Notes under the pieces: model-generated
What the model was told of the DNA's origin: nothing
Databases searched by the model: none
What the model saw: only the letters and a program-made list of their open reading frames with translations
Source of the DNA: Verrucomicrobiales bacterium
GTDB taxonomy: Bacteria; Verrucomicrobiota; Verrucomicrobiia; Methylacidiphilales; JAAUTS01
Direction of reading: 5' to 3'
Length of the DNA stretch: 39,565 nt
Assembly: GCA_031265365.1 (NCBI GenBank)
Contig: JAISCS010000052.1
Coordinates: 1-39,565, forward strand
Shown: in pieces, positions 1 through 39,565 of the stretch
How positions within the stretch are numbered: the first letter of the stretch is position 1
Layout: each line of letters starts with the position of its first letter
Made by a program: the position numbers and the translations under genes

Positions 1-763
<763 letters not shown>

Positions 764-1807
764 GTGATTGCTCAGCCGACCCCAGAAAATATCCGCCGCG
801 CCGTGGCGTTGTTGCGCGACGGGCAGTGCGTCGGGATGCCGACGGAGACGGTGTACGGGTTGGCGGGGGACGCGCTGAATCCGGCGGCGCTGGCGCGGAT
901 TTTTGCGATTAAGAACCGACCGTTTTTTGACCCGCTGATAGTACACGTCGCGGAAGGATTCGCGCTGGAGCACATCGTGAAAAAAATTCCGCCGCCGGCG
1001 TGGACGCTGATGGCGAGTTTTTGGCCGGGGCCGCTGACCTTGTTGTTTCCCAAGCGCGAGATGGTGCCGGACTTGGCGACCGCAGGGTTGCCGACGGTGG
1101 CGGTGCGCTGCCCGGCTCATCCGGTGGCGCAAGCGTTGTTGCGGGAGTGCGGCGGGCCGCTGGCGGCGCCGAGCGCGAACAAATTCGGGCGCCTCAGCCC
1201 GACGTCAGCGGCGGCGGTGGCGGCGGAGTTGGGCGCTGAGGTGCCGCTGACGCTGGACGGCGGGCCGTGTCGCGTCGGCATTGAGTCAACGATTTTGGCG
1301 GCGCGCGACGACGGGATTTTTTTGTTGCGCGCGGGCGGGGTGGCGCTGGAGGAGTTGGAAAAAATTGTCGGGAAGATTGAGGTGAGCGGCGGCGGCGCGG
1401 TCACGGCGCCGGGTATGTTGAAAAGCCATTACGCGCCGCGCACACCGCTGGCGCGGCTGTCGGCGCCATGGCCGGCGGGCGCGGAGTTGCCGCCGGACAC
1501 GGCGTTGCTGGCGTGGCGTGGTTTCGCGGGCGCCGACCGCCGGCGGGCGCGGGTGCTGGCGCCGGAGGGCAAGGCTGCGGCGGCGGCGGCTCGGTTGTTT
1601 CAAGATTTGCGGGAGCTGGACGCGCTCGGCGTGAAACAAATCCTGTGCGAGCCGGTGCCGGCGCGGGGTTTGGGGCGCGCCATCAATGACCGGCTGGCGC
1701 GGGCGGCGGTTGGGGTAGCGGATTGTCCCGGCGTTGGCGCTTTCATTGCCGGTGGCGGGGAATCAGTCAAAGCACCTTCACGCCCTCATTGTCAGCGGAG
1801 AGGATGA
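764..1807 (+). CDS. sua5: Threonylcarbamoyl-AMP synthase (Sua5/YrdC family)
   Basis: Makes L-threonylcarbamoyladenylate from threonine, bicarbonate and ATP, the first step of the t6A37 modification of ANN-decoding tRNAs. The YrdC domain is clear: MPTETVYGLAGDA near residues 25-37, KNRPFFDPLIVHV, FWPGPLTLL, TVAVRCPAHP and AAPSANKFGRLSPTSA. After about residue 210 comes the extra C-terminal Sua5 domain (GMLKSHYAPRTPL), so this is the long Sua5 type rather than the short TsaC type; about 347 residues fits. The frame is open upstream to an ATG at 665, but that part is read through intergenic repeats. I prefer the GTG at 764, about 25 codons before the TVYGLAG motif. No clear Shine-Dalgarno sequence is seen for either start. 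The 3' end overlaps the 3' end of thrB by 41 bases, tail to tail. Confidence 0.93.
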   Translation: MIAQPTPENIRRAVALLRDGQCVGMPTETVYGLAGDALNPAALARIFAIKNRPFFDPLIVHVAEGFALEHIVKKIPPPAWTLMASFWPGPLTLLFPKREMVPDLATAGLPTVAVRCPAHPVAQALLRECGGPLAAPSANKFGRLSPTSAAAVAAELGAEVPLTLDGGPCRVGIESTILAARDDGIFLLRAGGVALEELEKIVGKIEVSGGGAVTAPGMLKSHYAPRTPLARLSAPWPAGAELPPDTALLAWRGFAGADRRRARVLAPEGKAAAAAARLFQDLRELDALGVKQILCEPVPARGLGRAINDRLARAAVGVADCPGVGAFIAGGGESVKAPSRPHCQRRG

Positions 1808-2612
1808 GGCTTTGCGCCGCGCCACCGCCGGCGGCGCACAGGGCGTGCTTCATGCTTTCGGCGACGAACTCGGCGCGGTCGAGCGTCACCGCCATCAATG
1901 TCGAGCCGCTGCCGCTGATGAACGCGCCGAGCGCGCCCGCCGCCGCCGCCGCGCGGATGACGGCCTCGCAGCCGGTGATGAGACGCGCGCGGTACGGCTG
2001 ATGCAGGTGGTCGGCGAACGCGCCCTTGAGCAGACGGTAGTTTCTGGCCAGGAACGCGCTGATGATGAGGCCGCTGTTTTGGATGTTCTCGACCGCCAGC
2101 GGCAGCGGGACGCGCGCGGGCAGGATGGCGCGCGCGTCCTTGGTCGCCACCTCGCGGTCGGGAATGACGGCGACGAACTTGACCGCCGGCTCGACGCTGA
2201 CGGTGTGGTGGGCGTGCCGGCCACTGACGGCGAACCCGCCGTAACACGCGGGCACGGCGTTGTCAGGATGGCCCTCCAGTTGCACGACCAAGTCCAGCGT
2301 CTCCGCCACCGTCAGCGGCTGGTCATAAAAAGCATTCAGCGCCGCGATGAGGCCGAGCCGCACGGTGACGCTGCTACCGAGGCCACGCGAGCACGGCACG
2401 TCGCCGCTGATGGTGACGGCGAAAGCGCGCGGTGCGCGGTCGGCGCGGCGGAAAAAACTTTGCGCGGCGGCGGCGATGAACGGGTCCGGCCACGACCCGG
2501 CGGCGGCGCGGACGGTGACCACATTGTACAATTGCAGCGCGACGCCGAGGCAATCGAAGCCGGGGCCGAGGTTGGCGGTGGTCGCGGGCACGCGGACGGA
2601 AACGGCGTTCAT
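1767..2612 (-). CDS. thrB: Homoserine kinase (GHMP kinase family)
   Basis: Phosphorylates homoserine on oxygen with ATP, the step before threonine synthase in threonine biosynthesis. The 281-residue protein begins with a typical N-terminus (VPATTANLGPGFDCLGVAL). It has the GHMP glycine/serine ATP loop CSRGLGSSVTVRLGLIAAL near residues 90-110, GHPDNAVPACYGG near 150, and a C-terminal ISGSGSTLMAV motif. Length is normal for ThrB. Its ATG overlaps the TGA of the upstream minus-strand gene (ATGA, 2609-2612), so the two are probably translationally coupled. It converges on sua5. Confidence 0.95.
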   Translation of the reverse strand: MNAVSVRVPATTANLGPGFDCLGVALQLYNVVTVRAAAGSWPDPFIAAAAQSFFRRADRAPRAFAVTISGDVPCSRGLGSSVTVRLGLIAALNAFYDQPLTVAETLDLVVQLEGHPDNAVPACYGGFAVSGRHAHHTVSVEPAVKFVAVIPDREVATKDARAILPARVPLPLAVENIQNSGLIISAFLARNYRLLKGAFADHLHQPYRARLITGCEAVIRAAAAAGALGAFISGSGSTLMAVTLDRAEFVAESMKHALCAAGGGAAQSLILSADNEGVKVL

Positions 2613-3001
2613 TGCGGTTTGGGTTGTACTTGAATGGCGCGGACGGTGAAGCGCAGCTTCAAATCGCCGTCGAGTAAAATTTCCACCGGATAATCGCCGG
2701 GCTGCGGAAACTCCAAGCCGCCGAACACCGCGACATTGGTGGCGTGCAAATCCTGATTGTGCAAGACAAATTGCGTCTCCACGCGCCCGATTTCCTGCTC
2801 ATCATCATTAAGCAAGCGCGTCGTCTGCTTGAACTGGCCCTGCCCATTAGTCCAGCGCGAGTACACGCACAACTTGAGCACGCGCAGCGGATACTGCGGC
2901 GCGGCGATGACATTGACGACCCCGACGAGCGTGTTCGCGCCCGACGCCTCAATTCGCACATCCTCGCAAACCAGTGCGGCCTGTAAATCGGGTGACATCA
3001 T
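2609..3001 (-). CDS. Conserved small protein, DUF6941-like, co-transcribed with thrB
   Basis: A protein of about 130 residues with an even, structured-looking composition and no signal peptide or membrane segment. The pattern CEDVRIEASGANTLVGV (near residues 12-28) followed by PLRVLKLCVYSRW resembles a family I recall as DUF6941; that name is from memory and the function is unknown. Two adjacent in-frame ATGs (3001 and 2998) are the likely start. The frame is open further upstream to 3211, but that extension is read through a palindromic repeat and is not credible. The stop codon overlaps the thrB start (ATGA), so the pair forms an operon. Confidence 0.7.
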   Translation of the reverse strand: MMSPDLQAALVCEDVRIEASGANTLVGVVNVIAAPQYPLRVLKLCVYSRWTNGQGQFKQTTRLLNDDEQEIGRVETQFVLHNQDLHATNVAVFGGLEFPQPGDYPVEILLDGDLKLRFTVRAIQVQPKPQ

Positions 3002-3100
3002 GGGGGAAGATGTTCGCGCAAAGAAGCCGTGCCGCCAAGTATTTTTATTTCCCGCCATCGACAATGAAAGCGCCGCCGCGCCCCGCCTCCCACAGACACC

Positions 3101-3171
3101 AATTCCCCTCCCGTGAAAATTCCCCGCTCGTAGAGGGGAATTAGCTCGTGCAGAAGCATGGCCGATGAAAC
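3101..3171 (+). repeat. Palindromic element, copy 2
   Basis: Contains TTCCCCGCTCGTAGAGGGGAA followed by a tail ending GCATGGCCGATGAAAC. The same tail recurs in the copy at 3852-3930, and in inverted form at about 6712-6747. Confidence 0.7.
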
Positions 3172-3276
3172 CCAAAACAACGCGACGCTGGGGCAAGTAA
3201 GCTCCGCGCAACCGCGCAAATTTTCCCTAAAGGTTTTGCCCGCGCCATTCCCCATCCGACTGTCACGGGGCGCCAC

Positions 3277-3522
3277 ACCAACGCCGTTGGTAACCTTACC
3301 AACTCAGTTGGTTGCCCGACCAACGTCATTGGTAGCCTTACCAATCGAGTTGGTAACACGACCAACGCCGTTGGTAATCTCACCAACGCGATTGGTAACG
3401 CGACCAACTCAATTGGTAGCCCTACCAACTTGATTGGTCACCCCACCAACGCCGTTGGTAACGTTACCAACGCGATTGGTAACACGACCAACGTCGTTGG
3501 TAACCTCACCAACGCCGTTGAT
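3277..3522. repeat. Tandem array of twelve 21-bp palindromic units (ACCAAY-N3-RTTGGT)
   Basis: Eleven complete 21-base units and a final 15-base unit run without a gap. Each unit is a 15-base inverted repeat, ACCAAY then three variable bases then RTTGGT, followed by a 6-base linker that usually starts AAC or AGC. The outer arms are almost invariant, while the three central bases and the last linker bases vary freely. Because GTTGGT of one unit faces ACCAAC of the next, linker-centred hairpins can form too; GTTGGTAACGTTACCAAC is a perfect palindrome. The repeat length keeps a reading frame open as a heptapeptide (TNAVGNx), but there is no plausible start codon and the variation follows DNA symmetry rather than codon position. 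Spacers are far too short for CRISPR. Function unknown; several binding sites for one dimeric protein, or a structured DNA or RNA region, are the simplest ideas. Confidence 0.95.
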
Positions 3523-3693
3523 TTACCCATTTGTGGCGCTACCCGCGTCACCAACAAAAAACATAAGTCATTAAACCATAGGAGTATTCCGGTTGTTTGG
3601 TTGGCACGCGACCGCGTCACCCAAACCATCAGCGACCAGCAAACTAGAAAACCAGTAAACTAAAAAACAGCAAACCGAAGAAAGAAACCATAA

Positions 3694-3795
3694 AATGAAA
3701 TCATCAATAATAAACCAACTAACCCTGACCTTAACCCTCCTCGGCGGCTTCACTAAAACACCATGTTCACGCAGAGACGCGGAGCCGCGGAGTTA
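3694..3795 (+). pseudogene. Signal-peptide-like start of a gene, cut off by a repeat
   Basis: The frame from ATG 3694 encodes 33 residues beginning MKSSIINQLTLTLTLLGGF, which looks like a basic N-terminus plus a hydrophobic signal segment. It then runs directly into the CGCAGAGACGCGGAG repeat and stops. The simplest reading is the front end of a secreted-protein gene whose remainder was replaced by the repeat, but a chance frame cannot be excluded. Confidence 0.3.
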
Positions 3796-3838
3796 ATTAA
3801 ATAAAAAAACTCCGTGTCTCTGTGTCTCCGCGCGAACA
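3765..3838. repeat. Inverted pair of the CGCAGAGACGCGGAG dispersed repeat
   Basis: A left arm GTTCACGCAGAGACGCGGAG and a right arm reading CTCCGTGTCTCTGTGTCTCC are imperfect inverted copies around an AT-rich loop (TTAATTAAATAAAA). Single copies of the same repeat occur at about 467-500 and 25765-25797, always between genes. Confidence 0.75.
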
Positions 3839-3851
3839 TCAAGTTTTTCCC

Positions 3852-3930
3852 CTGAAACACCCCGTCGGCTCGCGCCGCCACCCCTCTACGAGCGGGGAAT
3901 TTGCTCGCGCAGGGGCATGGCCGATGAAAC
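3852..3930 (+). repeat. Palindromic element, copy 3
   Basis: Reads CTGAAACACCCCGTCGGC, then CCACCCCTCTACGAGCGGGG, then AATTTGCTCGCGCAGGGGC and the tail ATGGCCGATGAAAC. It matches the right arm of the hairpin at 6561-6701 and the tail of copy 2. Confidence 0.75.
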
Positions 3931-4047
3931 TAAAAAACCTCCGCGCCTCCGCGCGACCCGCTCGCCGCAACGCCGGATGACGCCGGCGCGGGCAACATTT
4001 TTTTATTGCATCCTGGAAAATTCCCCCCATTGTCTTTTCCCGATATT

Positions 4048-6498
<2,451 letters not shown>

Positions 6499-6560
6499 AT
6501 TGCCTGACGGGGTTTCAGCGTTACGGGGTTAATTGCCGGCGCTGAAACTAAGTGACTTTC

Positions 6561-6701
6561 GCGTGAGCAGATTCCCCTTCCGTGAAGGGGTGGCGCGGAG
6601 CGACGGGGTAGTTCAGCGTTTCAGGGGAAAGAGCACCGAACGCTGAACTACCCCGTCCGCTAACGCGGCCACCCCTTCACGGAAGGGGAATTTGCTCACG
6701 C
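6561..6701. repeat. 141-bp near-perfect hairpin (two arms of the palindromic element)
   Basis: The arms are 6561-6620 and 6639-6701 with an 18-base loop. The left arm starts GCGTGAGCAGATTCCCCTTC and the right arm ends GGGGAATTTGCTCACGC. The arms match except for small differences around GCGGAGC versus CGCGTTAGCGG. It lies 62 bases after the hppA stop codon and could act as a transcription barrier or protect the mRNA end. There is no T-run, so it is not a classical intrinsic terminator. Confidence 0.9.
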
Positions 6702-6703
6702 CG

Positions 6704-6818
6704 AGACTAATCCCATCGGTCATGCTCATGCGTCAGCGAATTCCCCTCGACGCGGAGCGACGGGATGTTTTAGCGTTTCGGGTGGGGGAGCGCTGAAACA
6801 CCCCGTCCGTCTACGCGG
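6704..6818. repeat. Palindromic element, copy 4 (second hairpin, back to back with the first)
   Basis: The tail of the element appears in inverted form (CATCGGTCATGCTCATGC at about 6711-6730). A second stem follows, formed by GACGGGATGTTTTAGCG and CGCTGAAACACCCCGTC. Together with 6561-6701 this is a double copy in opposite orientations. Confidence 0.75.
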
Positions 6819-7267
6819 ACAACAGGTATGCCAGAAGGTATTATAACAGCGGTCTGAGCATTACACAGGTAATCGCTTTGTTGGAGTGCACTAAGGCGTA
6901 TAATCCGCGAAATGCATAACAATGAGAACGATGCCGTTGACGGTGAGGAATGGAAACCAGCATGAAAATCATCGAACATACCATCGACCTGCTCAACGAC
7001 CGGCGTGCGATACTTCGCTTGTCAACAGTTGTCGACAGCAAAAGTAACACTTGTCCATAAAATATAAACACCACATCGAGTGGTTGAATCACCTTAAAAC
7101 CGGCATAAACACAAGACTTGCAAGCACTGAAGCGGGGGAAAACGTGATTGGTGAACCGGCTCCGGAGGTAGGGCTCGAACCTGTGGGGTTTACTCTGTTG
7201 GATAATATTTTGTCCATGATTGTCTATAAAATTTGCAGAATTTGTGAATATCTAGCTGCTGTGACGG
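6819..7267. other. Junction region with short degenerate frames, no intact gene
   Basis: Composition drops in GC here. Short plus-strand frames read like natural protein but are tiny: one ending ...SITQVIALLECTKAYNPRN before 6918, one of 17 codons from ATG 6912, and one of 32 codons from ATG 6962 (MKIIEHTIDLLNDRRAILRL...) that overlaps the previous stop as ATGA. They look like eroded gene ends rather than functional genes. The segment also contains a tRNA-like T-arm at 7157-7186. I consider this the host/phage junction. Confidence 0.4.
7157..7186 (-). other. tRNA 3'-end-like remnant, candidate attachment site
   Basis: On the minus strand the sequence AGGTTCGAGCCCTACCTCC followed by GGAGCC has the T-loop TTCGAGC with flanking T-stem and acceptor-like bases. 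Two of the five T-stem pairs fail and there is no tRNA body upstream, so it is a fragment. Such 3' tRNA fragments are typical prophage attachment sites, and phage control genes begin just after it. No intact integrase is in the window. Confidence 0.3.
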
Positions 7268-7480
7268 TCACTTTCGCCTGGCATTGCGCTGTTCGTGTTT
7301 CCATTTCTTGGCTTGGTAGAGGGCGTAGCTGACGCATGCGCGAATTAGCACGCGCTCGCCATCCCGCATGGGGCCGTCAGCGAGGAAGTTTCTCATGCCG
7401 GCGCGGCTGCTCCAGAAATGACGCGGCAAACTTTCGGCAATCTCATCGTATTCAAACTGGTCTTGTGGGTTGGGTTTCAT
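7268..7480 (-). CDS. Small hypothetical protein downstream of the XRE repressor
   Basis: About 70 residues from ATG 7480 (MKPNPQDQFEYDEIAESLPR...), ending in a very basic tail (KKWKHEQRNARRK). A TTG at 7561, overlapping the end of the repressor gene, is an alternative start that would add 27 residues; neither start has a convincing Shine-Dalgarno sequence. The W/R-rich middle (LPRHFWSSRAGMRNFL) looks folded. I do not recognise a family. It lies directly downstream of the XRE gene on the same strand, so it probably belongs to the leftward lysogeny transcript. Confidence 0.55.
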   Translation of the reverse strand: MKPNPQDQFEYDEIAESLPRHFWSSRAGMRNFLADGPMRDGERVLIRACVSYALYQAKKWKHEQRNARRK

Positions 7481-7547
7481 GTTATTTGAACTAATGGTTT
7501 TTAATCTGGGGAAAGTAGTTTTGTCGGAGGTTGTCGGAAGATTTGTG

Positions 7548-7970
7548 TTAATGTGCTTCAAACAAACGGTTGAGTGCGGCCAGCGCTTCCATCACCGTCG
7601 GGCGGGTGACGGCTTTGCTCAACTCACGCCATTGGTCGTCGGTGAGCTTGGCGAGGGCCCGGCGGAAGGCGGCGGATTCCTTGAGCGTGGCGGCCTCGTG
7701 GACGGCACCGTACAAGATGATGTCTTGGGCGCGGAGCGCGGTGCCAGTGCTTTCCGTCACCCACAGGGCTTGGATTTCCTTCCACTCCGCCGAGATTGGG
7801 GCTATGCCGTAACCGTGGAGACAAAGTTTTTGCAGGGTGGAGCCGCGCGGTCGCTCACCATTCTCGGCCTTCCAAATGGTGGTGCGTTCGAGCTTGGTTT
7901 TCTTGGCAATCTCCGCCAGTGACAGGTGTTGCTTTTCGCGCAGCGTTTTTAATTTTTGGGAAAGGGTCAT
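7548..7970 (-). CDS. XRE-family helix-turn-helix regulator (phage repressor candidate)
   Basis: A 140-residue protein. Residues 1-55 form a Cro/C1-type helix-turn-helix: LSQKLKTLREKQHLSLAEIA, then KKTKLERTTIWKAENGERPR, with the usual recognition helix and the ExG turn. The C-terminal 80 residues (AAFRRALAKLTDDQWRELSK...) are helical and probably mediate dimer formation. There is no peptidase domain of the CI/LexA type, so RecA-stimulated self-cleavage is not expected. It is transcribed leftward, away from the early operon, as a lysogeny repressor would be. Its start lies 13 bases past the end of the next minus-strand gene, which suggests one transcript from 8770 to 7268. Confidence 0.85.
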   Translation of the reverse strand: MTLSQKLKTLREKQHLSLAEIAKKTKLERTTIWKAENGERPRGSTLQKLCLHGYGIAPISAEWKEIQALWVTESTGTALRAQDIILYGAVHEAATLKESAAFRRALAKLTDDQWRELSKAVTRPTVMEALAALNRLFEAH

Positions 7971-7982
7971 TTTATTTCCTTT

Positions 7983-8435
7983 TCATAAATTTTCTTGTTT
8001 TGTGTACTTCAAAAAAATTGGAATAATCCAATCCGGCGGAGCCGCTTGGTTGGCAACGCATTGATTAATAATTGAAACAGCACCTAGGTCTATTTCATCT
8101 ATAACCTTGAATCCTTCCAAATAAACCACAAGAGAGTGAAGATTATTTAAGACTTTGTCATAACCACAAGAAATGAAGGTTTCTTCACTCAGTTTCCTTA
8201 AGCTCTGGTAGCTGAGGATTTCCTGCCAAAGAGCTTTATGGATAATTTCTTTTGGATAAGGTAGAGTTTTTTCATCAGCGATGTAGCCTATCTTCCCATC
8301 CGCCAATAAATTCACATACGCATTGACAATTTCTGTTGAAGTCGGCTTATCTTCAGTATCCATTTGCTCAACAAATGGATTTTCTTCATTATTTGCTCTG
8401 GCGCGACGACCTGATGAAAGGTTGGCATCGTTCAT
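7983..8435 (-). CDS. Hypothetical protein in the leftward control operon
   Basis: 150 residues from the ATG at 8435, which has an excellent Shine-Dalgarno sequence (AAGGAGAAC, 4-6 bases before ATG); I therefore reject the longer frame from 8483. GC content is clearly lower than in the flanking genes. The sequence contains EIVNAYVNLLADGKIGYIAD and KALWQEILSYQSLRKLSEET, all helical in appearance, with no recognised motif, signal peptide or membrane segment. It sits between a ribbon-helix-helix gene and the XRE repressor on the same strand. Function unknown; a role in lysogeny control or immunity is only suggested by position. Confidence 0.65.
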   Translation of the reverse strand: MNDANLSSGRRARANNEENPFVEQMDTEDKPTSTEIVNAYVNLLADGKIGYIADEKTLPYPKEIIHKALWQEILSYQSLRKLSEETFISCGYDKVLNNLHSLVVYLEGFKVIDEIDLGAVSIINQCVANQAAPPDWIIPIFLKYTKQENL

Positions 8436-8479
8436 TTTGTTCTCCTTACAACCAAAATTTAGGCAAATATTTTGATTGT

Positions 8480-8770
8480 TCATGGTTGACTATTTTTCCG
8501 GCGGATTGATGCGCTGCCAGAGTTGGTAGTAGAAGCAGTCTCGACATGAAGACGGGGGGTGTGTTCTGCCGGCGTGCGCTGGCTGATGATGGTAATATTT
8601 TCCGGCGGTGGCGCTGGCATTGAGGAAGCAATCGAGACCGCCGCATCATTTTTCAACGCTTCTTCCATCAAATGATTCATCATTTGTGAAGCACTACGCC
8701 GATGTTTTTTGGCCAAAACCAAAAATTTTTCATAAATTTCTTCATCCAGATTTAATGAGGTTCTTTTCAT
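8480..8770 (-). CDS. Ribbon-helix-helix DNA-binding protein
   Basis: 96 residues. The N-terminus MKRTSLNLDEEIYEKFLVLA followed by KKHRRSASQMMNHLMEEALK is a typical CopG/Arc-type ribbon-helix-helix: a beta strand with alternating residues, then two helices. The C-terminal half is proline/serine-rich and probably disordered. The frame is open further upstream, but ATG 8770 starts exactly at the domain. A TATAAT hexamer (8780-8775) lies only four bases before this ATG, so either the mRNA is leaderless or a slightly different hexamer is used. A perfect inverted repeat, TACCGT-N5-ACGGTA (8783-8799), overlaps the promoter and is a likely operator for this protein or its divergent relative. Confidence 0.75.
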   Translation of the reverse strand: MKRTSLNLDEEIYEKFLVLAKKHRRSASQMMNHLMEEALKNDAAVSIASSMPAPPPENITIISQRTPAEHTPRLHVETASTTNSGSASIRRKNSQP

Positions 8771-8782
8771 AGGGATTATATA

Positions 8783-8903
8783 TACCGTAAAACACGGTAA
8801 TAGAAAGAATATTTTACTAAAAATCAACCGCTTACGCGACGAACTAAAAATTTATATTGCTGTTACCATGTTGTTACTGTATTATGTGGTAATAATGCGG
8901 TAA
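8783..8903. promoter_or_regulatory. Divergent control region with operator-like repeats
   Basis: Lies between two divergent ribbon-helix-helix genes. It contains the perfect inverted repeat TACCGT-AAAAC-ACGGTA (8783-8799) and further half sites TTACC (8863-8867), GGTAA (8888-8892) and CGGTAA (8898-8902). A rightward promoter is visible: TTGCTG (8857-8862), 17 bases, TATTAT (8880-8885). The half sites overlap and follow this promoter, as expected for repression. Confidence 0.6.
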
Positions 8904-8908
8904 AAAAT

Positions 8909-9058
8909 ATGAAAAAAACATCCTTATATATTGATGAAAAACTATTACCTCGGTTCAAGCGTTTGGCAAAGAGTCGTCGGCAAAGTGCTTCTGCGTTACT
9001 CAATCTTCTTATAGAGAAGTTTGTTAAAGGTGAGTTAACCGACTTATTGAAATCATAA
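8909..9058 (+). CDS. Small ribbon-helix-helix protein, first rightward gene
   Basis: 49 residues starting MKKTSLYIDEKLLPRFKRLA, then KSRRQSASALLNLLIEKFVK, a minimal ribbon-helix-helix domain that fills almost the whole protein. It resembles the N-terminus of the divergent protein at 8480-8770 (KRTSLNLDEE... against KKTSLYIDEK..., and RRSASQMMNHL against RRQSASALLNLL), so the two are probably paralogues acting at shared or related operators, comparable in layout to a CI/Cro-type switch. The gene is AT-rich. It is followed within six bases by the helix-turn-helix gene that opens the early operon. Confidence 0.75.
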   Translation: MKKTSLYIDEKLLPRFKRLAKSRRQSASALLNLLIEKFVKGELTDLLKS

Positions 9059-9063
9059 CTTAT

Positions 9064-9276
9064 ATGAGGCCGATAATCATTAGCGCGGCGGAGGTGCGAC
9101 GGCTGGTACACCCGGAGATCAGCCGGGCGACATTGGCGCGTTGGACGCGGGAGGCAGGTGTCAAGCCGGTGTTTTGCCGGGGGCGGGCTTGTTATTACAA
9201 GGTTTCGGCGATGGCAAAGATGTTGCAGGTGGAGCAGGCGGATTTTTACGACCGGGTGGAGGCGGTGGGGGGATGA
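9064..9276 (+). CDS. Small helix-turn-helix protein (excisionase/MerR-like)
   Basis: 70 residues. IISAAEVRRLVHPEISRATL followed by ARWTREAGVKPVFCRGRACY has the arrangement of a winged helix-turn-helix: a helix-turn-helix in which 'SRATLARW' would be the recognition helix, then a wing-like turn ending in a tyrosine. This pattern is common in phage excisionases and small regulators. It is the first GC-rich gene of the rightward early operon. The stop overlaps the next start (ATGA at 9273). Confidence 0.6.
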   Translation: MRPIIISAAEVRRLVHPEISRATLARWTREAGVKPVFCRGRACYYKVSAMAKMLQVEQADFYDRVEAVGG

Positions 9277-9458
9277 ATACGTATGTGGCAGTTAATTTTG
9301 GGCTGGGCGCGGTAGCGCTGGTGTTGCGGCTGGGGCTAATAATGTTGGCTCATTACCCGCGAACGCAAAAGGTTTCCATGCGAGTTGACTTTGTTGAGTT
9401 TTTAGTTTGTTTGGGCTTTGTGGTTTGGGCGGGAATTTTGTTGTGGGGGAAGGCATGA
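9273..9458 (+). CDS. Small two-helix membrane protein
   Basis: 61 residues with two hydrophobic segments, about residues 8-27 (NFGLGAVALVLRLGLIMLA) and 43-58 (VEFLVCLGFVVWAGIL), joined by a basic loop. The start and stop codons overlap the neighbouring genes by ATGA on both sides. Function unknown; the early-operon position argues against a lysis holin. Confidence 0.6.
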   Translation: MNTYVAVNFGLGAVALVLRLGLIMLAHYPRTQKVSMRVDFVEFLVCLGFVVWAGILLWGKA

Positions 9459-9694
9459 GCACGGTGACGGTCAGCATTGAACGCGGGGATGTCGTGACGG
9501 CGGTGACGGCGCGGTATTGGACGCACGGGGTACCGGCGGAGACGGTGCCGGACGCGTTGGGCGGGCGGTTGGAGGTGGCGCGGGGCTACACGGGGGTCAG
9601 CTTTGGGGAATGGCGGGATGCGGCGGGAAGGTTGTGGGAGGTGACGGAGGAAGAGGAAGAACGGGCGGCGGAGGAAATTTTTAAGGGGGAATGA
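9455..9694 (+). CDS. Hypothetical phage protein
   Basis: 79 residues from ATG 9455, which overlaps the previous stop. The middle (RYWTHGVPAETVPDALGGRL) looks folded, and the end is acidic (EVTEEEEERAAEEIFKGE). No family recognised. It is a member of the early operon by spacing. Confidence 0.55.
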   Translation: MSTVTVSIERGDVVTAVTARYWTHGVPAETVPDALGGRLEVARGYTGVSFGEWRDAAGRLWEVTEEEEERAAEEIFKGE

Positions 9695-9698
9695 ATTT

Positions 9699-10064
9699 AT
9701 GAAAAAGACCAAAAAATATCGGATGGTGCTGACGGCGACGGGACGGCGGCGAGTGGAGGCTGGGAGTCTGGCGGCGCAAATCGCCACCAGAATGGCTACT
9801 GGCGAGATGTCGAATGCGGACGCGCGGAACAGCAACGCGGTGACGGTTTTTAATCCACCTTTGCCGGCGGCGGGGACAACGGATTCAACGCTTATTGCTT
9901 CAGTGCCGCGATTGCCGCGAGGAGGTCGGCGCGGACGGCGATTGGGTCAACCTGCACGGACAGCACGGCATGGCAAGTTGAGTTCGGGCAAACGTAAGAA
10001 ACGCCCTTCCACTGGGTCTGCGGAAAGCTCCCAACGGTCACTGACTCGCATCGGACGGAGTTGA
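9699..10064 (+). CDS. Hypothetical protein, 3' part overlapped by an antisense gene
   Basis: 121 residues with a good Shine-Dalgarno sequence (AAGGGGGA, about eight bases before ATG). The first 64 residues look natural. The rest (arginine-rich, from VPRLPRGGRRGRRLG on) is exactly the antisense of the zinc-ribbon gene at 9892-10101 and reads like a shadow. The original gene was probably shorter and lost its stop when the antisense gene arrived, or the true product is made with a meaningless tail. Confidence 0.4.
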   Translation: MKKTKKYRMVLTATGRRRVEAGSLAAQIATRMATGEMSNADARNSNAVTVFNPPLPAAGTTDSTLIASVPRLPRGGRRGRRLGQPARTARHGKLSSGKRKKRPSTGSAESSQRSLTRIGRS

Positions 10065-10101
10065 TGACTTGGCCGCAATGAGGGCATTTACCGAAATTCA
10101 T
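9892..10101 (-). CDS. Zinc-ribbon-like small protein, antisense to the operon
   Basis: 69 residues starting MNFGKCPHCGQVI with a CxxC pair, then WKGVSYVCPNSTCHAVLSVQ with a second cysteine pair (C-x5-C), and ending in IAVRADLLAAIAALKQ. This arrangement resembles a small conserved family that I remember without a name. Composition is clearly that of a real protein, whereas the plus strand over the same bases is arginine-rich noise. It is the only minus-strand gene inside the rightward operon, so it may be a later insertion (moron). Confidence 0.65.
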   Translation of the reverse strand: MNFGKCPHCGQVINSVRCESVTVGSFPQTQWKGVSYVCPNSTCHAVLSVQVDPIAVRADLLAAIAALKQ

Positions 10102-10156
10102 GCAAGAAAACTAAAACGCGGAATGAATTTTGAAAGAACAATTTAACCGAAACAAT

Positions 10157-10182
10157 CTCCCCGTCGCGGGCGCGGCGGGGAG
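10157..10182. terminator. GC-rich hairpin before the hexapeptide-repeat gene
   Basis: CTCCCCG and CGGGGAG form a stem with additional CGCG pairs inside. No T-run follows on either strand, so a terminator role is uncertain; it may only reset translation between genes. Confidence 0.3.
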
Positions 10183-10211
10183 GTTGGGAACAAAACCATG
10201 AAAGGTAATGT

Positions 10212-10925
10212 ATGAACGAGAGACAAGATCGCGTGCCGGCGGGGCCGGCGCAAGCAGAAAATGAAGTGCCGACGCTGGTCATCACCAAGGATGACCTTGC
10301 GGCTGGGAAATACAATGAAATGACCGAAATCAAGTTTGCCGGCAACGTGGAGTTTGCTGCCGGGCTGGGCCGGGTAAAAGTCAAGTCGCTGGTGGTCAGC
10401 GGCTATGTCCGTGCGGAGGCTGGCAGTGGCATCGAGGCTGGCAGTGGCATCGAGGCTGGCGGTAGCATCTAGGCTGGCAATGGCATCGAGGCTGGCAATG
10501 GCATCAAGGCTGGCTGGGGCATCGAGGCTGGCATTGGCATCAAGGCTGGCTGGGGCATCGAGGCTGGCAATGGCATCAAGGCTGGCTGGGGCATCGAGGC
10601 TGGCGGTAGCATCAAGGCTGGCAATGGCATCGAGGCTGGCTGGGGCATCGAGGCTGGCAATGGCATCAAGGCTGGCTGGGGCATCGAGGCTGGCTGGGGC
10701 ATCGAGGCTGGCGGTAGCATCGAGGCTGGCTGGGGCATCAAGGCTGGCAATGGCATCAAGGCTGGCTGGTCAATTCACGCAAAATTTATTAGTGCGAAAT
10801 TACGCATTTTCGCGGGGCTGTGTCTCTGGCGTTTGCCGAGCGCGGAGGAACAGCAAATTGTCGCCGAGGTGCGGAGCGGGACGGTGTGTTTCGGCACGGT
10901 GGTGGCGCCGGAAGTTCAAAAATAA
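10212..10925 (+). pseudogene. Hexapeptide-repeat phage protein, interrupted by an in-frame amber codon
   Basis: The frame runs from ATG 10212 to TAA 10925 except for one TAG at 10470-10472. Residues 1-67 (MNERQDRVPAGPAQAENEVP...) form an ordinary domain. Then come twenty repeats of six residues (E/K-A-G-x-G/S-I), probably a beta-solenoid. A C-terminal part follows (SIHAKFISAKLRIFAGLCLW, ending FGTVVAPEVQK) that I recall from other phage proteins with the same repeats. The TAG replaces GAG or AAG of repeat 4 by one base change. As read, only 86 residues would be made. Either the gene is inactivated, the stop is suppressed, or a mixed population was assembled. Everything after the TAG remains intact, which suggests a recent event. 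Confidence 0.75.
10416..10775 (+). repeat. Twenty in-frame 18-bp repeats coding E/K-A-G-x-G-I
   Basis: Twenty uninterrupted units of GAG/AAG-GCT-GGC-xxx-GGC-ATC. The fourth codon is the main variable one (AGT, GGT, AAT, ATT or TGG), and TGG units alternate with AAT or GGT units. Unit 4 starts with TAG. The arrangement implies repeated unequal recombination. Confidence 0.95.
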
Positions 10926-10948
10926 ACCAATAAAAACAGGAAAATCTT

Positions 10949-11360
10949 ATGTCGAAAAAACAAGCGAAAGTGACGGCTGACCGCGAGGTCAGGAAAACGA
11001 AACGAAATCTGCAATACCAGTTCAGCGACGCGGAGTTGCTGGCCAGAAGCAGGGAACTGGCGGAGAAGCAAATCGAGGTACGCCAGCTGGAGGACGACCA
11101 GAAGCGGGTGGTGAGCGGCTGGAGGGCGCGCATCCTGGGGGTGAACACGGAGATTAGCACGCCTGTCGAACGACGTGCACAGCGGTTATGACTACCGCGA
11201 CATCGAGTGCGAGGAGACGCTGAACGAGCCGGTCGGGAGGAAGACGGTGCGGCGGTTGGATACTGGCGCGGTGGTCAAGGTGGAGGAATTGAATGACGTA
11301 GAGCGGCAACGGCCGCTGGCGTTCGAGGAGGAACCCAAGGCTGGCGAAACGGCGAAATGA
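10949..11360 (+). pseudogene. Phage protein split by a single-base frameshift near 11162
   Basis: The first frame (10949-11191) encodes MSKKQAKVTADREVRKTKRN..., a coiled-coil region (LLARSRELAEKQIEVRQLED), then ILGVNTEIST and nonsense. The second frame (to 11360) continues LSNDVHSGYDYRDIECEETL and ends EEPKAGETAK. If one C is removed from ACGCCTGTCG (11159-11168) the two parts join into one protein of about 136 residues with a pattern (coiled coil, then GYDYRDIEC, then a VxRLDTGxVV hairpin) known from phage hypothetical proteins. A real mutation, a sequencing error or a programmed shift are all possible; no slippery run is visible. The stop overlaps an in-frame ATG of the next gene. Confidence 0.7.
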
Positions 11361-11374
11361 GGAAAGGTAACAGT

Positions 11375-12343
11375 ATGAACAACGAAACGACAATATCATT
11401 GGCCAAGATTCAACGGGGGCGGGTAACCCTGCCACACTTCCTGCTGATTTACGGGGTGGACGGGGTGGGAAAAACCACGTTCGGGGCGCAGGCGCCGGCC
11501 CCGATTTTTATCAGCGCGGAGAATGGGTTCGGGGATTTGACGGTGGACCGCTTCCCGACGCCGAAGACTTTTGCGGAGGTGCTGGCGGCGGTGACGCTGC
11601 TGGGCAAGGAGCGGGACCAGCACCAGTATCAGACGCTGGTAATTGATTCGCTGGACTGGCTGGAGCCGCTGGCGCACCGGCACGCGTGCGAAAAATACGG
11701 GTGGAAAAACATTGAGGAACCGGGTTACGGGAAGGGGTATGTGGCGGCGAACGAAGCCTGGCTCGAACTGGTTAACCTGCTCAAGCGGCTGCGCCACCAC
11801 CTGAACGTGGTGCTGATTGCGCACGCGGCCATTCGCCCCTTCACCGACCCGGAGCGGAACGCGGTGTATGACCGCTATCAGCTCAAGCTGTCGGGGCAAG
11901 GGGGGAAGACGGACGCGTCGGCGTTGTGGCGCGAGGCGGTGGACACGGTGCTGTTTGCCAACTTCGCGGTGACGGTCACGACCGCCAAAAACGAGCGCAA
12001 GGCGAAGGCGTTTGGCACGGGCGAGCGGGTGATGTTCACCGAGCGACGCCCGGCGTTTGACGCGAAGAACCGGTTTAACCTGCCGTTTGAACTTCCGCTG
12101 TCGTGGGCGGAGTATGAAAAATTGTGCGCGGCGCCGGCGCGGGCGGATGAGGCGGTGGCGCGGGTGCGCGAGCTCATCAAGGGCCGCGAGGACTGGGCCT
12201 TGTCGTGGCTGCGAGTCAATCACTGGCTCAAGGACGGCGAGGACGTGGACCAGCTCACCGAAGCCCGGCGCGAGCGAATTTTGAAGAACCCGGAGGGGTT
12301 CCTGGAGACGATCAACCCTAACAATAATGAGGAGACCAAATAA
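11375..12343 (+). CDS. RecA-like AAA ATPase of phage recombination (Sak4-type)
   Basis: 322 residues. Near residues 22-36 lies the Walker A loop, LLIYGVDGVGKTTFG. IDSLDWLEPL near residue 90 is the Walker B region, and VVLIAHAAIRPF is the strand with sensor-like residues. This is the RecA-fold ATPase family (recalled as AAA_24/Sak4) that works with single-strand-binding proteins in phage recombination and replication. The next gene encodes such an SSB-like protein and an exonuclease follows, which supports this role. The ATG at 11375 has AGGAAAGG about eight bases upstream; an in-frame ATG at 11357 overlapping the previous stop is the alternative. Confidence 0.82.
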   Translation: MNNETTISLAKIQRGRVTLPHFLLIYGVDGVGKTTFGAQAPAPIFISAENGFGDLTVDRFPTPKTFAEVLAAVTLLGKERDQHQYQTLVIDSLDWLEPLAHRHACEKYGWKNIEEPGYGKGYVAANEAWLELVNLLKRLRHHLNVVLIAHAAIRPFTDPERNAVYDRYQLKLSGQGGKTDASALWREAVDTVLFANFAVTVTTAKNERKAKAFGTGERVMFTERRPAFDAKNRFNLPFELPLSWAEYEKLCAAPARADEAVARVRELIKGREDWALSWLRVNHWLKDGEDVDQLTEARRERILKNPEGFLETINPNNNEETK

Positions 12344-12829
12344 ATGAGCAGTTACACATATAAAGAGCCGGAAAAAATTTTTAAGCCGCTGGTCGGCGAG
12401 TATCCGTTCACGGTGACGGAGGTGGGCGCACTGGGGCCGAGCAAGAGCGGGGCCGGGGTGGTGTTGCCGGTGACGCTGACGGTGCGGGACGGCGGGCGGG
12501 ACGTGCCGGTGCGGGACTGGCTGTTTGCCGGGCCGGATCGGAGCGGGGGGCGGGTGGACAAGATCGCGCCGTTTTTGAAGGCCATCCGGCGGGCGCCGGC
12601 GGTGGGGGAGGAGCCGGACTTGTCGCGGCGGGCGCTGCTGGGGTGCGCGGGCACGGCGAAGTTCAAGGCCAACGAAAAGGATTACAGCGCGGTGCAGTAT
12701 TACTTGTACGAGGACGGCCAGGCGACGGTGTCGCGCGGGCCGGACGCGCCGCCGCGCGCGTATGACCGGCCCCGGACGCTGGACGAGGCGCGGGGGAACC
12801 GGCCGGGGGACGACGGGATTCCGTTTTAA
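12344..12829 (+). CDS. SSB-like protein (DUF669-type) with acidic DDGIPF tail
   Basis: 161 residues. The sequence has beta-rich segments (EYPFTVTEVGALGPSKSG..., VVLPVTLTVRDGG) and ends DDGIPF, the acidic-hydrophobic tail by which single-stranded-DNA-binding proteins recruit partners. Position immediately after the RecA-like ATPase (stop and start adjacent) is where DUF669/SSB-like proteins occur in phages. Probable role: coating single-stranded DNA during recombination and replication. The middle is lysine/arginine-rich enough for DNA binding, but no catalytic motif is present. Confidence 0.65.
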   Translation: MSSYTYKEPEKIFKPLVGEYPFTVTEVGALGPSKSGAGVVLPVTLTVRDGGRDVPVRDWLFAGPDRSGGRVDKIAPFLKAIRRAPAVGEEPDLSRRALLGCAGTAKFKANEKDYSAVQYYLYEDGQATVSRGPDAPPRAYDRPRTLDEARGNRPGDDGIPF

Positions 12830-12846
12830 GTTGGAGGATTAATTTT

Positions 12847-13206
12847 ATGAACCTTGAATTTTCCGATGAATTGCTGGACCGGCTGGACACGGCCCAAAGC
12901 GCCTTGGCCGAGGCGGTGGAGGAGGTGCGGCGGTGGACCGGACAATATGCGCTGGTTGGTTTGGAAGTAAGAAAATCTGCCGCGGCGGGAACAGTCTCCG
13001 CCGAGTGGAAGATTTACGTTGCCCAACACGAGCGGATTCACTGGGGCGCCGGGTTGAACGAGGTGCTGTACAAAATTAACACCTGTGACCGGCTGAAGAA
13101 CAGGAAATTGCGGGCGGCGGAGTTGCGGGCTCAAGCGGAGCAGCTCGAACAGGGAATCGCCGATGAGGAACGGGCCATCGCCACCGCGGACCGGGAGGGT
13201 TTATGA
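12847..13206 (+). CDS. Hypothetical coiled-coil protein
   Basis: 119 residues with a good Shine-Dalgarno sequence (TTGGAGG, about ten bases upstream). The start (LLDRLDTAQSALAEAVEEVR) and end (LRAAELRAQAEQLEQGIADE) are amphipathic helices; the centre (WKIYVAQHERIHWGAGLNEV) is more compact. No family recognised. It overlaps the exonuclease gene by four bases, so it is likely a small partner in the recombination module. Confidence 0.6.
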   Translation: MNLEFSDELLDRLDTAQSALAEAVEEVRRWTGQYALVGLEVRKSAAAGTVSAEWKIYVAQHERIHWGAGLNEVLYKINTCDRLKNRKLRAAELRAQAEQLEQGIADEERAIATADREGL

Positions 13207-13964
13207 GCCAGTTAATCAACACGGAAAAAGCCTCGCACTGGTACTACCCGGACGGGCGGGCGTGTCACACGGTGCCGCGGGCGGACGGGGCCGGGGAGCG
13301 GGCGACGACGTTGCGGGACGCGCGGAAACTGGGGCTGCTGCCGAGTGTGACACAAATTCTGAAGGTCAAGGCGAAGCCCGGCCTGGAAAACTGGAAGCTG
13401 GAGCAGGCCATTTTGAGCGCGCTGACGTTGCCGCGTGGGACGGAAGAATCGGACACGGCGTTTGCGCAGCGGGTGGTCAAGGACATGGACGAGGAGGCGG
13501 CGCGGGCGGCGGCGTGGGGGACGAAAATTCATGCGTGCTGCGAGGGGTTGCACGCCGGCGGGGTGCTGGTGGCGGACGAGCAGACCCGGCCGTTTGTGGC
13601 CGACTATGAGCGCTGGGTCAAGGCTGAACTAAGCAACACGGCGCAGGCCGAGGTGACGCTGGTTAATCAGAAACTGGGTTACGCGGGGCGGGTGGACTTG
13701 GTGGCGGTGCACCGCGAGCACGGGCCGGTGGTGGTGGATCTCAAGACGCAAAAGGTCAGGGATGGCCAGGCGGTGTTTTACCCGGAATGGGCGTTGCAGT
13801 TGGCGGCTTACGCGGCGGCGCTGCCCGGTCAATACCGGCTGGCGTCGGTGGTGATTAATTCGCTGGAGCCGTCGGCGGTGGCGGTGAAGTTTTGGGCTGA
13901 GGCGGATTATCTGGCGCTGTTTGAATGCTGTCTGAAACTTTGGAAATTTGAGAAAGGACTGTGA
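13203..13964 (+). CDS. PD-(D/E)XK exonuclease (RecB/Cas4-like fold)
   Basis: 253 residues. The core motifs are in order: GTKIHACCEGLH (near residue 102), YAGRVDLVAV (about 160-169, with the metal-binding Asp), VVVDLKTQK (about 176-184, the D-x-K of motif III) and WALQLAAYAAAL (about 199-210, the Q-x3-Y helix). This is the layout of phage RecE/lambda-exonuclease-like and Cas4-like nucleases that chew DNA ends for recombination. It belongs with the RecA-like ATPase and the SSB-like protein just upstream. Start and stop overlap neighbours by a few bases. Confidence 0.85.
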   Translation: MSQLINTEKASHWYYPDGRACHTVPRADGAGERATTLRDARKLGLLPSVTQILKVKAKPGLENWKLEQAILSALTLPRGTEESDTAFAQRVVKDMDEEAARAAAWGTKIHACCEGLHAGGVLVADEQTRPFVADYERWVKAELSNTAQAEVTLVNQKLGYAGRVDLVAVHREHGPVVVDLKTQKVRDGQAVFYPEWALQLAAYAAALPGQYRLASVVINSLEPSAVAVKFWAEADYLALFECCLKLWKFEKGL

Positions 13965-14206
13965 TGACCGATAATTTTACCCGGCAAGACTGGGAGTCAA
14001 TCGCCCTGGCGCGGCGGCTGAAAAAAGGCGGCTGGCTGGACGCCATGATTGCCCGGCGGCTGGAGGAGGGCGGGGTCCCGCGCGGGCGGGCGCGGCGCAT
14101 GGTGGCAGAGCTTGGCGACGATGACCGCGCGTTGCGCCGGCTGGCGGCGGCGCGGGCGCGGCTTGACGCCAAGGCCGGTCAAGCAAAACTAAAACTTGAG
14201 GAATAA
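13964..14206 (+). CDS. Hypothetical small basic helical protein
   Basis: 80 residues, mostly arginine/alanine-rich helix (RRLKKGGWLDAMIARRLEEG, VPRGRARRMVAELGDDDRAL). The ATG at 13964 shares its first base with the preceding TGA; a GTG at 13961 is an alternative. Possibly nucleic-acid binding from its charge. No family recognised. Confidence 0.55.
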   Translation: MTDNFTRQDWESIALARRLKKGGWLDAMIARRLEEGGVPRGRARRMVAELGDDDRALRRLAAARARLDAKAGQAKLKLEE

Positions 14207-14208
14207 TT

Positions 14209-14802
14209 ATGATGACGACTGACGAAAAAATTGAAGTGTTACGGGCCTTTAAGGCGGGCCAGAAAATTAAACGGCGGGCGAGGGGTTTGTTTGTGAGTTG
14301 GCTTAAAGACGAAAACCCAGACTGGAATTTTGACAAGTTTGATTATTGCGTCACGCTCTCGCCGGTGGCGGCGGGGCACAACCCACATAAGATGACCAAG
14401 GCCCGGGTCGGAGTCGCTGACGGTTGGCGGTTGTTGAACGTCGGCGAGAAAACTGAGGCGGCTGATGAGGCGTGGGTCCTCCCTGGCGAATGGATGCGCT
14501 GGCCGTATTACTTTTTGGTGGGCGAGAGCGATGTTGTTTTTCGCACCAAGCGCCCGCTGCCGGTGAAGAAAATGCGTTGTGTGCGGGCGGATGAACTGCC
14601 GCCGTTTATCCAGATTTGCCGCAATACCGCCCTGACGACCAAGGTTTGGTGCGTGGCGATAACCAGAACGGACCGGTATTTGCGTTACGGCGCAAGGGGG
14701 AGAATGGAGTTGGGGTTGGCGCCGGCGACTTATGCGGGCATGGCGTGGCGCGGGGTGGACGGGGTGGAACATGCTTTTGTGGTCGAGGAGGAGGCGCCAT
14801 GA
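14209..14802 (+). CDS. Hypothetical phage protein
   Basis: 197 residues beginning MMTTDEKIEVLRAFKAGQKI, then W-rich text ending DWNFDKFDYCVTL. A lead-in of 'IEVLRAFKxGKxI...W...WNFDKFDY' is widespread in phage early proteins of unknown role. The C-terminal half is beta-rich without motifs. It overlaps rusA by four bases (ATGA). Confidence 0.6.
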   Translation: MMTTDEKIEVLRAFKAGQKIKRRARGLFVSWLKDENPDWNFDKFDYCVTLSPVAAGHNPHKMTKARVGVADGWRLLNVGEKTEAADEAWVLPGEWMRWPYYFLVGESDVVFRTKRPLPVKKMRCVRADELPPFIQICRNTALTTKVWCVAITRTDRYLRYGARGRMELGLAPATYAGMAWRGVDGVEHAFVVEEEAP

Positions 14803-15152
14803 GCGCGCTGACCATCAATCTGCCGTGGCCGCCGGCGGCGGTATCGCCGAACGCGCGGGTGCATTGGTCTGAAAAACATGCCGCCATCAAAAAAATGAAG
14901 GGGTGGGCCATTTGGGAGACCAAATGCCAGGAGGATTGGCCGCATCTAAAGGCCGCTGGTTACCGCATCGTGGCGGTGGTTGACGACCGCCGGCGGCGCG
15001 ACCGCGACAATCTCGCGGCCAGTTGCAAGGCGTATCTGGACGGGATTGCCGCCGCGCTGGGGCAGGATGACAGCGCGTGGGAGTTTTACGGGGTAGCCAT
15101 TGAGCAGGGCGCGGAGAAGCGGATAAAAATTATTCTGGAGCTTGCAAAATGA
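14799..15152 (+). CDS. rusA: RusA-family Holliday junction resolvase
   Basis: 117 residues, the usual length. The N-terminal LPWPPAAVSPNARVHWS corresponds to the conserved start of RusA, and the catalytic section is DDRRRRDRDNLAASCKAYLD, then GIAAALGQDDSAWEF, with the three aspartates (D-x-D-N and the DDS pair) that bind metal. RusA cuts four-way DNA junctions formed in replication and recombination and prepares branched phage DNA for packaging. The start (ATG 14799) overlaps the preceding stop by four bases. An upstream open extension is the out-of-frame reading of the neighbouring gene. Confidence 0.9.
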   Translation: MSALTINLPWPPAAVSPNARVHWSEKHAAIKKMKGWAIWETKCQEDWPHLKAAGYRIVAVVDDRRRRDRDNLAASCKAYLDGIAAALGQDDSAWEFYGVAIEQGAEKRIKIILELAK

Positions 15153-15946
15153 GCGCCACAGAAAAACCAATCCTGTTTTCCGGCGAAATGGTGCGGGCGA
15201 TTCTCGCGGGACGGAAGACGCAGACGCGGCGGAAAATTAAATCCAATCGCGGAAAAATTTACGACGTGCGGCAACTCCCGATCGGCGGAAAGTGGTATGC
15301 GGAATTTTTGGATGAAACTGTGCCGATAAAGCAGTCTGTCGGTTGGGGTGATGTGCTGTGGGTGCGGGAAACGTGGGGCAGCCGGCAGGCTGACCATCCG
15401 CTCTGTAAAAATGGCCGCAAGCCACAAGTAGGCGATGAGTTGTTCTACCGTGCCAATCCCGCTGACGATTACCAATGGGGCGTAGGTAAACCAAGCCAGG
15501 GTAGTTTTGTCTGGCGCCCCTCCATTCACATGCCGCGCTGGGCCTCGCGCCTCACGCTGACGGTGACCAGGGTGTGGGCGGAGCGGTTGCGGGACATTAG
15601 CGAGAGTGATGCGCGTGCGGAGGGGATTATAGACGGCGGTTGCCTAACGTGTGGCAATCCTGAGCCATGCGAATGTAAGAATCCCAAACCTGCGCCAATA
15701 GAAGGCTTTGTGCGCTTGTGGGAGGCTGTTAACGGCAAGGACAGTTGGTGTGAAAACCCGTGGGTGTGGGTTTATCAGTTCGAGGTTTGGAGGTTAAAAA
15801 ATGGGCGCGGTCGTTGCGTGACCAGTGCGCTGACGCCGGGGTGCCGTTCTTTTTCAAGCAGTGGGGCGGACGCGGCCAGTCAGCGCCCGCGTTGCTCGAT
15901 GGCAAGGAGCACCAGGAGTTTCCAAAAGTTGGAGAATAATTTATGA
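15149..15946 (+). CDS. ASCH-like phage protein with a foreign out-of-frame tail
   Basis: 265 residues. The part up to about residue 218 is typical of a phage family often near RusA: ILFSGEMVRAILAGRKTQTR, then GDVLWVRETWGS, WRPSIHMPRWASRLTLTVTR, ISESDARAEGI and NPWVWVYQFEVW. ASCH domains are RNA-binding-like folds; the role in phages is unknown. A cysteine cluster (CLTCGNPEPCEC) precedes the last motif. From about residue 219 the text is unnatural (serine/arginine-rich) because the same bases in another frame encode the end of a different phage protein (15802-15939). The original stop was probably lost in a deletion that joined the two genes. Confidence 0.75.
   Translation: MSATEKPILFSGEMVRAILAGRKTQTRRKIKSNRGKIYDVRQLPIGGKWYAEFLDETVPIKQSVGWGDVLWVRETWGSRQADHPLCKNGRKPQVGDELFYRANPADDYQWGVGKPSQGSFVWRPSIHMPRWASRLTLTVTRVWAERLRDISESDARAEGIIDGGCLTCGNPEPCECKNPKPAPIEGFVRLWEAVNGKDSWCENPWVWVYQFEVWRLKNGRGRCVTSALTPGCRSFSSSGADAASQRPRCSMARSTRSFQKLENNL
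15802..15939 (+). pseudogene. C-terminal remnant of a DUF5131 (phage Gp37/Gp68-like) gene
   Basis: In the frame starting at 15802 the sequence reads WARSLRDQCADAGVPFFFKQ, then WGGRGQSAPALLDGKEHQEF, ending PKVGE and a TAA at 15937-15939. This is the conserved C-terminus (RDQC..AGVPFFFKQWG..LDG) of the phage Gp37/Gp68-like family, recalled as DUF5131. The N-terminal 200 or so residues are missing; the frame upstream is the ASCH gene read out of frame. It is therefore a leftover from a deletion. Confidence 0.75.
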
Positions 15947-16626
15947 GCTATCAAATGTTTTTTGAGTTGTCACTTGGGTTGAAAAAAAATCTGCACGCGC
16001 CTAGGGGGACGTTGAAAGGGATTACCAGCCATGTTGCCGAGGTCGAGGCCGCGCTTGGCTTTAAAACCGAACGTTGCAAACCAAACCCCGCGCGGTGGAA
16101 CCTGCGCGTCAAGGACGGGGTGAGCGATGAAACGCTGTGCGAAATCGCGGAAATGCACAACAATTGGGTCAGAGGTCTCTACGCGGACTTTGCCAAGTGG
16201 TATAAAAATCCGGTGGCCGACGGTGAGGTAATTACTCCGGCGCAGGCCCAAAAATTCTGGCGGGGCATGGCGCGGATTATCGTGCCGCCGCAACGGTGGA
16301 CTGGCGATTATTATCAATGTCGCATGGAGGAGTTGTACGCGGTGATGCGCGAGCACTCCACCGCCGACACCGCCTTCGGTGCGCCGCCGCTGACGGTGCG
16401 ACAGGCGCGAGAGGTCATCATTTTATTCAGCGAATTTTTGGACCGGGAAGATATCCGGCTCGATGTGCCGGTGGGGTACGACCATTTGCGGCCCGGCGAC
16501 GACTACTGCTGGTGTAGCAAGTGTGGGGCCATCGCCGAGGAAGATGTAGCGGGGCGGTTGCGCCGCTGTCGCAAGCGCGGCGGTTGTGATTTGCGTGAGA
16601 ATTACGGTGATGATTACAAGGATTAA
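15943..16626 (+). CDS. Hypothetical protein with a C-terminal cysteine cluster
   Basis: 227 residues. The body is helical (KNLHAPRGTLKGITSHVAEV, RMEELYAVMREHSTADTAFG). Near the end CWCSKCGAIAEEDV and RCRKRGGCDLRE contain five cysteines in a zinc-ribbon-like spacing. No family recognised. Start overlaps the previous stop (ATGA). Confidence 0.6.
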   Translation: MSYQMFFELSLGLKKNLHAPRGTLKGITSHVAEVEAALGFKTERCKPNPARWNLRVKDGVSDETLCEIAEMHNNWVRGLYADFAKWYKNPVADGEVITPAQAQKFWRGMARIIVPPQRWTGDYYQCRMEELYAVMREHSTADTAFGAPPLTVRQAREVIILFSEFLDREDIRLDVPVGYDHLRPGDDYCWCSKCGAIAEEDVAGRLRRCRKRGGCDLRENYGDDYKD

Positions 16627-16646
16627 CTTTTAACCACGGATTAAGT

Positions 16647-16850
16647 ATGAGTGTTGGCGACATTCAAAATAATTTGTTGCGGAAAACGGCGGTGGTTGCG
16701 CTGGTCGTGCTGACGCCGGCGTTGTTTTTTGTGGAGTGCGGGGTTTGTCTTTACGTGCACCGAGACGAGTTTTCCTTGAATGGTTATTGGACGGGGATGC
16801 GCCACGCATGGCGCGGGGAACGACCGGGGGTGTTGTTGCGAGGGAAATAA
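16647..16850 (+). CDS. Small single-pass membrane protein
   Basis: 67 residues with one clear hydrophobic segment near residues 14-36 (AVVALVVLTPALFFVECGVC) and a basic C-terminal tail. Holin-like in size, but lies in the early operon far from any endolysin, so I leave the role open. Confidence 0.5.
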   Translation: MSVGDIQNNLLRKTAVVALVVLTPALFFVECGVCLYVHRDEFSLNGYWTGMRHAWRGERPGVLLRGK

Positions 16851-16852
16851 TT

Positions 16853-17188
16853 ATGGATGCTGATTTTAAGCGGGATGCGGCGGCGGCGCTGAAAGAGCTT
16901 CGTCGGGCGGGTGTGGAGGTACAGGCGGCATTCGTGTGGTTGTTGACGCTGGCAATCCACGAACCCAAATTCCGCGCTGATTTTGAGCGGTTAACAGGGC
17001 TGCGTTTTATCTTTTCAACCGCGCCGATTGACCGGTTGATTGACCAGGCTTGCGGCGCGGACCAACACAACATGGAAGTGATGGATTATTTTGCGGCGTT
17101 TGTGTGGATTACGGTGTGGACGCGGCTGGCACCGGCGGCGCGGAAAGAATTAATTGGGAAGGTTAAAAAAAACGGAGGAGCGACATGA
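16853..17188 (+). CDS. Hypothetical protein
   Basis: 111 residues from ATG 16853, three bases after the previous stop. Helical N-terminus (FKRDAAAALKELRRAGVEVQ), hydrophobic centre (AAFVWLLTLAIHEPKF) and a second nonpolar stretch (YFAAFVWITVWTRLAP). No motif recognised. Overlaps the next start by four bases. Confidence 0.5.
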   Translation: MDADFKRDAAAALKELRRAGVEVQAAFVWLLTLAIHEPKFRADFERLTGLRFIFSTAPIDRLIDQACGADQHNMEVMDYFAAFVWITVWTRLAPAARKELIGKVKKNGGAT

Positions 17189-17391
17189 TGAATGGTTTGA
17201 AATTTAGCGCGGGCAGGGCGGTGGCCGTGTGGCGCGGCGACACGCAAATAGGCCTCATCTATCACGACGGCGCGACCTGGTTTATCCATTGCTGGGGCGG
17301 GTGTCTATCCAATCGAGAGTTGGAAGAGTTGAACCGGCACTGCCGGGAGTTGCGGGCGCGGGACAAGACCGGAAGGAAGAAAAATGCCTAA
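17185..17391 (+). CDS. Hypothetical small protein
   Basis: 68 residues: a beta-rich start (VAVWRGDTQIGLIYHDGATW) and a helical basic tail (ELEELNRHCRELRARDKTGR). Overlaps the following initiator gene by eight bases. No family recognised. Confidence 0.5.
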   Translation: MMNGLKFSAGRAVAVWRGDTQIGLIYHDGATWFIHCWGGCLSNRELEELNRHCRELRARDKTGRKKNA

Positions 17392-18136
17392 CAGAATTTT
17401 ACGGGATTGGAGTGATTCGGAAAAAGTCAACGCGTTATCATGGCAGGCCGAGGTGTTGTTCACCCGTCTCATCATGAAGGCGGATGATTTTGGCCGGTTC
17501 ACGGGCAATCATAAACTAATCAAGGCCGCTTGCTTTCCGTTGCGGGAAGCGGTAAGGGACTCCGACATCTGCCACTGGCTCACCGCGTGTGAGCAAGCCG
17601 CGTTGCTCCGGGTTTATGTCGTCGGCGACAAAACTTACCTGCAAATCAGCAACTTTGGGCAGCGGGTCCGCGAGGGAGTCAAATCCAAATATCCGCCGCC
17701 GTCCGCCGCAGGTCGCGGCGGTTCGCCGCAACTCGCCGCGACCTGCGGCAACTCGCCGCCTTATTCGGAGGCGAAGGCGAAGGCGAAGACGAAGACGGAG
17801 GCGGGAGCGGCTGCGCTGCCACTCGCTGACGCTGAGGTGCCCAAGACAGCACTGACGGCCACCAATGCGCCACCGTTCGGGGATTGCTTTGCCCAGTTGC
17901 GGGTGTCCAGCCCGGACGTGCCGGAGGGCTTTGCCAAGCTGGTCTACGCGGATTGGGTGGGGAACGGGTGCAAGCCGCGCTACCCGGACTACGTGCGGAA
18001 GCGGTGGATGAAGAGCGAGGGCGAGGAGTGGCGCGCTGGCGTCCATAGCGAACAGAAGCGCCGGGCCGAAACCAAAAAGCAGGGAGGGAGTCATGAGCGA
18101 AAGAAGACGTTCGGGCAGCTTGCCGCGGAGGATTGA
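17384..18136 (+). CDS. Phage replication organiser (DnaD/lambda-O-like initiator)
   Basis: 250 residues with a good Shine-Dalgarno sequence (GGAAGGAAG). Residues 1-105 (ILRDWSDSEKVNALSWQAEV, LFTRLIMKADDFGRFTGNHK) form the winged-helix N-terminus typical of phage replisome organisers that sit just before DnaB. A low-complexity linker (about 106-150) is followed by a helical C-terminal part (FAKLVYADWVGNGCKPRYPD), which would contact the helicase or its loader. The linker DNA contains a perfect 16-base inverted repeat and direct repeats, as in the lambda O gene, whose linker carries the replication origin. The gene overlaps dnaB by 44 bases. Confidence 0.75.
   Translation: MPNRILRDWSDSEKVNALSWQAEVLFTRLIMKADDFGRFTGNHKLIKAACFPLREAVRDSDICHWLTACEQAALLRVYVVGDKTYLQISNFGQRVREGVKSKYPPPSAAGRGGSPQLAATCGNSPPYSEAKAKAKTKTEAGAAALPLADAEVPKTALTATNAPPFGDCFAQLRVSSPDVPEGFAKLVYADWVGNGCKPRYPDYVRKRWMKSEGEEWRAGVHSEQKRRAETKKQGGSHERKKTFGQLAAED
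17705..17810. other. Candidate phage replication origin inside the initiator gene
   Basis: GCCGCAGGTCGCGGCG (17705-17720) and CGCCGCGACCTGCGGC (17734-17749) are perfect inverted repeats around 13 bases. The sequence GCAACTCGCCGC occurs twice (about 17728 and 17748). A purine-rich stretch of GGCGAA/GACGAA repeats follows (about 17767-17800). The location matches the origin in lambda-type O genes. Confidence 0.5.
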
Positions 18137-19535
18137 CGTGCGGCTCGCGGAGCTGGTGGAGCCGCGCGGCGAGTTCGCGGAAAAGCAGACGCTGGCGGCG
18201 ATGGCGCAGGACGCGGGGTGCCTGGATTTGGCGCTGGAACGGTTGCGCGAGGATGATTTTTGGCATCCGTTTCACCGGCGCGTCTTCGCGCTGATGGGCG
18301 AGTTGCGGGGCCAGTCAAAGGCGGTGGACGCGGTCTCGTTGCTGGCGCGGTTGCCGAATGACGCGGCGGCGTTGGGCGAGTTGTCCGCCGGCGTGGTGGC
18401 GGTGCTGGTGTTCCCCGATTTGCTCGAGCAGGTGGCGCGGCTGGGGCAGTTGCGGCGCTGGCAGCGGGCGGCGGCGGAGATTTGCGCGCTGACCGCCGGC
18501 GGCGCCGCTGACGACGCGGAGGACATCATCAGCCACGCGGAAAGCCTCGTCAGCGCGGCGCAAATGGCCCAGGGCGCGACGAGTTTGCGTCCGGCGTCCG
18601 AGGTGACGGCCAGCGTCATCGAGACGCTGGATGGGGCGATTGCGCGCCGCCACGCGGGGGTGGCGGCGGTCGAGTTGTCCACCGGGCTGGACAGTCTCGA
18701 CCTGAGCAGCGGCGGACTCAAGGGCGGATGGATGGTGGTCATCGCCGCGCGGCCGGGGCAGGGGAAGACCGCGCTCGGCTTGCAATGCGCGCGGCACAAC
18801 CTCGCCAAAGGCAAGCGGGTCGGGTTTTTCACGCTGGAGATGACCGCCGAGGAGTTGCAGCGGCGCAATCTCGCCGCCAACACCGGTGTCAACCTGCGCA
18901 AAATCATTGACGGTCAGGTGAGCGCCAGCGAGCGCGATTTGATTTGTCAGCACGCGGCGGAGCAACAGCATTGGCCGTTGTTCTTCGAGGATTTGAGCTT
19001 GCTCAACGCCGCGCAGTTGCGCTCCAAGGCGCGGCGCATGGTCGGGCTGCACGGCGTCGACCTCATCGTGCTGGACTACCTGCAGCTGATGGAGGGCAGC
19101 GGCGAGTTCAACCGCGCCACCGAGCTTGCCGCCATCACCAAGACCGTCAAGAACACGGCCAAGGAACTCAAAATCCCCATCGTCACGCTCGCGCAACTCA
19201 ACCGCAAGACCGGCGACGGCGAGACCAAGCCGGCGCCGCACCATCTGCGCGAGAGCGGCAGCATCGAGCAGGACGCGGACATGGTGCTGTTGCTCAGCCG
19301 CGTCGAGAAGACCGATGAGGACGAGCCGGCGGCGAGCGTCAACGACCGCGCGGAGCGGCACGAGCACGCCACGCTGGTTGACCTCGCCAAGAACCGCAAC
19401 GGTCCGACGGGCGAGGAAGTGTTCGTGTTCGAGGGCCGCTTTCAGCGGTTCGTGCCGCCGCACAACCACAAACAACACGATGACCACGACGAGCGCGGCT
19501 CCTTCGCGGCGCGGGCGTTTAAGGAGGCCTCATGA
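18093..19535 (+). CDS. dnaB: Replicative DNA helicase, DnaB family
   Basis: 480 residues. The N-terminal domain (about 20-150) includes EKQTLAAMAQDAGCLDLALE and the FWHPFHRRVFALM motif. The RecA-like domain has Walker A ARPGQGKTALGLQ (about 219-231), FTLEMTAEELQRR, Walker B DLIVLDYLQLM (about 322-332), the LAQLNR motif, and ESGSIEQDADMVLLLSR ahead of KNRNGPTG. All catalytic motifs are intact. DnaB unwinds the phage replication fork as a hexamer. The C-terminus has an unusual histidine-rich extension (HNHKQHDDHDERG). It has a strong Shine-Dalgarno sequence (GGAGGGAG) inside the end of the initiator gene, and its stop overlaps the methylase start. Confidence 0.94.
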   Translation: MSERRRSGSLPRRIDVRLAELVEPRGEFAEKQTLAAMAQDAGCLDLALERLREDDFWHPFHRRVFALMGELRGQSKAVDAVSLLARLPNDAAALGELSAGVVAVLVFPDLLEQVARLGQLRRWQRAAAEICALTAGGAADDAEDIISHAESLVSAAQMAQGATSLRPASEVTASVIETLDGAIARRHAGVAAVELSTGLDSLDLSSGGLKGGWMVVIAARPGQGKTALGLQCARHNLAKGKRVGFFTLEMTAEELQRRNLAANTGVNLRKIIDGQVSASERDLICQHAAEQQHWPLFFEDLSLLNAAQLRSKARRMVGLHGVDLIVLDYLQLMEGSGEFNRATELAAITKTVKNTAKELKIPIVTLAQLNRKTGDGETKPAPHHLRESGSIEQDADMVLLLSRVEKTDEDEPAASVNDRAERHEHATLVDLAKNRNGPTGEEVFVFEGRFQRFVPPHNHKQHDDHDERGSFAARAFKEAS

Positions 19536-20002
19536 CCCGGCCCCCAATCCTTGACGCGTGCTGCGGGAGCCGGATGTTTCATTTTGACCGGCTCAATCCT
19601 AACGTGTTGTTTATGGATAACCGCAATGAGTCGCACACGCTGTGTGACGGCCGCACACTGACGGTCGCGCCGGATCTGGTCGGGGATTTCACGCGGACAG
19701 AGTTTGCGGACGAGAGCTTTCACCTGGTGATTTTCGACCCGCCGCACTTGCTGCGCGCCGGCGTCAACGGCTGGCAGGCCAAAAAGTACGGACGCCTTGA
19801 TGCGGACTGGCAGGACTTGTTACGGCGTGGTTTCGCCGAGTGTTTTCGCGTGTTGAAAACCAACGGCACGCTGATTTTTAAATGGCATGAGCACGACATT
19901 CCAGTCTCACGGATTCTGGCGCTGACGCCGCGCAAGCCCGTCGTCGGCAACAAGTGCGGCAAGCAAAACAAAACCCATTGGCTGGTGTTTTTTAAGGAGT
20001 AA
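19532..20002 (+). CDS. Phage DNA methyltransferase-like protein (DPPH type)
   Basis: 156 residues. ILDACCGSRMF at residues 6-16 is motif I (SAM binding), and VIFDPPHLL near residue 69 is the catalytic motif IV, a DPPY variant with His in place of Tyr. ECFRVLKTNGTLIFKWHEHD is the following strand pair of the Rossmann-like fold. The protein is a minimal class I methyltransferase core without a target-recognition domain. Presumed role: methylation of phage DNA against host restriction. Start overlaps the dnaB stop (ATGA). Confidence 0.75.
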   Translation: MTRPPILDACCGSRMFHFDRLNPNVLFMDNRNESHTLCDGRTLTVAPDLVGDFTRTEFADESFHLVIFDPPHLLRAGVNGWQAKKYGRLDADWQDLLRRGFAECFRVLKTNGTLIFKWHEHDIPVSRILALTPRKPVVGNKCGKQNKTHWLVFFKE

Positions 20003-20008
20003 AAAAAT

Positions 20009-20416
20009 ATGAAAATCGAAGAAGTAGAAAGCACAAAAAAATGGACAAAATACGGTAAAAACTTTGTGGTCGAGCTTGCCCATCGGTTCGACGGAAATTT
20101 TAACATCTGGAACCTGTATGCCTACATCTACCCGGAACACAAGCTGTTCAAAAAAATTAGCTGTGACAAAGATGTGGATATGCTGCCCATGCATGGTGGA
20201 ATAACCTATTTTAGGTTTGTTAGCTGTCACGAGAACAAGGATGTCTTTTCGCATACCGCCATCCAGGTTGGCTGTGACTACCATCACTATGGCGATGACC
20301 GCTATCAACGAAAATTTGACGATGACATTACGGTGTTTGCAGGGGACATTGACGCGCTGGTGAATGCCTTAACCGAGACCGATGGTAATGTTGCGGAGGA
20401 TTTAACCGCCAACTGA
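20009..20416 (+). CDS. Hypothetical protein, acidic and aromatic-rich
   Basis: 135 residues with alternating strands (NFNIWNLYAYIYPEHKLFKK, MHGGITYFRFVSCH, TAIQVGCDYHHYGDDRYQRK). Lower GC than its neighbours. It reads like a compact beta protein; no family recognised. Shine-Dalgarno sequence AAGGAGTAAAAA upstream. Confidence 0.6.
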   Translation: MKIEEVESTKKWTKYGKNFVVELAHRFDGNFNIWNLYAYIYPEHKLFKKISCDKDVDMLPMHGGITYFRFVSCHENKDVFSHTAIQVGCDYHHYGDDRYQRKFDDDITVFAGDIDALVNALTETDGNVAEDLTAN

Positions 20417-20465
20417 CCGGTCACATCACACAATATAGGGGTATTCTTAAAGGGGGGTTTGGAAA

Positions 20466-20738
20466 GTGTGTCAAGATAAAATTGTTGAAATAAGTTCCAC
20501 GTGGAACAAAAATAATCAGAAGGTCAGATATATGAAAAATGCAATAAACGAGAAGATTAAAAAAGCAAAATCGAATTTTATAGAAATTAGAATTAACTTT
20601 ACAGAAGGGGAGAAAAAAGGGGAGATTTGCATGGATATTACTGATATGAAATCTGGTTTGCGGATTTTCAAAATTCCAAGTATTGCGGTTAATAAAATCG
20701 GTCAGGAAATTATTTCAACCTACTACATTCAAATATGA
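20466..20738 (+). CDS. Hypothetical AT-rich small protein
   Basis: 90 residues from a start at 20466, or 68 from the ATG at 20532. A purine-rich Shine-Dalgarno-like run (AAAGGGGGG) lies upstream of the first. Strongly AT-rich compared with neighbours, lysine/isoleucine-rich (INEKIKKAKSNFIEIRINFT), which suggests recent acquisition. No family recognised. The stop overlaps the terS start. Confidence 0.5.
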   Translation: MCQDKIVEISSTWNKNNQKVRYMKNAINEKIKKAKSNFIEIRINFTEGEKKGEICMDITDMKSGLRIFKIPSIAVNKIGQEIISTYYIQI

Positions 20739-21163
20739 AAAAGATAAAAAATGGTAGTGGTTCGCGCGCGCGCGCGAAAACTGACGGCGCGGCGGCTTCC
20801 TCGGCGGCGGGGGAGGAACATTTGGAGCGGCGGGCGGGGGAGTTGGGGAATCCGGCCAATGTGACGCCGGCGCTGGTGCGGCATTTGGCGGAGCATTTTA
20901 CGGTGGAACGCATCAGGGGAAAGATTGATGAGTTGTTGGAGGCGACGCACGTGACGCAGGGCGGCAGGGTGATACCGGATAATCGGGCGCGGGAGGCGGG
21001 GCTGAAGTTGTTGCTGGCGTATCTCATCGGGCTGCCGGTGCAGCGGCAGGAGATTTTGACCGGGACGGTGGAGCCGTTGGAGACGCTGGAACGACGGTTG
21101 CGGAACTCGCCGGCGTTGCGGCAGACGTTGACGCGGATGCTGGCGGAGACGCCGCCTTGTTGA
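20735..21163 (+). CDS. terS: Terminase small subunit candidate
   Basis: 142 residues directly before the large subunit. The basic, glycine-rich N-terminus (MKKIKNGSGSRARAKTD) precedes helices HLERRAGELGNPANVTPALV and VERIRGKIDELLEATHVTQG, and a helical C-terminus (RLRNSPALRQTLTRMLAETP) that could form the oligomer contacts. Small terminase subunits recognise the packaging site and vary greatly in sequence, so the call rests on position, size and charge. The gene begins with a 16-base alternating GC palindrome (20761-20776). Confidence 0.6.
   Translation: MKKIKNGSGSRARAKTDGAAASSAAGEEHLERRAGELGNPANVTPALVRHLAEHFTVERIRGKIDELLEATHVTQGGRVIPDNRAREAGLKLLLAYLIGLPVQRQEILTGTVEPLETLERRLRNSPALRQTLTRMLAETPPC
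20761..20776. repeat. Alternating purine-pyrimidine palindrome in terS, possible packaging site
   Basis: TTCGCGCGCGCGCGAA is a perfect 16-base palindrome with a (CG)6 core. It lies in the coding start of the presumed terS, where pac sites often occur, and could adopt Z-DNA. Function inferred from location only. Confidence 0.4.
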
Positions 21164-21192
21164 CATGTATGCTATGTTGAAATTAAATCAAT

Positions 21193-22995
21193 ATGGCTGC
21201 CGACCGCAATGACGAGGAGGTTTTTCAACTGGGCATCCGGCGTAATCCGGCGGCGTGGTTCGAGAATTTCGGGGTCATTCAGCGGAAGGGCGGCGCGTTG
21301 GCGGGGTTTCCCGACTTGAAGGCGAATTTCATGCAGTTGAAAATCGCGGAGGTGGTGGAGTGGTGCCAGGTCAATCGGGTGCCGTGCCGCATCATCAGTC
21401 TGAAACCCCGGCAGAAAGGTTCCTCGACGTTTTATGTGGCGGTCGGGCACCGGCACCTGGCCAATCAGCCGCGGCGCGGGTGCATTGTCGGCGGGGCGCA
21501 TGAGCAGGGGGAGAAGTTGTTCAAGATGCTGCGGCTCTACGCTGAGCATGACGGGTTTATGGCGCAGCGGGCGAAGGTGCTTGACCGTCACGCGACCTAC
21601 CCGAACGGCTCGACTTGCACGCGCATCACGGCGGCGAATGTGAATTCCGGCACCGGCGGGACGTTCGAGGTGTTGATTTGCACGGAGGTGGCGAAGTGGG
21701 CGGAGGAAGGGGTTGCCAACGCTGCCGAGTTTCTTTCCAATCTGTTGAAAACCGTGCCCAGCACCGAGGGGGCGGAGGAGACCATCATCGTGCTCGAATC
21801 CACCGCCAACGGCGCGAGCGGCGATTTTTACGACCGGTATCAGAAGGCGGTGACCTTCGCGGAGTTGAAAGCCGGTCAACGTGGACATTACGTCAAGCTG
21901 TTCTTCCCGTGGTTCATGTTTCCCGACTCGCGGCTGACGCCGGCGGCGGAGGGCCTCGTCAGCGTCGAGGATTTGACACCGAGGGAGCGCGAGCTTGCCG
22001 CGTTGCACAAACTCGACCTCGCGCAGGTGGCGTGGATGCGCTGGGCGATACGTGAGGAGTGCAAAGGCGACTTCGATATTTTCTGCCAGGACTACCCCTT
22101 CGACGACCAGAGCGCGTTTCTAACCAGCGGGCGGCGGCGGTTTAACGTGTCGTGCGTCGCCAAGATGAAGGCCGGCGCGCTGAGTTATCCGCCGGAGTTT
22201 GGCATGTTTGAGGAGCAGGGCGACGGCGTGCTCTTCCGCCCCGCGCCGCCCGACGAGGCGCGGGTCATGCGCTGGGAGCAGCCGCGCGACGGTTGCGCGT
22301 ACCTCGTCTCGGTGGACGTGATGACCGGCGCGAGCCAGACGGGGGGCGATGACCCCGACAATCACGCCCCACTGGTGTGGCGGCGCGGGTTTTTTGAGCA
22401 CGGGCGGGGCTGGACGCCGCCGCGGTTGGTGTGCCGGCTCATCGGCGACTGGCGGACGTGGGAGCGCGAGCGCAAGTGCGAGTTGCGCTGGGACATTGAC
22501 GTGCTGGAGGAACAGGTCTGGCGCATGTCGCGGTACTACGGCAATTGTCTCATCGTGCCGGAGGTCAACATGGACCGGGGGTTAATCGAACTGCTGAAGC
22601 TGCGTGGCGCGAACATTTATCAGCGCGAGATTTTCAACCGGCGCGAACACACCGTGGACAAGGCGCTGGGCTGGCATACCGACCCGCGCACACGGGAGAT
22701 GGCGGTCGAGTGTCTGGCCCGGCACATCCGCGAGCACGGGCGCGAGAACGGCGGGGTGGACATTCACGACCCGATTTTGCTGGCGGAGTTGGAGAGTTTT
22801 GTGGTCAAGGAAAACGGGCGCAGCGAGGCGATGAGCGGCAAGCACGACGACAATGTGCTGAGCGCCGCCATCGGGCTTATCACCCTGGACGCGGCGACCG
22901 GGTACCGTCAGCCGGCGCGGGAACGGCGGCTGGCGGGGCGCATGGGCAATTTTGACGAGGGGAATCCGCGTGCGGCACGGGCGCAGTATTGGTGA
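21193..22995 (+). CDS. terL: Terminase large subunit (ATPase-nuclease)
   Basis: 600 residues. The ATPase half has a Walker A-like loop SLKPRQKGSST (about 69-79), Walker B FEVLICTEVAKWAEE (about 158-172) and the coupling motif ESTANGASGDFYDRY (about 205-219). The nuclease half has the RNase-H-like acidic residues VSVDVMTG (about 372-379), VPEVNMDRG (about 455-463) and KHDDNVLSAAIGL (about 551-563). All key acids are present, so the protein should translocate and cut concatemeric DNA. It shows that the element is a tailed phage. The preceding gene is the small subunit. Confidence 0.92.
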   Translation: MAADRNDEEVFQLGIRRNPAAWFENFGVIQRKGGALAGFPDLKANFMQLKIAEVVEWCQVNRVPCRIISLKPRQKGSSTFYVAVGHRHLANQPRRGCIVGGAHEQGEKLFKMLRLYAEHDGFMAQRAKVLDRHATYPNGSTCTRITAANVNSGTGGTFEVLICTEVAKWAEEGVANAAEFLSNLLKTVPSTEGAEETIIVLESTANGASGDFYDRYQKAVTFAELKAGQRGHYVKLFFPWFMFPDSRLTPAAEGLVSVEDLTPRERELAALHKLDLAQVAWMRWAIREECKGDFDIFCQDYPFDDQSAFLTSGRRRFNVSCVAKMKAGALSYPPEFGMFEEQGDGVLFRPAPPDEARVMRWEQPRDGCAYLVSVDVMTGASQTGGDDPDNHAPLVWRRGFFEHGRGWTPPRLVCRLIGDWRTWERERKCELRWDIDVLEEQVWRMSRYYGNCLIVPEVNMDRGLIELLKLRGANIYQREIFNRREHTVDKALGWHTDPRTREMAVECLARHIREHGRENGGVDIHDPILLAELESFVVKENGRSEAMSGKHDDNVLSAAIGLITLDAATGYRQPARERRLAGRMGNFDEGNPRAARAQYW

Positions 22996-23027
22996 AGAGC
23001 AAAAATTCAAATTACAAATTAAAAATT

Positions 23028-23408
23028 ATGAGCATGACGAAGAAAATCCAGCGGGCGGAGCAAGCCCGCAATCAGGCGCGGGATGTGGCGCGCAGTTTTA
23101 ATCTCGCGCTGTCGGTGCTGGCGAAGAAACACGGCGGGACGCTGACGTTGACGGACGCGGACTTGGCACTGTTCACCGAGGGGATGCATGTGCGACCGGT
23201 GCCGACGCAGGACGGGAGTATTGCCGTCCGGCTGGTGGAGCCGCAACCGACTTTGGCGGCGGCGTTCCGCTGGCGGTGGTGGCGGCTGGGGTGGGCGTGG
23301 TGCGGGGACTTGCCCGCGCTCGGTTGCCGCCGCGTATGGGGGAGGCTTTGGTGGGTGAAGAGATTTGAAACTCAAAACGCAAAGCTCATATCTCAAAACC
23401 ACAACTGA
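23028..23408 (+). CDS. Hypothetical protein, possibly frameshifted at the 3' end
   Basis: 126 residues from ATG 23028. The first 80 residues look natural (AEQARNQARDVARSFNLALS, LTLTDADLALFTEGMHVRPV). After PTLAAAF the text becomes tryptophan/arginine-rich (RWRWWRLGWAWCGDLP) and ends in an AT-rich repeat. The alternative frame there encodes a small hydrophobic stretch (LAVVAAGVGVVRGLARARL), so a frameshift is possible. The gene is flanked on both sides by AT-rich 'CAAATT/CTCAAA' repeats (about 23001-23027 and 23362-23402). Confidence 0.5.
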   Translation: MSMTKKIQRAEQARNQARDVARSFNLALSVLAKKHGGTLTLTDADLALFTEGMHVRPVPTQDGSIAVRLVEPQPTLAAAFRWRWWRLGWAWCGDLPALGCRRVWGRLWWVKRFETQNAKLISQNHN

Positions 23409-23452
23409 TTAACGTAAAATTAGCTGGCGCTTATCATCTCGATTAGGCGCAG

Positions 23453-23498
23453 TTTCGGCTTGCATTGTTTTTCCTGAGCGGGAATGTACAAGCCGAAA
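23453..23498. promoter_or_regulatory. Inverted repeat before the secreted-protein gene
   Basis: TTTCGGCTTG (23453-23462) and CAAGCCGAAA (23489-23498) are perfect 10-base inverted repeats, ending eight bases before the ATG at 23506. As RNA the hairpin would hide the ribosome-binding region; as DNA it could be an operator. Confidence 0.4.
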
Positions 23499-23505
23499 AT
23501 ATTTT

Positions 23506-24519
23506 ATGAAAAAATATCTGGCGATAATAGTATTGGTGTGTTGCGGCGGTTGGGTGATGGCGCAAACTGACAAGGAGGAATGGTTACAGGATTTGGAGGC
23601 GGCCAAAGCCTTGGCGGTGGCGGCTTATCCCGATGTCGCGAACGCCAATTCCGCGTTGGTGGTCAGGATGAACGAACTCGACGGGATGCTGAAAAAGCAG
23701 GACTCGCCGCTGACCCACTCGGCCTATTATCCGTTCATGTTGTCCGCCGTCGCCGCATTTCAACTGGGGATGCCGCCGCAACCATCAGCGGCAACAAAGG
23801 AAAGTTGGTTTGATGCGGTGTGGTCGTTGGGCGAAGTGTTCCAGGTGGTGACTGCCGCAAAACCGAATGAGGCCGCCATTGCCAAGACTGAACCGCCAGC
23901 ATGGAAAATCGGCGATACCTGGCCGGAATTGCGTCTTGCAGACGGCACGGTGTACCAGAACGCCCGCTTGACCCGGGTGGAACCCAACGGCATTACGGTC
24001 TCGCATCAGAGCGGCTCGGCCAAAATAGCTTACGAGAAACTCCCCGCCGATTTGCGTGAGAAATTTAATCATAATCCGGCGGCGGCAGCGGATTACGCGC
24101 TGGAGCAAAAGTACAAGCAACAAATCGCCGTGTTGCAGGGACAGGTCGAGAGTTTGCAAAAGCAGTTGCGGAAGGAAAAGGGATTTTCTAATTTCATGGC
24201 GGAAAAATTGGTCGAGGAGGCTGATAGAAACTCTGCCGGGAGTGCCACCACTCCGTCCATCAAGGGTTTTACGTTGTTTAAAAATGAGATGATTAACAAG
24301 AGCGGTGTATTGAAGTATAGTCGAACCGCAAGAAGGGAATTTTACAGTTCTGGGCCGCTATCCGGCAAAACAGAGGAGCAGGCTCAGGTATTCCTCCAAC
24401 AGGAATGGGAAAGAATGGGATTGGATGGTCAATTAGCTTATGAAGAAAAGGCCGCCAAGTTTGGCACGGGACAGGCCAAGAGAGATCCTACGGTTAGGGT
24501 TATTCATGGGAATAATTAA
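23506..24519 (+). CDS. Secreted protein with a Verrucomicrobia-type small domain
   Basis: 337 residues with a clear signal peptide (MKKYLAIIVLVCCGGWVMAQ; cleavage expected after VMA). Residues about 145-200 (LADGTVYQNARLTRVEPNGI, TVSHQSGSAKIAYEKLPADL, REKFNHNPAAAADYA) form a small beta domain that I know from secreted proteins of Verrucomicrobiota. A coiled coil follows (QIAVLQGQVESLQKQLRKEK). The C-terminal part (FYSSGPLSGKTEEQAQVFLQ, QEWERMGLDGQLAYEEKAAK) resembles a motif in the next gene's product. A phage gene with a host-type signal peptide and domain was probably captured from a host of this phylum. Confidence 0.7.
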   Translation: MKKYLAIIVLVCCGGWVMAQTDKEEWLQDLEAAKALAVAAYPDVANANSALVVRMNELDGMLKKQDSPLTHSAYYPFMLSAVAAFQLGMPPQPSAATKESWFDAVWSLGEVFQVVTAAKPNEAAIAKTEPPAWKIGDTWPELRLADGTVYQNARLTRVEPNGITVSHQSGSAKIAYEKLPADLREKFNHNPAAAADYALEQKYKQQIAVLQGQVESLQKQLRKEKGFSNFMAEKLVEEADRNSAGSATTPSIKGFTLFKNEMINKSGVLKYSRTARREFYSSGPLSGKTEEQAQVFLQQEWERMGLDGQLAYEEKAAKFGTGQAKRDPTVRVIHGNN

Positions 24520-24591
24520 TCGAAGAGGTCTTTCCCCTATTTAACACTGACAACGCCGACTGATAGACACCTATGTATTTTTTGAAAAATC

Positions 24592-24610
24592 TGTTGATAA
24601 AATATCAACA
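24592..24610. promoter_or_regulatory. AT-rich palindrome in the gap before 24630
   Basis: TGTTGATA-AAA-TATCAACA is a perfect inverted repeat in the 110-base AT-rich gap. It is symmetrical enough for an operator; no T-run for termination follows. Confidence 0.35.
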
Positions 24611-24629
24611 TTGAATTAAAAAATATGGC

Positions 24630-25763
24630 ATGACGCTTTTCAAAAATAATGACGGTGACGAGGAAATCGAGGCGCAACGCCGGGCGGCGGAGCAATCCAA
24701 TCAACGGGAACAAAACCGAGCAGCCGCGGCGAAGCAGGCGAAAGGCGGCTATGCGGGGCCGGAGCCGCCCAAGTACGGGTTTGAGGCGTTTCTTGAGCAG
24801 GAATTATCCAAGGGCCGATTGGACGGACAGAGTTCCGGCGCGAATCGTGGGCGGTTGTTGTTCAAGGGTGGGCCGTTCGCCGGCATGGATGTCAATCAGG
24901 CGCGTCAGGCGGCGCGGAAGATGTACGCGGGGATGCCGGATGAGCAGCGGCAACAATTCGAGGACATCGGCGCGGACAAGGACATTCGCAGCGAGCGTGA
25001 CTTGGCGGCAAAGGCGGAGTATGAGAAAAAGCGGGAGGCTTTTCACAACGCCAGCCAGAACGGAGGCGGTTACGCGGCGGCGGGCAAGGACGGCCAGCCA
25101 AGCGAAAGCTGGCTGAACAACGCTATCAACGGGGCCAAGCAAACACCAACCGGCGGCACCGCTCCTACCTCTGCCACGACGCCGACGGTCACGCCAACGA
25201 ACGGAACGCCGTCAGCCGCCGGAACGCCGGCCACTCCCACTGCGACAACGCCTGTCACCACATCGTCAGCGACTGCACCCGCCGCCGGCTCGCCTCCCGT
25301 GTCACCGTCAGTGGTCGCGCCAGGCGCGAGTTACAGCGCGACGCTGCCGAAGGCGCCGGAGGCAAATTCATTGACGCCGGAACAACAAGTCGGCAACGCG
25401 GCGCAAGTCGCGGCGGGGCAACGATTACGGAATCAAGGCTACGCGGGAATGTCCGTTGCCGAGGGGACGATTGGCGACACCGGGGTCACGCAGCGTGTCG
25501 CCGCGATGCCGTCCGCTAACGGTGGCGCGGGCACGGTGGTGGGGATTGGCAAAGCCGCCACCGGCAGGGTGCCCGCCAGCGCGGACACGGTGGCGAAGCT
25601 GGCGCAGGCGCGCGCCGCCGCTGACGCCGCGCAGGGTATCGGCGGCTGGCAGGTTGCCACCGGCGCTGACGGTCAGCCTATCAAGGGCGTGATGACGCCA
25701 AAGAAACAGACCGCTTATGCCGGGCCGTCACCGTCAGCGCCGAATCCCGATGAATTGATTTAA
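24630..25763 (+). CDS. Ala/Thr/Pro-rich, largely disordered phage protein
   Basis: 377 residues. The N-terminal third is charged and helical (EIEAQRRAAEQSNQREQNRA) and includes RLLFKGGPFAGMDVNQARQA, then ARKMYAGMPDEQRQQFEDIG, which matches in pattern the C-terminus of the preceding secreted protein. Residues about 170-250 are a low-complexity threonine/proline/alanine linker. The last part (GNAAQVAAGQRLRNQGYAGM, VAAMPSANGGAGTVVGIGKA) is glycine/alanine-rich. It may be a minor virion protein, given its place between terminase and the injected-protein-like giant gene. Confidence 0.6.
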   Translation: MTLFKNNDGDEEIEAQRRAAEQSNQREQNRAAAAKQAKGGYAGPEPPKYGFEAFLEQELSKGRLDGQSSGANRGRLLFKGGPFAGMDVNQARQAARKMYAGMPDEQRQQFEDIGADKDIRSERDLAAKAEYEKKREAFHNASQNGGGYAAAGKDGQPSESWLNNAINGAKQTPTGGTAPTSATTPTVTPTNGTPSAAGTPATPTATTPVTTSSATAPAAGSPPVSPSVVAPGASYSATLPKAPEANSLTPEQQVGNAAQVAAGQRLRNQGYAGMSVAEGTIGDTGVTQRVAAMPSANGGAGTVVGIGKAATGRVPASADTVAKLAQARAAADAAQGIGGWQVATGADGQPIKGVMTPKKQTAYAGPSPSAPNPDELI

Positions 25764-25764
25764 G

Positions 25765-25797
25765 TTCACCGCAGAGGCGCGGAGGCGCGGAGTTTTT
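25765..25797. repeat. CGCAGAGGCGCGGAG dispersed repeat in the intergenic gap
   Basis: TTCACCGCAGAGGCGCGGAG followed by GCGCGGAGTTTTTT is a single copy of the host-type repeat also present near 467-500 and 3765-3838. Finding it inside the phage part suggests exchange between host and phage. Confidence 0.7.
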
Positions 25798-25814
25798 TAT
25801 TTGGAGTTTTTGAT

Positions 25815-28800
25815 ATGACACCTAAATCGCCGCTACATTTTCGCAGCAACCGCGTCGCGGTGGGAGCCAATCCCGCGCCGACCGAGCCGGAGGAGGTCGC
25901 GCCCCAGCCGGTTGATGTCGAGGATGACGGCGTGGCCGCCGCTGACAATCCCATGCCGGGGGACTACGCCGCGCCGGAACCGGACACGCCGGCGACTTAC
26001 CACGGCGGCGGCACCGGTTTGAATTGGTCGCAAATTTCCAACACCGCGTTCAGAAGTCGCTTCGCCGGTGAAATCGCCGCCGATGAGCGCCGGCAGCAGC
26101 GCGAGGCGGCGGAGTGGCAGCGGTTTTCCGCGCAGCAAAACCGGAATCTGGCGGCGGCGCGGAAGGCGGCGGAAAAACAGGCCAACTCCAAGCGCGAGGC
26201 GGATTTTCGGCGGCGCGGGTTGTCTTACTACAAGAACGACAACGGCGAGATTATCGCCGACCAGAACGACGACGGCAGCGCGAAGTTCAAGCCGCTGGAT
26301 GAAACCCGCTACGACGAGCAGGGCGCCTACCAATACCAGCGCAACGAGCGGGGGGTGATTACGATTAAAGACCCCGACCAAAGCGCCCCGTACGGGAATC
26401 ACGAAAACGACCCCGAGGGGGTGTACCGGAAGAACAAAAGCAAGCCGTGGGAGCGCATCGGCGACGCCGAGGAAGTGTTGAAAAGCGGCAATCTGGGCGC
26501 CGCCGCCGCTGCCGCCAATTATTTGCGTCCTATCAAGCAAGCCGAGCATCTGCAAAAATTGCAAGAGGCGCAAGGGCGCAAGACCGCGCTGGAAGCGGTG
26601 GGCGCTGACAAAGTTTTCAATAAATCAATCGCGTTGGACAAGTACGGCGCGACGGAACGAAGCAAGTGGGAGGCGACGGTGCAGGCTGACTCCGAGCCAA
26701 TCCCCAAGCCGGCGCCGAAGTCCTCCGGCTGGTTCGGCGCCGGGGAAAAACGCATTACCGACACTGATTTGGGAAGGTGGGAGGACAGCGAGGCCGGGCG
26801 CAAACAACGGCTGGCGGAGGCGCAAGCCAATCTTGACCAAGCCGACCGGTATAGCGCGGCGGAAAAGGCGGTCGCCGATTTGAATAACGAGGGGAAAATC
26901 TACAAAAACAACGCCACCTTTTTGCAGCACGCGCGAGCGCAGGAGCGGCAACGCATCAAAGACCTGCCGCCGATCCGCGCGCGGGCGCGGGCGAACCAAC
27001 TGTCCCAGGGGTATGAGCAAAATAAACAAGCGCTGGGCGCGGACTTGCAAGCCTTCAACGCCGAGAAACAAATGCTTGAGCAGGAAGAACAGGCATTGAC
27101 GGCGGAGGCCGCGCAGGGGGTGTCCGGCCCGCAACTGGACGGGTTTAACGCCCGCCGGGCCGCGCTGGCGAGGCGCCGGACTGATTGGCAGCGACAGGGG
27201 GTGACGCTGCAAGCGCGGCATGACGAGTTGAACAATCAAGGCCGTGAATTGAACGATTTTTACGCAGGCCGACCGGAGGAGCAAAAACAAAGCCCCGGGC
27301 CGGACGGTGGGGAACCGCCCGCCGCCGGTAGCGCGGCGGGGTTGCAACCGCCGCCGCCGACCGCGCCATCGTCAGCGGGGCAAAAACCGGACGAGAACAT
27401 CATCATCAGCCCCAACACGCAAACCGAGTGGGATGGCAAAACTTCCGCCGGGAAAAATTCCGACGGTGAACTGGAGCTGTACAACGGCGCCAAGATTGCC
27501 GGTGTATTGAAAGCCGCCGGTGACACGCCGGTGTACCGGGCGACCGGCGCGAAGGTGGCGCGAAAATCAGGCGGCGAGGTTGACGAACTGGCAAAGGGGC
27601 TGAACGACAAGCGCCAGGCGCGGCAGGACGAGCTATCCACCAAGGCGCGGAAACTGTACGAAAGCGCCGGTCTCAGCCTCACGGCGGAGCAAGCCGAGGC
27701 GCAGGAGAAGGCGTTGCTGGATGAGTTTAAGAAAAAATACGCCGCTGACGATGCCGAGGCCAACCAGGTGTTGGGCGAGGCGTTGCAGGATTTTCACGAG
27801 GGCAAAATCAGCGCCCAGCAGGGTCAGCAAATCGCCTCGGCACTCGGGATGGAAAAGAGTTTCGCCGACCTTTACGCCGATGTGTCGGCGGAGATTGCAG
27901 GACCGTCCGAACAACTGAACGCGGCGGCGGATTTTGCCACCAACTTGATTGCAGGTAGCGACCGCGCCAGAGACCACAAGGAATATCACGTTTCAGGTCA
28001 TTTGATGAAATTCGCCGTTGGCGTGGAGGACGCCATCAAAGCCGCCGGTGGATTGACTGCCGAGCGACGGGGGCTGACGCCGGAGCAATTCGACGCGCGG
28101 CGGCACGAGGCGTTCATCACGGCCCAGCGCGTGTTCAAGCAACAGCATCCTGAATGGAGCGCGGAAAAGTTGCGCGCCGAGGCGGAGCGGGACGCTGACC
28201 GTCAGCTGGAGGTCAGGCGGGCGAAGTCGGAAAATAGTCTGGAGGTATCGCATTTAGTCAACAAGTTAGACCGGCAAGAGACCACGGAATGGCGCGCGGC
28301 CAACCAGCAGGCGGTTGACGCCATCAAACAGCAGCAGGAAAAATTCGACGCCGAAACCGAGCGCAAGGTGCGCGAAAAATTTCCCGACCTGACCGACGGA
28401 CAAGTGAAGGCGGTCATGTTGCAATCGGTCATGCGCGGCGTTGCCCGGCAAAAGATAAGCGTCGCGGAGATGACCAAAAATCCCGACTGGTGGATTGAGT
28501 TGGTGCCTTCAATCGTCGCCGGAGCCACGCCGGGGCCGGCAAAAATCCCAATGATGGCCTTGGCTGGCTTGTTTTCCGGTGGCTCAATGTCTGGCTTGCT
28601 GGTTGCCGCGCAAAAGGCGGAGAACGGCACCGCCACGCAGGAGGATTTGGAATTGTTGCAAACGTTCCAGCAGGAAAGCGCCAGAGACAAAACCTTTTGG
28701 GCCGGGGCATTGGATCTGGTTGCTCAAAGCATACCCTTTATGCAGAGCTTCAGCGCGACGGCAGGAATTGCCAAGGGCGCCCGCGCCAAGGCGCAACAGG

Positions 28801-31800
28801 CGGCGATAGCGGCGTTGAAAAAGACGATTGGCGCCAAGGCGACCGGCAATTTGGTTAAACTGGCCGCCAGTGACACGTTGAAGGGCGCGGTAACGCGGAC
28901 ACTGGCAAAAGGATTGAGCGTTAACCTTGTGGAGGAACCGGCGCGGTTACTGTTTGCCTCCGGCGGCACCATCACGAACAACATGGTGCGCGACGCTTTG
29001 CCGCAGTTTGATTTCACGCAAAACGAGGCGGGCGAGTTGTCGGCGACGCTGAACACGCCGAGCAAAACCGGACTGGACGCGCTGACGGGCAACCTCAACG
29101 ACCAGATGATTGAAAACACCTCGGAGCGATTTGGCGGGGTGTTTGGCAATTTGGGGAAGCCGTTGGTCAGGAAAGTGCTGGGCAATAAAAAAATCATGGG
29201 CCTGGCGCTGGCGAAGTGGCTGTTTAATCTCAACGATAACGTCAGCAAGAGCAAAATCGCCGGTTTTTTGAAAGCCGCCAATTTTAACGGGCCGTTGGGT
29301 GAAATGGCCGAGGAACGCTACGGGGATTTCTTGCGGGCGGTGCAGGGCGTGGCGAAAGGCGAGGGGTTTAACTTAAAGATTCCCTCTACCGAGCAATTAT
29401 TACAGGAAGCGGTGGCTTTTGCGGTGCCCGGTACGATTGGCGGTGTGTCGGGCCATTTTGCGCGCAAGGAGGAACTGAAAAAAGCCGATGCCGAGGCGCG
29501 GCAAAAGCTGACCCAGACGCGGCAGGATTACACGGATTTCCTCGCCAGCGCCACGCCGGAGAGTCTGGCGCAGGAATTGAACATTGATGTCGCCCAGGCG
29601 CAAGCCGCCTTGGAATTGGGCGAGACCGGCAAAGGCGCGGCGTCGGTCAAGCTGGCGGAGCAACAGCAAGCGTTACAAGACTTGGCGGACAAGGCGGAGA
29701 AAAAGGGCGACTTGGAAGGCTTGGCGTCGGTACGCCGGCAACAGGCTGAATTAACGAACCAACAGCGGGCTGCCGCCGTGGAGGATGTCAAAGCGCAGGT
29801 GGCGGCGGTGGCGGAACTTGACGCGGCGGAGCAGGCGCTGGCCGAGCAGGAGGCGCAACCGCCCGACCCGAACGCCACACCGGAGCAGGTTGCGGCGCGA
29901 CAGCAGGAACTCGCCGACCAGCGGCAGATGGTCACGCGGGCACGGGCGTTGGCAAAAATCGCCGGTGGCACGCAATTAAACACGCTAACCACGGACGAGA
30001 TGGCGGCGGTCGGGGTCATGGGTGATGGTAAGGGCGGATTCAAATCGGTGGTGAGCGCGCGGGAATTGGCGGGCAACAACACCTTGCAAGCCTCGCCGGT
30101 GCAGGTGGAAACATTTTCCCGCCTTTCCGCCGAGGGTGCCAGGGTGGAAGACCGCGCGCCCATCATCACCGATGGCGCCATCAAGCAGTTGCGGCAAGCC
30201 TTTCCGAACACGGCGAAGTTGATTGGCACCAATGAATCACAGGCGCGAGCCAATGCCTTGCGGCGGACGGCGGATATGCAGCGGGCGGCGGTGAATGCGG
30301 CGAAATTTCAAACTTCAAATTTCAAAAGCCAATTAAATGCCAAATCTCAAAAACAAAATTCCCAAACGAAGACCGCTGACGGTCAGCGGCAGTGGACGGG
30401 GTATGGGAGGAACGGGACGCAAGTCACGGTCAGCGCGGCGACGCGCAAGGAGGCCGAGGCGGAGATTGCCGCGCGGTTGCCGCAGTGGGAGATGATTGAC
30501 GCTGACAGTGTGGAGGAAGTCGCCGCGCCAAGTTCCGCTGACGGTGGGAATGACGCAACCAAGCCGGCTGACTCCAACACCCCGGCGGCTACTGTCAAAC
30601 GGCAGGAAGTCAAACTAGCTTTGCAGAAATTTATTGACCGCACAACCAATCCGCAAACGCGTGAATTCGCGCGACGGATGGCAGAAATTATTGAAAGACA
30701 ACTGGATGTCTATGAATCACTGTTTCCTAGCATCAACTTAAAATCAAAATTTGGGGGGAGTGGCATCGGATATAATCCGACAACAGCAAGTTTAGAAATT
30801 AATTTACGGTCTCTGGCTTTCAATTTAACAAGATCTTCGCGCGACTTTAAGAGTGCCGAAAAAATATTACAAGCACAGTTACGCGAGGAATTAATTCATT
30901 TTATTGCCACTGAGGAAATTGACGACAATCAAGTGGTTGAATTGTGGCTTCGGCTACCGGAGCAAATCAAAGATGCGGTGCGTAAAACCTATTTCAATAC
31001 ACTGGTAGATAAAAATCTGGATTTACCGCAAGAAGATGAAAAAATGCAGTATAAGCTCGGTCACGAGTTTTTACGGATGCTGGCGCAGGACAAGTTTTTC
31101 CGGCAAGTCACCGAAAGCGTGGACGTGTCGCCGGGGCTGTTGGCGGAGTTGCGCGAGTTGTTGGAGAAAATCGGCGCGCATTTGCGCGGCTTGCTGGCCC
31201 GTGACGCCGACGCGGACACCCAGGCGGCGGTGGCGGACGCGCTGGGCGTGATTGAACAGCGGCTGGTGGCCTTGGGCGCAATCGAGGCGAGCAAAACCGA
31301 GTCTGCCACCGGTGAACGTCAGCCGACGGCGACCGAGGAGACCGCCCAGCCGCCGGCCAACGCGCCGCCGCGCCGATTTGACTTGGGCGGTTACGCGGAT
31401 GATGTGCAGCAGGCGGCGACCGAGGCGTTTGCGGGATTGCTAAGCGCGGGGCGGCGGGCGGTGGCGACGCCGGCGGCGGCGCAACAGGAAATTGACTCAT
31501 GGCGCGAGGCGGATGCGAAGTTTGCCGCGCAGGTGGATGCGGCGCTGGCCGGCGTGTTGTCGCGTTACGACACGGTGCGGCTTGGCGGAACACCAGCGGT
31601 ATTACTGGCGCTGAACGCGCCGGATTTGCCGGTGGTGATGGCGCCGTCGGTCATTCGCAAGGTGGTGCAGGAAAAACACGCGGTGGCGGTTGATGATTTG
31701 AAACGATTGCCGGAGCAGCTACGAAATCCGGTCGCGGTGTTTTCCTCGTCCGGCAAAGCTGATTCGGTGGTGGTGTTGACTGAATTATTTGAGAACGGGC

Positions 31801-34800
31801 AACCGGTGATTGCGGCGGTGGCCTTGGAGCGTGAGAAAAACAGCGACCACTTCACCGTCAACGAAGTGACCAGTGTGTACGGCAAGCAGAAAAACGTGCT
31901 GGCGGATTGGGTGCGGGACGGACTGCTGATTTACGAAGACAAAAATAAAACCTTGGCTTGGTCGCGGCGTGCCCGGCTCCAATTGCCGGGGCGACGCAAA
32001 CCAATTCAAGGTTCTTATCAGAAGATACTCAGCCCCGCCGAGGTTGTCAACCATCCGGCGCAAATAAAAGCGCTGGCGGAAAATAAATCCGGCGGGCTGA
32101 ACGCCGGACGCCGTCCCGAAGTTAAAATCCCGACGGCAAAACGCCCGGCGTTTAACCGGCTGGCGGTGGCGTTGCTGAGGGACGGCGTGAGCACCCCGCC
32201 GGCGGTGCGCGAGTTTCTTGAGGCGGTGGACAGTGACGGAGGCGCGTTGCCGTATGGAGGGGAATTGTGGTCGCTCATGCAAGCCTTTGACCAAAGGCTG
32301 AAGGCGATTCCGTGGGCTGAAAACGACAGGCCGCTGACGAAGGAAATGCCCAAGCCGGAGCCGAACAAGCCGCTGACCTTCAGGGAGCAATGGCAACAAG
32401 CCGGTGAATATCAGCCGTCCAAGCGCGCGAAGATGCTGGTACTGCTATTGCGGAACCTGAAAGTGCCGTTGACCACGGCGCAAGTGTTCGCGCGGTGGTT
32501 TGACGAGACCAACGGGGAGTTGGCCGGCAACGAGGCGTTGCGCGACGCGGCCATCGCGGCGTTCCGGCAGTGGGGCGGGCAGTTCCGCGACGAGGTGTCG
32601 GTTTATTCCGAGGCGGTGGACAGCATTCTCGCCGCCGACCACGCGGCGGGCGGGACGATGACGCGCGGGCAAGCGGAGCAACAGGCCGCTGACGCGCGCG
32701 CCGACCGCGAGGCGAAGCAAGCCGCCGTGGACGCGAGCAACACGGCGCTGGCGGAAAAAATTCTTGCTTCCGAGGTTGCCGAAACCGCTGACGGTGAGTA
32801 TCTGTACCATGATGCGACATCTGGAAACACCGACCGGCGAGGGGCTGCTGCTGAGGGATTACCTCGACCAAGTGCCGCCGACGGTGAATCCGATGGATTT
32901 TTACCGGATACTGGACTGGAAAATCAGCCAGGACAACCGGCTGGAACGCAAGAATCGCAACCTGCCGCTGTTTCGGTGGCGGGAAATCAAGTTCGCGGTA
33001 TTGACGGCGAGGCGGCTGAGGGCGGCGCGGCTGAACCGCTGCCGCCGGTGGAGTTCCCCCAGCTTGGGAACCGAGGCACCGCTTACACCGACAACAACGA
33101 CGCCGTGGAGTTTCAGTGGGCGGTGATTGACGCTGACGGTCTGCTGACCAGCAACAACGCCGATTTCACGCCCAATCCGCGTTATCCACAAGCCTTGCAA
33201 CCGCGCGACCGTTCCCGCGCCGCCAGCCGCGAGCAGGTCAACGACATCGCCAAACATACCAACTTCAATCGCCTCGCCGACAGTGACAGCGTGGGCGGCG
33301 GCGCGCCCATCGTCGGCGCTGACGGGGTAGTGGAGAGCGGCAACGGGCGGGTGATGGGGCTGCGGCTGGCTTATCAGGAGTCGCGCCCGAACGTGGCGGA
33401 GTACAAGGCGCAACTGGTCGCCAACGCTGGCAAATACGGGCTGGACGGCGCGGCCATCGCGCAAATGCGGAACCCTGTGCTGGCGCGGGTGCGACGGACG
33501 GAGTTGAACCGGTTGGAGTTTGTCCGCGCGGCGAACGTGACCAATGTCGCCCAGCAGTCCGATGTGGAGCAAGCCCGCGTGGACGCGGCGAAAATCACGC
33601 CGGCGATGCTCAACGGTTTTCAGTTGCAGACGAACGGCGGCATTTCCACCGACGGCCAAGACCCGTTGGTGCGGGCGTTCGTTGACCGCGTGGTGCCGCC
33701 GAGCGAGCGCGGCGGCGTGGTGGACGGCGCGGGCAATTTGTCCGCGCGCGGGCTGGCGCGGATGCGCAACGCGCTGTTCGTCTATGCCTACGGCGGCGGT
33801 GACGCGGCGGGCGTCATGCTCCGGCGCATTGCCGAGGACGTCAGCCCCGACGGAAAGAACATCGTCGCCGCCATGCTGGGCGAGGCGGGGCGCATGGCGA
33901 ACCTGCGCGCGCGAATCGCTGACGGTGAGCGCTTCGACGTTTCCATTGCCGACGACGTGGTGCGCGCCGCGCAACAATGGCTGGAAATGACCCAGCGCGG
34001 CGACCGCGTGGAGGATTACCTGAAACAAGGCGAGATGTTCGGGCGCGACGAATTGCGGGACGACATTTTGCAATTCATTGACGCCAACAAGCGCGGCGTT
34101 AACCGGCTGCGGCGGGCGCTGGCCAATTACGTCGCGCTGGCGGACGCGGCGGGCAGTCCCAAGCAGGGCAATATTTTCGGCGCGAACCAAGCGCCAGCGA
34201 AAGCCGCACTGTGGGCGCTGGCGAAAAAGGCCGCCGCTGACGGTGAGGTGTTGCGCGCCGGACGCCGCGCCACCGACTTGCGCCCGCGCCTGAAAATTTT
34301 CAACCAACTGTTTGAGCGTCAGCGCGCCGGCGAGCGGCTGAATCCGGCGCAGACCGCGTTGTTCAATCGCGTGGAGCGCGAGCTTGGTCAGGCGACGATG
34401 TTTGACGAGGACGCGCCGTCAGCGTGGGATTTGACGCTGGAAGGCGAGACTTACGAGGAGGTGGCGCAGACCGTCAGCCCCGCTTGGACGGAGCAAGGCG
34501 TGTTGTTCGCGTCGCGCCGCCCGGTCGCCTGGGATTGGCTGCCGGAGGAGCAGCGCCGGAAAATCATCGACCCGCGCGTGCGGGAACTTATCAATGGCGG
34601 ACATTTGCATTCGGCGGAATGGGAGACCGAGGAGGTCAGGCGCGACGAAAAAACCGGGCGTTACTATTACGAAAAACTTGAACTGGCGCGGCGGCTGTGG
34701 ATTGAACATTCGCCGAGGGGCGCAGACGGTTATGTCGCGCCGATGGTCACGCTTGACGAGCACGACCCGATTTTGCAGCCCGCCGTCATTAAAAACGCTG

Positions 34801-37800
34801 ACGGTGAGTATGTTTATCAAAAAGAACGGACGCTGGACGGCAAGAACCGAAAAAATTATAACAAGCTGCTGATAGGCTCGCTGGTGGCGAAGTTTCCCCA
34901 AACGACGGGACAGCCGGAAATTTTGATGACCCAGGGCGGCGGTGGCGCGGGAAAGTCCACGGCGTTGCGTCAGATGCAGAAAAGGGGGGAGTTGAGCATC
35001 GGCAAATTCGCCAAGGGCAACGCGGATGATTTTAAGGAAAATAACATCCAGGAATATGCCCGCATTACCGCGTTGGGCGACCCGCGCGGCACACAGGCGA
35101 CGCACTTGGAGAGCGCCATGCTGCTCGATATGCTGCTGAACGAGGCGCTGAAACGCAAGGTCAGCGTGCTTTATGACGGGACGCTTTCGTATGTCGAGGC
35201 GATTGACCGCATCACCGGTCAATTTGCCGGTTACCGCCAGCGCGGCATCAGCGTTTTTGTCTCACCCAAAACCGCCAAGGTCAGCGCGATAGAACGCTGG
35301 ATTAGCGAGGGCCGATTTGTGGCCGTTGACGTGCAATTAAAGGCGCATCGCGGCGCGGAAGAAATGCTGGATTATTTCTTCAGTAAAATTTCGTCCGGCG
35401 AGGCGTTTTATCGCGAAGGCAAGGATTATCGGAAGTTTTTGGTTAAAAACGAAAATGGCGTTTTACCGATTGACTTGGCGACGTATAATATACTTCGGAG
35501 GGAGTATGAAAAAAGAAACGAAACGCAAGGAACTGAGGGAGGACGCGACCTGCGAGGAAGTGGCGGCGACAATCAGCCGGGAGTGGACGGCGGAGGGGTT
35601 GGCGGACAGGTGCCTGAGCGAGGACACGTCGCCGGAGAAGCGGGCGAGGTGGACAGAACGAATGAACGAGGCGTCCAGGGACGCCACCTGGGACTAAACG
35701 CCGGACGCCGCGCGCGGTCAGCGGAGGACGGGCCGAGTTTGTTCGACTTCCTGACCCCGGCGCAGACGCGGCAGGTCAGGCGGCGCGAGGTGGATTTGTT
35801 CGGCGTCCCGACCACGGATGAGGATTTGTTTAGCCTGAATGATTTGGAGGTAAAAAATGAAACAGCAAACCAATTACGAGCGGGTGATGAGCTTCCTCGG
35901 CAACAGCGAGCGGGAGGAAATCGTCAAAATCGCCAGCAATCCGCTGACGCTGGCGGAGGCGCTGACGTTCAAGCGGAACTCGGAGGATTTGCAGCTGACG
36001 CCGGACACGCCAGAGGCGCTGGACGCGGCGAACGCCAGCGCGGAGACGGAGAACGCGGCGGAGGAGATGATTTATTTGCTGATGGACAGCGCGCCGGAAA
36101 CGTGGAAGAAAATCAAGGCGGCGGTGAAGGAGTTAGCCAGCGACGGGGTGGCGGATTACCTCGACCGGATAGAACAATCCCACCGGTCAAACGTCAGGCT
36201 GAAACTGCTGGAGAAAACGGACGAGTTGACGGAGAAAATAGAGGCACTGACCGAGGATTTGCGGGAGACCACGGGACAGCGGGAACGGGAACTCAAAGAG
36301 GAAATAGCGAGCCTGAAAGAGGAACGGAATCGCTTGGAACACCAGCTGGACAAGCTGCAATCCTGAATCGTCCGGCCCCAAATTCACCGGAGCGCAATCA
36401 CGTCATCGCTGACGGTGACACCCTCGCCCCGCGCGGCGACGCGGCGAAACTCAACGCCAATCTCGCCGCCATCCGCTTGTTGCGGCAACTGGAAACCGAG
36501 CGGCGCAATCCCACCGTCAGCGAGAAAAAGACCCTCGCCCAGTACACCGGCTGGGGCGGTTTGTCGCAGGTGTTCGACGACCGCAAGGCGGAGCAATACG
36601 CCGACGGTGAGCACACCACCCGCCGCAACACCGCGCGTTCCTACGAGCGCCACGGCGCCACTTACGCGCAACTGGTTGACGATTACCGGCGGCAGGCGGA
36701 CGCGCTTGAAAACTGGCATCGCAAATGGGGCAAGTGGCACGCTGAATTAAAATCACTGTTGACGCCGGAGGAATACCGCGCCGCCGCCGCGAGCACGTTG
36801 AACGCGCATTACACCTCGCCGGAGGTCATCCGCGCGATGTGGCGCATGGTGGAACGGCTCGGCTTCAAGGGCGGCACGGTGTTGGAACCGGCGGGCGGCG
36901 TCGGACACTTCCTCGGCCTGATGCCGGCACACCTCGCCGACCGCAGCGTGACCGAGGCGGTGGAACTCGACAGCGTGACCGGGCGCATCCTGGCCAAGTT
37001 GTACCCCGAAACCAGCGCGCAGGTGACCGGCTTCGAGGACGCGAGCATTCCCGACAACTCCGTGGACCTGGCGATTTCCAACGTACCGTTCGCCAATGTC
37101 ACCGTCAGCGACAAAACCCTGGACGCGCTGGGCGCGCCGCGTTTTTCGCTGCACAATTATTTCTTCGCCCGCGCCTTGCAAAAAGTGCGACCGGGCGGAT
37201 TGGTCGCTTTTATTACCACCAGCAACACGCTCGATGCCAACGCGCCGCAACGCCGTTGGCTGGCGGAACACGCGGACTTCATCGCGGCGCTGCGGCTGCC
37301 GAACACCGCGTTCAAGGGCAACGCGGGCACGGAAGTCACCACCGACATTATTTTCCTGCGGAAGCCGGACGGTTCACCGTCAGCGACGGCGGAATCGTTC
37401 GCCGGCCTGCAAACCGCCAGGACGCGGCGCGGCGCTGATATTGACATCAACGAGTATTTTGCCCGCCAGCCCGCGATGATTTTAGGCGAACTGGACAATG
37501 ACGGCTCGATGTACGGCGCGAAGGAGCAGATGACCGTGCATCCGTTCGCCAACGGCGAGCCGCTGACGGTGAGCCTCGACCAGGCGCTGGCACGGTTGCC
37601 GGAGAATGTCATCGCTGACAGTGAAGAAGCAAAACCGAGGGCTGAAAGTGGCGGGCGGAAAGTTTCCGCCGGCGGCAAGCTGGGGACGCTGACGCTCAAC
37701 GACGCGGGCGGCGTGGTGATTAACGACGCTGCCGGTGACGAGGAAATCCTACAACCCAAACACCGCCAACTGGCGGTTGATTTTATCAAACTGCGCGACA

Positions 37801-39565
37801 CGCTGAACGAGTTGTACCGGCTGGAGGCGACCGCCGGCGTCGCTGACGCTGAACTGGACGCGCAGCGGGCGCGGCTCAACCAAGCCTACGACGCCTTCAC
37901 GTTGCGGCACGGCTTTGTCCACGCCAGCGCGAAGTTGCTCAATGTTGACCCCGACTACTACCGGCTGGCGGGCGCGGAGCTTGAGGAACCGCCGGCGGGC
38001 GGCAGTCTCCGCGTCGCGCTGTCGCGCCGGAAGCAATACCGCAAGGGCGACGTGTTCACCAAGCGCGTGCTGACCCCGCGCGTCGAGCCGGTGAAGGCGG
38101 ACAATCTCACCGACGCGACGGGCATCTCGCTCGGCTGGCGCGGGCGGCTGGACGCCGATTACATCGGCTCGCTGTTGTCCATCCCGCGCGCCGAGGCGGA
38201 ACGGCAACTGCTTGACAGCGGGCTGGCGTTCCGCAATCCCGCGAGCGGCCTGCTGGAAACCAGCGAGGAATATTTGAGCGGCAACGTGCGGCAAAAACTC
38301 GCCGTGGCCGAGGCCGCCGTCGCTGACAGTGACGCCTACCGGCGCAACGTCGAGGAATTGCGGAAGGTGCAGCCGGCGACGGTGAAACTCGCCGACATTA
38401 ATTTCCACCTCGGCAGCGCGTGGATTCCGGCGGAGGTCGTGCAGTCGTTCGCGCGGGACGTGTTCCAGCAGCCGAATTTGGAGGTGATTTACACGCCCGG
38501 CGTCGGCGAGGTGGTGGGGGACAGTTGGACGGTCAGCATCCCGCGCCGGTTTGATTCTTTCTCCAGTGAAAACGAAGGCACTTATGCCGGCGGCGGGTTC
38601 AACGCCGCCGAACTGTTGGAAAAGGCGTTGAATTTGCAGCAGCCGGAGGTGTTCAAAAAAATCGGCGACAACGAGCGCGTGTTCGACCAGACCGCCACCA
38701 CGCAGGCGAAAATGGCGTTGCAGAAAATCAAGGACGCCTTCGCGCCGTGGGTGATGTCCCGCCCCGCCGTCAGCGAGCGGTTGCAACAGGTGTACAACGA
38801 CACGAACAATTCCCATGTGCTCCGCCGCTACGACGGCTCCCATTTGAAACTGCCGTGGGTGGCGTCCGGCTTTGAGTTGTACTCGGAGAAGAAAAACACG
38901 GTCTGGCGCGCGTTGCAGGACGGGCGGATGCTGATTGCCCACGGCGTCGGCGGCGGCAAGACCATCATCGGCACCGCGATTGCGATGGAGTTGCGGCGGC
39001 TGGGGCAGGCGCGCAAGCCGCTGATGGTGGTACACAACGCCACGCTGGAACAGTTCGCCGCCACCATCGGCGCGATGGCGCCGACCGCGCGCGTGCTGGT
39101 CGGACGCAAGGAGGATTTGGCGGCGGCGAAGCGGAAGGAGTTCATGGCGAAAATCGCCGCCGGTGACTGGGACATGGTGGTGATGGCGCATTCCAGTTTC
39201 GACCAAATCAAGGACGACCCGCGGTTTGAGCGACAAATACTCGCGGAGTTGGAGGATGAGTTGACCGCCGCCATCATTGACCAGGGCGGCAGGACGGACG
39301 GCAAACTGGAGGGCAAGAACCCGACCGTGAAGGAAATGCAGAAGCAGTTGAAGCGGCTGCGCGAGCGCGTCAAGGATTTGCAGAGCCGCAAGGTGGACGA
39401 CGTGCTGACCTTTCAGGAACTGGGCGTGGACGCGCTGATTGTGGACGAGGCGCACTTGTACAAAAAGCTCCCGTTCGTCAGCAAACTCAATCGCGTGGCG
39501 GGCATTGACGGCGGCGAGAGCTTGCGCGGCACCGGCTTGCTGACCAAGGCGCGGTTTATTCAGGA
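25815..39565 (+). CDS. Giant polyvalent protein (MuF-C-like, DdrB/ParB-like, zeta kinase, DNA methylase, DEAH helicase), open at window end
   Basis: One frame runs from ATG 25815 (GGAG nine bases upstream) to the window edge without a stop: at least 4,583 codons. Residues about 86-895 are charged and coiled-coil. A hydrophobic segment lies near 898-935 and NGPLGEMAEERYGDFLRAV near 1157. A MuF-C-like domain spans about 1918-2075 (LGGTPAVLLALNAPDLPVVM...). A DdrB/ParB-like domain is at about 2412-2730, with PRDRSRAASREQVNDIA and ESGNGR at 2507. A zeta-like P-loop kinase follows (GGGGAGKST at 3041; YDGTLSY). Next are an N12-class adenine methylase (about 3530-3850: YTGWGGL, LEPAGGVGHFLG, NVPF at 3756 in place of NPPY) and a superfamily 2 helicase (GVGGGKT at 4377, VDEAH at 4543). 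Such multidomain proteins are known in phages and conjugative elements as polyvalent proteins, thought to enter the cell with the DNA and disarm defence. Domain names are recalled, not searched. Confidence 0.9.
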   Translation, partial: MTPKSPLHFRSNRVAVGANPAPTEPEEVAPQPVDVEDDGVAAADNPMPGDYAAPEPDTPATYHGGGTGLNWSQISNTAFRSRFAGEIAADERRQQREAAEWQRFSAQQNRNLAAARKAAEKQANSKREADFRRRGLSYYKNDNGEIIADQNDDGSAKFKPLDETRYDEQGAYQYQRNERGVITIKDPDQSAPYGNHENDPEGVYRKNKSKPWERIGDAEEVLKSGNLGAAAAAANYLRPIKQAEHLQKLQEAQGRKTALEAVGADKVFNKSIALDKYGATERSKWEATVQADSEPIPKPAPKSSGWFGAGEKRITDTDLGRWEDSEAGRKQRLAEAQANLDQADRYSAAEKAVADLNNEGKIYKNNATFLQHARAQERQRIKDLPPIRARARANQLSQGYEQNKQALGADLQAFNAEKQMLEQEEQALTAEAAQGVSGPQLDGFNARRAALARRRTDWQRQGVTLQARHDELNNQGRELNDFYAGRPEEQKQSPGPDGGEPPAAGSAAGLQPPPPTAPSSAGQKPDENIIISPNTQTEWDGKTSAGKNSDGELELYNGAKIAGVLKAAGDTPVYRATGAKVARKSGGEVDELAKGLNDKRQARQDELSTKARKLYESAGLSLTAEQAEAQEKALLDEFKKKYAADDAEANQVLGEALQDFHEGKISAQQGQQIASALGMEKSFADLYADVSAEIAGPSEQLNAAADFATNLIAGSDRARDHKEYHVSGHLMKFAVGVEDAIKAAGGLTAERRGLTPEQFDARRHEAFITAQRVFKQQHPEWSAEKLRAEAERDADRQLEVRRAKSENSLEVSHLVNKLDRQETTEWRAANQQAVDAIKQQQEKFDAETERKVREKFPDLTDGQVKAVMLQSVMRGVARQKISVAEMTKNPDWWIELVPSIVAGATPGPAKIPMMALAGLFSGGSMSGLLVAAQKAENGTATQEDLELLQTFQQESARDKTFWAGALDLVAQSIPFMQSFSATAGIAKGARAKAQQAAIAALKKTIGAKATGNLVKLAASDTLKGAVTRTLAKGLSVNLVEEPARLLFASGGTITNNMVRDALPQFDFTQNEAGELSATLNTPSKTGLDALTGNLNDQMIENTSERFGGVFGNLGKPLVRKVLGNKKIMGLALAKWLFNLNDNVSKSKIAGFLKAANFNGPLGEMAEERYGDFLRAVQGVAKGEGFNLKIPSTEQLLQEAVAFAVPGTIGGVSGHFARKEELKKADAEARQKLTQTRQDYTDFLASATPESLAQELNIDVAQAQAALELGETGKGAASVKLAEQQQALQDLADKAEKKGDLEGLASVRRQQAELTNQQRAAAVEDVKAQVAAVAELDAAEQALAEQEAQPPDPNATPEQVAARQQELADQRQMVTRARALAKIAGGTQLNTLTTDEMAAVGVMGDGKGGFKSVVSARELAGNNTLQASPVQVETFSRLSAEGARVEDRAPIITDGAIKQLRQAFPNTAKLIGTNESQARANALRRTADMQRAAVNAAKFQTSNFKSQLNAKSQKQNSQTKTADGQRQWTGYGRNGTQVTVSAATRKEAEAEIAARLPQWEMIDADSVEEVAAPSSADGGNDATKPADSNTPAATVKRQEVKLALQKFIDRTTNPQTREFARRMAEIIERQLDVYESLFPSINLKSKFGGSGIGYNPTTASLEINLRSLAFNLTRSSRDFKSAEKILQAQLREELIHFIATEEIDDNQVVELWLRLPEQIKDAVRKTYFNTLVDKNLDLPQEDEKMQYKLGHEFLRMLAQDKFFRQVTESVDVSPGLLAELRELLEKIGAHLRGLLARDADADTQAAVADALGVIEQRLVALGAIEASKTESATGERQPTATEETAQPPANAPPRRFDLGGYADDVQQAATEAFAGLLSAGRRAVATPAAAQQEIDSWREADAKFAAQVDAALAGVLSRYDTVRLGGTPAVLLALNAPDLPVVMAPSVIRKVVQEKHAVAVDDLKRLPEQLRNPVAVFSSSGKADSVVVLTELFENGQPVIAAVALEREKNSDHFTVNEVTSVYGKQKNVLADWVRDGLLIYEDKNKTLAWSRRARLQLPGRRKPIQGSYQKILSPAEVVNHPAQIKALAENKSGGLNAGRRPEVKIPTAKRPAFNRLAVALLRDGVSTPPAVREFLEAVDSDGGALPYGGELWSLMQAFDQRLKAIPWAENDRPLTKEMPKPEPNKPLTFREQWQQAGEYQPSKRAKMLVLLLRNLKVPLTTAQVFARWFDETNGELAGNEALRDAAIAAFRQWGGQFRDEVSVYSEAVDSILAADHAAGGTMTRGQAEQQAADARADREAKQAAVDASNTALAEKILASEVAETADGEYLYHDATSGNTDRRGAAAEGLPRPSAADGESDGFLPDTGLENQPGQPAGTQESQPAAVSVAGNQVRGIDGEAAEGGAAEPLPPVEFPQLGNRGTAYTDNNDAVEFQWAVIDADGLLTSNNADFTPNPRYPQALQPRDRSRAASREQVNDIAKHTNFNRLADSDSVGGGAPIVGADGVVESGNGRVMGLRLAYQESRPNVAEYKAQLVANAGKYGLDGAAIAQMRNPVLARVRRTELNRLEFVRAANVTNVAQQSDVEQARVDAAKITPAMLNGFQLQTNGGISTDGQDPLVRAFVDRVVPPSERGGVVDGAGNLSARGLARMRNALFVYAYGGGDAAGVMLRRIAEDVSPDGKNIVAAMLGEAGRMANLRARIADGERFDVSIADDVVRAAQQWLEMTQRGDRVEDYLKQGEMFGRDELRDDILQFIDANKRGVNRLRRALANYVALADAAGSPKQGNIFGANQAPAKAALWALAKKAAADGEVLRAGRRATDLRPRLKIFNQLFERQRAGERLNPAQTALFNRVERELGQATMFDEDAPSAWDLTLEGETYEEVAQTVSPAWTEQGVLFASRRPVAWDWLPEEQRRKIIDPRVRELINGGHLHSAEWETEEVRRDEKTGRYYYEKLELARRLWIEHSPRGADGYVAPMVTLDEHDPILQPAVIKNADGEYVYQKERTLDGKNRKNYNKLLIGSLVAKFPQTTGQPEILMTQGGGGAGKSTALRQMQKRGELSIGKFAKGNADDFKENNIQEYARITALGDPRGTQATHLESAMLLDMLLNEALKRKVSVLYDGTLSYVEAIDRITGQFAGYRQRGISVFVSPKTAKVSAIERWISEGRFVAVDVQLKAHRGAEEMLDYFFSKISSGEAFYREGKDYRKFLVKNENGVLPIDLATYNILRREYEKRNETQGTEGGRDLRGSGGDNQPGVDGGGVGGQVPERGHVAGEAGEVDRTNERGVQGRHLGLNAGRRARSAEDGPSLFDFLTPAQTRQVRRREVDLFGVPTTDEDLFSLNDLEVKNETANQLRAGDELPRQQRAGGNRQNRQQSADAGGGADVQAELGGFAADAGHARGAGRGERQRGDGERGGGDDLFADGQRAGNVEENQGGGEGVSQRRGGGLPRPDRTIPPVKRQAETAGENGRVDGENRGTDRGFAGDHGTAGTGTQRGNSEPERGTESLGTPAGQAAILNRPAPNSPERNHVIADGDTLAPRGDAAKLNANLAAIRLLRQLETERRNPTVSEKKTLAQYTGWGGLSQVFDDRKAEQYADGEHTTRRNTARSYERHGATYAQLVDDYRRQADALENWHRKWGKWHAELKSLLTPEEYRAAAASTLNAHYTSPEVIRAMWRMVERLGFKGGTVLEPAGGVGHFLGLMPAHLADRSVTEAVELDSVTGRILAKLYPETSAQVTGFEDASIPDNSVDLAISNVPFANVTVSDKTLDALGAPRFSLHNYFFARALQKVRPGGLVAFITTSNTLDANAPQRRWLAEHADFIAALRLPNTAFKGNAGTEVTTDIIFLRKPDGSPSATAESFAGLQTARTRRGADIDINEYFARQPAMILGELDNDGSMYGAKEQMTVHPFANGEPLTVSLDQALARLPENVIADSEEAKPRAESGGRKVSAGGKLGTLTLNDAGGVVINDAAGDEEILQPKHRQLAVDFIKLRDTLNELYRLEATAGVADAELDAQRARLNQAYDAFTLRHGFVHASAKLLNVDPDYYRLAGAELEEPPAGGSLRVALSRRKQYRKGDVFTKRVLTPRVEPVKADNLTDATGISLGWRGRLDADYIGSLLSIPRAEAERQLLDSGLAFRNPASGLLETSEEYLSGNVRQKLAVAEAAVADSDAYRRNVEELRKVQPATVKLADINFHLGSAWIPAEVVQSFARDVFQQPNLEVIYTPGVGEVVGDSWTVSIPRRFDSFSSENEGTYAGGGFNAAELLEKALNLQQPEVFKKIGDNERVFDQTATTQAKMALQKIKDAFAPWVMSRPAVSERLQQVYNDTNNSHVLRRYDGSHLKLPWVASGFELYSEKKNTVWRALQDGRMLIAHGVGGGKTIIGTAIAMELRRLGQARKPLMVVHNATLEQFAATIGAMAPTARVLVGRKEDLAAAKRKEFMAKIAAGDWDMVVMAHSSFDQIKDDPRFERQILAELEDELTAAIIDQGGRTDGKLEGKNPTVKEMQKQLKRLRERVKDLQSRKVDDVLTFQELGVDALIVDEAHLYKKLPFVSKLNRVAGIDGGESLRGTGLLTKARFIQ
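30300..30367 (+). repeat. AT-rich dispersed repeat inserted in frame in the giant gene
   Basis: Reads GCGAAATTTCAAACTTCAAA and continues with CAAATCTCAAAAACAAAATT, a low-complexity CAAA/TTC repeat of the type also seen at about 23001-23027 and 23362-23402. It keeps the giant frame open as a Q/N/K/S-rich segment (KFQTSNFKSQLNAKSQKQNS) and is followed at once by the palindrome GCTGACGGTCAGC. Confidence 0.65.
32809..33126 (+). CDS. Nested gene C: small protein in the +1 frame inside the giant gene
   Basis: 105 residues from ATG 32809 (or 104 from the adjacent ATG 32812). The first 65 residues read like a folded protein: MMRHLETPTGEGLLLRDYLD, QVPPTVNPMDFYRILDWKIS, then QDNRLERKNRNLPLFRWREI. By my count 22 of the first 30 codons end in G or C in this frame against 11 of 30 in the giant frame, where the text is disordered (ATSGNTDRRGAAAEGLPRPS). 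From about 33047 the pattern switches back to the giant frame, so the last 25 or so residues are probably dual-coded. A GGTGAG nine bases upstream, part of a GCTGACGGTGAG motif, is the only ribosome-site candidate. No family recognised. Confidence 0.55.
   Translation: MMRHLETPTGEGLLLRDYLDQVPPTVNPMDFYRILDWKISQDNRLERKNRNLPLFRWREIKFAVLTARRLRAARLNRCRRWSSPSLGTEAPLTPTTTTPWSFSGR
35484..35504 (+). promoter_or_regulatory. TATAAT and strong Shine-Dalgarno sequence before nested gene A
   Basis: Exact TATAAT (35484-35489) and GGAGGGAG (35497-35504) lie directly upstream of ATG 35506, inside the coding sequence of the giant gene. The -35 region 17 bases further up (TTTTAC) is weak. The Shine-Dalgarno element is stronger than most in the window. 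Confidence 0.5.
35506..35697 (+). CDS. Nested gene A: 63-residue protein in the +1 frame inside the giant gene
   Basis: Encodes MKKETKRKELREDATCEEVA, then ATISREWTAEGLADRCLSED and TSPEKRARWTERMNEASRDA. It is charged and helical, like a small regulatory or antitoxin-type protein, though no family is recognised. By my count 23 of its first 30 codons end in G or C, against 15 of 30 in the giant frame, which here encodes a glycine-rich linker (GGRDLRGSGGDNQPGVDGGG). It has a strong Shine-Dalgarno sequence and an upstream TATAAT. It starts right after the zeta-like kinase domain of the giant protein, which is where an antitoxin gene would lie in a toxin-antitoxin pair; that link is speculative. 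Confidence 0.65.
   Translation: MKKETKRKELREDATCEEVAATISREWTAEGLADRCLSEDTSPEKRARWTERMNEASRDATWD
35857..36366 (+). CDS. Nested gene B: 169-residue coiled-coil protein in the +1 frame inside the giant gene
   Basis: Begins MKQQTNYERVMSFLGNSERE, contains AAEEMIYLLMDSAPETWKKI and ends in a long coiled coil (EKTDELTEKIEALTEDLRET, GQRERELKEEIASLKEERNR). A perfect GGAGG lies six bases before ATG 35857. By my count 24 of its first 30 codons end in G or C against 9 of 30 in the giant frame, where the bases read as Q/G/R-rich filler. At the stop (36364-36366) the coding pattern returns to the giant frame with the start of the methylase domain. The giant frame has no ATG or GTG near that junction, so the methylase cannot easily start independently. 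No family recognised. Confidence 0.75.
   Translation: MKQQTNYERVMSFLGNSEREEIVKIASNPLTLAEALTFKRNSEDLQLTPDTPEALDAANASAETENAAEEMIYLLMDSAPETWKKIKAAVKELASDGVADYLDRIEQSHRSNVRLKLLEKTDELTEKIEALTEDLRETTGQRERELKEEIASLKEERNRLEHQLDKLQS

Follow-up and report, generated by a model that had tools for sequence, protein, structure and literature searches.

A giant DarB-type polyvalent protein gene on a Verrucomicrobiales contig and a small reading frame nested before its methylase

Polyvalent proteins are recognised by disparate domains joined in one polypeptide, by being encoded by a phage or mobile element and by entering the host together with the DNA. Among the modules described for the class are the methylase-helicase dyad, zeta-like kinases, DdrB-ParB and MuF (Iyer et al. 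2017, PMC5512222). The closest described systems are the giant DarB-like proteins of podophages, whose genes, as fetched here, encode chains of about 3,640 to 5,145 aa. One such homologue, gp69 of Burkholderia phage JC1, is present in virions, with 51 unique peptides detected (PMC9144972), and in phage P1 DarB belongs to the head and has a small helper, Ulx (PMC9024508). We analysed a stretch of 39,565 nt (hereafter the window), which is a complete contig of an assembly of 2.76 Mb in 213 contigs with a completeness of 77.6%. By the first two of the features named above, the product of its largest gene is a giant polyvalent protein of the DarB type, since five modules lie in one frame and phage replication genes and a terminase lie upstream. 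What deserves description is a small gene that overlaps the giant one directly before the methylase, a feature that extends well past this window.

The giant reading frame and its modules

The giant frame (25815-39563, forward strand) starts with an ATG and is stop-free over 4,583 codons up to the contig end, where it remains open. Given the base composition of the window, the chance of such a stop-free frame is about 10^-73, and the codon model favours this frame almost throughout its length. Its modules follow in the order MuF_C, DdrB-ParB, zeta-type kinase and DarB methylase-helicase dyad (Table 1), Pfam domains being counted when above the Pfam cut-off. A preliminary description of the sequence had proposed a single gene of over 4,580 codons from 25815, unfinished at the edge, in which MuF-C, DdrB/ParB, zeta kinase, methylase and helicase form one polyvalent chain with NVPF and DEAH motifs, and all of this is borne out by the frame statistics, by Pfam and PHROG profile searches and by alignment to relatives. 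Its reading of NVPF as a notable departure from NPPY had to be given up, because N(V/I)PF is the usual form and is present in 28 of 29 aligned short DarBs of the same bacterial class; podophage DarB-like proteins carry NPPF and one faecal phage contig carries NVPF. Its suggestion that the combination is unusual stands for the whole and not for the parts: judging from the sequences covered in our non-exhaustive search, the full combination is new as a whole and is assembled from halves that were already known.

Table 1. Features of the window, with positions, strand and basis of assignment
Feature	Position	Strand	Basis or remark
Sak4-like ssDNA annealing protein	11357..12343	+	sequence search
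DnaB-like replicative helicase	18093..19535	+	sequence search
Terminase large subunit	21193..22995	+	weak phrog_24361 match, E 1e-8; IMG/VR relatives, 29% identity
Giant polyvalent (DarB-type) gene, 3' end beyond contig	25815..39565	+	single ORF, Pfam, PHROG, codon statistics
N-terminal ~1,950 aa, without recognised domain	25815..31664	+	charged, Ala/Gln-rich composition
MuF_C domain (PBECR-type predicted RNase), aa 1951-2046	31665..31952	+	PF18819, E 1.6e-25
N1, weak candidate nested +1-frame ORF between MuF_C and DdrB-ParB	32764..33126	+	start uncertain, without clear Shine-Dalgarno
DdrB-like ParB domain, aa 2427-2560	33093..33494	+	PF18763, E 3.9e-32
Zeta-toxin-like kinase, aa 3028-3187	34896..35375	+	PF06414, E 7.3e-18
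N2, candidate nested +1-frame ORF, 63 codons	35506..35697	+	Shine-Dalgarno GGAGGG at 35497-35502, p = 0.0002
N3, nested +1-frame ORF, 169 codons	35857..36366	+	Shine-Dalgarno GGAGGT at 35846-35851, coding score
GWGG, aa 3579-3582	36549..36560	+	read from translation; fits LPD36 motif
DarB-type adenine methylase, ~aa 3636-3930, EPAGGVGHF and NVPF	36720..37604	+	PHROGs, alignment to relatives
SF2/SNF2-type helicase, first domain, aa 4368-4547, GVGGGKT P-loop and DEAH	38916..39455	+	PF04851, alignment

The DarB dyad is defined by an EcoKI/TaqI-like adenine methylase with NPP(Y/F), preceded by LPD36 and followed by a SWI2/SNF2-type SF2 helicase of two NTPase domains. In the window it is covered from aa 3636 to 4582 by the PHROG 'DarB-like antirestriction' (E 1.8e-288), with NVPF at the methylase motif. 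The helicase match to ResIII (PF04851) has an E-value of 3e-5 and 24.3 bits against a cut-off of 22.5, and the second helicase domain is cut off by the contig end. In a tree the dyad of the window falls outside the two main groups, on a long branch whose placement is unsure. The zeta-toxin-like segment scores 65 bits with PF06414 (cut-off 22.3) and contains, by inspection of the translation, a GGGGAGKST P-loop and an NADDF motif; a PDB sequence search with this segment gave no match. Similarity to DdrB of phage P1 extends in tblastn to about aa 2770 of the giant protein. The GWGG tetrapeptide agrees with the LPD36 motif, defined as GXG(G/A/S) (PMC5512222); no match to the LPD36 profile was listed in the Pfam scan of the giant protein.

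The N-terminal region gave no Pfam domain above the cut-off and no phage tblastn match, and contains one hydrophobic stretch near residues 911-931. Of the two segment-wise checks proposed in the preliminary description, profile searches yielded the domains listed above and structure prediction yielded nothing, the AlphaFold single-sequence models of the N-terminal region being uninformative (pLDDT 47 and 43). PDB sequence searches with parts of the giant protein returned nothing useful, and peptide-pattern scans of IMG/VR and GTDB contigs with pieces of it brought up no relative.

No contig of the same assembly continues the gene past 39565, and searches for the rest of the helicase gave no convincing match (one weak match, E 7e-4). 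The figure of over 4,580 codons is therefore a lower bound, and the stop codon and structural genes that an extension was expected to reveal remain out of view. Beyond the aligned end, phage relatives extend for 1,758-2,236 more codons, one faecal contig for 620 and one short DarB for about 606, so that the full-length protein would probably measure about 5,200-6,800 aa.

It could be argued that internal starts divide the modules among two or more proteins, and that the frame runs on through the linkers by accident or as an effectless fusion. In-frame internal start candidates with a Shine-Dalgarno-like sequence are present, but the one at 36837, for example, is an ATG that sits within the methylase, past its NAHYTSP motif. 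The giant frame is anti-coding inside the linker, yet it stays open across the nested ORF described below in all giants with a continuous record and in 24 short DarBs, which is beyond chance. Separate encoding of DarB and DdrB in P1 offers a precedent, against which stand the lack of an intervening stop between the modules and the detection of the homologous giant in virions by mass spectrometry (PMC9144972). We regard separate products as unlikely and treat the frame as encoding one chain.

Small reading frames nested before the methylase

Three linkers of the giant frame score below the +1 frame in the codon model. N3, which gives the strongest signal, scores +92 bits as compared to -95 bits for the giant frame over the same stretch. 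Such a signal could in principle arise because the linker is rich in Gly/Arg/Asp and the gene is rich in G+C, in which case N3 would not be a gene. The longest +1-frame run is close to the shuffle mean, so that length alone is unremarkable, and no homologue of N3 was found in phage records, 384 genomes of the class or IMG/VR. However, when the giant frame was resampled synonymously (5,000 samples), the +1-frame scores had a mean of -21 and a maximum of 16, far from the value of N3; GGAGGT lies upstream of its ATG; and in other DarB families the same slot is occupied by a gene that shows a substitution signature of its own. An artefact of composition thus seems quite improbable, and we treat N3 as a probable nested gene. 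The probability that the giant frame is open given the N3 protein is about 0.001, a value softened by the choice of this locus for its long ORF.

The earlier suggestion of nested genes is well supported for N3 and plausible for N2, for which no relatives were found in 20 related genomes; N1 is weak, and the long antisense ORFs do not exceed chance once corrected for multiple testing. The long antisense ORF of 604 codons reaches p = 0.025 for its own frame and is unconvincing across five frames.

The same slot is filled in phage giants. Each of the 18 phage giant DarB genes that we examined carries a +1-frame ORF of 90-132 codons there, which goes unannotated in all 18 records. These ORFs end close to where the methylase match begins, the distance being about 500 nt in Atu_ph08 and PBC5, and in 18 of 18 the codon score is higher than that of any of 1,000 null samples. 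Eleven of them form one family, those of five Burkholderia phages form a second and two stand alone. Nested-frame identity is higher than giant-frame identity in 13 of 13 phage pairs, although these pairs share species, several of them closely related, and the counts are not independent tests. Substitutions at DarB positions 1/2/3 number 16/10/10 and 9/2/2 inside the nested ORF as compared to 9/8/102 and 6/3/57 in the flank; DarB position 1 is position 3 of the nested frame, and substitutions inside the nested ORF therefore peak at its own third position, unlike those in the flank.

One member of the phage nested family gave a weak TnpV match below the Pfam cut-off, and the link between the BcepIL02-type nested proteins and the TnpV-like family is no more than suggestive (hhalign probability 29). 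Plasmid searches with two nested proteins found none. The literature searched, which lay largely outside subscription journals, contained no earlier report of a nested DarB gene. In the Sinorhizobium phage PBC5, where the record has the giant gene split, positions 5924-6500 encode a TnpV-like nested protein in the frame of the upstream orf33, with the methylase in another frame; this discrepancy may be due to a sequencing error or to frameshifting. The giant gene of PEp14 has, 2490-2700 nt from its start, a further +1-frame segment that is preceded or accompanied by a Shine-Dalgarno sequence and whose statistics are coding-like.

The profile of the phage nested family also matches a small ORF within short Verrucomicrobiota DarBs, with E-values from 1e-13 to 1e-19. 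In 24 such DarBs the small ORF is located in the +1 frame inside the 5' end of the open DarB frame, and an in-frame DarB ATG is present 70-124 nt upstream of it. The nested frame is favoured in 14 of 14 pairs, with 111/89/327 changes at nested positions 1/2/3; since 7 of the 24 loci are close relatives, the pair counts are not independent. Taken together, these results make the overlap between DarB and the small gene look old.

N3 was also considered as a member of the TnpV-like family, but neither hmmsearch nor hhalign gave support against the profile of phage and Verrucomicrobiota nested ORFs. The TnpV-like profile has no match in the host genome. With no homologue and no profile link to this family, the conservation of N3 is one of place and frame only.

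Host and phage context

The left end of the window carries host genes, namely those for Sua5-, homoserine-kinase- and H+-pyrophosphatase-like proteins, read from their translations. The nearest relatives of the H+-pyrophosphatase are in Verrucomicrobiales MAGs (91 and 89% identity), which agrees with the Verrucomicrobiota host proposed earlier. From about 9.7 kb onwards phage-type genes follow (Sak4, exonuclease, RusA, replication initiation, DnaB, methyltransferase and terminase), which agrees with the phage context proposed in the same description. Because host genes at the left end are followed by phage-type genes, the element carrying the giant gene is probably a prophage. No integrase was identified within the window, and no structural genes are visible in it beyond the weakly matched terminase. 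DarB matches are frequent on plasmids, and many members of the class have short DarB genes, but with Sak4, exonuclease, RusA, replication initiation, DnaB-like proteins and terminase upstream, and with the giant homologues found being podophage genes, it is very improbable that the giant gene is part of a conjugative or satellite element instead of a phage.

Two repeats are present in the left part of the window. At 3277-3520, between host genes, a tandem repeat has units of about 21, 42 and 84 bases (ACCAACGCCGTTGGTAAC...), and at 10416-10766 an 18-base unit in about 19.5 copies yields a repetitive frame of ASRLA units in the ORF 10405-10980. The final 208 bases of the window (39358-39565) match positions 4083-4290 of another contig of the assembly, C131, with one mismatch, the last 119 being identical. 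C131 is 4,290 bp in length and carries host-like genes and a tRNA-Leu at 3884-3964; the match may reflect a second copy or remnant beside the tRNA gene, or an assembly branch or chimera. In a genome of the same genus, a MuF_C ORF of 1,544 aa (G003:C86, 3-4634) is cut by the contig start.

Proposed role and comparison with known systems

In our judgement the gene is likely to encode a giant DarB-type polyvalent protein that is packaged and injected to protect the DNA, with a double-coding linker before the methylase. By analogy, the protein would be a late product that is taken up into the phage head and reaches the next cell along with the DNA. There the methylase-helicase dyad may travel along the incoming DNA and guard it against restriction; the targets of the DdrB-ParB, MuF_C (predicted RNase) and zeta kinase modules would lie in the host. 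In the linker, the giant frame would serve as a low-complexity spacer and the +1 frame would encode a distinct small protein translated from a ribosome-binding site of its own; from the sequence we infer that both frames are translated in this phage. The slot appears to be an old feature of DarB genes, occupied by a TnpV-like helical protein in most of the DarBs examined and by an unrelated 169-aa protein here. The small protein may aid the folding or packaging of DarB, or hold it inactive, for which Ulx of P1 would be a parallel. More tentatively, with confidence a little short of even, we propose that DarB genes in general carry an overprinted small gene before the methylase, that its product is a dedicated partner of DarB and that unrelated proteins can take over the slot, as here.

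Giant injected proteins are a main way in which phages bring counter-defence into cells, and a conserved hidden gene missing from the annotations examined suggests that a probable component of DarB antirestriction has been overlooked. It is also an overlap in bacterial viruses whose two frames can be traced through many lineages and compared with a short form found in bacterial genomes.

Among known systems, the podophage giants (Erwinia PEp14, Klebsiella SopranoGao, Burkholderia BcepIL02 and JC1, Microcystis Mwe-JY07) share 34-37% identity with the window over most of the 1,078 aa of the dyad and, like it, have one chain of thousands of residues with a nested +1-frame ORF just before the methylase. 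Their N-termini, where scanned, bear transglycosylase, cell-wall hydrolase or InPase domains instead of MuF_C, DdrB-ParB and zeta, and their nested genes belong to families other than that of N3; across all four giants scanned with Pfam, DdrB-ParB is the one further N-terminal module. The 4,675-aa protein of Pseudoalteromonas phage vB_PalP_Y7 resembles the window in its chain of DdrB-ParB, methylase and helicase and in a +1-frame ORF at the same place, but has an ART domain, and MuF_C and zeta were not found in it. A 2,311-aa Verrucomicrobiota ORF (G281:C15) joins MuF_C and Zeta_toxin in one chain as the window does, with ART domains and without the DarB dyad. In phage P1, DarB and DdrB belong to the same protein classes as modules of the window but are separate genes, and a nested ORF was not found at the 5' end of P1 darB. 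The short DarBs of the class (about 1,700 aa) share with the window the N(V/I)PF methylase, the helicase and a small +1-frame ORF, which is TnpV-like there, and differ from it in being without the large N-terminal modules.

Follow-up and report, generated by a model that had tools for sequence, protein, structure and literature searches.

Among the closest described systems are DarB and the polyvalent methylase-SNF2 dyad with an N-terminal LPD36 domain (Iyer et al., 2017; PMC5512222), from a paper whose text, when searched, mentioned neither TnpV nor overlapping genes. In JC1 and Bcep22-type phages, the DarB-like giant protein is a component of the virion (PMC9144972). In phage P1, the Dar accessory proteins Hdf, DdrA, DdrB, and Ulx work with DarB in antirestriction (PMC12810830). 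A hidden gene is known from the mycobacteriophage ShiLan, where an out-of-frame HNH endonuclease is inserted in a methylase (PMC11855218), and in S. suis, snf2 genes are insertion sites for mobile elements that bear TnpV (PMC9815147). The locus studied here lies in a window of 39,565 nucleotides, the whole stretch of Verrucomicrobiales DNA that was analyzed. Its big frame belongs to the DarB/methylase-SNF2 dyad, and a nested gene, here called C, sits just 5' of that module. As in ShiLan, a gene is hidden out of frame in a phage methylase gene and the host frame stays open. However, the ShiLan gene is a sporadic HNH homing element without a ribosome-binding site, whereas here we find a small helical protein that is conserved, has a ribosome-binding site, and is co-inherited with its neighbor. 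The P1 accessory proteins are encoded by separate genes, unlike the nested genes; Ulx was considered as an analogue and set aside, as ulx lies downstream of darB. In P1, darB starts too near the methylase for a nested gene to fit. As argued below, we consider it highly probable that C and its equivalents are real small +1 genes nested in a DarB-type methylase-helicase gene, internally initiated and accessory to the adjoining module, and that two further frames in the window, A and B, are likely similar.

The first-pass annotation of this DNA had claimed that a frame opening at 25815 never closes, and that at three places, bounded by ATG and stop codons, the coding signal passes to the +1 frame and back. 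Our analysis bore this out. The giant frame runs from its ATG through 4583 codons to the window end with zero in-frame stops, and carries the domains of a DarB-type polyvalent protein, namely phrog_10089, ResIII, MuF_C, ddrB-ParB, and Zeta toxin (Table 1). The match to phrog_10089 (DarB-like antirestriction) had an E value of 5.8e-294 over window positions ~36720-39560. When codon log-likelihoods of the two frames were compared in 40-codon windows, the +1 frame was favored over A (32781-33020), B (35481-35720), and C (35841-36380). In the stretch that separates B from C (35721-35840), the giant frame was favored again, as had also been proposed. In the giant frame of a relative (L002), a segment matching this return, QLDLFDTLSESQRREVQSRELDLFGNP, stands immediately ahead of that relative's own C gene. 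A, B, and C each begin with ATG, end with a stop codon, and lie in +1; read in that frame, they have GC3 values of 0.75, 0.83, and 0.79, respectively. The Shine-Dalgarno sequences of B and C are strong, and that of A reaches only -3.1 kcal/mol. In a simulation that kept each small protein and drew new codons according to the usage of the gene itself, the probability that the giant frame is open by chance was 0.069 for A, 0.088 for B, and < 0.0005 for C, over which the giant frame has no stops against ~6.5 expected.

Table 1. Features of the giant frame and of the genes nested in it (window coordinates)
Feature	Position	Strand	Evidence or remark
Giant polyvalent ORF	25815..39563	+	No in-frame stop; Pfam/PHROG domains; open at contig/window end
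MuF C-terminal domain (PF18819), giant frame	31665..31952	+	Pfam, E 8.3e-26
Nested gene A, 105 aa, +1	32809..33126	+	Codon signal, weak Shine-Dalgarno; signal peaks to ~33020-33080
ddrB-like ParB domain (PF18763), giant frame	33093..33494	+	E 7.3e-32; shares last ~11 codons of A
Zeta-toxin-like kinase domain (PF06414), giant frame	34896..35375	+	E 2e-18
Shine-Dalgarno GGAGGG of B	35497..35502	+	-10.0 kcal/mol
Nested gene B, 63 aa, +1, immediately 3' of Zeta domain	35506..35697	+	Codon signal, strong Shine-Dalgarno
Return to giant frame between B and C: SLFDFLTPAQTRQVRRREVDLFGVP	35698..35856	+	Codon signal
Shine-Dalgarno GGAGGT of C	35846..35851	+	-10.6 kcal/mol
Nested gene C, 169 aa, +1	35857..36366	+	Codon signal, Shine-Dalgarno, homologues at same place and frame
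DarB-like methylase + SNF2 helicase module, giant frame	36402..39563	+	Cut by window end

The frame of C is closed by a TAA at 35851-35853, two codons 5' of its ATG. Its product is modeled as a helical N-terminal domain followed by a C-terminal coiled coil (AlphaFold2 pLDDT 87.9, pTM 0.70). Searches of viral, phage, and same-class genomes with the C protein alone found no homologue, because C evolves fast, and its homologues were reached through the neighboring methylase and comparison of synteny. At the same place and in the same frame, L002 carries a homologue with ~40% identity (E 2e-16), and four further loci (L104-L107) carry homologues with 27-28% identity. In the comparison with a relative, identity over C was 0.41 in the nested frame versus 0.23 in the giant frame. 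Both C and A are present in L002 in the same frame and place, and the giant frame there is open.

In order to describe the same slot in other genomes, we use W for the family of TnpV-like nested genes, of which 62 loci were examined, 52 of them as one set. Wherever a methylase was found, its frame was -1 relative to W and open through W. With related loci treated as if they were independent, we observed 0 stops of the giant frame inside W versus 105 expected (third frame, 167), 0 versus 176 expected at 41 loci selected by methylase (third frame, 260), and a Shine-Dalgarno motif at 31/31 non-redundant W starts versus 7.7% of control ATGs. Protein identity was 0.43-0.52 in the W frame and 0.32-0.37 in the giant frame, the latter the same as in the third frame (0.32-0.37). 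The identities of W and of the methylase were correlated (r = 0.74; 0/2000 permutations as high), as co-inheritance predicts. Among loci picked by the DarB-type methylase alone, 40/58 had a +1 nested gene with a ribosome-binding site just 5' of the module; control windows gave 0 positives at seven offsets, 4/55 at -1200, and none in +2. An iterative HMM recovered 127 loci, all +1, and 0/2880 decoys. At most loci missed by the HMM, the slot is still taken by a +1 ORF, from a different family; no convincing one was seen in L138, L143, L167, L101, and L096. The nested frames are thus conserved as protein and have their own translation signals, including conserved ribosome-binding sites, and the host frame is open beyond expectation; both frames are kept, and homology and co-inheritance accompany them.

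Phages and plasmids with the overlap come from several phyla and range from 28% to 70% GC. A C. coli plasmid at 28% GC has a nested gene of 158 codons, over which 16.4 stops are expected in the big frame, and an S. suis plasmid at 37% GC has one of 144 codons that matches TnpV with an E value of 1.6e-14. The same gene is also nested in DarB genes of ~1700 codons in Verrucomicrobiota elements, whose W starts are without a good Shine-Dalgarno, and in plasmid genes. The small genes thus go with the DarB methylase-helicase module as their partner, and not with giant size. Two loci deserve separate mention. L048, without a methylase match, is a decayed copy in which W keeps its +1 frame and traces of the methylase N-terminus can be recognized, and the single apparent -1-frame stop of L193 is read by us as lying upstream of the true W start. 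A sliding-clamp-like QLDLF motif 5' of the nested gene was also considered, but with 2/75 under a strict definition it is no general feature.

We know of no function for TnpV (PF14198). With its HMM, slot genes above the 27-bit cut-off were those of the S. suis plasmid (54.2), L183 (29.4), L157 (28.6), and L173 (28.2); phage W members fall under the cut-off, and 11/26 match at E < 0.01 (best 3.6e-5). On the Acaryochloris marina plasmid pREC3 (NZ_AP026078), a free-standing TnpV gene lies beside a DarB-like SNF2 gene, and is like many of the nested genes in family, with the same neighbor and order. There, however, the overlap with darB is just 8 nt, the darB frame is closed, and 8 stops of that frame fall inside TnpV, whereas in phages and the other plasmids tnpV is wholly nested. 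At first pass, stops dividing the gene into separate parts in homologous phages had been named as contrary evidence. We found no such phage; the genes are separate only on this plasmid. C itself had no Pfam family above its cut-off and no match to TnpV (gathering cut-off 27 bits), and hhalign of the W profile against C gave a probability of 0.2%, that is, no detectable TnpV homology. No useful match was obtained with Foldseek for C among viral structures or for W in the PDB, and no fold match explains W or C; W had one strong viral match, Q8W6J4, which is probably the orf33 product of Sinorhizobium phage PBC5, with W in frame with the upstream part. C thus occupies the TnpV slot yet is not recognizably TnpV, and any role shared with the TnpV slot would be an analogy of position. 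C is a member of another small family in a slot mostly filled by TnpV-like proteins.

A and B are weaker cases than C, and the first-pass view of small genes overprinted in a gene for one polypeptide, which holds strongly for C and its equivalents in relatives (conserved +1 protein, ribosome-binding site, open giant frame), rests on less for these two. The coding signal of A fades at ~33020-33080, and its last ~15-35 codons enter the start of ddrB-ParB (Pfam match from 33093), so the C-terminus of A either truly overlaps this domain or is unconstrained. Neither Pfam, PHROG, nor NCBIfam placed A, B, or C in a meaningful family. It could be argued that only C is a gene and that the linkers merely happen to be open in the frames of A and B: no homologue of B was found, A has a weak Shine-Dalgarno and 30% identity to L002 over a short stretch, and the probability of an open frame is not extreme for either. 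We regard this as unlikely, though it carries some weight. Both frames show the switch of codon signal and GC3, and B has a strong Shine-Dalgarno. The counterpart of A in L002 (294-515) is syntenic, in +1, and shares the PLFRW motif (NLPLFRW/ELPLFRW; pairwise E 1e-5), with identity of 0.30 in the nested frame versus 0.14 in the giant frame; L105 has a look-alike by motif (2561-2764). A nested gene directly after Zeta is common to L103 (4343-4522) and L168 (5423-5608), positional counterparts of B that are 51% identical to each other and not alignable with B. B and A are likely to be additional nested genes like C, tied to the Zeta and ddrB-ParB modules, respectively. A wider idea, which we offer tentatively and would not yet favor, is that DarB-type and other polyvalent genes have fixed overprint slots in the linkers beside particular modules (before methylase, after Zeta, before ddrB-ParB), always +1, holding small, swappable partner proteins of unrelated families; these might form a cryptic accessory or antidote layer, physically coupled in expression and inheritance to the module served, with B, for example, an antidote or modulator of Zeta.

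A mobile insertion of the ShiLan kind, with the host frame open by happenstance, has the ShiLan gene as precedent, and TnpV is named after a transposon and is carried by the snf2-targeting S. suis elements. We nevertheless judge it very improbable for the nested genes. Domain searches of the nested frames found no HNH or other nuclease domain of the ShiLan type, nor an integrase domain, and the products are small helical proteins. The genes occupy one site in most of the genes sampled, which is not the sporadic distribution of a mobile element, and the correlation of W with methylase points to descent with the module. They also have Shine-Dalgarno sequences, whereas none is detectable in ShiLan.

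Programmed +1 ribosomal frameshifting, in which the nested frame would be an alternative C-terminus of a truncated upstream protein with no start of its own, is about as hard to credit. Every nested gene is indeed in +1, and the PBC5 record shows W joined in one reading frame to the upstream part (orf33, 5752-12309, has W at its end). However, in-frame stops lie 2-8 codons 5' of the nested start at several loci (2 codons in L033, L036, L064, and window C; 4 in L004), which leaves almost no room for a shift, and the Shine-Dalgarno motifs of the W starts argue for initiation in place. The giant frame is continuous in the PBC5 relatives POI1126 and Atu_ph08, which makes PBC5 either an exception or a case of sequence error. 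Least credible is a passive giant frame, lengthened by chance through GC-rich codon usage with separate genes as the true products: GC-rich third positions leave the overlap frame with the fewest stops, which may explain the constant +1, and A and B alone have open-frame probabilities of 0.07-0.09, but the upstream part has no stop to end at, so that read-through is forced, none of the 105 and 176 expected stops occurred, overlaps persist at 28-50% GC with up to 16 stops expected, the separate genes of Acaryochloris do show 8 darB-frame stops inside TnpV, and no close relative has so far had its giant frame divided, by a stop or a start, around the small gene.

Under the reading that we prefer, C and its equivalents as internally initiated nested genes, ribosomes in the big frame could not stop and would make a single polypeptide, while separate initiation at the internal Shine-Dalgarno site would yield a small helical protein from the same mRNA. 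Within the overlap, the big frame would be an unconstrained, probably disordered linker between modules that need only stay open, and selection would act on the small protein. The nested product may serve the adjoining methylase-helicase module as an accessory subunit, such as a chaperone of assembly or packaging or a modulator of activity, made beside its partner and always inherited with it. From these comparisons of sequence we would predict that the nested gene is translated and that its product binds DarB and acts with it; the overlap would then plausibly tie an accessory factor to its partner.

To our knowledge, there are few descriptions of long same-strand nested genes from dsDNA phages, and such genes are normally left out by gene callers. 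Here one nested gene keeps its place and frame in phages and plasmids that span several phyla, down to a GC content of 28%, and it is therefore probably absent from very many annotated genomes; isolate phages that probably carry it unannotated include SopranoGao, VvAW1, and PEp14. Our best reading, drawn from sequence, is that DarB-type antirestriction genes carry an overprinted, conserved accessory gene that standard annotation has overlooked. DarB-type antirestriction genes, a major counter-defense module, would thereby gain a previously unnoticed candidate partner, and TnpV, a family without a known function, gains a concrete context. The overlap also suggests a route by which giant fused genes may form or persist, with the linker being the other frame of a small gene.

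In a genome of 213 contigs (2.76 Mb), the window corresponds to contig C19, whose giant frame contains MuF C-terminal, ddrB-like ParB and Zeta-toxin kinase domains together with a DarB-like methylase-helicase module (Pfam, PHROGs). Upstream genes, among them those for a Sak4-like annealing protein, an exonuclease and a DnaB-like helicase, with a weak terminase match, indicate that the window is phage DNA. Neither the methylase region nor nested gene C had a relative in the four congeners sampled, and hence the phage element looks strain-specific. Three small +1-frame genes (A, B and C) had been proposed within the giant frame, and the codon log-likelihood indeed passed from the giant frame to +1 and back at each of them. 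When the small protein was held fixed and synonymous codons were redrawn using the gene's own usage, the probability of an open giant frame was 0.069 for A, 0.088 for B and < 0.0005 for C, where 6.5 giant-frame stops were expected. Well-spaced Shine-Dalgarno (SD) sequences precede C (GGAGGT) and B (GGAGGG), and that of A is weak. A TAA lies in the frame of C two codons 5' of its ATG, so frameshift entry from upstream is impossible except within about six bases.

Features of the giant frame and its relatives (loci designated L; frames relative to the giant, methylase frame)
Feature	Locus	Position	Strand	Frame	Remarks
Giant ORF	window	ATG 25815 to window end	+		4583 codons, stop-free
Nested gene A	window	32809-33126		+1	
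Nested gene B	window	35506-35697		+1	
Nested gene C	window	35857-36366		+1	
Clamp-motif-like segment	window	35770-35850			directly 5' of nested gene
C homologue	L002	2100-2414		+1	40% identity, E 2e-16
A homologue	L002	294-515		+1	syntenic, directly before ddrB-ParB domain
Post-Zeta gene	L103	4343-4522		+1	
Post-Zeta gene	L168	5423-5608		+1	
MPYKSRAQQGYFHTHQKELERQGVKV... gene	L006	6114-6266		+1	GGAGG
WKDWHASVSQWPARDPDRQGYLKQARQIIREK-type gene	L038	18598-18807		+1	
WKDWHASVSQWPARDPDRQGYLKQARQIIREK-type gene	L035	18616-18762		+1	
WKDWHASVSQWPARDPDRQGYLKQARQIIREK-type gene	L070	14502		+1	
WKDWHASVSQWPARDPDRQGYLKQARQIIREK-type gene	L081	14619		+1	
WKDWHASVSQWPARDPDRQGYLKQARQIIREK-type gene	L085, L086	14589		+1	
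Frame change	L035 (PBC5, AF448724)	11733-12309			
Opposite-strand annotation	L040 (Itty13, MW460249)	6993-19328			

The first relative, L002, was recovered by a methylase-region scan (73% methylase identity), and its giant frame is open over 4239 codons. Identity between the window and L002 was higher in the nested than in the giant frame for both C (0.41 versus 0.23) and A (0.30 versus 0.14). C occupies the same slot, just upstream of the methylase-helicase module, in the same frame and at the same distance as the nested genes of relatives; its family comprises the window, L002 and L104-L107, perhaps also L121 and L126, and further families fill the slot in other loci. An A look-alike bearing DLPLF was seen in L105. 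A homologue search with B found none. Directly after the Zeta domains of L103 and L168, at the position of B, lie two nested genes homologous to each other (51% identity over 37 residues, E 1e-10), possibly antidote or modulator genes.

A frame scan of further DarB-like giants revealed +1 nested genes directly 5' of the methylase in loci from several phyla. By tblastn, one such family, the TnpV-like W, was found inside annotated giant genes of isolate phages: Klebsiella SopranoGao and LASTA, Vibrio VvAW1, Erwinia PEp14 and Pavtok, Pseudomonas Itty13, Ochrobactrum POI1126, Agrobacterium Atu_ph08, Sinorhizobium PBC5 and Microcystis Mwe-JY07. A W profile search of viral contigs yielded 52 loci, and wherever a methylase match was present the methylase frame was -1 relative to W and open through it. 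A correctly spaced AGGA, GGAG or GAGG preceded 31/31 non-redundant W starts; among ATGs lying out of frame in these genes, the figure was 7.7%. Within W, giant-frame stops numbered 0 against 105 expected, and the third frame held 167. Identity across the overlap was 0.43-0.52 in the W frame and 0.32-0.37 in the giant frame, the level of the untranslated third frame. In the overlap, selection thus keeps the giant frame open without conserving its sequence.

We then examined 80 loci selected by methylase homology alone, 58 after removal of redundancy, scoring as positive a slot with an SD, codon support and a +1 ORF that reached 50 codons or more. Positives numbered 40 of the 58; equivalent control windows at other places in these genes yielded none at seven of eight offsets and 4/55 at the remaining one, and the +2 frame gave none at any window in these loci. 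Across 41 methylase-selected nested-gene loci, 0 giant-frame stops were seen and 176 expected. An HMM seeded with W and iterated across all methylase-proximal ORFs recruited 127 loci, all +1, and 0/2880 decoys. W and methylase identities were correlated (r = 0.74, 85 non-redundant loci; 0/2000 permutations), which indicates co-inheritance. The statistical tests take no account of phylogeny, so their extreme probabilities are not literal; the zero stops, the near-universal SD and the spread across phyla and GC are independent of them.

Several other observations were made in these giants. L006 carries a second, unrelated nested gene far 5' of the methylase slot, and rhizobial-phage giants share another conserved one (..WKDWHASVSQWPARDPDRQGYLKQARQIIREK..) near the C-terminal part. 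In PBC5 the upstream giant part shares the frame of W, which forms the end of orf33, and the methylase part lies in another; the giant frame is continuous in its relatives, and the change is either a sequence error or a natural split. The presence of W in the PHROG_938 profile apparently stems from this record. In Itty13, three opposite-strand genes are annotated over a single forward giant ORF, likely a misannotation. Directly 5' of the nested gene, L182-L187, L002, L104, L126 and the window have QLDLF/QLSLF or EVDLF segments similar to the motif that binds the sliding clamp; these mark this clade and were rejected as a general feature.

Phage W proteins fell below the TnpV (PF14198) cut-off, with 11/26 members at E < 0.01. 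Nested relatives above it occur in L157, L173, Verrucomicrobiota L183 and a Streptococcus suis plasmid (54.2 bits, E 1.6e-14). C had no detectable match to TnpV by Pfam or W-profile comparison. Confident helical folds were predicted by AlphaFold2 for C (pLDDT 87.9) and the W core (residues 1-70, pLDDT 90 or above), and fold searches returned no known fold accounting for either. On an Acaryochloris marina conjugative plasmid, an annotated TnpV gene is free-standing directly 5' of a darB-like gene, overlapping it by 8 nt, with 8 darB-frame stops inside the TnpV gene. The darB frame of Verrucomicrobiota elements spans only about 1700 codons; it opens some 20 codons 5' of tnpV, which is thus nested. 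In a Campylobacter coli plasmid of 28% GC, the SNF2 gene contains a nested ORF of 158 codons with AAGGAG (16.4 stops expected); its product weakly resembles W (E 0.0017), and its codon score is lower than that of the giant frame. These cases tie the overlap to the darB-like gene itself, not to giant size or GC richness. TnpV-carrying S. suis mobile elements insert into snf2 genes (PMC9815147), which may hint at the origin of the TnpV/SNF2 pair (compare L213, S. suis plasmid).

No report of this arrangement was found in the open-access literature searched, and a text search of the polyvalent-protein paper (PMC5512222) found neither overlapping genes nor TnpV mentioned. The nearest precedent, an out-of-frame HNH homing element within a mycobacteriophage methylase (PMC11855218), differs in being mobile and without a ribosome-binding site.

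Ribosomes in the big frame would meet no stop and be obliged to read through, and the small product would have to arise by separate initiation, for which a conserved SD and start codon are available. The overlap would put the small protein on its partner's mRNA, and losing either gene without harming the other would be hard. Phage P1 packages and ejects DarB, which requires accessory Dar proteins (PMC12810830); in JC1, a DarB-like giant is present in the virion, and no accessory Dar homologues were reported for its phage group (PMC9144972). By analogy with the P1 Dar proteins and the JC1 virion giant, we infer that the nested protein may be an accessory factor that helps to assemble, package or control the methylase-helicase.
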